Source of the DNA: an uncultured Verrucomicrobiota bacterium
GTDB taxonomy: Bacteria; Verrucomicrobiota; Verrucomicrobiia; Opitutales; Opitutaceae
Direction of reading: 5' to 3'
NCBI GenBank assembly: GCA_903960515.1
Contig: CAJCBL010000281.1
Span: forward strand, 1-40,860
Length of the DNA: 40,860 nucleotides
In this document: positions 1-40,860 of the stretch, piece after piece
Numbering within the stretch: position 1 is the first letter of the stretch
Layout: every line of letters starts with the position of its first letter
The notes under the pieces: generated by a model
Seen by the model: the letters and a program-made list of their open reading frames with translations, nothing else
Database searches by the model: none
Told to the model about the DNA's origin: nothing
Made by a program: the position numbers and the translations under genes

Positions 1-221
1 ACCTGCGCGATCACTTCCAAGCGGGTGTTGCCCATCAGGCCCATGAACCCACCGGCCTTGACCGAACGCACCGAGACCACTCGCGCGTCCTCGCCCAACT
101 GATTACGGATCGCCCCAACCGCTTCTTCCGCAGTGCGGACAAGAAAGCGATAAGACGAACCGGCTTCGGCTGGAGGGGAGGAGGGAACCTCGGGTTGCGT
201 TCTACGACCCTGGGCTTGCAT
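1..221 (-). CDS. flhF: FlhF N-terminus (flagellar SRP-like GTPase), 3' part cut by window edge
   Basis: The minus strand is open from an ATG at 221-219 to the window edge, giving about 73 residues. After roughly 20 low-complexity residues it reads [20 protein letters not shown], then [16 protein letters not shown] and [13 protein letters not shown]. This resembles the basic N-terminal B-domain of FlhF, with the pattern 'x-RF-hydrophobic-A-EEA-IR--LG-DA-VVSVR---GG' just before the proline-rich linker and the N-G GTPase domains. FlhF is a membrane-associated GTPase that places or counts flagella. The GTPase domain lies outside the window, so the call rests on this short block alone. It is divergent to trpB and no clear Shine-Dalgarno precedes the ATG. 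An unrelated basic protein cannot be excluded. Confidence 0.62.
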
Positions 222-587
222 GGCGGGAGGCCCAATGCAAAGGGAGTGCCACTGGCGCAAGCGCTTGGTTTCCAGCATCGCCCACTCGCCCACCCGGTCG
301 ATCAGGCAAAACCTGCCTGCATGCATGGCAACGCTTGCCGGGCCCCTGAAGCCTGTCGACAGGGATCCCGAACCGAAGCCAGGTGCAATTTCTGCCCGGC
401 CGCTGCCCGCCGCCCACGCAGCGGGAATTGTGCCGCAACCGGCCCCAACATCCGCTCCCATCGAACCCTTCGGCCCCTCCCCAACCACGCACGACGTGCT
501 CCGTGGACCCGGCATCTCGCCTGCCAACCTGCGCGTGCCCCACCCGCGGAGTTGCCAAGCGCCGCCCGCTCCCCTTGCCTGTCCTCG
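222..587. other. Intergenic region between flhF and trpB
   Basis: This is a 366-bp divergent spacer. The trpB frame stays open upstream across most of it, but the translated text is low-complexity, unlike TrpB, so I do not extend the gene. A short inverted repeat (TTGCAT ... ATGCAA) spans the flhF start at about 216-240. I see no trp leader peptide with tandem Trp codons, no T-box and no convincing promoter. Confidence 0.5.
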
Positions 588-1817
588 ATGTCCTCCGCCC
601 AAGCGCCCTCCCCGCTCGACCGCCTTTCACTGCCCGACGCCGCCGGCCATTTCGGCCCCTTCGGAGGTGTCTATGTCCCGGAGACACTCATGACCGCACT
701 GCAGGAGTTGGAGCGCGCCTACGAGCAGGCCCGCGTTGCCCCCGCCTTTCAGAACGAACTGCGCCAGCACCTCAAGGAATTCGCCGGCCGCCCCACCCAA
801 CTCACCTTCGCCGAGCGCCTCACCGCCCACTGCGGAGGCGCCAAGATCTACCTCAAACGCGAGGACCTCCTCCACACCGGCGCCCACAAAATCAACAACG
901 CCCTCGCCCAGGTCCTGCTCGCCCGCCGCATGGGCAAGAAGCGCATCATCGCCGAGACCGGTGCCGGCCAGCACGGAGTGGCCACCGCCGCCGCCTGCGC
1001 CAAGTTCGGGCTCGAATGCGTGGTGTACATGGGCGCCGTCGATATGGAGCGCCAGGCCCTGAACGTCTTCCGTATGCGCTTGATGGGGGCAGAGGTCCGC
1101 AGTGTCGACGCCGGCCAGAAGACCCTGAAAGAGGCCGTCAACGAGGCCCTGCGCGACTGGGTCACCAATGTCCGCAGCACCCACTACGTGCTGGGCACCG
1201 CCTACGGCCCGCACCCGTATCCGAAGATGGTGCGCGATTTCCACCGAGTGATCGGCCAGGAGGCCCGTGCCCAGATACTGGAGCGCGAGGGCCGCCTGCC
1301 CGACGAGCTCGTCGCCTGCGTGGGCGGGGGCAGCAACGCCATCGGCCTCTTCTTCGAGTTCCTTGAGGAGCCGGGCGTACGCATGACCGGCGTCGAAGCC
1401 GGCGGCCACGGCATCTCCCGCGGTGAACACGCCGCACGCTTCGCCGGCGGGCGCCTGGGCGTGCTCCAGGGCTGCAAAACCTTCCTGCTCCAGGACGCCG
1501 ACGGCCAGATCGAGCCCACCCACTCCGTATCCGCCGGTCTCGACTACGCCGCCGTGGGCCCCGAGCACGCCTTCTACCACGAGCGCGGCCGTATCGAGTT
1601 CGCCTACGCCACCGACGACGAGGTGCTCGCCACCTTCCAGCTCTGCTCGCGCCTGGAGGGCATCATTCCCGCCCTGGAGTCCACCCACGCCCTCGCCTTC
1701 GGCCTCAAGCGCGCCGCCGAGCTCTCCAAGGACAAGGTGATCATCGTCAACCTCAGCGGCCGCGGCGACAAGGACGTGCAGCAGGTGGCCGCAATGCTGG
1801 GAGCGAGCAGGAAGTGA
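588..1817 (+). CDS. trpB: Tryptophan synthase beta chain
   Basis: 409 residues, the usual length for TrpB. It joins indole, or indole channelled from TrpA, to serine to make tryptophan in the cytoplasm with pyridoxal phosphate. The N-terminal block [16 protein letters not shown], the PLP-lysine block [13 protein letters not shown] (Lys about residue 101), [12 protein letters not shown], the phosphate-binding loop GGGSNAIG and the C-terminal block NLSGRGDKD are all present, so it should be active. I chose the ATG at 588 because the TrpB-like text begins about 20 codons later, and the upstream open frame is low-complexity. No trpA follows. Instead a repeat tract begins inside the stop codon region, so trpA is probably elsewhere in the genome or the operon was broken here. 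Confidence 0.96.
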
Positions 1818-1840
1818 CAAGTTTCAAGTGACAAGTAACT
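1812..1840 (+). repeat. Left repeat tract of four-helix-bundle cassette
   Basis: The 11-mer AAGTGACAAGT occurs twice in tandem, at 1812-1822 and 1826-1836, separated by TTC, and it includes the trpB stop codon. Its reverse complement (ACTTGTCACTT) is of the same type as the CTTGG-rich tract at 2221-2367. The two tracts therefore flank the small gene between them in inverted orientation. Confidence 0.7.
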
Positions 1841-1854
1841 GGGCCGACAACCCA

Positions 1855-2216
1855 ATGAGCGACGAGCCACGTGACTTGGCCGAACGACTTTTCGCTTCGC
1901 CGAGTCTGTGCGTCGCTTCGTCAACCGCCTGCCATCGACACCCGCCAACTGGTCCGACGGCAAACAGGTCATCCGCCCCAGTGGCTCCGTGGCCGCGAAC
2001 TACCTCGAAGCGCAGGAAGGCGTGAGCCGGAAGGATTTCTTCTACCGCATCAAAATCAGCCGGAAAGAGGCCCGTGAATCCGCGCTCTGGTTGCGCCTCC
2101 TGCAGATTGCCAACACCGATCCTTTAAACGCGGAACGCAACCTCCTCATCGACGAAGCGGGCGAATTGAAGCGCATCCTATCCGCCATCGCCGCAAAGGA
2201 CGACACCGGCGGATAG
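1855..2216 (+). pseudogene. Four-helix-bundle protein (23S rRNA IVP/TIGR02436 type), frameshifted
   Basis: An ATG at 1855 begins MSDEPRDLAERLFA. The frame is then lost near 1896, where one T appears to be missing. Restoring it joins the start to the downstream frame that continues VRRFVNRLP, IRPSGSVAANYLEAQEG, RKDFFYRIKISRKEARES and LLIDEAGELKRIL to the stop at 2216. Conserved features of the family are visible: ER-F-FA-----F---LP near the start, R-SGS-AANY-EA, and KEARES--WL. The restored protein has about 120 residues. Family members form pentameric four-helix bundles and occur inside 23S rRNA intervening sequences or as free-standing cassettes; their role is not settled. Without repair, a GTG at 1908 could still start a 102-residue product lacking helix 1. 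The shift may be a true mutation or a sequencing slip. Confidence 0.8.
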
Positions 2217-2220
2217 CCGG

Positions 2221-2367
2221 CTTGTCCCTTGTTCCTTGGTACTTGTCCCTTGTCCCTTGGTACTTGGTCCTTGGTCTTTGTCACTTGGCTCTCGGTTCTT
2301 CCCCCTTTGGTCCTTGATCCTTCCGTCTTTGGTCCTTGGCACTTGGTCACTTGGCACTTGTTACTTC
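2221..2367 (+). repeat. Degenerate CTTGG-type heptad repeat tract
   Basis: About 147 bp of imperfect 7-8-nt units such as CTTGTCC, CTTGGTA, CTTGGTC and ACTTGGC runs from just after the four-helix gene to five bases before the yicC start. It is strongly strand-asymmetric (T- and C-rich on +) and unlike the surrounding coding DNA. Its units are the inverse of the AAGTGACAAG units at 1812-1840. Confidence 0.8.
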
Positions 2368-2371
2368 TCCG

Positions 2372-3244
2372 ATGAAAAGCATGACCGGTTTCGGGCGCGC
2401 GGCGGCCCCCTTCGCCAACCACGAGCTCTCAGTACAGATCTCCTCGGTCAACCGTCGCGGCCTTGAGATCGCCGTGGGCCTGCCCGACGAGTGGCGCGCA
2501 CTGGAAACACTCATCGCCGACCGTGTCCGCACCTTGGCATCACGAGGCCGCATCTCGGTGGCCGTCGCCGTGCGCGCCCCCGAGGGCCGCGCCGAAGGCC
2601 TACCCGACGAGGCCGCTGTCGGCCGCGCGCTCGACCACCTGTCCGCCATCGCCGCCAAACGCGCCCTGCCCTTCGCCCCCGACGCCGCCCTGCTCTGGCA
2701 GATCACCGCCAGCCTGCGCAACAGCCGCGAACTGCCGCCGACCGAGACCGCCCAGCCCGCGCTGCTCGCCATCGTCGAGGAAGCCCTAGCCAGCTTCGTG
2801 ACCATGCGCGCCCGCGAAGGCGCCGCCCTGCTTGCCGACCTCTCCGCCCGCGTCGCCCTGCTGCGCCAGTTCTTCGCCAGCATCGCCGAGCGCGCCCCCC
2901 AGGTCACCGCCGTCTACCGCGAAAACCTCCTGCGTCGCCTGCGCGAAGCCGGGCTTACCGTCGACCTGAGCGACGAGCGCGTACTCAAGGAGATCGCACT
3001 CTTCGCGGACCGTTGCGACATCACCGAGGAGATCACCCGCGCCCGCAGCCATCTCGACCAACTCGACGCCCTCCTGCGCAGCGACGCCGAGATCGGCCGC
3101 AAGTCCGAGTTCATCCTTCAGGAACTCGGCCGCGAGGTGAACACCTCCGGCGCCAAAGCCAACGACCTCACCATCGCCAAGCTCGTCATCGAGGCCAAGA
3201 ACGAGCTCGAGCGTATCCGCGAGCAGATAGCCAACGTAGAGTAG
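2372..3244 (+). CDS. yicC: YicC/YloC family endoribonuclease
   Basis: 290 residues, the normal length for this family. It begins MKSMTGFGRAAAPF, matching the invariant SMTGFGR start, and ends with the characteristic C-terminal domain: DRCDITEEITRARSHLDQL, GRKSEFILQELGREVNTSG and then IAKLVIEAKNELERIREQ, which ends at the family's usual VEN-like terminus. YicC proteins are endoribonucleases reported to act in RNA and sRNA turnover. The ATG at 2372 lies directly after the CTTGG repeat tract and has no Shine-Dalgarno, so the insertion of the tract may have replaced the native leader. Confidence 0.94.
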   Translation: MKSMTGFGRAAAPFANHELSVQISSVNRRGLEIAVGLPDEWRALETLIADRVRTLASRGRISVAVAVRAPEGRAEGLPDEAAVGRALDHLSAIAAKRALPFAPDAALLWQITASLRNSRELPPTETAQPALLAIVEEALASFVTMRAREGAALLADLSARVALLRQFFASIAERAPQVTAVYRENLLRRLREAGLTVDLSDERVLKEIALFADRCDITEEITRARSHLDQLDALLRSDAEIGRKSEFILQELGREVNTSGAKANDLTIAKLVIEAKNELERIREQIANVE

Positions 3245-3319
3245 TTGGCCTGGCCGCCCCGGCCCCCCGAGGCTTGCGGCCGCTCGACAATCCCCCACCC
3301 CGGCCATAGCTCTTCGAGC

Positions 3320-4045
3320 ATGCCCCTGCGCCCCGCCTTCGCCGGATGTTCCGACATCGGCCGCCGCCGTACCAGCAACCAGGACCGCTGGTGCGTGCAC
3401 GAGGAGCTGCAACTCGCCGCCGTGGCCGACGGCATGGGCGGCATGCCCTTCGGTGAAGAGGCCGCGCAGGCCGCCCTCGATGCACTCGCCGCACACCTAC
3501 AGGAGAGCGCGCCCGAGCAGCCCGCGGCGTGGAGCAAGCTGCTGCACTCGGTCAACCGCGAGGTCGCCGCTCTTGGCGGGCAACTCAGCCCCGCAACCGG
3601 TATCGGCAGCACATTGACCATCGCCCGTATCCACGCGGGCCGCCTACACATCGCCCATGTGGGCGACTCCGCACTCCTCCGCCTGCGCGCCGGCCTCCTG
3701 GAACAGCTCACCTGCGAGCACACCGTCGCCAGCGAGATCCGCGCCCGCCGCGCCGCCGGGCACTGGCTACCGATGCCTGCCCGCGCCGAGCACGCGCTCA
3801 CCTCCTGTCTCGGGCTTCCCCGCTTGCCCGAGATCGACGTGCGCGAAACCGACCTACAGGCGGGCGACCGGTTGCTGCTTTGCACCGACGGGCTCACCAA
3901 GCCGGTGCTACCTCAGGCGATCCGCGATGCGCTCGCCAGCGCGACATCGCCCGCCACTGCGGCACAGGCGCTCGTGTCTCTGGCCAACGCCGCAGGTGGA
4001 CCCGACAACATCACCGTTGTGGTCGCCTTTGTGGAAGGAAGTTAG
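3320..4045 (+). CDS. PP2C-type serine/threonine protein phosphatase
   Basis: 241 residues, the length of compact bacterial PP2C (Stp/PrpC) enzymes. Motifs appear in order: SDIGRRRTSNQDRW (metal-binding Asp), AAVADGMGGMPFGE (second metal-binding Asp), IAHVGDSALLRLR, LLLCTDGLTKPV and GGPDNITVVV. The protein should be a soluble Mg/Mn-dependent phosphatase that removes phosphate from Ser/Thr, usually opposing a Hanks-type kinase. No kinase is in the window. An upstream in-frame extension to 3245 is Pro-rich and unlike the family, so I start at 3320. The gene follows yicC by 75 bp and may share its transcript. Confidence 0.93.
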   Translation: MPLRPAFAGCSDIGRRRTSNQDRWCVHEELQLAAVADGMGGMPFGEEAAQAALDALAAHLQESAPEQPAAWSKLLHSVNREVAALGGQLSPATGIGSTLTIARIHAGRLHIAHVGDSALLRLRAGLLEQLTCEHTVASEIRARRAAGHWLPMPARAEHALTSCLGLPRLPEIDVRETDLQAGDRLLLCTDGLTKPVLPQAIRDALASATSPATAAQALVSLANAAGGPDNITVVVAFVEGS

Positions 4046-4431
4046 TGCACCGGGTGGGCGAGACGGGGAAGCCCAATTGTTTGGGCCAGGCTTGGATAGA
4101 AAATCGCAACGGCACCGGCCCGCGCTGCCCTGCTCGCAGTATCCACCGACGCGACAAATACCAACAAACAACGCCCGAAGCGGCTTCCCGCCTCGTTGGC
4201 CGGGCCGCAATTTCCCCCCTCAAAAAACACGCGGAAATCCAGGGAGAGGGATTGTTCGGATAACGCAGCAGGCGAGCTGCCTCCCCCCATGACATCCAAC
4301 ACCCGGCCGCCTGACACAGGCCGGGAACAGTCCGAAAAGGCCCACCTGCTGTTCCAGCCTTTCAGAAATGAGATGTTTCTTTGCGCTTGAATCACCGCTG
4401 AGGCCTTCTCAACCTGAACCCTCTCTGTGAC
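4046..4431. other. Intergenic region between PP2C gene and tRNA-Thr
   Basis: 386 bp with no supported gene. A hairpin GCCCAA-TTGT-TTGGGC at 4071-4086 sits 26 bp after the phosphatase stop and may help end transcription, although no T-run follows. A CCCTCTCTGTGACG stretch lies just before the tRNA. I see no recognisable RNA gene other than the tRNA. Confidence 0.4.
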
Positions 4432-4506
<75 letters not shown>

Positions 4507-5004
4507 GTGATGGACAACGACTTAAGAGAGGACAGCGGGGTTGAAGGCTGGTTGCGTTGCAAGCGGGTTGCACTTGTCACCCGGAAATGGAAACCGAAGC
4601 ACATTAAGCGGCTTCGTACGCACGTGGGGCTGCTGGCCTCAAACCTCCGCGACAATGGCTCTCCGCTGCAGATCCCGGACTTCAAAGAACGGTAGGACTG
4701 ACCGCGGCACCTTTGCTCCACCACCCGTGCAGCCGCTGAGCCAGAGATCGTCCGCCGCCGGCAGGACCATCAGAAATACGGCACTGCTGCCGATTCCTTC
4801 ACCGCAGAGGGCCGACTCAACCTCGCGAAGGCCACGGAGATCCTCACCCGTTAAGATGAGAGCGTTGTGGATGCAGCCACTTGGGCCGCAACGTATCTGC
4901 TATCCCGCAGAGATGACGGCCCTACAACGTCACCGGAAAGCCCATCCACGGGCGGCCCGAAATCGTCTCGATGCCGCCTGCCGAAAGCGGCTACTGCGTA
5001 CTGA
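4507..5004 (+). pseudogene. Degenerate open frame beside tRNA-Thr, possibly an integrase remnant
   Basis: One reading frame starting immediately after the tRNA is interrupted by stops at 4693 (TAG), 4699 (TGA) and 4852 (TAA). It otherwise reads as protein-like text: WKPKHIKRLRTHVGLLASNL, then DHQKYGTAADSFTAEGRL with NLAKATEILTR, then DESVVDAATWAATYLLSRRD, until a stop at 5002-5004. A continuous amphipathic, Ala/Leu-rich text broken only by stops looks like a decayed gene. The position at a tRNA 3' end and the linker-like helical text suggest the N-terminal part of a tyrosine recombinase, but no catalytic R-H-R-Y block is visible. I could not find a second copy of the tRNA 3' end in the window. 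Treat the integrase idea as a guess. Confidence 0.3.
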
Positions 5005-5161
5005 TTCGCAAGCACGCTTGGCCAATACGAGAGCGCCGTTTTTGGGGTGCTAGGGCGCTGCGGGGTCGGGGCCTAGGCGGCCCCAAACTTCAGCCTTGCG
5101 CGGGGCAACGGGCGGGCCGCGAAACGGGGAAACCCAGAATACCTGCTTACTTTACCTAACT

Positions 5162-5203
5162 TGTTTAATTTCAGCCTTGCATACCGTACCTTTCCGGTAT
5201 GCT
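5162..5203 (+). promoter_or_regulatory. Promoter-like site with perfect 8-bp palindrome upstream of the sulfur cluster
   Basis: GCATACCG (5179-5186) and CGGTATGC (5195-5202) are perfect inverted repeats around an 8-nt centre. The repeat overlaps a possible -35 (TTGCAT, 5177-5182) and -10 (TATGCT, 5198-5203) with a short 15-bp spacer. TGTTTA (5162-5167) lies just upstream. This is the start of a locally AT-rich stretch, 75 bp before the first start codon of the long gene set. The geometry fits an operator over a promoter, though a simple hairpin in the leader RNA is also possible. Confidence 0.45.
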
Positions 5204-5276
5204 TTAGTGGAAATCGACCGCCACAAGCGGAGATAATTCACTATCCATCAACGACCAGACAACTGGAGACCCGACC

Positions 5277-5348
5277 ATGATTCCCTCTGACTACAATGAC
5301 ATCCTCTCACTTGCCCAAGCGTTCGTCCGCCAAGTCCGCCCCGAATAG
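5277..5348 (+). CDS. Possible 23-codon leader ORF overlapping the barrel gene start
   Basis: ATG at 5277 is preceded by GGAG at 5265-5268 with 8-nt spacing, one of the few good ribosome sites in this window. It encodes MIPSDYNDILSLAQAFVRQV followed by three residues and a TAG at 5346. It overlaps the first 18 codons of the barrel gene in another frame, whose own ATG (5296) lacks a Shine-Dalgarno. It could be a translated leader that couples or limits barrel synthesis, or simply the site from which ribosomes reach the nearby ATG. No family is recognised. Confidence 0.3.
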   Translation: MIPSDYNDILSLAQAFVRQVRPE

Positions 5349-6642
5349 CAGCCTATTCCGCCTCGCACCCCGTCTCATCGCCCTCGCCGCCAGCGCTGGC
5401 TTCACCATCGCCAGCTACGCCGAGAAACCGGACTTCCTGTCCGAACTCTCGATCACGGTCAAAGAGGCGCACGACTCGAGCGTCTTTGGTACCGAGCGCA
5501 ACCCCGCCCTCGCCGGCCTCCCTGAGCTCGCCAATGTCAGCTCATGGGTCACCACCGTTAGCCCGAAAGTCGGCTTCAACCTCCGCCCCGCCTTCGGCCT
5601 GGATAAGGACTCCGCGATCTCAGCCTTTAGCTTTGGTTACGCAGGCGACTACGCCTTCTACCACTCGGCCACTACCGAGACCAACCAGCGCCACAACTTC
5701 ACCCAGCAGCTCAAGGGCAAGTCCGGCGGCGTCTCCTTCGCCCTCGACAACTCCTTCATCTACGTCGACGGCAAATCCGCAACGATCCAATACGGCCTGA
5801 CTAGCGCCTACGGCACCGCCAGCTCCCGCGAGCGCAAGGAGCAGTTCCAGGACCGCGCCAAGGCAATCCTCCGCTTCGACAACGAGAGTCCCTATTTCTT
5901 CCGCACCGTCGCTTCGGTACTGTACTACGATCTTAAGACGCAGTTACGCCAGCCCGTCGGCAGCTACGCCGGTTGGCAGAACTACGTTGACCGCCAGGAC
6001 CTCAACATCGGTGCCGACATCGGCTACAAGGCCACCAAGGACGTCTCGCTCTGGGCCGGCTACCGCTACGGCAAGCAGAAGCAGGCCGCGCTGCCCTGGT
6101 CGCTCGTCCAAAACAACAGCGACTACAACCGCTTCCTCGTTGGCGTTGAAGGCAAGCTCGCCCCGTGGCTGAAGATCGACCTTCAGGCCGGCCCGGATTA
6201 CCGCTCCTACACCGACGGAGCCCACAGCGGCATAAACGGCAAGAACCACACCTGGCTCTACACCGAAAGCTCGATCACGGCCGACGTGTCCAAAACCGAC
6301 TCGCTCACCTTCACCAACAAGATCTGGCATTGGGTTTCCAGCACGGGCGTCACCGCCTACCGCGACAGCGCCTACGCTCTGGCCTACAAGCACAAGTTCT
6401 CGTCCGCCTTCTCCGCCTCCCTTGGCGTCCGTGCTCTCGGTTCCGACTACGACCTGCCCGCCACCCGCAAGGACTGGCTCTACACCTACTCGGCCGGTCT
6501 GCGCTACGATTTCAACAAGCAGGTGGCTCTCACCGCCGACTACGCCCACAGCAACGGCGAGAACAAGCTCAACGCGATCGCCTTCCCGGGCCGCGAGTTC
6601 TCCCAGGACGTCCTCTCGCTGGGCCTTCGCTACGCCTACTGA
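5296..6642 (+). CDS. Outer-membrane beta-barrel protein (porin-like)
   Basis: 448 residues. A basic N-terminus with a hydrophobic segment ending ...ASAGFTIASYAEK gives a likely signal peptide cut near residue 42. The mature protein is built of alternating strands rich in aromatic residues, such as FGYAGDYAFYH, DVSLWAGYRYGK, SAYALAYKHKF and YSAGLRYDFNKQVALTADYA. It ends in LSLGLRYAY, an aromatic C-terminal residue typical of barrels assembled by BamA. I estimate 16 or more strands. It most resembles uncharacterised barrel proteins of about 450 residues of the MtrB/PioB-like or generic outer-membrane type, and no plug or TonB box is visible. Placed 32 bp before a periplasmic binding protein, it is probably the outer-membrane entry channel for the solute taken up by ABC importer 1. 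Confidence 0.8.
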   Translation: MTSSHLPKRSSAKSAPNSSLFRLAPRLIALAASAGFTIASYAEKPDFLSELSITVKEAHDSSVFGTERNPALAGLPELANVSSWVTTVSPKVGFNLRPAFGLDKDSAISAFSFGYAGDYAFYHSATTETNQRHNFTQQLKGKSGGVSFALDNSFIYVDGKSATIQYGLTSAYGTASSRERKEQFQDRAKAILRFDNESPYFFRTVASVLYYDLKTQLRQPVGSYAGWQNYVDRQDLNIGADIGYKATKDVSLWAGYRYGKQKQAALPWSLVQNNSDYNRFLVGVEGKLAPWLKIDLQAGPDYRSYTDGAHSGINGKNHTWLYTESSITADVSKTDSLTFTNKIWHWVSSTGVTAYRDSAYALAYKHKFSSAFSASLGVRALGSDYDLPATRKDWLYTYSAGLRYDFNKQVALTADYAHSNGENKLNAIAFPGREFSQDVLSLGLRYAY

Positions 6643-6674
6643 GCGCGCCGACAACCGACAAAGGACTCCGTACT

Positions 6675-7772
6675 ATGAAAACACTTTCCGCTACGCTGCT
6701 GCTTCTCGCCGCGGTGTTACCGCTCTCCCTCGCCGCCGAGGAGAAAACCCATCTGCGCGTAGGCCACCTGCCCGTCACCGGCCACGCGAAGTTCTTCGTC
6801 GCCCAGGAGGAGGGCTTCTTCGCACAGGAAGGCCTCGAAGTCGAACTCGTGGAGTTCGCCAACTCCGCCGACGGCCTCGCCGCCCTGCGTGCAGGCAAGC
6901 TGGATGTGGGTGCCTTCGGCACCACCGCCCCGCTGGTCCACGTATCGAAGGGCGCCGACATCCGTATCATCGGCGGTGTGATGGGTGAGGATGCATCCCT
7001 CATCACCACGCCCGAGCTCGCCCCCTCGATCAAGTCGGTAGCCGATCTCAAGGGGAAGAAGATCGCCACCGTGCGCCTGGCCACCGGCGATGCAGTGCTG
7101 CGTGGCGCCCTCGAACAGGCCGGGCTCGACTGGAAGACCGGCGTTCAGATCTTCGAACTCAAGAATCCGCCCGCCGTGCAGGAAGCCGTGAAGTCGGGCC
7201 AGGTTGATGTCGGAGTTACCTGGGGACCCTTCGACCTCCGCGCCGAACAGGCCGGGCTCAAGGTCGTCATCCGCAGCCGCTCGCTCTCGCCGGGCCACCC
7301 CTGCTGCCGCCTTACGGTGAATACGAAGGAGCTCCAGGATCGCCCCACCGTGTGGGTGCATTTCCTGCGCGCCTTCCTGCGCGCCGAGCTCTTCGCACAG
7401 GGCAACCACGAGAAGACCATCGACGACATCTCGAAGTACCTGAAACTCGACCGCGGCCTGATCAAATCCGCCTACTACGAAGGCTACCTCGACCAGAGCA
7501 GTGATCCCAACCTCACCGGCGTGGTGCTTTTCTGGAAGACGATGCTCAAGAGCGGCTTTGTCGAGTCCACCCTCGACATCACTCCGTTCGTGGACGTTGC
7601 ACCTTACCGCACCGCCCTGACGCAGCTCGCCGCCGAGCAGCCCTCCGAGGCGTTCTGGAAACAGGCCCTCAAGACCTTCGCCGAGCGCGATGCCGTCAAG
7701 GTCAGTGAACTGACCGCCCCGGACTCCGCCGTCCAGATCGTCTCCGCCGAAGCACTGCATCACTGCCACTAA
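6675..7772 (+). CDS. ABC importer 1: periplasmic binding protein (NMT1/SsuA-like)
   Basis: 365 residues. The signal peptide MKTLSATLLLLAAVLPLSLA leads into HLRVGHLPVTGHAKFFVAQE, EGFFAQEGLEVELVEFANSA, GKLDVGAFGTTAPL and SVADLKGKKIATVRLATGD. This is the two-lobed fold of the sulfonate/nitrate/taurine (NMT1, SsuA, TauA) binding-protein family. A paired cysteine, GHPCCRL, lies in the second lobe, and importer 2's binding protein has a similar HICCVL. These cysteines could mark a sulfur or metal ligand or a disulfide. The C-terminus is longer than in SsuA and ends in ALHHCH, a possible metal-binding tail. The substrate cannot be read from sequence, and context points to an organosulfur compound. 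A strong hairpin follows the gene. Confidence 0.88.
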   Translation: MKTLSATLLLLAAVLPLSLAAEEKTHLRVGHLPVTGHAKFFVAQEEGFFAQEGLEVELVEFANSADGLAALRAGKLDVGAFGTTAPLVHVSKGADIRIIGGVMGEDASLITTPELAPSIKSVADLKGKKIATVRLATGDAVLRGALEQAGLDWKTGVQIFELKNPPAVQEAVKSGQVDVGVTWGPFDLRAEQAGLKVVIRSRSLSPGHPCCRLTVNTKELQDRPTVWVHFLRAFLRAELFAQGNHEKTIDDISKYLKLDRGLIKSAYYEGYLDQSSDPNLTGVVLFWKTMLKSGFVESTLDITPFVDVAPYRTALTQLAAEQPSEAFWKQALKTFAERDAVKVSELTAPDSAVQIVSAEALHHCH

Positions 7773-7792
7773 CCGGCGTCTCTGATCCATCG

Positions 7793-7819
7793 GTGCGGCG
7801 CCGGAGCTCGGCGCCGCAC
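7793..7819 (+). promoter_or_regulatory. Intercistronic hairpin after binding-protein gene 1
   Basis: Perfect 11-bp arms GTGCGGCGCCG (7793-7803) and CGGCGCCGCAC (7809-7819) enclose a GAGCT loop, 20 bp after the stop codon. There is no T-run, so it is more likely to protect the 3' end of the binding-protein message or to reduce read-through than to terminate transcription. Similar hairpins follow the cysteine desulfurase and the third binding protein. Confidence 0.65.
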
Positions 7820-7904
7820 CACTTGCCGCCTCCCGCCACGGTTCGCTCCCGCGGGAACCCGTTCAGCGCCCATGCCTGACCGGTGCCACACCGCGCGAAT
7901 CCCC

Positions 7905-8753
7905 ATGAGTATTCCGAAGACACACGCTACCGCCACCGCGGCGCCGGGACTTCAAGTTGACCACGTCAACTTCTCCTATGGCGGCACCCCAATTCTCCAG
8001 GACATCGCCCTGTCGATTCCCGAAGGCACCTTCGTCTCCCTCCTGGGCCCCAGCGGTTGCGGCAAGACCACGCTGTTGCGCCTACTCGCCGGCCTGGCGT
8101 CGCCAAAATCCGGTTCCCTCTCCTGGCGCGGCGCTGCCATCACTGGTCCGGCGCTAGAGCGTGGAGTCGTCTTCCAGGACTACTCGCTCTTCCCGTGGAT
8201 GAGCCTGACGCAAAACATCGTGCTCGCCCTGTCCAAGGCGCATCCGGAATTCGACCATGGGCAGCGCCAAAACCTCGCCGAGGAATACCTCGGCCTCGTA
8301 GGCCTTGGTGCAGCCACGGGCAAATACCCCTTCGAGCTCTCAGGCGGCATGCAGCAACGCGGCGCCATCGCCCGCACCTTCGCGCTGGGCTCGCCGGTGC
8401 TGCTCATGGATGAGCCCTTCGGCGCCCTCGACCCGCTCAACCGCGCCAAGCTTCAGGATCTCCTCCTCGGCATCTGGTCGGGGTCCAGCCCGCGCAAGAC
8501 TGTCGTCTTTGTCACCCACGACATCGAGGAGGCGCTCTACCTCTCCGACCGGGTCGTGATGCTCGGCTCAACACCAGGCCGGGTGATCCAGGAGTTGGAC
8601 GTCCCCTTCCCACGCCCACGCCAGCGCCGCGAGCTTGTACGCTCCCCCGAGTTCGCCGCGTTGCGTCAGCGCATCGACGACCGTTTCCAGGAGGACCTCA
8701 TCGAGCGCATCGAGGCCGAGTCGCTCATCACCTCCAACGCAGATGGCATCTAA
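7905..8753 (+). CDS. ABC importer 1: ATP-binding protein (SsuB/TauB-like)
   Basis: 282 residues. It has Walker A GPSGCGKTTLLRLLAG, Q-loop FQDYSLFPWMS, signature LSGGMQQRGAIAR, Walker B VLLMDEPFGALD and the switch histidine in FVTHDIEEALYLSDRV. It powers uptake together with the permease that starts 2 bp after its stop. I use the ATG at 7905. An earlier in-frame ATG at 7872 would add 11 residues that look non-conserved, and neither has a clear ribosome site. The gene order binding protein, ATPase, permease differs from importers 2 and 3, which have binding protein, permease, ATPase, so importer 1 has a separate origin within the family. Confidence 0.93.
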   Translation: MSIPKTHATATAAPGLQVDHVNFSYGGTPILQDIALSIPEGTFVSLLGPSGCGKTTLLRLLAGLASPKSGSLSWRGAAITGPALERGVVFQDYSLFPWMSLTQNIVLALSKAHPEFDHGQRQNLAEEYLGLVGLGAATGKYPFELSGGMQQRGAIARTFALGSPVLLMDEPFGALDPLNRAKLQDLLLGIWSGSSPRKTVVFVTHDIEEALYLSDRVVMLGSTPGRVIQELDVPFPRPRQRRELVRSPEFAALRQRIDDRFQEDLIERIEAESLITSNADGI

Positions 8754-8754
8754 C

Positions 8755-9600
8755 ATGAGCGCCCCATCCGTCCTTGCATCCAAGTCCTCCGTGCTCGCCA
8801 CCGACTCCAGCGCGCTAACACAGCACAGCCCCACCCCTGCCGGGCCGCTGCGCACCTGGCGTTTCCTCCAAGGCCGGGAGGGCGCGTGGTTCCTGCTCGG
8901 GCTGCTGCTGCTCTGGCAGCTCGTAAGTGTGCTCCCCTTTGCCGGAAGCTACCTCTTCCCGTCGCCTTGGGTTTCGTTGAAGGCACTCTGGCTTTCGCTG
9001 CCCGAGCTGCTCAAGGGCACCGGCTCCTCGTTCCTCATCCTTGTGCCGGGCTACCTGCTGGCGGCGTTGGTCGGTATCGCCTGGGGCCTATTGGTTGGCA
9101 CCACACCGGCCCTACACCGGATGTTCTCCGCCTTCTCGCGGCTCGCCTCCCCCATCCCGCCCACGATCTACATTCCCTACGCCATCGCGCTGCTGCCCAC
9201 CTTCCGCACGGCGGCGGGGTTTGTCGTCTTCATCGGCGCCTTCTGGCCTGTTTTCCTCAATACCGCAGCCGGCGCTGGCGCGCTGCCGCAGCGCTACCGC
9301 GACAACGCCCGCATCCTCGGCCTGGGGCGCGGCGAATACCTGCACCGGGTCGTCTTCCCCTCCGCTCTGCCGCACATCTTCTCCGGCCTGAGCGTCGGCC
9401 TGGTGTTCTCGTTCATCATGCTCACGGTCGCCGAGCTCTTCGGCGCCAACGCCGGCCTGGGCCGCTTCATCCAACTCTACGCCGACTACGCCGACTACCC
9501 CCGCATGGTAGCCGGAATCCTCTACACCAGCGTAGTCGTGCTGCTCACGATGGAACTGCTCGAACGCATCAAGCGCCGTGCCCTCTTCTGGGTGCGCTGA
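8755..9600 (+). CDS. ABC importer 1: permease (SsuC/TauC-like)
   Basis: 281 residues. A Ser/Ala-rich cytoplasmic N-terminus of about 40 residues is followed by about six membrane helices (first WFLLGLLLLWQLVSVL). The EAA coupling loop reads LPQRYRDNARILGLGRGEYL and continues HRVVFPSALPHIFSGL, which matches the BPD_transp_1 family. It forms the inner-membrane channel of importer 1. The start ATG sits 1 bp after the ATPase stop (TAACATG), which implies translational coupling. Confidence 0.93.
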   Translation: MSAPSVLASKSSVLATDSSALTQHSPTPAGPLRTWRFLQGREGAWFLLGLLLLWQLVSVLPFAGSYLFPSPWVSLKALWLSLPELLKGTGSSFLILVPGYLLAALVGIAWGLLVGTTPALHRMFSAFSRLASPIPPTIYIPYAIALLPTFRTAAGFVVFIGAFWPVFLNTAAGAGALPQRYRDNARILGLGRGEYLHRVVFPSALPHIFSGLSVGLVFSFIMLTVAELFGANAGLGRFIQLYADYADYPRMVAGILYTSVVVLLTMELLERIKRRALFWVR

Positions 9601-9612
9601 CCGCCCCACCCC

Positions 9613-10266
9613 ATGCCATCGAAGAAACAGCTCTCCTGCTCCGAGTGCGGCCTGCTCAACTGCTACCGCCAGGACCAGCGTTTCCCCGCCTTCTGCTTGA
9701 CCGAGGGCGCCGACAAGGCCGCCGTCGCCCAATCCGCCGCACGCTATCGCGGCCGCAGCCTCGACGGCCGCATCGCCCGCGCCGCCGCCGAGGTCGAAGG
9801 TACCTACTACGGCAAGCTCACGCGCGTCGAGGAAACGATCGCTTTCGCCAATCGACTCGGGGCGAAGCGTATCGGGATCGCCACCTGCATCGGCCTCATC
9901 GAGGAGACTCGGATCTTCGTGAAGATCCTCAAGGCCCACGGGCTCACGCCGTTCACCGTCCTCTGCAAGGTCGGCTCGGTCGACAAGTGCGACGCCGGCA
10001 TCCCCGAATCGCTCAAGATCAAGAAGGGCTCGTTCGAAGCCATCTGCAACCCGGTGCTCCAGGCGCGCCTGCTCAACGCCCAGAAGACCGACCTCAACGT
10101 CATCGTCGGCCTTTGCGTAGGGCACGACGCGCTCTTCAACAAACACTCCGACGCTCCGGTCACCACGCTGATCACAAAAGACCGCGTAACCGGCCACAAC
10201 CCGGCCGCCCCGCTCTACACGAGCGGCTTCTACTACAAGCGGCTCTTCAACGGGGAGAAACTCTGA
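9613..10266 (+). CDS. DUF1847 cysteine-rich protein
   Basis: 217 residues, matching the DUF1847 (putative metal-binding) family. The N-terminus MPSKKQLSCSECGLLNCYRQ has Cys9, Cys12 and Cys17, with a further Cys28. Later cysteines lie in GIATCIGLIEE, VLCKVGS, DKCDAG, ICNPVLQA and VGLCVGHDALF, and it ends in a region containing TGHNPAAPLYTSGFYYKRLF. The pattern resembles a redox or metal-cluster protein found mainly in anaerobes. No biochemical role is established that I can name. It lies 12 bp after permease 1 and 1 bp before the CoA-ligase gene, in the same transcription unit as the ferredoxin-dependent enzymes and the CooS homologue. Confidence 0.85.
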   Translation: MPSKKQLSCSECGLLNCYRQDQRFPAFCLTEGADKAAVAQSAARYRGRSLDGRIARAAAEVEGTYYGKLTRVEETIAFANRLGAKRIGIATCIGLIEETRIFVKILKAHGLTPFTVLCKVGSVDKCDAGIPESLKIKKGSFEAICNPVLQARLLNAQKTDLNVIVGLCVGHDALFNKHSDAPVTTLITKDRVTGHNPAAPLYTSGFYYKRLFNGEKL

Positions 10267-10267
10267 C

Positions 10268-11611
10268 ATGTCCACGCGCACGTATTGGGAAGAGGAAATC
10301 GAAACGCTGCCCCGGCCGCAGTTGGAGCAGTTGCAGCTCCGGCGCCTGCAGGAGCACCTAGCCTTCGCGTACCAGCGATCGCTTTACTACCGGCAGTCCT
10401 TCGACGCCGCGGGGGTGAAGCCCGCCGATCTTCGCCACCTCGCCGACCTGGCGCGCTTCCCGTTCACCGACAAGAAAGTCGAGCGCGACCGCCAGTTGGC
10501 CGTGCCCGACCTGGGCGACATGCTCGCGGTGCCCGAGGAGGAGATTGTCTTCGTATCCGCCTCCAGCGGCTCCACGGGCGTGCCCACGCTGAGCCCGTTC
10601 ACGAAAAAGGATTTCGACGACTTCCAGAACGCCGAGTCGCGCCTCTTCTGGGCGGCCGGAATGCGTCCGAAAGATCGCTACATTCACGCGCTCAACTTCT
10701 CGCTCTTTGTCGGCGGCCCCGACGTCATCGGAGCGCAAAACCTCGGCGCACTCTGTATCTGGGGCGGCACCATGCCCTCCGACCGGCTGCTTTACATCAT
10801 GAAGCAGTTCAAGCCCACGATCACCTGGACCACGCCCTCCTACGCCTGGCACCTGGGCGAGACCGCGCTCAAGCAGGGCATCGATCCGCGCCGCGACCTC
10901 CATATCCGCAAAATCATCGTAGCCGGTGAACCCGGCGGCTCGATACCCGCCACCCGCAAGGCGATCGAAGAGATCTGGGGCGCCGATCTCTACGACTTCT
11001 ACGGCCTCTCCGACATCTTCGGCGCCTGCGCCGGCATGTGCGCCCAGAAGGACGGCCTGCACCTGGTCGAGGACCAGATCCTCCTCGAAGTCCTCGATCC
11101 CCAAACACAGCAGCCCGTCCCCGACGGCACTCCCGGTGAGATGGTTCTCACTACTCTGCTCAAGGCCGCCCGCCCCATGATCCGCTTCCGCACCGGCGAC
11201 ATCGTCACGCGCCTGCCCGGCCTCTGCGCCTGCGGTCGCACCCACGCACGCTTCGTGGTGCAGGGCCGCATCGACGACATGTTCATCATCTCCGGGGTAA
11301 ACGTGTTCCCGAGCGACGTGGAGTTCGTGGTACGCGGCATCCCCGCGCTCACCGGCGAATACCGCATCACCGTCTACGAGAAGGACCACCTCACTCGCTT
11401 CGACGTCGAGGTCGAGGCCACCGCCGACTTCGCCCATGAGGGCGAGTCCCTCGCCAGGCAGGTCACCAACCAGATCAAGCTCCGCGCCGGCGTGAAGCCT
11501 TCCAACGTGAAGATCCTCCCCGACGCCACGCTCCCCCGCGCCACCCACAAGGCCAAACGCCTCGTCGACCTGCGCGGCGCCGCCGAAACCGCCCGCGCCT
11601 CCGGTATCTGA
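10268..11611 (+). CDS. Phenylacetate-CoA-ligase-like (PaaK family) AMP-forming ligase
   Basis: 447 residues, as in PaaK (about 430-440). Motifs in order: the N-terminal helix bundle ending FPFTDKK, P-loop SASSGSTGVPTLSPFTKKDF, IIVAGEPGGSIPATRKAIEE, YDFYGLSDIFGACAGMCAQK, IRFRTGDIVTRL and CACGRTHARFVVQGRIDDM followed by FIISGVNVFPSDVEFV. The C-terminal lid carries KAKRLVDLR. It activates a carboxylic acid as an acyl-adenylate and then as a CoA thioester. PaaK proper uses phenylacetate, but relatives act on other aryl or short acids, so the substrate is open. Beside a 2-oxoacid:ferredoxin oxidoreductase and an aminotransferase it could supply the same acyl-CoA from the free acid. Confidence 0.9.
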   Translation: MSTRTYWEEEIETLPRPQLEQLQLRRLQEHLAFAYQRSLYYRQSFDAAGVKPADLRHLADLARFPFTDKKVERDRQLAVPDLGDMLAVPEEEIVFVSASSGSTGVPTLSPFTKKDFDDFQNAESRLFWAAGMRPKDRYIHALNFSLFVGGPDVIGAQNLGALCIWGGTMPSDRLLYIMKQFKPTITWTTPSYAWHLGETALKQGIDPRRDLHIRKIIVAGEPGGSIPATRKAIEEIWGADLYDFYGLSDIFGACAGMCAQKDGLHLVEDQILLEVLDPQTQQPVPDGTPGEMVLTTLLKAARPMIRFRTGDIVTRLPGLCACGRTHARFVVQGRIDDMFIISGVNVFPSDVEFVVRGIPALTGEYRITVYEKDHLTRFDVEVEATADFAHEGESLARQVTNQIKLRAGVKPSNVKILPDATLPRATHKAKRLVDLRGAAETARASGI

Positions 11612-11675
11612 ATTCAAACCCGCCGCCCACATCCACCCCGCACTGCGCTCCCGCCCGTGGTCCGTCCCTCTTCCG

Positions 11676-11734
11676 ATCCGTCCTCCGTGCCCTCCTCCCC
11701 CTCTGAGCCCTCTGTGACCTAATCCGTCCTCCGT
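11676..11734 (+). repeat. Direct repeat in CT-rich leader of the aminotransferase gene
   Basis: The 13-mer ATCCGTCCTCCGT occurs at 11676-11688 and again at 11722-11734, inside a C/T-rich tract (about 11650-11747) of CCTCCGTGC and CCCTCTGTGAC-like units. The tract fills the gap up to the aminotransferase ATG. It resembles in style the CTTGG tract before yicC, although the units differ. Confidence 0.55.
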
Positions 11735-11747
11735 CTCTCCGCCCTCC

Positions 11748-12920
11748 ATGCCCCAGACCAGTCTTCGTACCCGCAATTTCGGTGAATCCGTCATCCGCCG
11801 GATGACTCGCGTCGCCAATGCCCATGGCGCCGTCAACTTGTCGCAAGGTTTTCCCGACTTCGACCCGCCGCCCGAGGTGATCGCCGCCGCCGAGCGCGCC
11901 GCCCGCCATGGGCCTCACCAATATGCGGTGACCTGGGGCGCCCAGAATTTCCGCACGGCCCTCGCGCTCAAACAGTCGCGCTTCATGGGCCTGCCCATCG
12001 ATCCCGACCGCCACCTGGTCGTCACCTGCGGCAGCACCGAGGCGATGATGGTGGCGATGATGACCGCCTGCAATCCGGGCGACAAGGTCATCGTCTTCTC
12101 CCCCTTCTACGAGAACTACGTTGCGGATACTATTCTCACCGGCGCCGAGCCGATCTACGTGCCGCTGCGCCCGCCCACCTTCGGCTTCGATCCCGACGAA
12201 CTCCGCCGCGCCTTCGAGCAGAAGCCGAAGGCGCTCATCCTCTGCAACCCGTCGAACCCCTCCGGCAAGGTCTTCACCCGCGAGGAGCTGCTCTTCATCG
12301 CCGAGCTCGCCGAGAAACACGACACCTTCGTGATCACCGACGAAGTGTACGAACACATCCTCTACGCGCCGAACCAGCACACCTACTTCGCGTCGCTGCC
12401 GGGCATGTTCGAGCGCACCATCTCGTGCAGTTCGCTCTCCAAGACCTACTCGATCACCGGCTGGCGGCTGGGCTACGTGATCGCCCCGCCGGCCATCATC
12501 GACACCGCGCGCAAGGTCCACGACTTCCTTACGGTGGGCGCCGCCGCTCCCTTGCAGGAGGCCGCCGTAGCCGGGCTGGAGTTGCCCGACACCTACTACC
12601 TCGACCTGCAGGCCAAATACACCGAGATGCGCGCCGTGCTCCTGCGGCACCTCGACGCCGCCGGCCTCACCTACACCAAGCCCGACGGCGCCTACTACGT
12701 GATGGTCGACATCTCTGAGTTCGGCTGGAAGAGCGATGTCGCCTTCGCCGAATGGCTGACCCGCGAGGTGGGCGTGGCCGGAGTGCCTGGCTCCAGCTTC
12801 TTCCGCGAACCGGTCCACCACCTCATCCGCTTCCATTTCGCAAAACGTATCGAGACACTCAACGCCGCCGGCGAGCGCCTGCTCAAGCTGCGCGAGAAGG
12901 CCAGGGGGCAGCATGATTGA
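11748..12920 (+). CDS. PLP aminotransferase class I/II (methionine/aromatic type)
   Basis: 390 residues. Fold-type I aminotransferase motifs are clear: [52 protein letters not shown] and the PLP-lysine block [17 protein letters not shown], with IRFHFAKR near the end supplying the carboxylate-binding Arg. The closest family text is that of YbdL methionine aminotransferase and kynurenine/aromatic aminotransferases. It converts an amino acid to the 2-oxo acid. The next four genes oxidise 2-oxo acids to acyl-CoA, and it overlaps the first of them by 8 bp, so its product is very probably their substrate. Confidence 0.9.
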
Positions 12921-13464
12921 GGTGCGCTGGCACGGGCGCGGCGGCCAGGGCGGTTTCACCGCCGCCCGGTTGCTCGGGCTCGCCGCGGCGCTCTTCGAAG
13001 GGCGCCACGCGCTGGCCTTCCCGTCGTTCGGCCCCGAACGCCGCGGCGCACCGGTGTTTGGCTTCACCCGGATCGACGATCGCAAAATCACCGACCGCAG
13101 CGCCGTCACCGCCTGCGACTTCGTTGTGGTGATCGACGAAACCCTCGCCGGCCCGCGCATCGCCGACGGTCTGCGCCCAGCCGGCAAGCTCATCCTCAAT
13201 ACCGCCGAGCCGCAGAAATACGCCGCCGTGGCCGCCGGCCACGAGATCGTCGCCCTCGACGCCACCGCGCTGGCCCGCCGTATCCTCGGCCGCCCGATCG
13301 CCAATACCGCGATGCTGGGCGCGCTGCTGGCCGCCACTGGTATCGTGCGGCTGGATTCTGCGGAGAAGGGCATCGCCCACGAGCTCAAGCCCAAGATCGC
13401 CCAGAAGAACATAGAGCTCTTGCGCGAGTCGTTCGCCGCCGTAGCCGGGAGGGTTGCCGCATGA
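12913..13464 (+). CDS. porG: 2-oxoacid:ferredoxin oxidoreductase, gamma subunit
   Basis: 183 residues. The N-terminus [20 protein letters not shown] is the hallmark of the gamma (PorG/VorC/KorC) CoA-binding subunit, followed by FPSFGPERRGAPV and AVTACDFVVVIDETL, as in pyruvate- and 2-ketoisovalerate-type enzymes. It overlaps the aminotransferase by 8 bp and the delta subunit by 4 bp, showing tight coupling. The subunit order gamma-delta-alpha-beta is that of four-subunit POR/VOR. Confidence 0.93.
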   Translation: MIEVRWHGRGGQGGFTAARLLGLAAALFEGRHALAFPSFGPERRGAPVFGFTRIDDRKITDRSAVTACDFVVVIDETLAGPRIADGLRPAGKLILNTAEPQKYAAVAAGHEIVALDATALARRILGRPIANTAMLGALLAATGIVRLDSAEKGIAHELKPKIAQKNIELLRESFAAVAGRVAA

Positions 13465-13766
13465 GCCGCCCGAAGGTCCAGCCGCCGTTCGCTCCGAAGC
13501 ATCTCGCCGATTTCCCTACGGGCACCTGCGATGTAGCCGCCCACCTGGTCGAGACGCTCGCGAGCTGGCGCACCGCCACTCCTCGCGTCGACGTAAACCA
13601 GTGCACCGGCTGCCTGCGCTGCTACCTCGTTTGCCCCGAGGGAACGGTCTCCAAGATCGAGAACAACCGGGTATCCATCGACTACGACTTCTGCAAAGGC
13701 TGCGGCATCTGCTCCCACGAGTGCAAATTCGACGCGATCACGATGATCGACGGAGGCACCGCATGA
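13461..13766 (+). CDS. porD: 2-oxoacid:ferredoxin oxidoreductase, delta subunit (2x[4Fe-4S] ferredoxin)
   Basis: 101 residues. Two clusters are evident, CTGCLRCYLVCP and CKGCGICSHEC, preceded by about 50 residues typical of PorD (APKHLADFPTGTC). It passes electrons from the TPP site to external ferredoxin. ATG overlaps the gamma stop, and its own stop overlaps the alpha ATG (ATGA). Confidence 0.95.
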   Translation: MSRPKVQPPFAPKHLADFPTGTCDVAAHLVETLASWRTATPRVDVNQCTGCLRCYLVCPEGTVSKIENNRVSIDYDFCKGCGICSHECKFDAITMIDGGTA

Positions 13767-14974
13767 GCGCCGCCGCCACCAAGGTCTTCGTCTCCGGCAA
13801 CGACGCCATCGCCCTGGGCGTGCGCCTCGCTCGCCCGCATGTGATTTCCGCCTACCCGATCACCCCGCAGACCACCGCCGTCGAGCGGCTCTCCGAGATG
13901 GTCGAGGACGGCTCGTTGAAGTGCGAATACCTCAATGTCGAGTCCGAGCATTCCGCGCTCTCCGCGGCGATGGGTGCCAGCGCCGTGGGCGCACGCACCT
14001 TCACCGCCACCTCGTCGCAGGGGCTGCTCTACATGGCGGAGTGCCTCCACTACGCCAGCGGCGGGCGCTTCCCGGTGGTGATGATGAACGCCAACCGCGC
14101 GCTCGCCCTGCCCTGGAACATCTACAACGACCAGCGCGACTCGCTCTCGCTGCTGGATTGCGGCTGGATACAGATCTATGTCGAGGACGCCCAGGAGGCG
14201 CTCGACATGATCCTGCAGGCCTACGCAGTGGCCGAGCACCCGAGAGTGCTCACCCCGACGATGGTCAACATCGACGGCTTTGTCATTACCCACACCTACG
14301 AGCTGGTCGAAGTGCCCGCGCAGGCCGACGTCGACGCCTTCCTCCCACCGTTCCAGACGACGAACAAGATGTCGTTCGAGGTGCCCACCAACATGGGCTT
14401 CACCGCCACCCCGGCGCACTACACCGAGTTCAAATACCAACAACACCGCGCCTTGCTCGACGCCGCCGCCGTCGCCACCGAGGTCGATCGCACCTTCGGC
14501 CAGCGCTTCGGCCGCGCCTATGGCGGACTGCTCGAAGGCTACCGCGCCGCCGACGCCGAGTTGCTCCTCATCACACTAGGCAGCGTCACCGGCACCGCGC
14601 GCATTGTGGTCGACCAGCTTCGCGCCAACGGCCGCAAGGTCGGGCTCGTGAAGCTGCGCTACCTGCGCCCCTTCCCTGCGAAGGAACTCGCCGCGCTCAC
14701 CGCCCGCGCCGCCGCCGTCGGCGTATTGGAGAAGAACATCTCCCTGGGCTATGAGGGCACCGTCTTCACCAACGTGGTCTCCGCCCTCGCCCAGGCCGGC
14801 CAGAACGCCCCGGCGCTCAACTTCGTAGCCGGTCTCGGGGGACGGGACATCGCCAAGACAGATATCGCCGCGATGTTCGACCGCCTCGCCGCCGCCGCCC
14901 TGCAACCGCCACCCCAGCGGGTGTTCTTCATCAACCTTGGAGTCGCCACCGATGAGCCCGATCAAACCGCCTAA
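13763..14974 (+). CDS. porA: 2-oxoacid:ferredoxin oxidoreductase, alpha subunit
   Basis: 403 residues. AYPITPQTTAVERLSEMVED, then YLNVESEHSALSAAMGASAV and TATSSQGLLYMAECLHYASG, form the pyrimidine-binding (PYR) domain. The C-terminal transketolase-like domain has LRPFPAKEL and GVLEKNISLGYEG. The catalytic assembly makes acyl-CoA, CO2 and reduced ferredoxin from a 2-oxo acid. A good Shine-Dalgarno (GGAGG) lies 7 bases before the ATG. PorA-type text favours pyruvate or branched/aromatic 2-oxo acids, but sequence alone does not fix the substrate. Confidence 0.94.
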   Translation: MSAAATKVFVSGNDAIALGVRLARPHVISAYPITPQTTAVERLSEMVEDGSLKCEYLNVESEHSALSAAMGASAVGARTFTATSSQGLLYMAECLHYASGGRFPVVMMNANRALALPWNIYNDQRDSLSLLDCGWIQIYVEDAQEALDMILQAYAVAEHPRVLTPTMVNIDGFVITHTYELVEVPAQADVDAFLPPFQTTNKMSFEVPTNMGFTATPAHYTEFKYQQHRALLDAAAVATEVDRTFGQRFGRAYGGLLEGYRAADAELLLITLGSVTGTARIVVDQLRANGRKVGLVKLRYLRPFPAKELAALTARAAAVGVLEKNISLGYEGTVFTNVVSALAQAGQNAPALNFVAGLGGRDIAKTDIAAMFDRLAAAALQPPPQRVFFINLGVATDEPDQTA

Positions 14975-15899
14975 CGCCAAGACGCTCTCCGAGCGGGAGT
15001 TCTTCTTCGGCCACAAGGGCTGCGCCGGCTGCGGCGGCAGCCTCGCGCTGCGGCTGGCACTGAAAGTTCTCGGCGAGCGCACCTTCACCGTCGTTCCCGC
15101 CGGCTGCATGTCGGCGGTGGGCTTTGTGTATCCTCAGCTCGCGTTCGGCACCAACGCCATCATCTCCACCTTCCCCGGCACCGCCTCGATGCTCGCCGGA
15201 GTCGCCGCCGGGGCGCGCGCGCTCGGCCTGAAGGATTTCCATACCGTGGGTTTCGCCGGCGACGGCGGCACGGCCGACATCGGCCTGCAGGCGCTCTCCG
15301 GTGCGATCGACCGCCACGACCGCATCCTCTACATCTGCTACGACAACGAGGCCTACATGAATACCGGAGTGCAGAAGAGCGGCCTCACGCCCTTCGGTGC
15401 CCGCACCACCACCACACCGGCCGGCCAGCATATCCGCGGCTCCATCACCCAGAAGAAGAACATGTTCGAAATCGTGGCGGCCCACGGTATCGACTACGCG
15501 GCCACGGCGAGCGTCGGCTACCCGCAGGATTTCATCAACAAGGTCGCCAAGGCCGCCACCGTCGAAGGCACCGCCTATATCCACGTCTTCGCACCCTGCC
15601 CCACCGGCTGGGGGTGCGAGACCGACCTCTCCATCGAACTCGCCAAAGAGGCGGTGGACAGCGGCCTGTGGTACCTCGCCGAATTCGAGAACGGCGAACA
15701 CCGCCTCAACCGCGACCCCCGCGAGTTCACGCCCGTGCGCTCCTACCTCGAGAAGCAGGCCCGCTTCGCCCACCTGCGCGACGAGGACTTCGCCGCCATT
15801 GAGCGCACCCGCGACGCCCAATGGGCCCGCATGCGCCGCCAGTGGGCGCGCCCGACCACGACCGCCCCCTCGGCAGCCACCCCCGCCACCGCAGGCTGA
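14952..15899 (+). CDS. porB: 2-oxoacid:ferredoxin oxidoreductase, beta subunit (TPP-binding)
   Basis: 315 residues. Cluster cysteines begin in GHKGCAGCGGSLALRLAL. The TPP/Mg site is FAGDGGTADIGLQALSGAI followed by ICYDNEAYMNTGVQKSG, and there is a conserved APCPTGW near the end. The ATG at 14952 overlaps the alpha gene by 23 bp. A TTG at 14937 is possible but less likely. The C-terminal 15 residues are Ala/Thr/Pro-rich and variable. It completes the four-subunit enzyme, which is oxygen-sensitive in most organisms, so the host probably lives at least partly without oxygen. Confidence 0.94.
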   Translation: MSPIKPPNAKTLSEREFFFGHKGCAGCGGSLALRLALKVLGERTFTVVPAGCMSAVGFVYPQLAFGTNAIISTFPGTASMLAGVAAGARALGLKDFHTVGFAGDGGTADIGLQALSGAIDRHDRILYICYDNEAYMNTGVQKSGLTPFGARTTTTPAGQHIRGSITQKKNMFEIVAAHGIDYAATASVGYPQDFINKVAKAATVEGTAYIHVFAPCPTGWGCETDLSIELAKEAVDSGLWYLAEFENGEHRLNRDPREFTPVRSYLEKQARFAHLRDEDFAAIERTRDAQWARMRRQWARPTTTAPSAATPATAG

Positions 15900-15910
15900 A
15901 TCCCCCCGCC

Positions 15911-17977
15911 ATGCTGCATCCGCTCTCCAGTCCTCGCCGCCGCCGCAGTACCGCGATCCTTGAGCGCGCCCGGTTTCATCACGACCCGGACCATCCCGAC
16001 CACACCCACCTGCCCGGGGAAGAGGACGCGTTCCACCCGATGCCTACGCTCACCGGCCTCGGAGCATACCGGAAGACGTTCCCCAAAAAAGCCGACGTAG
16101 TCGCCAAGACGCCCGATCCAGCGGTTCGCCAAATGCTCACGCACATGGCCGAGCAGGGCTGCGAGACATGCTTCGACCGCTTCGATGCCCAGACACCCCA
16201 ATGCGGTTTCGGCCTCGCGGGCACCTGCTGCCGTATCTGCAACATGGGACCGTGCAAGGTCACCGCGAAGAGTCCGCGCGGCGTGTGCGGCGCCGATGCC
16301 GACGTGATCGTCGCACGCAATCTCCTACGCTGGGTCGCCTCCGGCGTGGCCTCCCACGGCGCCCGCGGCCGCGAGGTGATGCTCGCGCTCAAGTGGGCCT
16401 CCGAGGGCAAACTCGACCTGCCCATCCTCGGCCACGAGAAGGTCCTCAAGGTAGCGCAGGCGCTCAAACTCGACGCCGCTGGCAAAGACGTGAAGCAGCT
16501 CGCCGGGGAAATCGCCGACGCCCTCCTCGCCGATCTCTCCCGCACCATTCCCGAAGGCCATCGCACTCTCCACGCCCTCGCGCCGGCCGAGCGTATCGAG
16601 ACCTGGCGCAAGCTCGGTATCCTGCCTGTCGGTGCCTACCATGAGGTCTTCGAGGCGCTCCACCGCACGGGTACGGGCACTGATGGCGACTGGGAGAACC
16701 TCATGCTGCAAATGCTGCGCTGCGGCCTCGCCTTCGCGTGGACGAGCGTCGTGGGCTCCGCCATCGCGATGGATTGCCTCTACGGCCTGCCCAAGCGCAG
16801 CCGCATCGAGACCAACCTCGGCGTCCTGGAAGATGGCTACGTAAGCCTCGCCCTTCACGGCCACTCGCCCGTCATGGTCGGCTCGATAGTCGAGGCGAGC
16901 CGCCGCGCCGAGTTCGTCGGCCAGGCCGAGGCCGCCGGCGCCAAGGGTATCCGCCTCTATGGCATCTGCTGCTCCGGCCTCTCCGCGCTCTACCGCATGG
17001 GCGGTGTGCATCCATTGACCAACGCCATGGGCGCCGAGCTCGCGCTGGGTACCGGCGCGCTCGACCTCTGGGTGGCCGACGTCCAGGACGTCTATCCATC
17101 GATCATGGACGTGGCGAAGTGCTTCGGTACCGAGGTCGTCACCACCAGCGACTCCGGCCGTCTGCCCGGGGCCACCCATATCGCCTTCGACCACGAGCAC
17201 TCGAACCTCTCGGAGGTGCGCCAACTGGGCGAGCGCATCGTAGGCACCGCCATCCGCCGCCACGGGCAGCGCGCCGGCCGCCCGCGCTTCGTGCCCGACA
17301 CCAAGATCGAGGCCGAGGTTGGTTTCTCCATCGAAAACGTCATCGCGCATTTCGGCTCCGCCGCCGCGATCGCCGAGCACGTGAAGGCCGGCCGTATCCG
17401 CGGCATCGTCAACCTCGTGGGCTGCAGCAACCCGAAGGTGCTCTACGAGCGGGCCGTGCTCGACGTAGCCGAAGCGCTGATCGCCCAGGATGTGCTCCTG
17501 CTCACCAACGGCTGCGCCTCCTTCCCCTTGATGAAGCTGGGCCTCTGCCGGGCCGAAGCGTTGCAACAGTCCGGGCCCGGCCTGCGCACCGTGCTGGGCG
17601 GATTCAAGGAGCCGTTACCGCCCGTCTGGCACATGGGCGAATGCCTCGACAACGCCCGCGCCTCCGGCCTGTTCCGCACTCTGGCCGACGCGCTCGGCCA
17701 GCCGATGCGCGCCCTGCCCTTCGCATTCTCCAGCCCCGAGTGGTCCAACGAGAAGGGCGTGGGCGCGGCGCTCAGTTTCCGTCTCCTCGGTTTGAATTCC
17801 TACCACTGTGTAGCCGCGCCCGTATTCGGCTCGGAAAACGTGCAGCGCTACCTCGCCCGCGACACCCACGCGATCCTCGGCTCCGTGATGATCGTCGATC
17901 CCGACCCGGCCGTGCTCGCAGCCCGCATCATCCACGATCTGAAGGTCCGCCGCCGTCGCCTAGGCTGGGCCGAATGA
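15911..17977 (+). CDS. cooS: CooS-type Ni-Fe carbon monoxide dehydrogenase homologue with altered C-cluster
   Basis: 688 residues, about 50 longer than CooS because of an Arg/His-rich N-terminus. Cysteines for the D- and B-clusters are intact: Cys98, Cys106, Cys107, Cys110, Cys115 and Cys126, with the same spacing as C39/C47 and C48/C51/C56/C70 of Carboxydothermus CODH-II. Of the C-cluster ligands the HGH histidines (316/318), GICC (353/354), VGCSNPK (Cys505), NGCAS (Cys535) and HMGEC (Cys578) are kept, as is the acid-base lysine (Lys615 in SPEWSNEKG). The ligand equal to Cys333 is replaced by Asp393 in VADVQDVYPS, where CooS has DVQC. CCTGNE has become CCSGLS. The fold is surely that of CODH, but CO/CO2 activity is doubtful. 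No CooC, CooF, CooJ or acetyl-CoA synthase genes are nearby. Confidence 0.9.
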   Translation: MLHPLSSPRRRRSTAILERARFHHDPDHPDHTHLPGEEDAFHPMPTLTGLGAYRKTFPKKADVVAKTPDPAVRQMLTHMAEQGCETCFDRFDAQTPQCGFGLAGTCCRICNMGPCKVTAKSPRGVCGADADVIVARNLLRWVASGVASHGARGREVMLALKWASEGKLDLPILGHEKVLKVAQALKLDAAGKDVKQLAGEIADALLADLSRTIPEGHRTLHALAPAERIETWRKLGILPVGAYHEVFEALHRTGTGTDGDWENLMLQMLRCGLAFAWTSVVGSAIAMDCLYGLPKRSRIETNLGVLEDGYVSLALHGHSPVMVGSIVEASRRAEFVGQAEAAGAKGIRLYGICCSGLSALYRMGGVHPLTNAMGAELALGTGALDLWVADVQDVYPSIMDVAKCFGTEVVTTSDSGRLPGATHIAFDHEHSNLSEVRQLGERIVGTAIRRHGQRAGRPRFVPDTKIEAEVGFSIENVIAHFGSAAAIAEHVKAGRIRGIVNLVGCSNPKVLYERAVLDVAEALIAQDVLLLTNGCASFPLMKLGLCRAEALQQSGPGLRTVLGGFKEPLPPVWHMGECLDNARASGLFRTLADALGQPMRALPFAFSSPEWSNEKGVGAALSFRLLGLNSYHCVAAPVFGSENVQRYLARDTHAILGSVMIVDPDPAVLAARIIHDLKVRRRRLGWAE

Positions 17978-17996
17978 ACCCAATTTCCACCTACCC

Positions 17997-18980
17997 ATGA
18001 AAACCTCCGCTCTACTCCGCCGCCTCAGCCTGCTCGCCGCGGCCCTCGTAGCCTTCGCGCTTCCGGCCTCGGCCGCCGATACCGCCAAGCCCGTACTCAA
18101 AATCGGCCACCTGCCGATCACCGACCACCTCACCGTAATCGCGCAGGGCCGCGAGCAGTTCAAGGAGTTCGACCTCCAGTTGGTGAAGTTCTCCTCGTGG
18201 GCCGAACTCGCCGAGGCGCTCAAGGCCGGCGCCGTCGATGGTGCCTACGCACTCACGCCGATCAGCATCAGCCTGCGCCAGAAGGGCGTGCCCATCCACG
18301 CCGTCTTGCTCGGCCACCGCAACGGCTCGGTGCTCACCGTGCGCAATTCCCCCGACATCACCTCCGTAGCCGATCTCAAGGGACGCACCATCGCGATTCC
18401 CAATCGCCTCTCCACGCACAACATCCTCCTGCGAAAACTGCTCCTCGCCCAGCAGATCGATCCCGAGAAGGACGTGAAGATTATCGAGCTCGCCCCGCCC
18501 GAGATGGTCAACGCGCTCTCCACCAGCCGTATCGACGCATTCATCGTTGCAGAACCCTTCGGCGCCCAAGCCGAACTCCAGAAGGTGGGCAAGGTGCTGC
18601 TCCTCTCCAAGGACATCTGGCCCGACCACATTTGCTGCGTACTCAACTTCCGCGAGGAGGCGATCACCCAGCATCCCGCCGCCGTGCAGGAGTTCGTCGC
18701 CGCCCTCGTCCGCACCGGCGCGTTCATCGAGTCGCACCCGCACGAGGCCGCCGTTCTCTCCAAGCAGTTCCTGGGGCAGAAACCGGAGGTCATCGAGCAC
18801 GTGCTCACCACGCCCAAGGGACGCGTATCCTTCGACAACCTCATCCCCACCCTCGCCGACTTCACCTCCACCCAGGACAACCTCCTCAAGCTCGGTATCC
18901 TGAAAGAGGGCATCGATCTCACTCAGTATCTCGACGGCCGCTTCGCCGCCCAAGCGGTCTCCGCGACCTCCACAAAATAG
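17997..18980 (+). CDS. ABC importer 2: periplasmic binding protein (NMT1/SsuA-like)
   Basis: 327 residues. A signal peptide with hydrophobic core LLAAALVAFALPASAA precedes LKIGHLPITDHLTVIAQGRE, FSSWAELAEALKAGAVDGAY, SVADLKGRTIAIPNRLSTHN and STSRIDAFIVAEPFGAQ. The last block is the NrtA/CmpA/ThiY-like second-lobe pattern. It carries a double cysteine in PDHICCVLNFREEA, echoing GHPCCRL of binding protein 1. Start is 19 bp after the CooS homologue, so both are probably co-transcribed. The ligand is unknown, and bicarbonate, nitrate-like or sulfonate ligands are all seen in the family. Confidence 0.88.
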   Translation: MKTSALLRRLSLLAAALVAFALPASAADTAKPVLKIGHLPITDHLTVIAQGREQFKEFDLQLVKFSSWAELAEALKAGAVDGAYALTPISISLRQKGVPIHAVLLGHRNGSVLTVRNSPDITSVADLKGRTIAIPNRLSTHNILLRKLLLAQQIDPEKDVKIIELAPPEMVNALSTSRIDAFIVAEPFGAQAELQKVGKVLLLSKDIWPDHICCVLNFREEAITQHPAAVQEFVAALVRTGAFIESHPHEAAVLSKQFLGQKPEVIEHVLTTPKGRVSFDNLIPTLADFTSTQDNLLKLGILKEGIDLTQYLDGRFAAQAVSATSTK

Positions 18981-18984
18981 GCAC

Positions 18985-19752
18985 ATGTCGCGTCCTCGGA
19001 CCACCGGATTTGCCCTCGGCCTCGTCGGCTTGGCTGTCCTGCTCGGCTTCTGGGTACTGCTGGCCGGTCACTACACCGTCGAGCAGATGCCCGGGCCGCT
19101 GCAGGTGGCCACCGCCTGGCTGGAGCTGCTGCGCGAGGGCGGCCTGCTCACGCACATCCGTATCAGTCTGCTGCGTTTCGGCTCGGCCTATGCGCTCGCC
19201 CTCCTCGCGGGACTTCCGCTGGGCCTGCTCCTGGGCTGGTCTACGCGAGGACTGAAGGCGCTCAACCCGGTGATCCAGGTGCTGCGTCCGATCTCGCCCA
19301 TCGCATGGTTTCCGCTCGCGGTGCTCTGGTTCGGCGTGGGCAACGCACCCGCGGTATTCATCATCTTCCTCTCGGCGCTATTCCCCATCCTCCTCGCTAC
19401 GGTCAGCGGCGTGCGCGACATCCCGCCGGGCTACCTGCGCGTAGCCGCCAACTTCGGCACGCCGCGCCTCCAGCTCTTCCGCACGGTCATCCTCCCCGCC
19501 GCGTTCCCCACCATCGTCGTCGGGTTGCGCATCGCCGTCGGCACCGCGTGGATTCACCTCGTGGCCGGCGAGATGCTCGGCGCCCAGACGGGCTTGGGCT
19601 TCCTCATTGTCGACGCGCGCAACTTCCTGCGCACCGACCAGATCCTCGCCGGCATGATCACCATCGGGCTGCTGGGCCTCGCGATCGACCGCCTCATGAG
19701 TCTCGGTGAACTCCAGCTTCGCCGTATCTGGGGCACGGAGGCCACCGCATGA
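18985..19752 (+). CDS. ABC importer 2: permease (SsuC/NrtB-like)
   Basis: 255 residues with about six membrane helices. The first is FALGLVGLAVLLGFWVLLAG, and the central block is LRPISPIAWFPLAVLWFGVG, typical of SsuC/TauC/NrtB permeases. The EAA loop VAANFGTPRLQLFRTVILPA lies near the middle. It begins 4 bp after the binding-protein stop and overlaps the ATPase gene by 4 bp (ATGA). Confidence 0.93.
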   Translation: MSRPRTTGFALGLVGLAVLLGFWVLLAGHYTVEQMPGPLQVATAWLELLREGGLLTHIRISLLRFGSAYALALLAGLPLGLLLGWSTRGLKALNPVIQVLRPISPIAWFPLAVLWFGVGNAPAVFIIFLSALFPILLATVSGVRDIPPGYLRVAANFGTPRLQLFRTVILPAAFPTIVVGLRIAVGTAWIHLVAGEMLGAQTGLGFLIVDARNFLRTDQILAGMITIGLLGLAIDRLMSLGELQLRRIWGTEATA

Positions 19753-20597
19753 CCCCGATCCCGCAGTCCATCCTCACGGCCGCCGCCGTCTCCATCGACC
19801 CACTCGCACCGCCGCCCCGCATCGACGTGCGCGGGGCCGGAGTGACCTTCGCCCTCGCGAACGCCCCGGCGCGCACGGTCCTCTCATCCATCGACCTCCA
19901 GGTGCGCAACGGCGAGTTTGTCAGTCTGCTCGGCCCCAGCGGCTGCGGCAAAACCACGCTGATGAATCTCATGGCCGGCTTCCTCCGGCCCACGGTCGGC
20001 ACCGTCGCGATCGACGGCTCGCCAGTCACCGGTCCCGACCCGCGCCGCGTCGTGATCTTCCAGGACTACGGCCTGTTCCCGTGGCGCACCGTGCTGGGCA
20101 ACGTCCTCTTCGCGCTCGAATCGCGCGGCGAACGCGGCCCCGCCGCCCGCGACAGGGCCCGCCACTACCTCCAGCTCGTCGGCCTCACCGACGCCGCCGA
20201 CCAGCACCCGCATCAGCTCTCCGGTGGCATGAAGCAACGCGTCGCCATCGCCCGAGCACTCTCGGTAGCGCCGGAGGTGCTGTTCATGGACGAGCCCTTC
20301 GGCGCGCTCGACACCTTCACGCGTTTCCACCTCCAGGATCTCCTCCTCGAACTCTGGGAGCGATCGCGCATCACCACCGTGCTCGTCACCCACGATGTAG
20401 ACGAGGCGCTCTACCTGAGCGACCGCGTCGTCGTCCTCGGCGAACGCCCTGGCCGCATCGTCGAGACCATCGACGTCGCCCTCGAACGCCCCCGCGATCG
20501 CCGCGCCCCCGAACTCCATCGCCTGCGCGACCGCCTCCTCGAAGAACTCCGCCTGGCCGGCCGCTGGGCCCGCCAGAAACCCGAATACGACATCTGA
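19749..20597 (+). CDS. ABC importer 2: ATP-binding protein (SsuB/TauB-like)
   Basis: 282 residues. Walker A LLGPSGCGKTTLMNLMAG, Q-loop FQDYGLFPWRTVLGN, signature LSGGMKQRVAIARAL, Walker B VLFMDEPFGALD and H-loop LVTHDVDEALYLSDRV are all present. The C-terminus ends RWARQKPEYDI, close to the RWDRKKPEYEI of importer 3's ATPase, so these two subunits are close paralogues while importer 1's is more distant. Confidence 0.94.
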   Translation: MTPIPQSILTAAAVSIDPLAPPPRIDVRGAGVTFALANAPARTVLSSIDLQVRNGEFVSLLGPSGCGKTTLMNLMAGFLRPTVGTVAIDGSPVTGPDPRRVVIFQDYGLFPWRTVLGNVLFALESRGERGPAARDRARHYLQLVGLTDAADQHPHQLSGGMKQRVAIARALSVAPEVLFMDEPFGALDTFTRFHLQDLLLELWERSRITTVLVTHDVDEALYLSDRVVVLGERPGRIVETIDVALERPRDRRAPELHRLRDRLLEELRLAGRWARQKPEYDI

Positions 20598-20657
20598 ACC
20601 CTCCGAGCTAGCCGCCCTCTCCAACCACCGCTCCACCTCGCCACTACCCTCACTACC

Positions 20658-21188
20658 ATGAGTACCTCCAGCGTTCCGCCCATCGAGCCCATCAACCGCG
20701 ACGGCCTTCTCGCCCTCTCCGCCAAGGGCAAGGCCAACCCCACCGCTGTGCGTACCCTGAAGGTGCGCACTGTCCTCGAAAAGCGATTCCGCCACCTCAA
20801 CTATGTGCGCGACCTGCCCGCTCACGTAATCGACGAACCGCCGGGCCTGCTGGGCGACGACACCGCCCCCAACCCCTCCGAAGCGGTCCTCGCCGCCCTC
20901 GGCTCCTGCCTGTCGGTGGGCATCCAGGCCAACGCCGTGTTGCAGCAGATCCGCCTCACCAAGGTAGAACTGGAACTTGAAGCGGACATCAACATCACCG
21001 CCGTCTGGGGCACCGGAGACCTCACCGAGGACAAGCTCGTCGGGTTCAGCGCGATACGGGTAAGTGCCCGAGTCGAAGGCGATGCACCGCGGGAAGCGCT
21101 CGACGCTCTGGTCGCCCACGCCAACCGCTGGTCCCCAGTAGCCAATACCCTGCGACTTCCGGTGCCGGTCTCCGTCACCCCCGCCTAA
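20658..21188 (+). CDS. OsmC family protein
   Basis: 176 residues. The OsmC/Ohr fold is shown by VIDEPPGLLGDDTAPNPSEA followed by VLAALGSCLSVGIQANAV, with the peroxidatic-type Cys84. The usual second cysteine is replaced by Ser159 in HANRWSPVANTLR. This subgroup therefore cannot use the normal Cys-Cys peroxidase cycle and may bind or transfer thiols or persulfides. It lies 60 bp after importer 2 and 15 bp before a flavoprotein gene in the sulfur cluster, which fits a redox or sulfur-handling job more than peroxide defence. The function is inferred from context only. Confidence 0.88.
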   Translation: MSTSSVPPIEPINRDGLLALSAKGKANPTAVRTLKVRTVLEKRFRHLNYVRDLPAHVIDEPPGLLGDDTAPNPSEAVLAALGSCLSVGIQANAVLQQIRLTKVELELEADINITAVWGTGDLTEDKLVGFSAIRVSARVEGDAPREALDALVAHANRWSPVANTLRLPVPVSVTPA

Positions 21189-21203
21189 GCACCCGCACCC
21201 TCG

Positions 21204-22331
21204 ATGACCAGCGCTTCCACCACCACAGCCGGGACACCGAGCGTCGCCGCCCAGGGCGACGCGGCGCTCGCCCGCCTCGTGCGAGAGCAACTGCGCCCTC
21301 GGGTGGTCGCCATCGATCGGCAAGGCCAATACCCGGCCGAGTTTCTTCGCCACTTCGGCGCCCTGGGCGGATTTCTTCCCCCGGGCCCCGGCGGGATCGC
21401 CTCGGCCATTGAGTCCACGGCCCAGGTTGCGCAGGTCTGCGGCTCGACCGCATTCCTCACCTGGTGCCAGAACGCTTGTCTCTGGTATTTGCTAAACACG
21501 CCCAACCAAGCCCTGCGCGACACCGTGTTGCCCGAGCTGGCAACGGGTATTCGCATGGGAGCCACAGCGCTGTCCAACCCGGTGAAGGCGTTCTCCGGTA
21601 TTGAGGCCTTCAAGCTCTCCGCCACCCGAGTGCAGGGCGGCTACCGGGTAAACGGCTCCCTGCCGTGGGTCTCCAACCTCGGCCGCGACCACGCGTTCCC
21701 CTCGATCTTCAAGGTCGGCGACTCCACCGCTATGGCGCTCTTCGATTGCGCCCAGCCCGGTGTCGCCCAGCCGCCCACGGCTCCTTTCATCGCGCTGGAG
21801 GGCACCGCCACCTTCGCACTTCGGTTCAAAGACGTATTCGTTCCGGAAAGCGCCGTGCTGGCCGCACCCGCGGCGCCCTTCGTTCAGCAGGTCCAACCGG
21901 GCTTCGTTCTCCTGCAAACCGGAATCGGGCTGGGGCTGCTGCGCGGGGCCATCGAAGACATGACTGCGGCCGACCGCACCCATCGCCTGGCAAACCAGCA
22001 CCTGCCCGACCGGCCCGCCTTCTTCGCCGAGCAACTCGCGCTGTTCGAAACGCGGATCGCCTCTCTCGCTCAGCTGCCCACTACCATCGCCGTTGAGCGG
22101 CTCCGCGACATTCTCCAACTCCGCCTCGATCTCGCCGAGCTCGTGCTCCGGGCCACGATGTCCGCGGTGCTGCATGCCGGAGCGGCTGGTTTCATCGCCA
22201 CCGCCGCCCCGCAGCGACGCCACCGCGAGGCGCTCTTCTTCGCCATCCTCACCCCGGCAACCAAACACCTGAGGCTGCTGCTCGCGGCCGGTCCATCCGC
22301 CACCGTGGGCGAGCCACAGCATCCCGTCTGA
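21204..22331 (+). CDS. Acyl-CoA-dehydrogenase-like flavoprotein
   Basis: 375 residues. Overall ACAD architecture is visible: N-terminal helices (LPELATGIRMGATALSNPVK), a middle beta-domain (LSATRVQGGYRVNGSLPWVS then NLGRDHAFPSIF) and C-terminal helices (LQTGIGLGLLRGAI). Two landmarks are missing. The FAD-contacting GSD after the first strand reads FSGIEAF, and no YEGT-like catalytic glutamate is seen before the end, which is also short. In these respects it resembles the monooxygenase-like branch (SfnB/DszC type) used in sulfur-source use, but that assignment is uncertain. It could oxidise a CoA thioester or attack a C-S bond with flavin. It sits between OsmC and the CoA-transferase genes. 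Confidence 0.75.
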   Translation: MTSASTTTAGTPSVAAQGDAALARLVREQLRPRVVAIDRQGQYPAEFLRHFGALGGFLPPGPGGIASAIESTAQVAQVCGSTAFLTWCQNACLWYLLNTPNQALRDTVLPELATGIRMGATALSNPVKAFSGIEAFKLSATRVQGGYRVNGSLPWVSNLGRDHAFPSIFKVGDSTAMALFDCAQPGVAQPPTAPFIALEGTATFALRFKDVFVPESAVLAAPAAPFVQQVQPGFVLLQTGIGLGLLRGAIEDMTAADRTHRLANQHLPDRPAFFAEQLALFETRIASLAQLPTTIAVERLRDILQLRLDLAELVLRATMSAVLHAGAAGFIATAAPQRRHREALFFAILTPATKHLRLLLAAGPSATVGEPQHPV

Positions 22332-22338
22332 AACCGCC

Positions 22339-23355
22339 ATGTCTCCATCCGAACCATGCGCTGCGCCGCCGCGCCGCCACAAACTCCTCAGCCTCGCCAA
22401 TGCCGTGGCCCGCTACACCTTCGACGGCATGCAGTACGCCCCCGGCGGGGCACTACCGGTGGGCGCGGAGTCGGTCGCCTTCGGTCGCGAGATGATCCGT
22501 CAGGGCCGCCGCAATCTCCATGTCGTGGCTACGTGCGCCTCGCAACAGCTCAACCTCCTGTGCGCCGCCGGCGCGGTGGCAAAAGCGGAGTGCGGTTTCT
22601 CCGGCCTTGAGGTCTACGGCTTCGCCAACGGGCTGCGCCGCGCCGTTGAGTCGGGCCAGACCCTGCTCGAGGACTACTCGAACTTGGCGATGACGCTGCG
22701 CTTCCTGGGCGGGGCGCTCAACTGGCCCTTCGTCCCCACCAACACCGCCATCGGCTCCGACATCCAGTGGCACCACGCCGCCGAACCGGCCGAATACCCC
22801 AGCCGTACCAAGATCCCGGAGATCGTTGACCCGTTCACCGGCCGCGTCGTGGGCGCGCTGCAACCGCTACGACCCGACCTCGCCGCCATCCACGTCACCT
22901 TCTCCGATCCGCTGGGCAACGCGATTATGCTCGGCACGGAGTGGAGCCGCTTCGAACTTTCCCGCGCCGCCAAGAAGGTGGTGCTGGTTGCCGACCACAT
23001 CGTGTCCACCGACTGCATGCGGCAGTATCCCAACCTCGTGCGCATCCCGGACATCGTCGTAGATGCGGTGGTCCACACCCCCTTCGCCGCCTGGCCGCAG
23101 TGCTCCCCCGGGCTCTACGACTCCGACGAGGCCCACATGAAACTGTTGAACGACGCGCTGCGCACCGCCGAGGGCTACAACGAATACCGGCGCCAGTTCA
23201 TCGACCCCGTTGCCACGCCGGCCGATCTGCTCCGGATCATCGGCGTGGAGAACGCCGAGCGCCTCACCAAGGGGCCCACCAGCTTCCTCGCCGATCCCTT
23301 CCGGCGGTGGCTGCTCTCGGATACCACCATCAACGCACTGCTGGAGGCCAACTGA
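22339..23355 (+). CDS. CoA-transferase family I, alpha subunit (GctA/IpdA-like)
   Basis: 338 residues. The family I alpha pattern is recognisable: TFDGMQYAPGGALPVGAESV followed by AFGREMIRQGR, NLHVVATCASQQLNLLCAAG and IHVTFSDPLGNAIMLG, ending with the long C-terminal extension found in glutaconate CoA-transferase A and the IpdA/CatI-like proteins. With the beta subunit, whose gene starts 1 bp after the stop, it should move CoA between acids or act on a cyclic or acyl-CoA intermediate. Together with acetyl-CoA synthetase it could recharge an acid with CoA. Confidence 0.85.
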   Translation: MSPSEPCAAPPRRHKLLSLANAVARYTFDGMQYAPGGALPVGAESVAFGREMIRQGRRNLHVVATCASQQLNLLCAAGAVAKAECGFSGLEVYGFANGLRRAVESGQTLLEDYSNLAMTLRFLGGALNWPFVPTNTAIGSDIQWHHAAEPAEYPSRTKIPEIVDPFTGRVVGALQPLRPDLAAIHVTFSDPLGNAIMLGTEWSRFELSRAAKKVVLVADHIVSTDCMRQYPNLVRIPDIVVDAVVHTPFAAWPQCSPGLYDSDEAHMKLLNDALRTAEGYNEYRRQFIDPVATPADLLRIIGVENAERLTKGPTSFLADPFRRWLLSDTTINALLEAN

Positions 23356-23356
23356 A

Positions 23357-24142
23357 ATGTCCGACTTCTCTCGACAGGAAATGATGGCCATCGCCACCGG
23401 CCGCGAAATCCGCGACGGCGAGCTCGCGATCTTCGGAGTGGGGCTAAGCATGCTCGCCGGATACTTCGCCCAGGCTTACCACGCGCCCAACGTGCGCTCG
23501 CTCACCGAGGGCGGGGTCTACGGCGCCACACCGGTGGGCGGCCTGCCCTGGGGCATCGAATGCAACCGCATCTCGGCCAACGCCACCTCGTTCACCAACG
23601 CCCTCGATGCCCTCGGTTTCCTCGTCGGCTCCGGGCGTTGCGATGTGGGCATCATCGGCGCGGCGCAGGTCGACAAGTTCGGAAACGTGAACACTACCGG
23701 CATCTGGAACTCTCCCGTGGGCCCGGGTACCGGGGCGCCCGTTACACGTTTGTCCGGTGCCGGCGGGGCCAACGACATCGCATCCTCCTGCGGCCGCTTT
23801 GTCATCATGGCCACCCACGAGAAGAAGCGCTTCGTGGAGCGCGTCGACTACGTCAGTTCCCCCGGATACCTCACCGGACCCGGAGCGCGCCAGCGCTGCG
23901 GCCTCATAGGCGGCGGGCCCTCGGCGATCATCACCACCCTCGGCATCCTCCGACCGAATCCCGACAGCCTCGAATTCGAGCTGGATTCGTATTTCGAATT
24001 CTCCGGCGTGGACGAGATCCGCGCCGCCACCGGCTGGCACCTGGGCGTGCGCCCGGATGTGCATGCCGTCCCGGCGCCCTCCGAAGCCGAGCTGGAGGCG
24101 CTGCGCCGCGTAGACACCACCGGGATGCTCCGCCGCAAGTAA
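23357..24142 (+). CDS. CoA-transferase family I, beta subunit (GctB/IpdB-like)
   Basis: 261 residues. VRSLTEGGVYGATP carries the Glu-Gly-Gly segment where family I transferases hold the catalytic glutamate. GSGRCDVGIIGAAQVDKFGN then NTTGIW, RLSGAGGANDIASSCGRFV and IGGGPSAIITTLGILRP are typical GctB/IpdB blocks. The starting ATG follows the alpha stop by 1 bp. Substrate is unknown. The pair is followed 16 bp later by an enoyl-CoA-hydratase-like gene, which places it in a CoA-thioester pathway. Confidence 0.85.
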   Translation: MSDFSRQEMMAIATGREIRDGELAIFGVGLSMLAGYFAQAYHAPNVRSLTEGGVYGATPVGGLPWGIECNRISANATSFTNALDALGFLVGSGRCDVGIIGAAQVDKFGNVNTTGIWNSPVGPGTGAPVTRLSGAGGANDIASSCGRFVIMATHEKKRFVERVDYVSSPGYLTGPGARQRCGLIGGGPSAIITTLGILRPNPDSLEFELDSYFEFSGVDEIRAATGWHLGVRPDVHAVPAPSEAELEALRRVDTTGMLRRK

Positions 24143-24158
24143 CCTTATCATAACTACC

Positions 24159-24956
24159 ATGTCTCTCGCAGCCGATTCCCAACCCACCGTCCTCCGCACC
24201 GTAGCCGACGGCGTGGCCACGCTCACACTCAACAAGGCGCAGGCGCGCAACAGCCTTTCCCTTGCCACGCTCCAGGAGCTGCACTCCGCCCTGCTGGCCG
24301 TCGGAGCCGATCCGACGGTGCGCGTGGTCGTGCTCGCCGCCCACGGCCCCGCGTTTTGCGCCGGCCACGACCTCAAGGAGATCCGCGCCCACGCCGGCGA
24401 TACCGCCTTCTACGAGAAACTCTTCACCACCTGCGCGCAGACGATGACCGCCATCGTGCGCCTCCCCAAACCGGTGATCGCGAAAGTGCGAGGCATCGCC
24501 ACCGCCGCCGGCGCCCAGCTCGTGGCCAGCGCCGACCTGGCCATCGCAGCCGATACCGCGAGGTTCGCCACCCCGGGCGTGAACATCGGGCTCTTCTGCT
24601 CCACCCCGATGGTGGCACTCTCCCGCAACCTCTCGCGCAAACACGCCATGGAGTATCTGCTCACCGGCGACCTGTATTCCGCAGCCGAAGCAGCCCGCGT
24701 GGGCCTCATCAACCGCGCCGTGCCCGAAGACCAACTCGATGCCGCCGTCGACGAGCTCGCCCGCAAGATCGCCTCGAAGTCGCCGCTCACCCTCAAGGTC
24801 GGCAAGGAGGCCTTCTACCGCCAAGCCGAGCTCGGTCTCGACGAGGCCTACGCCTACACCGCCGCCGTGATGGTGCACAACCTACTCTCCGCCGACGCCG
24901 CCGAGGGCATCGCCGCCTTCCTCGAAAAGCGCGTGCCCGAATGGTGCGGCCGCTAG
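24159..24956 (+). CDS. Enoyl-CoA hydratase/isomerase family protein (ECHDC3-like)
   Basis: 265 residues of the crotonase fold. LTLNKAQARNSLSLATLQEL, AAHGPAFCAGHDLKEIRAHA (oxyanion loop), KPVIAKVRGIATAAGAQLVA, ARFATPGVNIGLFCSTPMVA and AMEYLLTGDLYSAAEAARVG closely follow the ECHDC3/EchA-like subgroup. The two glutamates used by true hydratases are absent: the loop reads AAGAQL where hydratases have GGGCE, and VNIGLF where they have the second Glu. It may therefore act as a hydrolase, isomerase or lyase on an acyl-CoA, possibly a thioether substrate, rather than as a plain hydratase. Confidence 0.87.
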   Translation: MSLAADSQPTVLRTVADGVATLTLNKAQARNSLSLATLQELHSALLAVGADPTVRVVVLAAHGPAFCAGHDLKEIRAHAGDTAFYEKLFTTCAQTMTAIVRLPKPVIAKVRGIATAAGAQLVASADLAIAADTARFATPGVNIGLFCSTPMVALSRNLSRKHAMEYLLTGDLYSAAEAARVGLINRAVPEDQLDAAVDELARKIASKSPLTLKVGKEAFYRQAELGLDEAYAYTAAVMVHNLLSADAAEGIAAFLEKRVPEWCGR

Positions 24957-24982
24957 GTTTTAACCAACCAACTACAACCGCC

Positions 24983-26023
24983 ATGAACGCCTTTCCCCAG
25001 GCCACAATTGCCGTTCCCGCCATCGCCCCCGACCTGATCGGTGCGATCGGGCGCACGCCGCTCATCCGCCTGCGCCACCTCTCCGAGGCCACCGGATGCG
25101 AGATCCTCGGCAAGGCCGAGTTCATGAACCCCGGCGGCTCGGTGAAGGACCGCGCCGCCCTCGCGCTCATCGAGGATGCCGAAGCCTCCGGCGCGCTCCG
25201 TCCCGGTGGCACCATTGTCGAGGGCACTGCCGGCAATACCGGCATCGGCCTAGCCTTGGTCGGGCTCGCGAAAGGCTACCGCAGCCTCTTCATCGTACCC
25301 GACAACTTCAGCCACGAGAAAACCGATCTGCTCAAAACCCTCGGCGCCGAGGTCCGCAGAGTACCCGCAAAACCCTACAAAGACCCGGACAACTACCAGC
25401 ACATCGCCCGGCGCACCGCCGAGTCCATCCCGGGCGCCTGGTGGGCCAACCAGTTCGACAATACCGCCAACCTCGACGGCCACTACCGAACCACCGGCCC
25501 AGAGATCTGGGAGCAGACGCAGGGCCGCGTAACCGCGTTTACGGCTTCCATCGGCTCCGGCGGCACCCTGGCGGGTATCAGCCGTTTCCTCAAAGAGCGC
25601 AATCCGGCCATCCGCACCGTCTGCGCCGACCCGCTGGGAGCGGCCATGTGGTCGTGGTTCAAACACGGGCACACCGACTTCGACGACGGCGACTCGATCG
25701 CCGAGGGCATCGGCCAGGGACGCGTCACCAAGAATGTAGCCGCTGCGCTGGTTGACGACGCGTATCGAATCCCCGATGCCATCGGGGTCGAGTTCGTCTA
25801 CCACCTCCTGCGCGCCGAGGGCCTCTATCTCGGCCTCTCCGCCGCCATCAATGTCGCCGCAGCCGTAAAACTCGCCCGGGAGCGCGGCCCCGGGCAGGTG
25901 ATCGTCACCGTACTTTGCGACGGAGGGGCTCGCTACGCCTCCAAGCTCTTCAATCCCGCTTGGTTAGCCGAACAAGCGCTCACGCCGACGGCCCGGAAGC
26001 TGGAGTTTCTTGAAGCCCTTTAA
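24983..26023 (+). CDS. cysK: Cysteine synthase (O-acetylserine sulfhydrylase)
   Basis: 346 residues. The PLP lysine is Lys55 in NPGGSVKDRAA. EGTAGNTGIGLALVGLAKGY and IGSGGTLAGISRFLKER supply the substrate and phosphate loops, and VTVLCDGGARYASKLF is the C-terminal block. It replaces the acetyl group of O-acetylserine with sulfide to give cysteine. It is somewhat longer than typical CysK (about 310-320), with a C-terminal tail. It is the last gene before the encapsulin promoter region, and serine O-acetyltransferase lies four genes on, so the cysteine made here is probably the substrate of the encapsulated desulfurase. Confidence 0.94.
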   Translation: MNAFPQATIAVPAIAPDLIGAIGRTPLIRLRHLSEATGCEILGKAEFMNPGGSVKDRAALALIEDAEASGALRPGGTIVEGTAGNTGIGLALVGLAKGYRSLFIVPDNFSHEKTDLLKTLGAEVRRVPAKPYKDPDNYQHIARRTAESIPGAWWANQFDNTANLDGHYRTTGPEIWEQTQGRVTAFTASIGSGGTLAGISRFLKERNPAIRTVCADPLGAAMWSWFKHGHTDFDDGDSIAEGIGQGRVTKNVAAALVDDAYRIPDAIGVEFVYHLLRAEGLYLGLSAAINVAAAVKLARERGPGQVIVTVLCDGGARYASKLFNPAWLAEQALTPTARKLEFLEAL

Positions 26024-26280
26024 TCCCCTTTAAGCCGCTACGGTTTAGCTGTTTATCCAAGTTCAATATTGACGAATCCTGCGACATCGGGCTCCCTCCC
26101 GACCTTCGCCGTCCGGACCACTGGAGGCGTGCCCGGAACCGACATCGGTACGGGACAATGTAGGACACAATCCTTCGGCATGGCGGTTCCTCCACCCGAG
26201 ATCCGCCAGCCAACCTACCGCACAATCGCAGCTTCGCTGCCGCGTATCCGCGCACCAATCCCGAACCATTCCGCATCGTC
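26024..26280 (+). promoter_or_regulatory. Upstream region of the encapsulin operon
   Basis: 257 bp, with its first 60 bp unusually AT-rich. It holds TGTTTA (26050-26055), AATATT and TTGACG (26069-26074), the last a fair -35 without an obvious -10 at the proper distance. The rest is GC-rich with no ribosome site before the encapsulin ATG. It is the only long gap between 20.7 and 30.5 kb, so an independent promoter for the shell operon is likely. No known riboswitch fold was recognised. Confidence 0.4.
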
Positions 26281-27240
26281 ATGCCTAATCAACCGCTCCC
26301 GACCGTCCAGTTCAGCCTCGGCGCCACCGCCGCGCGCAACCTCGCCAACGCCACAGTTACCGTACCCCAAAAGGGCCGCATCACTCCCCGCTGGCTCCTG
26401 CGCCTGCTGCCCTACGTCAACGTCGACGGCGGTGTGTATCGCGTTAATCGTGTCGCCCGGGAAGCCGACGGACAAGAGAGCGGCGTGGATGTGCTCACCG
26501 TCGAGAGCGGCGAAGTGAAGTTGCCGCACACCTTCGTCGACTACGAGGAACAAGCCCGCGAATACCACCTGAGCACCATCCAGACTGTGCTCCAGACGCA
26601 TACCCGCGTCACCGATCTATATAGCAACAAGATCGACCAACTCCGCGAACAGATCCGCCTGACCATCGAAGGCGTGAAAGAGCGCGAGGAATGGGAGCTG
26701 CTCAACAACCCCGACTTCGGCCTGCTCAAGGAGTCCGCCCCGCGCGCGATCAGGACCCGCTCCGGCGCCCCCACCCCCGACGACCTCGACGAACTCCTCG
26801 CCTTGGTCTGGAAGAAACCCGCCTTCTTCCTCGCCCACCCCCGCGCGATCGCCGCCTTCGGCCGCGAGTGCACCCGCCGCGGCGTACCGCCCCCGACCGT
26901 ACATCTCTTCGGCTCGCCCTTCATCACCTGGCGCGGCGTTCCGCTCGTACCCAGCGAGAAGTTCGAGATCCAAGGCAAGGGCAAGGACGCCACCACAAGC
27001 ATCCTGCTGGTGCGTGTCGGCGAAGCGGATCAGGGCGTGGTCGGTCTCCACAAGGCCGGTGTCACCGGCGAGGTGGAGCCTGGCCTCTCGGTGCGCTACA
27101 TGGGCACCAACGAGCTCTCCATCGCCTCCCACCTGGTCACCCGCTACTTCGCCGCCGCCGTCCTTACCGAGGACGCCATCGCCCGCCTCGACAACGTCAA
27201 CGTAGGCCAGTACCACGATTATGTTTACCCCAAAGCCTGA
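26281..27240 (+). CDS. Family 2A encapsulin shell protein (SrpI-like)
   Basis: 319 residues, the size of Family 2A encapsulins such as Synechococcus SrpI, and without the cyclic-nucleotide domain of Family 2B. Characteristic blocks are ARNLANATVTVPQKGRITPR, WLLRLLPYVNVDGGVYRVNR, LPHTFVDYEEQAREYHLSTI, GAPTPDDLDELLALVWKKPA, FGRECTRRGVPPPTVHLFGS and PFITWRGVPLVPSEKF. The HK97-like subunits self-assemble into a hollow cytoplasmic shell. The next gene, overlapping by 20 bp, is a cysteine desulfurase, the known cargo of this family, and such shells have been shown to store elemental sulfur. The start ATG lies after a long leader. Confidence 0.96.
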   Translation: MPNQPLPTVQFSLGATAARNLANATVTVPQKGRITPRWLLRLLPYVNVDGGVYRVNRVAREADGQESGVDVLTVESGEVKLPHTFVDYEEQAREYHLSTIQTVLQTHTRVTDLYSNKIDQLREQIRLTIEGVKEREEWELLNNPDFGLLKESAPRAIRTRSGAPTPDDLDELLALVWKKPAFFLAHPRAIAAFGRECTRRGVPPPTVHLFGSPFITWRGVPLVPSEKFEIQGKGKDATTSILLVRVGEADQGVVGLHKAGVTGEVEPGLSVRYMGTNELSIASHLVTRYFAAAVLTEDAIARLDNVNVGQYHDYVYPKA

Positions 27241-28954
27241 GTCTCCAGCGCCCGCCCCGGTCGGCGGCCTTGGTGACATCGGCAGCCCGGATACTGATCT
27301 GATCAGTCGCCTGGCTCGGGAGCTCTGGCAGGAGATTTCACCGTCACTGGCATCGTCCGCCGCCGGCGGCGCCACACCGGCGTCCCTCGCGGCGCCGGCC
27401 GCCTCCAACGGCCTGGCCGGAGCGTATCCGGCGCATACTCCCGACTACGCCCCTCCAGTCCACCCCGCCACGGAAAGCTCCACCCCAGCCGCACCGGGCG
27501 GGGCCTCCAGCGGCGCAGCCGGAGCGAGCGGATCGCATCCCTTCGGCGAGCCGCACTGCCGCGCCTTCGACCAACCCGGCCAGTCGCCGGCCACGCCAGC
27601 CTCCGCCCACGCTCCGGTATTCGCTCCGGTGGGTGCCCAAGGTTTCACCACTCCGGCCTACTACTTCATCCGGGAGCCCGCGCACGCCTCCGTCCACCCA
27701 TCTGGACTAGCGGGCGGCAGTCTGCCCACAGCACTGCCCGGACTGGATGTCGCCGCACTACGTCGCGATTTCCCCGCCCTGCATCAGCGCGTAAACGGCC
27801 GGCCCCTGATCTGGCTCGACAACGCCGCCACCACCCAGAAGCCGCAGGTCGTCATCGATACCCTCGCACACTACTACTCGAAGGATAACTCCAATATCCA
27901 CCGAGGTGCCCACACACTCGCGGCCCGCTCGACCGACGCCTACGAGGGCGGACGCGAGAAGATCCGCCGCTTCCTGGGCGCCGGCAGCGCCCGCGAGATC
28001 GTCCTGGCCCGTGGCACTACCGAGCTGATCAACCTCGTAGCCCAAACCTATGGACGCAAGTTCATCGGCGCCGGCGACGAGATCATCCTCACCACCCTCG
28101 AGCACCACGCCAACATCGTCCCCTGGCAATTGCTCGCCGAGCAGGTGGGCGCCGTCATCCGCGTTGTTCCCATCAACGACCGAGGCGAGCTCCTGCTGGA
28201 CCAGTTCGCCGGGATGCTCAACTCCCGCACCAAGCTCGTCGGCGTGGTCCACGTTGCCAACGCCCTGGGCACCATCAATCCCATCGAGGCGATCATCCCT
28301 CTGGCCCATGCCCATGGCGTGCCGGTGTTGGTGGATGCAGCACAATCCACCCCGCACATACCCATCAATGTGCAGGCCCTCGATGTCGATTTCCTGGTGT
28401 TCTCCGGACACAAGGTTTTCGGCCCCACCGGGGTGGGCGCGCTCTACGCGAAGGCGTGCTGGCTCGAGCAGCTCCCGCCCTGGCAGGGCGGCGGCAACAT
28501 GATTGCGGACGTGACGTTCGCAAAGACCAAGTACCAAGACTACCCGCAGCGCTTCGAGGCGGGCACGCAGAGCATAGCCGATGTGATCGGCCTCGGCGCC
28601 GCCCTCGACTACCTGCAGGCGGTCGGCCTGCCCGCGATCGCCGCCTACGAGCACTCACTGCTCGAATACGCGACCCACGCACTCGAACGCATCCCGGGGC
28701 TGCGCCTGATCGGCACGGCCGCGCACAAGGCCAGCGTGCTCTCCTTCACGCTGCCCGGCTACAGCTCCGACGAGATCGGCAAACACCTCGACAAGCACGG
28801 CATCGCTGTGCGCGCCAGCCACCACTGCGCCCAGCCTTCGCTGCGTCGCTTCGGACTGGAGACCACGGTGCGCCCCTCGCTGGCCTTCTACAACACCCAC
28901 GGCGAGGTCGATACGCTGGCCGACGCCATCGGCCAACTGCCCGCCCGCAAGTAA
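27221..28954 (+). CDS. Encapsulin cargo: SufS-type cysteine desulfurase with long N-terminal loading domain
   Basis: 577 residues. Residues 1-173 are a Pro/Ala/Ser/Gly-rich, probably disordered domain absent from free SufS. It holds two ordered-looking blocks: an amphipathic helix DTDLISRLARELWQEI (about 25-40) and TTPAYYFIREP (about 143-153). The SufS core follows from LDVAALRRDFPALHQRVNGR. The PLP lysine is Lys398 (FSGHKVFGPTG) and the persulfide cysteine is Cys536 (RASHHCAQPSLRR). The enzyme turns cysteine into alanine and enzyme-bound sulfur. Such N-terminal domains direct cargo into Family 2A shells. The start overlaps the encapsulin gene by 20 bp in another frame, so translation is coupled. 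No SufE/SufU/IscU acceptor is nearby, in line with storage rather than Fe-S assembly. Confidence 0.96.
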   Translation: MFTPKPESPAPAPVGGLGDIGSPDTDLISRLARELWQEISPSLASSAAGGATPASLAAPAASNGLAGAYPAHTPDYAPPVHPATESSTPAAPGGASSGAAGASGSHPFGEPHCRAFDQPGQSPATPASAHAPVFAPVGAQGFTTPAYYFIREPAHASVHPSGLAGGSLPTALPGLDVAALRRDFPALHQRVNGRPLIWLDNAATTQKPQVVIDTLAHYYSKDNSNIHRGAHTLAARSTDAYEGGREKIRRFLGAGSAREIVLARGTTELINLVAQTYGRKFIGAGDEIILTTLEHHANIVPWQLLAEQVGAVIRVVPINDRGELLLDQFAGMLNSRTKLVGVVHVANALGTINPIEAIIPLAHAHGVPVLVDAAQSTPHIPINVQALDVDFLVFSGHKVFGPTGVGALYAKACWLEQLPPWQGGGNMIADVTFAKTKYQDYPQRFEAGTQSIADVIGLGAALDYLQAVGLPAIAAYEHSLLEYATHALERIPGLRLIGTAAHKASVLSFTLPGYSSDEIGKHLDKHGIAVRASHHCAQPSLRRFGLETTVRPSLAFYNTHGEVDTLADAIGQLPARK

Positions 28955-28969
28955 TTGGCCCACCACTGC

Positions 28970-28998
28970 GCGCCCCGGCCACTCACCGGCCGGGGCGC
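28970..28998 (+). promoter_or_regulatory. Intercistronic hairpin between desulfurase and rhodanese genes
   Basis: Perfect 11-bp arms GCGCCCCGGCC (28970-28980) and GGCCGGGGCGC (28988-28998) flank ACTCACC, 15 bp after the desulfurase stop. No T-run follows. It probably stabilises the shell-cargo message or lowers expression of the downstream rhodanese and acetyltransferase. Confidence 0.65.
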
Positions 28999-29035
28999 TA
29001 TAGGCCCAGATTCAATCCCTACCAATTCAATCTCC

Positions 29036-29578
29036 ATGAGCCACGCCACCATCACTCCCTCCGAACTCGCCCGCACCCTCTACTCCGCGCCCGCCAGCAC
29101 CGTAATCGATGTACGCACACCCGGGGAATTCGCCGAGGCGCGCGCCGTGCCCGCCCGCAACCTCCCGCTGCCCGATGTCTCCAAAGCCGGCCTCGCCAGC
29201 CTCGGGCACAGCGATACCGACGCTCCGGTGTATGTGCTTTGCCAGAGCGGGAGGCGCGCCGTAGCGGCCTCCGACAAGCTCGCCGCCGCCGGTTTCCGCC
29301 AACCCGTGGTCGTCACCGGCGGCACTGAGGCGTGGATCGCAGCGGGCCTGCCCGTGGTGGTGGGCGGGAAGAAGGCCGTGGGTCTCGAACGGCAAATACG
29401 CATCGCCGCCGGCGCCATCGCCCTCACCGGTGCGCTGCTCGCGCAGTTCGTCCACCCCGCTTTCATCTGGATCTCCGGCTTCGTAGGTGCCGGCCTGGTC
29501 TTTGCCGGCGTCACCGACATCTGCGCCATGGGCCTGCTGCTGGCCCGTGCGCCGTGGAACCGGGCCTCCAAACCATGA
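29036..29578 (+). CDS. Rhodanese-domain protein with C-terminal membrane pair (DUF2892)
   Basis: 180 residues. The rhodanese domain covers about 1-120: STVIDVRTPGEFAEARAVPA, active-site loop VLCQSGRRAVAAS with Cys69, and VVTGGTEAWIAAGLPV. The rest has two hydrophobic helices (IAAGAIALTGALLAQFV and FIWISGFVGAGLVFAG) and the DUF2892 ending TDICAMGLLLARAPWN. It should sit in the inner membrane with the active Cys in the cytoplasm and carry sulfane sulfur as a persulfide. In this operon it is a good candidate for moving sulfur to or from the encapsulin store. Its stop overlaps the next ATG (ATGA). Upstream in-frame codons do not resemble the family, so I use the ATG at 29036. Confidence 0.93.
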   Translation: MSHATITPSELARTLYSAPASTVIDVRTPGEFAEARAVPARNLPLPDVSKAGLASLGHSDTDAPVYVLCQSGRRAVAASDKLAAAGFRQPVVVTGGTEAWIAAGLPVVVGGKKAVGLERQIRIAAGAIALTGALLAQFVHPAFIWISGFVGAGLVFAGVTDICAMGLLLARAPWNRASKP

Positions 29579-30561
29579 ACACCGCCGCCCACTCTGGCAT
29601 TGCGCCGGCGCCCTCGGCGGCCTCCGCCGCGCCCGCCGGCAAGGCCGCCACCGCCTACGCCCACTACGTGCCCGCGCTGCTCGATTCGTATGAGAAGATC
29701 GGAGGCCTAAACCACTGCGACTCGGTCAACCTTCCCACCAAGCGCGCCGTGGGCCAGATCTGCGAGGACCTCCTCCAGATCCTCTTCCCCGGTTTCCACG
29801 ACGACGACGCCATCGCGCCCGATTCTCTTCCCGCCCTCACCCGGGCCCGACTGGTGAGCGTGGCGCGCCGCCTCGAGGAGCAAGTGCGCCGCGGCGTGCG
29901 CGTAGGCCATCCCGGAAAACCCACCGGCCGCACCCCGCCCATCATTAAGAAGTTTCTGGAGTCGCTGCCCCACGTGCGCGAACTGCTGCGCACCGACATC
30001 GAGGCCGCCTTCCTGGGCGACCCCGCCGCGGTGCACCGCGACGAGGTGCTGCTGTCGTACCCGTTTGTTGAGGCCATCGCCATCCAGCGCCTCGCCCACG
30101 TGCTGCACAACTCCGGCGCCCCCATCGTGCCGCGCATGATGACCGAGTGGGCACACAGCCGCACCGGCATCGACATCCATCCCGGCGCGCGCATCGGCCG
30201 CTACTTCTTCATCGACCACGGCACCGGAGTGGTGATCGGCGAGACCTGCCGTATCGGCGAGCATGTAAAACTCTTCCACGGGGTGACCCTGGGGGCACGC
30301 AGCATCGCCAAGGACGACGACGGCCACGCCGTGAAAGGGGTGAAACGCCACCCCGACGTCGAGGACCACGTAACCATCTATCCAAACACCGCCATCCTCG
30401 GTGGCGATACCGTCATCGGCGCCCGCTCGACCATCGGCTCCAACGTCTTCCTGCTGCACAGCCTGCCCCCCGATTCCCTCGTGATCTACGAAGAGAAACA
30501 ACTGGTGATTCGCGACAAGTCCGCCCGCAAAAAGCAGGATGCTCTCGACTGGATGATCTGA
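29575..30561 (+). CDS. cysE: Serine O-acetyltransferase (EpsC/CysE-like, long form)
   Basis: 328 residues, longer than classical CysE because of an Ala/Pro-rich start and an N-terminal helical domain (YVPALLDSYEKIGGLNHCDS, GKPTGRTPPIIKKFLESLP). The C-terminal left-handed beta-helix is clear: SRTGIDIHPGARIGRYFFID followed by HGTGVVIGETCRIGEHVKLF, then HGVTLGARSI. The catalytic His and Asp pairs are visible in DIHPGA and FIDHGTGVV. It makes O-acetylserine from serine and acetyl-CoA, feeding the cysteine synthase at 24983. Overlap with the rhodanese gene by 4 bp shows that it belongs to the encapsulin operon. Confidence 0.94.
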   Translation: MNTAAHSGIAPAPSAASAAPAGKAATAYAHYVPALLDSYEKIGGLNHCDSVNLPTKRAVGQICEDLLQILFPGFHDDDAIAPDSLPALTRARLVSVARRLEEQVRRGVRVGHPGKPTGRTPPIIKKFLESLPHVRELLRTDIEAAFLGDPAAVHRDEVLLSYPFVEAIAIQRLAHVLHNSGAPIVPRMMTEWAHSRTGIDIHPGARIGRYFFIDHGTGVVIGETCRIGEHVKLFHGVTLGARSIAKDDDGHAVKGVKRHPDVEDHVTIYPNTAILGGDTVIGARSTIGSNVFLLHSLPPDSLVIYEEKQLVIRDKSARKKQDALDWMI

Positions 30562-30594
30562 GCCGGGCGGCGGTTGCCAAATGCCACACCAGAA

Positions 30595-30613
30595 GCGCGC
30601 AGAGAGAGCGCGC
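30595..30613 (+). terminator. Possible weak terminator hairpin after the serine acetyltransferase gene
   Basis: GCGCGC-AGAGAGA-GCGCGC forms a 6-bp GC stem 34 bp after the stop. No T-run follows. It lies at the end of the encapsulin operon and before a minus-strand gene, where an end of transcription is expected. Confidence 0.3.
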
Positions 30614-30663
30614 GGGTATCGGCGCAACTCGGTCTCCAAAACCTCCACCCTCCCGGTGTAGCT

Positions 30664-30749
30664 GAAGCGCTTCGCTTCCGCATGAGCCAAGTCCGTTCCG
30701 CACCGAACGAATCTCGTTCGGCAGCAAACCCATTCGTTCGGCGCCGAAC
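30664..30749. repeat. Cluster of short palindromes in the convergent intergenic region
   Basis: Three perfect palindromic elements lie within 86 bp: GAAGCGCTTC (30664-30673), CCGAACGA-ATC-TCGTTCGG (30703-30721) and GTTCGGCGCCGAAC (30736-30749). Further GTTCCG/CGTTCGG half-copies lie between and after them. The surrounding 30562-31007 region (446 bp) has no supported gene. The array could be a REP-like element or a double-stranded protein-binding region. Confidence 0.5.
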
Positions 30750-30876
30750 AGTATCCGTTCCGAGCGGTAGCGAAGTGCTTCCGCTGCGAATCCCGTCGGC
30801 TTGCGTGGGAGCCCCGCCGGGAGCTCAGCCCCGGCCGAGCCGATTGTTCCGTATTCTCCGCGCACGGGAAGCATCC

Positions 30877-30899
30877 CGAAAAGAGCCGGGACGGCTCTT
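30877..30899 (-). terminator. Intrinsic-terminator-like hairpin for the minus-strand gene
   Basis: On the minus strand AAGAGCC-GTCCC-GGCTCTT is a perfect 7-bp stem whose 3' arm runs into TTTTCGG. It lies about 108 bp after the stop of the minus-strand gene at 31008-31313. The T-run is short, so efficiency is uncertain. Confidence 0.4.
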
Positions 30900-31007
30900 C
30901 CACTGCTCAATCGACCTGCGCTTACAGGAAGGTGGAGTGAAGCAGTCCTCGCTCCACTCTCCGGATTTTATCCGGTTTCTCACGCCTGCCCGATTCGCCC
31001 TAGGGCT

Positions 31008-31313
31008 TCACTGCAAGAAGCGCACATCGAACTCGCTCTCGCCCTCGGCGACGACGAGCTCAAACCTCCCGCAGTTCTCAATCAAACACTCGCGGGCACG
31101 TGCCGCAGCCGAGAGCGCCTGCTCAAGCCGAGCAGCCGTGGCCGCCTCGCACTCTACATTGAAGTAGATGCGGAAGTTGCGCTTCTGGGCGTCGTCGAAC
31201 TGAAGGATGAAGGTGTTGTGCTGGACAAACAACAGGTCGTCGTAGGCGTAGGTCACCTCCAGCTTGAGATCGTCGACAATCTCCGTCGCGATGCCGAGTG
31301 GGCGTAGGCTCAT
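31008..31313 (-). CDS. Conserved-looking hypothetical protein, about 101 residues
   Basis: Reading from the ATG at 31313 the product starts MSLRPLGIATEIVDDLKLEV, continues TYAYDDLLFVQHNTFILQFD, and ends VVAEGESEFDVRFLQ. It alternates charged residues and beta-like hydrophobic stretches (LLFVQHNTFILQF, NFRIYFNVECEA), then a long helix with AARLEQALSAAARARECLIE. No signal peptide or membrane segment is present. I do not recognise a family. It is a compact alpha/beta protein with good coding character, and its codon third positions are GC-rich. An earlier ATG at 31394 would add 27 residues of poor quality. It is the only complete gene on the minus strand between the encapsulin operon and msrC. 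Confidence 0.65.
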   Translation of the reverse strand: MSLRPLGIATEIVDDLKLEVTYAYDDLLFVQHNTFILQFDDAQKRNFRIYFNVECEAATAARLEQALSAAARARECLIENCGRFELVVAEGESEFDVRFLQ

Positions 31314-32074
31314 AGCCGTGTTTTTCGTTGGGATTGTGGCAATAGACGCACTCTGCAAGAGCGCATCACGTGCTTGTCGATAAGCACATGTCATGCCGCC
31401 GCAGCCCTCAGTGCGGGGGCTGCCACTGGTCGATTGTGCGGTGGGTGTGCGGGCAAGGAGCGGCGCAGTCGCCGGCCTTTCGGTGCGAGGGCGAATGAGC
31501 CTTCATCGCGGCGATCCGGCGTGTGGATGCGATGGAGTTCCATACCGAGTGGCTGCTCCGAGCGCCCGGCCCGAATCTCTTCACAGGTTGGAGCGCTTTC
31601 CATCCATCCCCGCCAAGACGTCGCAACTCTTCCACGATGGCGTATCCGCGATCATGGACTGTTTAAACAGTCGGACCGGCGGACCTGAAGCGGAAAATCG
31701 GGGCAGTTGTAGTGCCAGGTTTAGCACTAACCATTCGGCCGAGGTTGCAGAGTCGCGCGTCGAGCGCCTGCCATTGGCCGATCACTGGCTCGTCACTCGG
31801 CGCAGGGCAACATCCCCGTCCATGCGGCGCGGATCGATAACTGCGGCATGCTGTGAGGAGCGCAGAGAAACGGGCTGGAACGCCGATAAACCGCAGCTTT
31901 ACACCACTGTTTTAGTCGTGTTTTATGTAATTATTGTTTAACGAGTTAACGGTTTGTTTACTTTTCGACTTGTTTTTAAATGTTTAGTAAACATACCGAT
32001 GCCTGCCGCCCAATCGCATCGCGCCAACTCGACTCCAACCGCACCGGCCCACCGCCTCGCCTCTCCTCAAGTCC
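31314..32074. other. Long intergenic region with AT-rich island and TGTTTA motifs
   Basis: 761 bp without a convincing gene. Two overlapping minus-strand frames at 31391-31635 look non-coding. The stretch 31905-31998 is the most AT-rich DNA in the window. In it lie TGTTTA at 31935, 31955 and 31981, the last as the perfect palindrome TGTTTA-G-TAAACA (31981-31993). It probably contains promoters for msrC and downstream genes and for the minus-strand gene. Confidence 0.5.
31657..31672. promoter_or_regulatory. 16-bp perfect palindrome
   Basis: GACTGTTTAAACAGTC is fully self-complementary. It has the TGTTTA/TAAACA core also seen at 31981-31993. In such GC-rich DNA an AT-centred palindrome of this length is suggestive of a dimeric regulator site. 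Confidence 0.45.
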
Positions 32075-32599
32075 ATGAGCCACTCGCCCACATCGCCCGT
32101 CCCCTCCGCCTTCCCCGACACCGCCAGCCGCTATCGCGCGCTGCACTCGGAACTCGCCGGCCTGCTCACCGACGAACGCGACTGGCTGGTCAATCTCGCC
32201 AACACTTCCGCCCTCCTCAACCTGCGCCTGCCCGAACTCAACTGGGTGGGTTTCTACCTTTGGCGTGGCGGAGAACTGGTGCTGGGACCCTTCCAGGGCA
32301 AACCGGCCTGCGTGCGCATCGCCCGGGGACGCGGGGTCTGCGGCACCGCAGCGGCCAGTCGCTCATCCATCGTCGTTGCCGACGTGCACCAATTCCCCGG
32401 ACACATCGCCTGCGATGCCGCCTCCGCCAGCGAGGCCGTAATCCCGCTCGCCCTACCCGACCGCCAGCTGGGAGTGCTCGACCTGGACTCCCCGCACACC
32501 AACCGCTTCGAGGACGCCGATCGTATCGGCCTTGAGGCGGTAGCCCGTCTGCTCATCTCCGGCACCGATTGGCCCGCCGAGATCGGCGACCGAGCCTGA
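32075..32599 (+). CDS. msrC: Free methionine-(R)-sulfoxide reductase (GAF domain)
   Basis: 174 residues, a single GAF domain as in fRMsr. The three redox cysteines are all present with family spacing: Cys79 and Cys89 in KPACVRIARGRGVCGTA and Cys113 in PGHIACDAASASE, matching C84, C94 and C118 of the E. coli enzyme. ELNWVGFYLWRGGELVLGPF and GVLDLDSPHTNRF are further family marks. It reduces free methionine R-sulfoxide to methionine using thioredoxin-type electrons. In this sulfur cluster it may salvage imported oxidised methionine. The AT-rich island upstream is its likely promoter. Confidence 0.95.
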   Translation: MSHSPTSPVPSAFPDTASRYRALHSELAGLLTDERDWLVNLANTSALLNLRLPELNWVGFYLWRGGELVLGPFQGKPACVRIARGRGVCGTAAASRSSIVVADVHQFPGHIACDAASASEAVIPLALPDRQLGVLDLDSPHTNRFEDADRIGLEAVARLLISGTDWPAEIGDRA

Positions 32600-32626
32600 A
32601 CCGCACCGCCGCACCATTCACTCGCC

Positions 32627-34579
32627 ATGAGCGCCCCCCTTTCAGCGGACACCGAAACCTTCGCCCCGCCCGCGCCGCCACGCCCCGGTTCTCTGTCCGA
32701 TCTCGCCACCTACCGCCGGCTCCATGCTGAGAGCTTGGCCAACCCGGACAAATTCTGGCCGGAGCAGATCGCCGAGTTTCACTGGTTTAAGCAGCCCGAT
32801 CACGCCTTCACTGGCAAAGGTCCAGAAGCGCGCTGGTTTCCCGGAGGCCGCGCCAACCTCGCCTTCAACGCCCTCGATCGCCACATCTTGGCCGGTCGCG
32901 GCGACACCCTCGCCCTCATCTGGGAAAGCGAAGCCGTGGCTGCCGACCGCCAGCCGCGCGAAGTGCGCCGCTACACCTACACGCAACTGCGCGACGAGGT
33001 AGTCCGCCTCGCCTCCGCCCTCTCCGCGCTCGGAGTACAGAGCGGCGACCGCGTAACCATCTATCTCCCGATCGTACCCGAACTCCCGATCGCGATGCTC
33101 GCCTGCGCCTGGCTGGGAGCGGCGCACAATGTCGTCTTCGCCGGTTTTCCGTCGCAGGCGCTCCTGGACCGCATCGAGGATTCCGGTAGCCACGTAGTCA
33201 TCACTGCCGACGGCGGCTGGCGCAACGGAAAGGTCGTGCCCCTCAAGCCCATCCTCGACGAGGCGCTCAACCGCACCGCGCTCGTCCGCCACGTCGTTGT
33301 GCTCCGCCACACCGGCTCGCCGATCGAGCTGCGCGCCGGCCGCGACCACCTCTGGAGCGAACTCGTTGCATCCGGCGACCCCGCACATCCCCCCGCCCAG
33401 GTGCCGAGCGGCCATCCGTCGTTCCTCATGTACACCTCGGGCAGCACGGGGAAACCCAAGGGCATCGCCCACGGCACCGCCGGCTACCTCGTCCACACCG
33501 GCCTCACAGCCCGCCACGCCTTCGATCTGCACCCTGGCGATGTCGTCTGGTGCACGGCCGATCCGGCTTGGATTACCGGACACACCTACACCGTCTATGG
33601 CCCGCTGCTGGCCGGCGCCACCACAGTGATCTACGAGGGCATCCTGTCCTCACCCGACTGGGACCGCGCCTGGGATATCATCGCCCGTCACCGCCCCCAG
33701 GTCCTCTATACGACGCCCACGCTCGTGCGCGCCTGGATCCGCCATGGCGAAACCGGCCTGCGCCAGCGCGACCTTTCCAGCCTGCGCCTGCTCGCCTCGG
33801 TCGGCGAGCCGATCGGCCCCTCGGTTTGGCGCTGGTTCCGCGAAGTCGTGGGCGCGGGACGCACACCTGTCGTTGATACCTGGTGGCAAACCGAGGCCGG
33901 CGCAGCGATGATCTTCCCCTTCCCCTACGCCACACCTGCCAAGCCCGGCTCGGCCTCGCTGCCCTTCTTCGGCGTGCAACCGGCGCTCGTCGGTGCCGAC
34001 GGCCGGGAAGTTGTCGGCGCAGGTTCAGGACAACTCGTCATCAAAAGCCCGTGGCCGGGCATGCTGCTTGGCATCTGGAACAACCCGCAGCGCTACCGGG
34101 CAACCTACTGGGAGACCATCCCGGGGTTCTTCCTCACCGGCGACACCGCCCGGCGCGATGCCGACGGCTATTTCTGGGTCCTCGGCCGCGCCGACGACGT
34201 GATCAAAGTCAACGGACACCGCCTCGGCACCGCCGAGATCGAGGGGGCGATCGTGGCCCATGCCTCGGTGGCCGAAAGCGCTGTAGTGGGCGTGCCCGAC
34301 GAACAGGTGGGCGAGGCCGTGCTGGCCTTCGTCGTGCTCAAGTCGGGATATGAGGCCGACGACACCACCCGCGCCGCCATCGTCCGCGAGATCGAAACCC
34401 AGGTGGGCAAGCTGGCCCGCCCGCGCGAGATCCGCTTCCTGGAGAGCCTGCCCAAAAACCGCAGCGGCAAAATCCTCCGACGCCTGCTTCGTGAATACGC
34501 AATTACCGGAAAGGTCAGCGGAGACGTTTCCACGCTCGACGATTCCACCGCGCTGCCACCCGCAGCCCCCTCCGCATGA
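32627..34579 (+). CDS. acs: Acetyl-CoA synthetase (AMP-forming)
   Basis: 650 residues, the usual Acs size. N-terminal ACAS block (FHWFKQPDHAFTGKG), VTIYLPIVPELPIAMLACAW, P-loop MYTSGSTGKPKGIAHGTAGY, TWWQTEAGAAMI with the Trp that limits the acid to two or three carbons, TGDTARRDADGYFWVLGRAD, and LPKNRSGKILRRLLRE with the acetylation-controlled lysine are all seen. It makes acetyl-CoA from acetate, ATP and CoA. Within this cluster it can supply acetyl-CoA for serine acetylation and for CoA transfer. The substrate could also be propionate. It is 27 bp after msrC. Confidence 0.94.
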   Translation: MSAPLSADTETFAPPAPPRPGSLSDLATYRRLHAESLANPDKFWPEQIAEFHWFKQPDHAFTGKGPEARWFPGGRANLAFNALDRHILAGRGDTLALIWESEAVAADRQPREVRRYTYTQLRDEVVRLASALSALGVQSGDRVTIYLPIVPELPIAMLACAWLGAAHNVVFAGFPSQALLDRIEDSGSHVVITADGGWRNGKVVPLKPILDEALNRTALVRHVVVLRHTGSPIELRAGRDHLWSELVASGDPAHPPAQVPSGHPSFLMYTSGSTGKPKGIAHGTAGYLVHTGLTARHAFDLHPGDVVWCTADPAWITGHTYTVYGPLLAGATTVIYEGILSSPDWDRAWDIIARHRPQVLYTTPTLVRAWIRHGETGLRQRDLSSLRLLASVGEPIGPSVWRWFREVVGAGRTPVVDTWWQTEAGAAMIFPFPYATPAKPGSASLPFFGVQPALVGADGREVVGAGSGQLVIKSPWPGMLLGIWNNPQRYRATYWETIPGFFLTGDTARRDADGYFWVLGRADDVIKVNGHRLGTAEIEGAIVAHASVAESAVVGVPDEQVGEAVLAFVVLKSGYEADDTTRAAIVREIETQVGKLARPREIRFLESLPKNRSGKILRRLLREYAITGKVSGDVSTLDDSTALPPAAPSA

Positions 34580-34773
34580 CGCCGGTCCGCATCCGCGGCA
34601 TCGCCACCCGCTCCACCTGTAGTTGGGCGAACCGGCCCCGGGCGACCACACCTCGCCCGCCCGCGTTCGCCGTCCCCGCCTCACTCGCACCCCGCGCTCC
34701 GCAGGGCAGCCGCTAGCCCACCAGCACCTGTTTCGCCCCCTTCTCTTCATTTTAGACCTGTCCCTATATCGCA

Positions 34774-35766
34774 ATGAATCGCTCACTCCGCTCGCTCTTC
34801 CTCTCCGCCATCGCCCTCATCGGCGCAGGCGCCTTCGCTGCCGACGCCGCCAAACCGGCCGAGCTGCGCCTCGACTTCGCCACCTACAACCCCAGCAGCC
34901 TCGTCCTCAAAAAGTTCGGCTGGCTCGAAGAGGACCTGAAGGCCGACGGCGTCGCCGTTCGCTGGATCTTCAGCGCCGGCAGCAACAAGGCCAACGAACT
35001 GGTCTCCTCCAACAGCTCCGACTTCGGCTCCACCGCCGGCTCGGCCGCGCTCATCGCCCGCACCAACGGCGTGCCACAGAAAACCATCTACGTCTACTCG
35101 CGCCCCGAGTGGGCGCAGCTGCTGGTGAAGGCCGACTCCCCCATCAAGACCGTGGCCGACCTGCGCGGCAAAAAGATCGCCGCCACCCGCGGCACCGATC
35201 CGTTCACCCTCACCCTGCGCGGCCTGCGCGATGCCGGACTCACCCAGAAGGATGTCGAACTCGTCCCCCTACAGCACTCCGACGGCTACCTCGCTTGGCA
35301 GCGCGGCAACGTGGACGCCTGGGCCGCACTGGACCCCTTCCTGGCCACCGCCCTGCTCAAGGACGGCGCCCGAGTGATCTTTGCGAAAGTCGAATACAAC
35401 ACTTTCGGCGTGCTCAACGTGCGCGAGGAGTTCCTCCTGCAGTATCCCACCTATGTGCAGCGCGTGATCAAGGCCTACGAGAAGGCCCGCCTCTGGATCA
35501 TCGCCCACCCCGATGATGCCGCCGCGATCCTGGCTGAAGCCGCGAAAATCGACGTCGTTGTCGCCAAGAACCAACTCACCCAGCGCACCGCCCTGCGGCC
35601 CGAAGACGGCGCCGGCGTGCCCGGCCCTCTGTTGCGCGCCGCCCTGGCCGGTGTCGTCCCAGTGCTCATCGAGGAGAAGATCGCCAAGCCCGGCTCCGAT
35701 CCCGCGAAGTCGCTCGAGGAGTTGATCGACTCCGCCCCGGCCCTCGCCGCTGTCGCCAGCAAATAA
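34774..35766 (+). CDS. ssuA: ABC importer 3: aliphatic-sulfonate-type binding protein
   Basis: 330 residues. Signal peptide hydrophobic core LFLSAIALIGAGAFAA, then ELRLDFATYNPSSLVLKKFG, WIFSAGSNKANELVSSNSSD, FGSTAGSAALIARTNGVPQK and HSDGYLAWQRGNVDAWAALD. This is classical SsuA text, including GS(N)KANEL, DFG-TAG and the QxGxVDAWA second-lobe motif. It captures aliphatic sulfonates or similar molecules in the periplasm. Unlike binding proteins 1 and 2 it lacks the double cysteine. The leader 34580-34773 has a short TCATTTTAGACC/TATATC AT-rich stretch just before the ATG, a possible promoter. A hairpin follows the stop. Confidence 0.92.
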   Translation: MNRSLRSLFLSAIALIGAGAFAADAAKPAELRLDFATYNPSSLVLKKFGWLEEDLKADGVAVRWIFSAGSNKANELVSSNSSDFGSTAGSAALIARTNGVPQKTIYVYSRPEWAQLLVKADSPIKTVADLRGKKIAATRGTDPFTLTLRGLRDAGLTQKDVELVPLQHSDGYLAWQRGNVDAWAALDPFLATALLKDGARVIFAKVEYNTFGVLNVREEFLLQYPTYVQRVIKAYEKARLWIIAHPDDAAAILAEAAKIDVVVAKNQLTQRTALRPEDGAGVPGPLLRAALAGVVPVLIEEKIAKPGSDPAKSLEELIDSAPALAAVASK

Positions 35767-35779
35767 CTCCACGTCAGCC

Positions 35780-35806
35780 GTCGCCGCGTGCTTGCCGCGC
35801 GGCGAC
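35780..35806 (+). promoter_or_regulatory. Intercistronic hairpin after binding-protein gene 3
   Basis: GTCGCCGCG (35780-35788) and CGCGGCGAC (35798-35806) are perfect 9-bp arms around a 9-nt loop, 13 bp after the stop codon and 21 bp before the permease ATG. It occupies the same place in the operon as the hairpin at 7793-7819. Confidence 0.6.
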
Positions 35807-35827
35807 TCCATCTTCCCCGCCCGCCAG

Positions 35828-36676
35828 ATGCCCGCTCACTCGCCAACCGAGCCCAACGCCGCGCCCAGCGGTCCGGTATCGGCAGCGCCCTCAACACCGC
35901 TCCGGCGGCGTGCGCTGCGTTGCCTGCTGGCCGCAGCGGTGCCTGCGCTGCTCTTCACCTTGTGGTGGTTGGCCACCGACGTGTGGCATCTCTTCCTGGC
36001 CAATCAACTCCCCTCGCCCCGCCAGGTCTGGAGCGCCCTGCTCGAGCTCAGCGGCGAGGGCGACTACACCCGCCACCTCGGAGCCTCGCTGCGGCGTGTC
36101 GGTATCGGTTTTTCCCTTGGCGCCTCAGCCGCCCTCGTCATCGGTTTCGCCGTGGGCCTCTCCCACACCATCGAGCGACTGCTCGACCCGACCCTCCAGG
36201 CCCTGCGCAATGTTCCCTCCCTGGCCTGGGTGCCGTTCCTGCTGCTCTGGCTCGGGATCGACGAGACTCCCAAGATCACCCTCATCGCCATCGGCAGCTT
36301 CTTCCCCGTCTACCTCAATCTCGTAACCGGTGTCCGCCAAGTGGATCGCAAGCTCATCGAGGTCGGGCACATCTTCGGGCTGGGCAAGCTTGCGTTGGTA
36401 TGGCGCATCTTCCTACCCGCCGCCACTCCGTATGCGCTCGCCGGACTGCGTATCGGGGCCGGCCAGGCCTGGCTCTTCCTGGTGGCCGCCGAGCTCATCG
36501 CCTCCACCCGCGGCCTGGGCTTCATGCTCATCGACGGCCAGAACAACCTGCGCCCCGACATCATGCTCGTTGGCATCCTCACTCTGGCACTACTCGGCAA
36601 GGCCACCGACGGCCTGCTGCGCCTGGTCGAGCGCCGCCTGCTCGTCTGGTCCGACACCTTCGAAGCGAAAGCCTGA
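35828..36676 (+). CDS. ssuC: ABC importer 3: permease
   Basis: 282 residues. A Pro/Ala-rich N-terminus of about 30 residues precedes about six helices (LLAAAVPALLFTLWWLATDV first). NVPSLAWVPFLLLWLGIDET and the EAA loop EVGHIFGLGKLALVWRIFLP are typical of SsuC, as is AAELIASTRGLGFMLIDGQN. I use the ATG at 35828. It is followed 2 bp later by the ATPase gene. Confidence 0.93.
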   Translation: MPAHSPTEPNAAPSGPVSAAPSTPLRRRALRCLLAAAVPALLFTLWWLATDVWHLFLANQLPSPRQVWSALLELSGEGDYTRHLGASLRRVGIGFSLGASAALVIGFAVGLSHTIERLLDPTLQALRNVPSLAWVPFLLLWLGIDETPKITLIAIGSFFPVYLNLVTGVRQVDRKLIEVGHIFGLGKLALVWRIFLPAATPYALAGLRIGAGQAWLFLVAAELIASTRGLGFMLIDGQNNLRPDIMLVGILTLALLGKATDGLLRLVERRLLVWSDTFEAKA

Positions 36677-36678
36677 CC

Positions 36679-37497
36679 ATGGCCGCCCCCCTCACCCTCT
36701 CGCCCGCCGCCGCGCCCGCACTCACCCGAGGCAGCACCATCGAGCTCCAAGCCGTGGGCAAACACTTCCCCGGCGGCGCACCCGTCCTGGCCGACGTGGA
36801 TCTCCGCGTACGCCCCGGCGAGATAGTGGGGCTTGTGGGCCCCAGCGGCTGCGGCAAATCCACCCTTCTGCGACTGCTGGCCGGGCTCGACCGCGAGCAC
36901 ACCGGCACTTTGCTCGTGGGCGGCCGCCCGGTGACCGGCCCCGATCGCGCCGTTGGGTTCATGTTCCAGGAACCGCGCCTCCTGCCCTGGCTCACCGTTG
37001 CGGAAAACATCGCCTTTGGCATCGCCCCGGGCCGCCGCTCCGAGAGCGCAGCCATCGTAGGGCGCCTCATCGAACAGGTGCACCTCGACGGCTCCGCCAA
37101 GCTCTATCCGCGCCAGCTCTCCGGCGGCATGCAGCAGCGCACCGCCCTGGCCCGCGCGCTCGCCGCCGAGCCCGCCGTGCTCCTGCTCGACGAACCCTTC
37201 AGCGCACTCGACGCCTTCACGCGCATCCACCTCCAGGATCTCGTCCTCGAACTCTGGCAACGCACGCAGCTCACGATGGTGCTCGTCACCCATGAGGTCG
37301 ACGAGGCCCTCTACCTGAGCGACCGGGTGGTCGTATTCAGCGAGCGCCCCGCCCGCATCTCCGAGATCGTCGAGGTCAAGCTCGACCGCCCCCGCCACCG
37401 CCGCGATCCCGCCCTGCTCGAACTCTGCGGCGACCTCCTCGAAAAGCTGCGTCTTGCCGGCCGCTGGGACCGCAAGAAACCGGAGTACGAGATCTGA
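36679..37497 (+). CDS. ssuB: ABC importer 3: ATP-binding protein
   Basis: 272 residues. Walker A GPSGCGKSTLLRLLAG, Q-loop FQEPRLLPWLTVAEN, signature LSGGMQQRTALARAL, Walker B VLLLDEPFSALDAF and H-loop LVTHEVDEALYLSDRV are present. The Q-loop text FQEPRLLPW is that of SsuB and differs from the QDY(S/G)LFPW of importers 1 and 2. The C-terminus RWDRKKPEYEI resembles importer 2's ATPase. Confidence 0.94.
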   Translation: MAAPLTLSPAAAPALTRGSTIELQAVGKHFPGGAPVLADVDLRVRPGEIVGLVGPSGCGKSTLLRLLAGLDREHTGTLLVGGRPVTGPDRAVGFMFQEPRLLPWLTVAENIAFGIAPGRRSESAAIVGRLIEQVHLDGSAKLYPRQLSGGMQQRTALARALAAEPAVLLLDEPFSALDAFTRIHLQDLVLELWQRTQLTMVLVTHEVDEALYLSDRVVVFSERPARISEIVEVKLDRPRHRRDPALLELCGDLLEKLRLAGRWDRKKPEYEI

Positions 37498-37501
37498 CGC
37501 C

Positions 37502-38233
37502 ATGAAGCTCCTCGTCTGGGATTTCAACGGCACTCTGGGCTACCGCGACGACCACTGGCGCGGCGCCATCCAGGATCTGCTCACAGCGGAGGCGCCCGAG
37601 TTCGCCACGCTGCCGGCGCAGTTGCCCCCGTTCCTTCGCTCCAGCTTCCCGTGGCGCACCCCCGAGCTGGCGCATCCACACCTCAACACCGCCGCGCTCT
37701 GGTGGTCGGCGCTGGAGCCGGCCTTCGAGCGCACCTTCCGCTCGCTCAGTGTCGATCCGGCGCGCGCCGAGCGCTTCGCCCGAGGGGTACGGCGCTACTA
37801 CTGCGCCTCGCACCGCTGGCATCTGTATCCGGACACCCTGCCCGCCCTCGACGCGCTCTCCGCCCAGGGCTGGCATCACGTGCTGCTCACCAACCATGTA
37901 CCGGAACTGCCGAAGATTCTGCGCGGCCTGGGACTGGCCGGGCGCTTCGACCGCATCGTAAACTCAGCTACGAGCGGCTATGAGAAGCCCCACCCCGAGG
38001 CCTTCGCGCACGCGGCCGAGGGCCTGGGCGAAGTTGAGGACATCTGGATGATCGGCGATTCCATCACCTCCGACTTCGAGGGCGCCAAGCGCGCCGGCTG
38101 GAACGCCGTCCTGGTTCGGCAAGAGCCCAAGCACTCCGTGCCCTGTGTAACAAATCTCACCGACCTCGTCACTTTCCTCGCCACGCCGGCGGCGACTCCC
38201 TCCAATTGGGCCGTCGCCCTTCTGCACCGCTGA
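37502..38233 (+). CDS. HAD-superfamily hydrolase (phosphoglycolate-phosphatase-like)
   Basis: 243 residues. Motif I is LVWDFNGTLGYRDD, with nucleophile Asp at residue 6 and an Asn where most have Asp/Leu. Motif II is HVLLTNHVPEL, motif III the Lys in SGYEKPHPEAF, and motif IV is WMIGDSITSDFEGAKRAGWN. The helical cap between I and II suggests small-molecule phosphatase activity. The substrate is unknown. The ATG is 4 bp after the ssuB-like stop and MetY follows by 16 bp, so it is in the same operon. A role in clearing damaged phosphorylated metabolites is possible but unproven. Confidence 0.88.
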   Translation: MKLLVWDFNGTLGYRDDHWRGAIQDLLTAEAPEFATLPAQLPPFLRSSFPWRTPELAHPHLNTAALWWSALEPAFERTFRSLSVDPARAERFARGVRRYYCASHRWHLYPDTLPALDALSAQGWHHVLLTNHVPELPKILRGLGLAGRFDRIVNSATSGYEKPHPEAFAHAAEGLGEVEDIWMIGDSITSDFEGAKRAGWNAVLVRQEPKHSVPCVTNLTDLVTFLATPAATPSNWAVALLHR

Positions 38234-38249
38234 ACCTTTCCCTTTCTCC

Positions 38250-39548
38250 ATGGCCAACGAAAACCGTTCCTTCGGATTCGAAACCCGGATGCTCCACGCA
38301 GGGCACATACCCGACGCCGCCACCGGCGCGCGCGCAGTGCCCATCTACCAGACCACCTCCTACGTGTTCGACAACGCCGACCACGCCGCCCGGCTCTTCG
38401 AGCTCAAGGAGTATGGCGACATCTACACGCGTATCGGCAATCCCACCAACGCCGTGCTCGAGGAGCGCCTCGCCTCGCTGGAGGGGGCCACCGGCGCCGT
38501 AGCCACCGCCAGCGGCATGGCCGCCCAGTTCCTCACCTTCATGACTCTGCTGGAGCCGGGCGACGAGATCGTGGCCTCCGCCCACCTCTACGGCGGCACC
38601 ATCACCCAGCTCACCCACACGCTCAAAAAGCTGTCGGTGAAAGTCCACTTCGTCGACCCCACCTCCATCGACAACTGGGCCCGCGCCATCACCCCGAAGA
38701 CGAGGATTCTCTACGGCGAGACCATCGGCAACCCTAAGGGCAGCATCCTCGATCTGGAGCCGCTGGGCGCGCTGGCGAAGTCCCACGGCATACCGCTCGT
38801 GGTCGACAACACCTTCGCCACCCCGTGGCTGTGCCGGCCCATGGACTTTGGCGCCGACATCGTGGTGTACTCCGCCACCAAGTTCCTCGCCGGCCACGGC
38901 AACTCCATCGCCGGCGTAGTGCTCGACTCGGGGCGTTTCGACTTCACGAACTTCCCCACCATCGCCGCACCGGAGCCGGCCTACCACAACCTGAAGTTTT
39001 TCGACACCTTCGGCCACTACGCCTTCCTCATGAAGGTCAGGACGGTCTCGCTGCGCGACACCGGCGCCTGCCTCTCGCCCACCAACGCCTTCCTGGCCAT
39101 CCAGGGTATCGAGACGCTCTCGCTGCGCATGGACCGCCATGTAGCCAACGCTCTGGCACTCGCCAAATACCTCGAAGGCCATCCCAAGGTCGCCTGGGTT
39201 TCCTACGCCGGCCTGCCCTCACACCCGCAATACGCGCTCGGCAAAAAGTACCTGCCCCGCGGCACCGGCGCGGTGTTCTCCTTCGGCCTGAAGACCACAC
39301 CGGAGAAGGCCCGCGCAGCCGGGGCGCAGTTCATCGAAGGCCTGGAGCTGTTCTCGCACCTGGCCAACGTGGGCGACGTGCGCAGCCTGGTTATCCACCC
39401 CGCCTCGACCACTCACCAACAACTCACCGACGCCGAACTCACCGCCTGCGGCATCGGCCCGGAACTGATCCGCCTTTCTGTCGGACTCGAAAACTCGGAG
39501 GACCTCCTATGGGATCTGGAACAAGCCTTGCATGTGACATCAGTCTGA
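38250..39548 (+). CDS. metY: O-acetylhomoserine aminocarboxypropyltransferase (sulfhydrylase)
   Basis: 432 residues, the MetY length (about 430) rather than that of MetB/MetC (about 390). FETRMLHAGHIPDAATGARA, VPIYQTTSYVFDNADHAARL, YTRIGNPTNAVLEERLASLE, SATKFLAGHGNSIAGVVLDS (PLP Lys211) and ETLSLRMDRHVANALALAKY, then HPASTTHQQL and IRLSVGLEN, are all present. It joins sulfide, or methanethiol, to O-acetylhomoserine to give homocysteine or methionine directly. Thus the cluster can trap released sulfur in both cysteine and methionine form. The downstream gene starts inside its last 40 bp. Confidence 0.95.
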   Translation: MANENRSFGFETRMLHAGHIPDAATGARAVPIYQTTSYVFDNADHAARLFELKEYGDIYTRIGNPTNAVLEERLASLEGATGAVATASGMAAQFLTFMTLLEPGDEIVASAHLYGGTITQLTHTLKKLSVKVHFVDPTSIDNWARAITPKTRILYGETIGNPKGSILDLEPLGALAKSHGIPLVVDNTFATPWLCRPMDFGADIVVYSATKFLAGHGNSIAGVVLDSGRFDFTNFPTIAAPEPAYHNLKFFDTFGHYAFLMKVRTVSLRDTGACLSPTNAFLAIQGIETLSLRMDRHVANALALAKYLEGHPKVAWVSYAGLPSHPQYALGKKYLPRGTGAVFSFGLKTTPEKARAAGAQFIEGLELFSHLANVGDVRSLVIHPASTTHQQLTDAELTACGIGPELIRLSVGLENSEDLLWDLEQALHVTSV

Positions 39549-40042
39549 AGTCGACGCTCTCGCCCGAGCAGCAGTCGCGTTTCCAGGATACCGCCACCAT
39601 CCGGCGCCTCCTCTCCCACCCCGGCACGGTCGCGGTGGTGGGGCTCTCCTCCGACCCGCAGAAGGCCAGCTATTTCGTGGCCTCCTACCTGCAGAAACGC
39701 GGGTGGAAGATCATTCCGGTGACGCCCAAGCCGGGGCGTATCCTCGGAGAGGAGAGCGTGCGCGACCTCGCGTCGATCAAAGTGCCCGTGGATGTGGTGG
39801 ACATCTTCCGACCGCCGGCCGATGTGCCCGGCATTGTTGAGCAGGCGATCGCGATCAAGGCGAAGGTGGTGTGGATGCAGCTCAAGCTCGCCAACACCGC
39901 CGCCGCCGAAACCGCAGCTGCCGCCGGCCTCACCGTAGTGGCCGACAAGTGCATGAAGATGGAGCACGGGCGCCATTTCGGCGGCCTGCACAGTGCCGGC
40001 ATGAACACGGGCCTAATCTCCGCCCGCCGCCTGCCGCGCTGA
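39509..40042 (+). CDS. CoA-binding domain protein (YccU-like)
   Basis: 177 residues. The Rossmann-type CoA_binding_2 domain reads TVAVVGLSSDPQKASYFVAS, then GWKIIPVTPKPGRILGEESV, VDVVDIFRPPADVPGIVEQA and VADKCMKMEHGRHFGG. The ATG at 39509 has GGAGG at 39497-39501 with 7-nt spacing, the best ribosome site in the window, and overlaps metY by 40 bp in another frame. About 36 N-terminal residues precede the domain; a start nearer the domain is possible, but the ribosome site favours this one. Such small proteins bind CoA or similar nucleotides; their metabolic job is not well known. Confidence 0.88.
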   Translation: MGSGTSLACDISLKSTLSPEQQSRFQDTATIRRLLSHPGTVAVVGLSSDPQKASYFVASYLQKRGWKIIPVTPKPGRILGEESVRDLASIKVPVDVVDIFRPPADVPGIVEQAIAIKAKVVWMQLKLANTAAAETAAAAGLTVVADKCMKMEHGRHFGGLHSAGMNTGLISARRLPR

Positions 40043-40477
40043 ATAAACGGCAGCCGCCTAATACGGACAACGCCGCTCTCCCGCGAGCGGTTTCCCATCG
40101 CTCCGGCACGCCAGCCCGATTGTGAAGCTGGTCGGCTCCTGCTCTTGCGGCGTCGTCGTATCCACTACACTGTCGAAAATTCTTCCGTAGATGAATGCAC
40201 CAGCCATTCATTCCGCTTCAAAATTGCGGAATGCGGAATAGACCAAGAATCCGAGCGCCCGGTTCAGCCGACCCGGTGGCGAACAACCCAGCCCGCACCG
40301 AAGCCATGACTCGGGGCATGCCCCCGACCTGTATCTAGGCGCGAGTTCCCGGCTGCGGGAGGCCCGCGCCGCCCGCAGCCGTCTTGCTTCGTTACCGACA
40401 GAGACGGCTTGAAGCCTAGACACGGACGCCGAGCACAATGACGCGGGGTACCCACCCGATGCATTCTCGATCCGGGC
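40043..40477. other. Intergenic region right of the sulfur cluster
   Basis: 435 bp with no supported gene. CCGCTC-TCCCGC-GAGCGG followed by TTT (about 40070-40091) is a plausible but weak terminator for the metY operon. Further right, ATTCCGC and GCGGAAT form a 7-bp inverted repeat near 40208-40231. The remainder looks like decayed spacer DNA. Confidence 0.35.
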
Positions 40478-40723
40478 TCAGAGCACTCCCCGTGCGCGCT
40501 GCTCCAAAAGGAACTCACTAGGAGTGGCGATTCTCAATCCGCATTCCTCGCGCCCACGTTCGCCGTGGAAATCGGTCGTATCCAGGGTCATTAGCCATTC
40601 GGCCCGAGCGGTTGGAGCCGTGACCACGACAGGCCGGTCCTTGGCAGCGGGACTACCAGCGGCTTGTCGAGGGCAAAATCGTCCCTGCTGAGCAGCGCCA
40701 GCGGCGAGATTTCGGTTTCCCTA
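40478..40723 (-). pseudogene. PIN-domain protein, C-terminal remnant
   Basis: The minus strand is open from a TAG at 40723-40721 to a TGA at 40480-40478. Its lower half reads KDRPVVVTAPTARAEWLMTL, then DTTDFHGERGREECGLRIAT and PSEFLLEQRARGVL. This matches the end of PIN-domain (VapC-like ribonuclease toxin) proteins: an Asp-containing 'A-A--A-W--TLD--DF' block and the common 'G(L)RI-TP-EFL' ending. The N-terminal half with the first acidic residues is missing. The open frame ends next to an inverted-repeat element at 40727, so truncation by that insertion is likely. Confidence 0.6.
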
Positions 40724-40726
40724 GGA

Positions 40727-40860
40727 GCCTGTCGGACTTTGAGCACCCAAAGCGGCTACAGGAACGTATACGAGTTCGCGGCGCGGTTTTTTGGCAACGA
40801 AATGAGAATACGAGGCTTCAATTCGCGCTTATTGAGACTGGAGGCCGAAGTCCGACAGGC
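40727..40860. mobile_element. Inverted-repeat element (MITE-like or IS end), extends to window edge
   Basis: GCCTGTCGGACTT (40727-40739) and AAGTCCGACAGGC (40848-40860) are a perfect 13-bp inverted repeat 108 bp apart, and the right copy ends exactly at the window edge. The 134-bp body holds no gene, although two + frames remain open to the edge. Together with the truncated PIN gene at its left side this suggests a small non-autonomous element or one end of an insertion sequence. The family cannot be named from this fragment. Confidence 0.5.

Follow-up and report, generated by a model that had tools for sequence, protein, structure and literature searches.

Introduction

It has been reported that groups B-1 to B-3 of the clade B Ni-CODHs are defined by an Asp in place of the second C-cluster cysteine (PMC6344411, Table 2). 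Group B-1 combines such an exchange, to Asp or Glu, with a His-rich N terminus (4 to 48 His) and a NitT/TauT transporter, the link between clade B and this transporter is already described, and Inoue et al. proposed that the transporter imports metal (PMC6344411). Another CODH scaffold with a carboxylate for one C-cluster cysteine is CooS-V (clade D, C295E; PMC9311411). The SsuABC-SsuD and TauABC-TauD systems are analogous in the way they work to the module discussed below, in that each pairs a NitT/TauT transporter with one desulfurising enzyme; the module differs from them in an enzyme of CODH fold and a putative substrate. The desulfurising enzymes of both systems require O2.

Here, we analysed a stretch of 40,860 nucleotides from an uncultured Verrucomicrobiota bacterium (the window), in which a CooS homologue adjoins a NitT/TauT-type transporter. 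With only a little more confidence than doubt, we propose that clade B CooS and this transporter form a sulfur-acquisition module and that the enzyme is no longer a CO dehydrogenase.

A CooS homologue with an aspartate at a C-cluster cysteine position

The gene (15911..17977, +) encodes 688 aa plus stop, its exact start being uncertain because the frame stays open upstream to an ATG at 15821. The protein passed the cut-off of TIGR01702 (487.8 bits, cut-off 478) and matched Pfam Prismane with 473.7 bits, while the hybrid cluster protein model TIGR01703 gave 32.7 bits, far under its cut-off of 360.8. Its AF2 model (pLDDT 85.6, pTM 0.87) has a CODH-like fold, with Z of 46-56 against CooS-type chains. 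A phmmer alignment to 7err (tag offset 20) paired Cys333 of CODH-II with Asp393, and a MAFFT alignment agreed, so the sequence-only reading of the gene as a CooS homologue with Asp at a C-cluster cysteine holds. By MAFFT, Cys505, Cys535 and Cys578 correspond to Cys446, Cys476 and Cys526 of CODH-II, Cys354 to Cys295, His316 to His261, His149 to His93 and Lys615 to Lys563. The ligand spacings cited in that reading (30, 37 and 112) were reproduced by recomputation, and the loss of GNE after the CC pair was seen as SGLS aligned with TGNE of CODH-II. Also as claimed, the D- and B-cluster cysteines (98, 106, 107, 110, 115 and 126, invariant across 34 aligned relatives) and the catalytic Lys615 are kept. 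The set of C-cluster ligands is incomplete when compared with a functional Ni-CODH (D393 for Cys333), and a sequencing error or lone mutation was ruled out, since Asp occupies this position in all 84 rows compared, the window included.

These rows comprise the window and 83 relatives; 93 of 173 relatives are not in the counts, and L111 and L112 were excluded because they share a contig with L031. The other CODHs in the alignment were the 21 of 25 sequences that passed a motif filter (L006-L009 failed it) plus 3 PDB rows, and 23 of them, without L010, served for the list of fixed differences. L010, a CooS-V relative with Asn at His93, is the same gene as in L121; a second CODH gene of L034 (13242-15242), CooS-V-like, lies outside the counts.

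A fit to clade B and a rebuilt pocket

The Cys-to-Asp exchange had been presented as unusual, but the same change defines published groups B-1 to B-3 (PMC6344411, Table 2). Judged by its sequence, the window protein fits the published clade B, B-1-like, Ni-CODHs. In the defining features tested it is no different from them, sharing the His ligand, Cys1, Asp/Glu at Cys2, Cys3-5 and the acid-base pair (H149, K615), as well as a type II D-cluster (C-x7-13-CC, here C98-x7-C106-C107), an N terminus rich in His (7 within residues 1-56, given the uncertain start) and the adjoining NitT/TauT transporter (17997-20597). It stands apart in its occurrence in Verrucomicrobiota and in the sulfur-storage-type encapsulin and the acyl-CoA-dehydrogenase-fold flavoprotein (ACAD) of the same island. 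In a quick tree, from which the published reference sequences are absent, the 84 rows formed one side of a branch with 100% SH-aLRT against 24 other CODHs, and they include genera published as clade B (Ruminococcus flavefaciens, Caldicoprobacter, Ruminiclostridium, Methanosarcina). The gene was found in its own genome and in one of two same-genus genomes; two other matches among 57 genomes were weak (E 8e-5 and 1.6e-4), and in 387 genomes of the phylum full-length matches at clade-B-like scores were confined to the own genome and 3 others.

Like CODH-II, CODH-IV and the Thermococcus CODH, clade B has the CODH fold, the B- and D-cluster cysteines, five of six C-cluster ligands and the catalytic Lys and His; together with C333D, these remaining ligands, Lys and His were kept in 84/84 rows. 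It differs from those enzymes in having its own transporter and in its pocket, with D219F (83 of 84 rows), I567A (83), S525E (84) and A564G (84), and with E299S as a further departure of the window protein from the CODH-II type. In the alignment, 31 positions carry near-fixed but different residues in clade B and in the other CODHs. The altered metal site suggested earlier is supported, the pocket being changed at many more positions than Cys333, and, as read from the aligned residues and from the roles that we take Asp219, Ile567 and Glu299 to have in CODH-II, the active-site pocket of clade B is rebuilt, second-sphere residues included. CO metabolism by this enzyme is unlikely. Clade B CooS could be a decayed CODH that serves as a regulator or has no function at all, in line with the degenerated function that Bohm and Land name as a possibility (PMC13056359), but in rows from many phyla the ligands are invariant (84/84) and the pocket residues almost invariant, which makes this highly improbable.

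A hybrid-cluster-like redox or nitrosative-stress enzyme acting on hydroxylamine or NO, as for CooS-V, was also considered. Both proteins belong to the same superfamily, and in CooS-V the loss of one ligand turns the C-cluster into an Fe/S/O cluster (PMC9311411). However, CooS-V has replaced Cys295, which the window protein keeps as Cys354, and the window protein has replaced Cys333; CooS-V is also more distant (307 bits versus 436 bits to 6t7j), and the recurrent neighbours of clade B are sulfur-assimilation genes. We hold this reading to be distinctly unlikely.

The transporter and its substrate-binding protein

Downstream of CooS lie the genes of a NitT/TauT-type substrate-binding protein (SBP; 17997..18980, +), an ABC permease (18985..19752, +; SaoP, ntrB and SsuC models, all under cut-offs) and an ABC ATPase (19749..20597, +; ntrCD 260.9 bits, under the cut-off of 291.8). 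The SBP passed the cut-off of the SsuA-type sulfonate-binding model TIGR01728 (167.3 bits, cut-off 163.5), its ligand being predicted, and carries a CC motif (C213-C214, with H107 and H141) that recurs in 96% of the 85 SBP frames aligned. Most of the 84 loci examined contain the transporter genes (SBP 81, permease 78, ATPase 76). The Sec-assisted organometallic (SAO) system (PMC13188914) was tried as an identity for the window transporter and rejected: SBP, permease and ATPase matched the SaoX (80 of 300 bits), SaoP (190 of 295) and SaoA (258 of 360) models below cut-off, and no further SAO model was among the matches listed for the 24 window proteins scanned.

The solved structures nearest to the SBP model were 3un6 (Z 36.9), which contains bound zinc, followed by binders of nitrate and bicarbonate (Z 32-34); SsuA and TauA were less close (Z 27-29). 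We take 3un6 to be the SBP of the putative TauABC operon of S. aureus. According to Table 2 of PMC5480029, this operon belongs to the CymR regulon and is repressed 11- to 34-fold by sulfide. Two alternatives bear on these data. The first is metal supply, in which the transporter would take up a metal such as Ni2+, the His-rich N terminus would deliver it to the cluster, and the enzyme would retain CO/CO2 chemistry, perhaps slightly modified. The zinc of 3un6, the conserved CC/His of the SBP, N termini with at least 4 His in 48/84 clade B rows and the few adjoining CooC genes (see below) are consistent with it. The sulfide repression of TauABC, the rebuilt pocket, the sulfur genes near 44/84 loci and the pairing of the same transporter family with a flavoprotein in loci lacking CooS speak against it, and we consider it unlikely.

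The second alternative, a special case of the sulfur-acquisition module, is that a small linear substrate (thiocyanate, or a COS or thiocarbonate species) is handled like CO2 on the CODH site. The CODH-like fold, the resemblance of the SBP to 3un6 and to nitrate/bicarbonate binders rather than to SsuA/TauA, and an Acetobacter relative with cyanase and rubredoxin by transporter and ACAD favour it, whereas the exchanges I567A and A564G suggest, from the residues, a larger pocket. A small C1-sulfur compound, as speculated earlier, is a possible substrate, with COS itself neither favoured nor disfavoured by the data, although the specific chemistry is rather unlikely; read more broadly, the comparison of loci indicates that sulfur is freed from a compound taken up by the cell. 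The buried CODH site fits small molecules, which we counted against the sulfur-acquisition module.

Genes around CooS in the window

The sulfur-type importers described on both sides of CooS were borne out by family models (6165-9600 and 17997-20597), and the sulfur setting of the locus is real. The upstream importer (6165..9600, +) is SsuA-like, with an SBP frame at 6165-7772 (141.8 bits to TIGR01728, under the cut-off of 163.5), an ATPase at 7872-8753 and a permease at 8635-9600; a third NitT/TauT-type set lies at 34774-37497, its permease and ATPase being assigned by BLAST clustering alone. Between the upstream importer and CooS are genes for a DUF1847 protein (9613..10266, +; PF08901, 208 bits), a PaaK-like acyl-CoA ligase (10268..11611, +; 306.9 bits, cut-off 646.3), a PLP aminotransferase (11748..12920, +; family models, under cut-offs) and a 2-oxoacid:ferredoxin oxidoreductase (12913..15899, +; subunits C 12913-13464, D 13461-13766, A 13763-14974 and B 14937-15899). 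The claim that partners of CO metabolism are missing stood in that none was seen beside CooS, but not for ferredoxin, as this oxidoreductase is directly upstream. It is a possible source of low-potential electrons and occurs in the same order upstream of CooS in an Acetivibrio locus.

Downstream of the transporter follow an OsmC-like protein (20658..21188, +; Pfam OsmC), the ACAD (21204..22331, +; Pfam Acyl-CoA_dh_N), a cysteine synthase (24965..26023, +; NF007989 485 bits, cut-off 387), a family 2A encapsulin shell (26281..27240, +; NF041162 457.6, cut-off 380), its cargo cysteine desulfurase (27221..28954, +; NF041166 767 bits, cut-off 800; SufS TIGR01979 525.8, cut-off 475.1) and a serine O-acetyltransferase (29629..30561, +; TIGR01172 146.9 of 210.65 and EpsC 142.1 of 150, both under cut-offs). 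An O-acetylhomoserine sulfhydrylase (MetY; 38250..39548, +; TIGR01326 593.2, cut-off 495.1) lies about 20 kb off and, being more than 10 kb from CooS, is outside the sulfur count given below.

Sulfur genes near clade B loci

Sulfur-assimilation genes were found within 10 kb of CooS in 44/84 clade B loci (43 by a stricter gene list), spanning 11 named phyla, compared with 2/20 regions around other CooS genes (Fisher p 4e-4) and 0/40 arbitrary regions of clade B genomes (Fisher p 2e-10), the loci not being independent in either test. Mean region length was 15.2 kb around the 20 control CooS genes and 16.2 kb in clade B, and each arbitrary region ran from the start of contig 3 in one of 40 clade B genomes for up to 16.25 kb (7/40 shorter than 6 kb; 516,660 bases in total). 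In the other 40/84 loci, among them 4/5 Bacteroidota and 20/33 Bacillota, none of the tested sulfur genes was within 10 kb in the DNA available, and no sulfur riboswitch reached gathering score in the 14 of 84 loci scanned. CooC adjoined 5/84 clade B genes versus 13/20 other CooS regions, this cluster, like RidA, MoaD/HcyS and JAMM/HcyD, being named by eye without family search. In the openly licensed PMC literature searched, no link between clade B CODHs and sulfur assimilation was found; this enrichment and the partner swap described below are new here, while the kind of protein itself is known.

From these data we infer sulfur acquisition by reductive chemistry. The transporter would import a small sulfur-bearing compound, and CooS, supplied with low-potential electrons, probably by ferredoxin (for which the neighbouring 2-oxoacid oxidoreductase may be the reductant in the window), would cleave a bond to sulfur at the remodelled, Asp-containing C-cluster. 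The sulfur freed, possibly at the oxidation level of sulfide or a thiol, would serve MetY, CysK or Hcy-type enzymes. Genome-wide searches covered PF01077 (sulfite/nitrite reductase family) and ACAD in 45 clade B genomes and MetY in 40. PF01077 had no match in 14/45 genomes, 8 of which have sulfur genes by CooS, and this favours a sulfide- or thiol-level product there; its presence in 31/45, the window's own genome included, leaves room for a sulfite-level product.

ACAD and CooS as partners of the same transporter family

In plasmid loci that have this transporter family and lack CooS, an ACAD adjoins the transporter in 10/10 examined, while the sole examined plasmid locus with CooS (1 of 11) has no ACAD. 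These 11 were chosen for differing organisms from the top 30 of 133 SBP-matching records, and the hosts of the ten are presumably aerobic. In presumed anaerobes, the same transporter family adjoins CooS. With a profile built from 8 of the plasmid loci, ACAD (E<=1e-15) was absent genome-wide from 43/45 clade B genomes; the two exceptions are the genome of the window and that of its relative in the same genus, in which both CooS and ACAD accompany the transporter. In L192 and L193, two further relatives of the window, the SBP is of the CC type, and the short flanking stretches covered contain no ACAD and no CooS.

CooS may accordingly be regarded as a candidate oxygen-independent counterpart of the ACAD flavoenzyme that stands beside the same transporter family in aerobes. 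The broader claim, that the whole 'CO dehydrogenase' clade consists of oxygen-independent desulfurising metalloenzymes, in which a Cys-to-Asp CODH scaffold replaces in anaerobes the oxygen-dependent flavoenzyme behind this sulfur-scavenging transporter family, is put forward tentatively, our confidence in it falling somewhat short of even. Sulfur link and partner swap make the function of clade B a testable claim. If true, it would offer a candidate for O2-free sulfur acquisition by strict anaerobes from compounds that flavoenzymes break open in aerobes, extend the CODH/HCP superfamily by a new reaction, and mean that many 'cooS' annotations are no sign of CO metabolism.

The function of the ACAD is itself inferred, as the model of the sulfur enzyme SfnB was matched weakly by 4/5 plasmid ACADs scanned (30-46 bits, cut-off 431) and not by the window ACAD. 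The latter is a homologue of the partner found in loci without CooS (40% identity to that of Pseudosulfitobacter and 31% to that on pANL of S. elongatus), and the order OsmC-ACAD beside the transporter recurs in a Pseudosulfitobacter plasmid. The S. elongatus transporter/ACAD copy has two cysK genes and the gene of an Rrf2 regulator in its vicinity, on what we take to be the same plasmid as that of the encapsulin. According to PMC8049743, this encapsulin is induced by sulfate starvation and encoded on a plasmid rich in sulfur genes; the window encapsulin belongs to the same family. The Acetobacter locus with cyanase and rubredoxin beside transporter and ACAD is a divergent relative.

Identity and active site of the CooS homologue

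The open frame at 15911-17977 (+ strand, 688 codons) encodes CooS*, a CODH homologue that scores barely above the cut-off of the CODH catalytic family TIGR01702 (487.8 versus 478 bits). Its best-matching solved structures are CODHs (6t7j, 436 bits; 6elq, 426 bits), with 369-381 bits against CODH-II entries and 307 bits against CooS-V. An AlphaFold2 model built from a 34-row alignment (A1; mean pLDDT 85.6, pTM 0.87) superposed at 1.7-2.1 Å across about 590-632 residues of CooS-type CODHs (Z 46-56), 6t7j being the top match (Z 55.8); Z was 49.5 against CooS-V and 28.1 against class III HCP. The sequence-only reading had placed Asp393 opposite CODH-II Cys333, which two alignments bore out, and its ligand spacings, the loss of the GNE motif and the retained Lys were likewise right on alignment. 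The Asp-for-Cys replacement is real and was accurately described.

According to the clade B passages of Inoue et al. (PMC6344411), groups B-1, B-2 and B-3 have Asp at exactly the Cys333 equivalent (alternatively Glu in B-1), retained acid-base residues and a type II D-cluster; the N terminus of B-1 is His-rich, and NitT/TauT transporters are associated with every clade B group. Since CooS* shows every listed clade B and B-1 feature, the protein is already classified and its Asp is an ordinary clade B trait. We aligned 84 clade B rows: the window protein, 80 relatives from GTDB genomes (the best 80 of 173) and three from the phylum. All 84 have the D/B-cluster C,C,C, H93, H261, C295, D333, C446, C476, C526 and K563. 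Other CODHs have Cys at 333 and an otherwise identical pattern in 23 of 24 rows, the remaining row keeping Cys at 333 with Asn at position 93. Clade B (≥90%) and the 23 other CODH rows (≥80%) have different residues at 31 positions, among them D219F, I567A, A564G, G568A, S525E, E299S, T296S and M327W (CODH-II numbering). Several of these positions belong to the acid-base network and to the pocket above nickel. Judged from these residues, the clade B C-cluster site appears to be rebuilt, beyond the loss of one cysteine.

In a quick tree that contains long branches, a long branch with full support sets clade B apart, and the nearest partner of CooS* is a gene from a Verrucomicrobia MAG of the same genus (84% identical). 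CooS* is present in its own genome and in one of two same-genus genomes and was not found in the remaining relatives searched, which suggests that it was gained horizontally.

Clade B genes in a sulfur-assimilation neighbourhood

As stated in the clade B parts of Bohm and Land (PMC13056359), 64% of clade B operons have ABC transporter genes, maturases are nearly absent, and the function is not deducible, a first biochemical characterisation being still awaited. We clustered the ORFs of the 84 loci and made profiles from the clusters. A NitT/TauT-type substrate-binding protein (SBP) was present in 81, its permease in 78 and its ATPase in 76. CooC adjoined 5/84 clade B genes versus 13/20 control CooS genes. 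Near CooS* we found MetY/CGS-type PLP enzymes (30 loci), CysK (16), cysteine desulfurase (11), SAT, ThiF/MoeB-like and C-S lyase/aminotransferase genes (8 each), family 2A encapsulin (7), and JAMM, MoaD-like and SirC-like genes (5 each). When representatives of some clusters were named by NCBIfam, MetY, encapsulin, SufS, PatB, MoeB and LarE models scored above cut-off, and SAT, SirC and the CGS-type protein of locus L089 under it.

At least one listed sulfur gene lay within 10 kb of CooS* in 44/84 loci from 11 named phyla (43 with a stricter list lacking the aminotransferase/lyase, ThiF and MoaD profiles); the other 40 had none of the tested sulfur genes. Such genes occurred in 2/20 other-clade CooS regions from the same phylum and in 0/40 arbitrary regions of clade B genomes (Fisher p = 4e-4 and 2e-10, respectively, the loci being related). 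One of the two control regions with such genes, L121, carries a CooS-V relative that retains Cys at 295 and has Asn in place of His93. Within L121:9383-15998 it shares its strand with genes of the MoaD, ThiF, JAMM and MetY types, so sulfur assimilation may be linked to a clade D-like CODH as well. A Sporobacter termitidis MAG (L034:3286-15242) combines a clade B gene and transporter genes with MetY/CGS-like and aminotransferase/PatB-like ones; 8 kb further on follows a second CODH homologue, nearest CooS-V. LarE-type sulfur transferase genes lie near clade B CooS in Bacillota (L036, L042, L045, L047), with TIGR00268 above cut-off in L045.

Besides two SsuA-like transporters and a third ABC transporter set, the window encodes CysK, MetY, a SAT, a rhodanese, and an encapsulin together with its cysteine desulfurase. 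At 26281-30561 it holds a sulfur-storage type island in a Verrucomicrobiota genome: family 2A encapsulin, its cargo cysteine desulfurase with a lengthy N-terminal extension, a rhodanese bearing a YgaP-like membrane segment, and serine acetyltransferase.

One transporter family with two partner enzymes

The window SBP has near-invariant P40, H107, S139, H141, E186, C213 and C214. Its search against plasmids gave 133 records, 11 of which were opened; all 11 SBPs have the CC motif. An annotated acyl-CoA-dehydrogenase-family (ACAD) gene adjoins the transporter on Synechococcus elongatus pANL and on plasmids of Thermomicrobium, Deinococcus, Variovorax, Agrobacterium, Pseudonocardia, Pseudosulfitobacter and Acetobacter, and a profile from these eight plus the window also detected ACAD in two unannotated Burkholderiaceae records. 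CooS was absent from all ten ACAD-bearing stretches, while the eleventh plasmid, Ruminococcus albus pRUMAL02, encodes CooS* but lacks ACAD. Among the 84 clade B loci, ACAD occurs only in the window and L031, and it was absent genome-wide in 43/45 clade B genomes searched (E≤1e-15). These results point to one transporter family with two enzymes: the flavoprotein in hosts that we take to be aerobes, and CooS* in mostly anaerobic hosts. The window genus retains both. The window ACAD is 40% identical to that of Pseudosulfitobacter, where the gene follows an OsmC gene in exactly the window order, and 31% to that of pANL. Two relatives of the window, L192 and L193, fit a partner swap poorly, having a CC-type SBP and neither enzyme in their short flanks.

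On the Acetobacter ascendens plasmid (L187:1647-8236), OsmC, ACAD, rubredoxin, a nitrate/cyanate-type transporter and cyanase stand in a row, which suggests that one branch of the transporter family has a substrate related to thiocyanate or cyanate. A DUF4242 gene lies upstream of ACAD in Synechococcus (L177:9411-9938), Thermomicrobium (L179:3458-3979) and Pseudonocardia (L185:2616-3152); as a DUF4242 protein binds nickel, this pairing would fit a metal role.

The structure closest to the window SBP model is zinc-bound 3un6 (Z 36.9), which we take to be encoded in the putative TauABC operon of S. aureus. In Table 2 of PMC5480029, this operon belongs to the CymR regulon and is repressed 11- to 34-fold by sulfide. 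Such a decrease would be unexpected for a purely metal-importing transporter. On pANL, the transporter and ACAD genes are close to two cysK genes and an Rrf2 regulator. According to PMC8049743, sulfate starvation induces S. elongatus encapsulin and cargo, whose genes lie on a plasmid rich in sulfur genes, taken here to be pANL.

Proposed function

As far as our searches reach, a sulfur function for CooS* is new in the literature, and the weight of the finding lies mostly in the link to sulfur and in the partner swap, less in the Asp. The transporter would import a small sulfur compound, candidates being a sulfonate, a thiol or thioether, or a C1-sulfur anion. Inside an enlarged pocket, this compound would bind a cluster, either Ni-Fe-S or Fe-S(-O), for which Asp393 serves as a ligand; ferredoxin electrons would arrive via the retained B/D clusters, and sulfur would be released at the sulfide or thiol level. 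This level is proposed because the sulfite/nitrite reductase family PF01077 is absent from 14/45 clade B genomes, although in MAGs absence may reflect incompleteness; PF01077-free isolates include Caldicoprobacter oshimai, Herbinix, Pelovirga, Campylobacter concisus and Ruminococcus flavefaciens, and the family is present in 31/45, the window's own genome among them. The proposed function is open to direct testing.

Reduced ferredoxin could come from the 2-oxoacid:ferredoxin oxidoreductase PorCDAB, encoded directly upstream of CooS*. In Acetivibrio mesophilus, CoA ligase, aminotransferase and PorCDAB precede CooS* in the window order, with genes for a PatB lyase and a MetY/CGS-type enzyme interposed. 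The stretch at 22339-24956, adjoining the ACAD and cysteine synthase genes, encodes an enoyl-CoA hydratase and a pair of CoA-transferase subunits that could help to break down a sulfur-bearing acid as its acyl-CoA. A DUF1847 protein with a Cys-rich start is encoded at 9613-10266, flanked by the first transporter and the CoA ligase.
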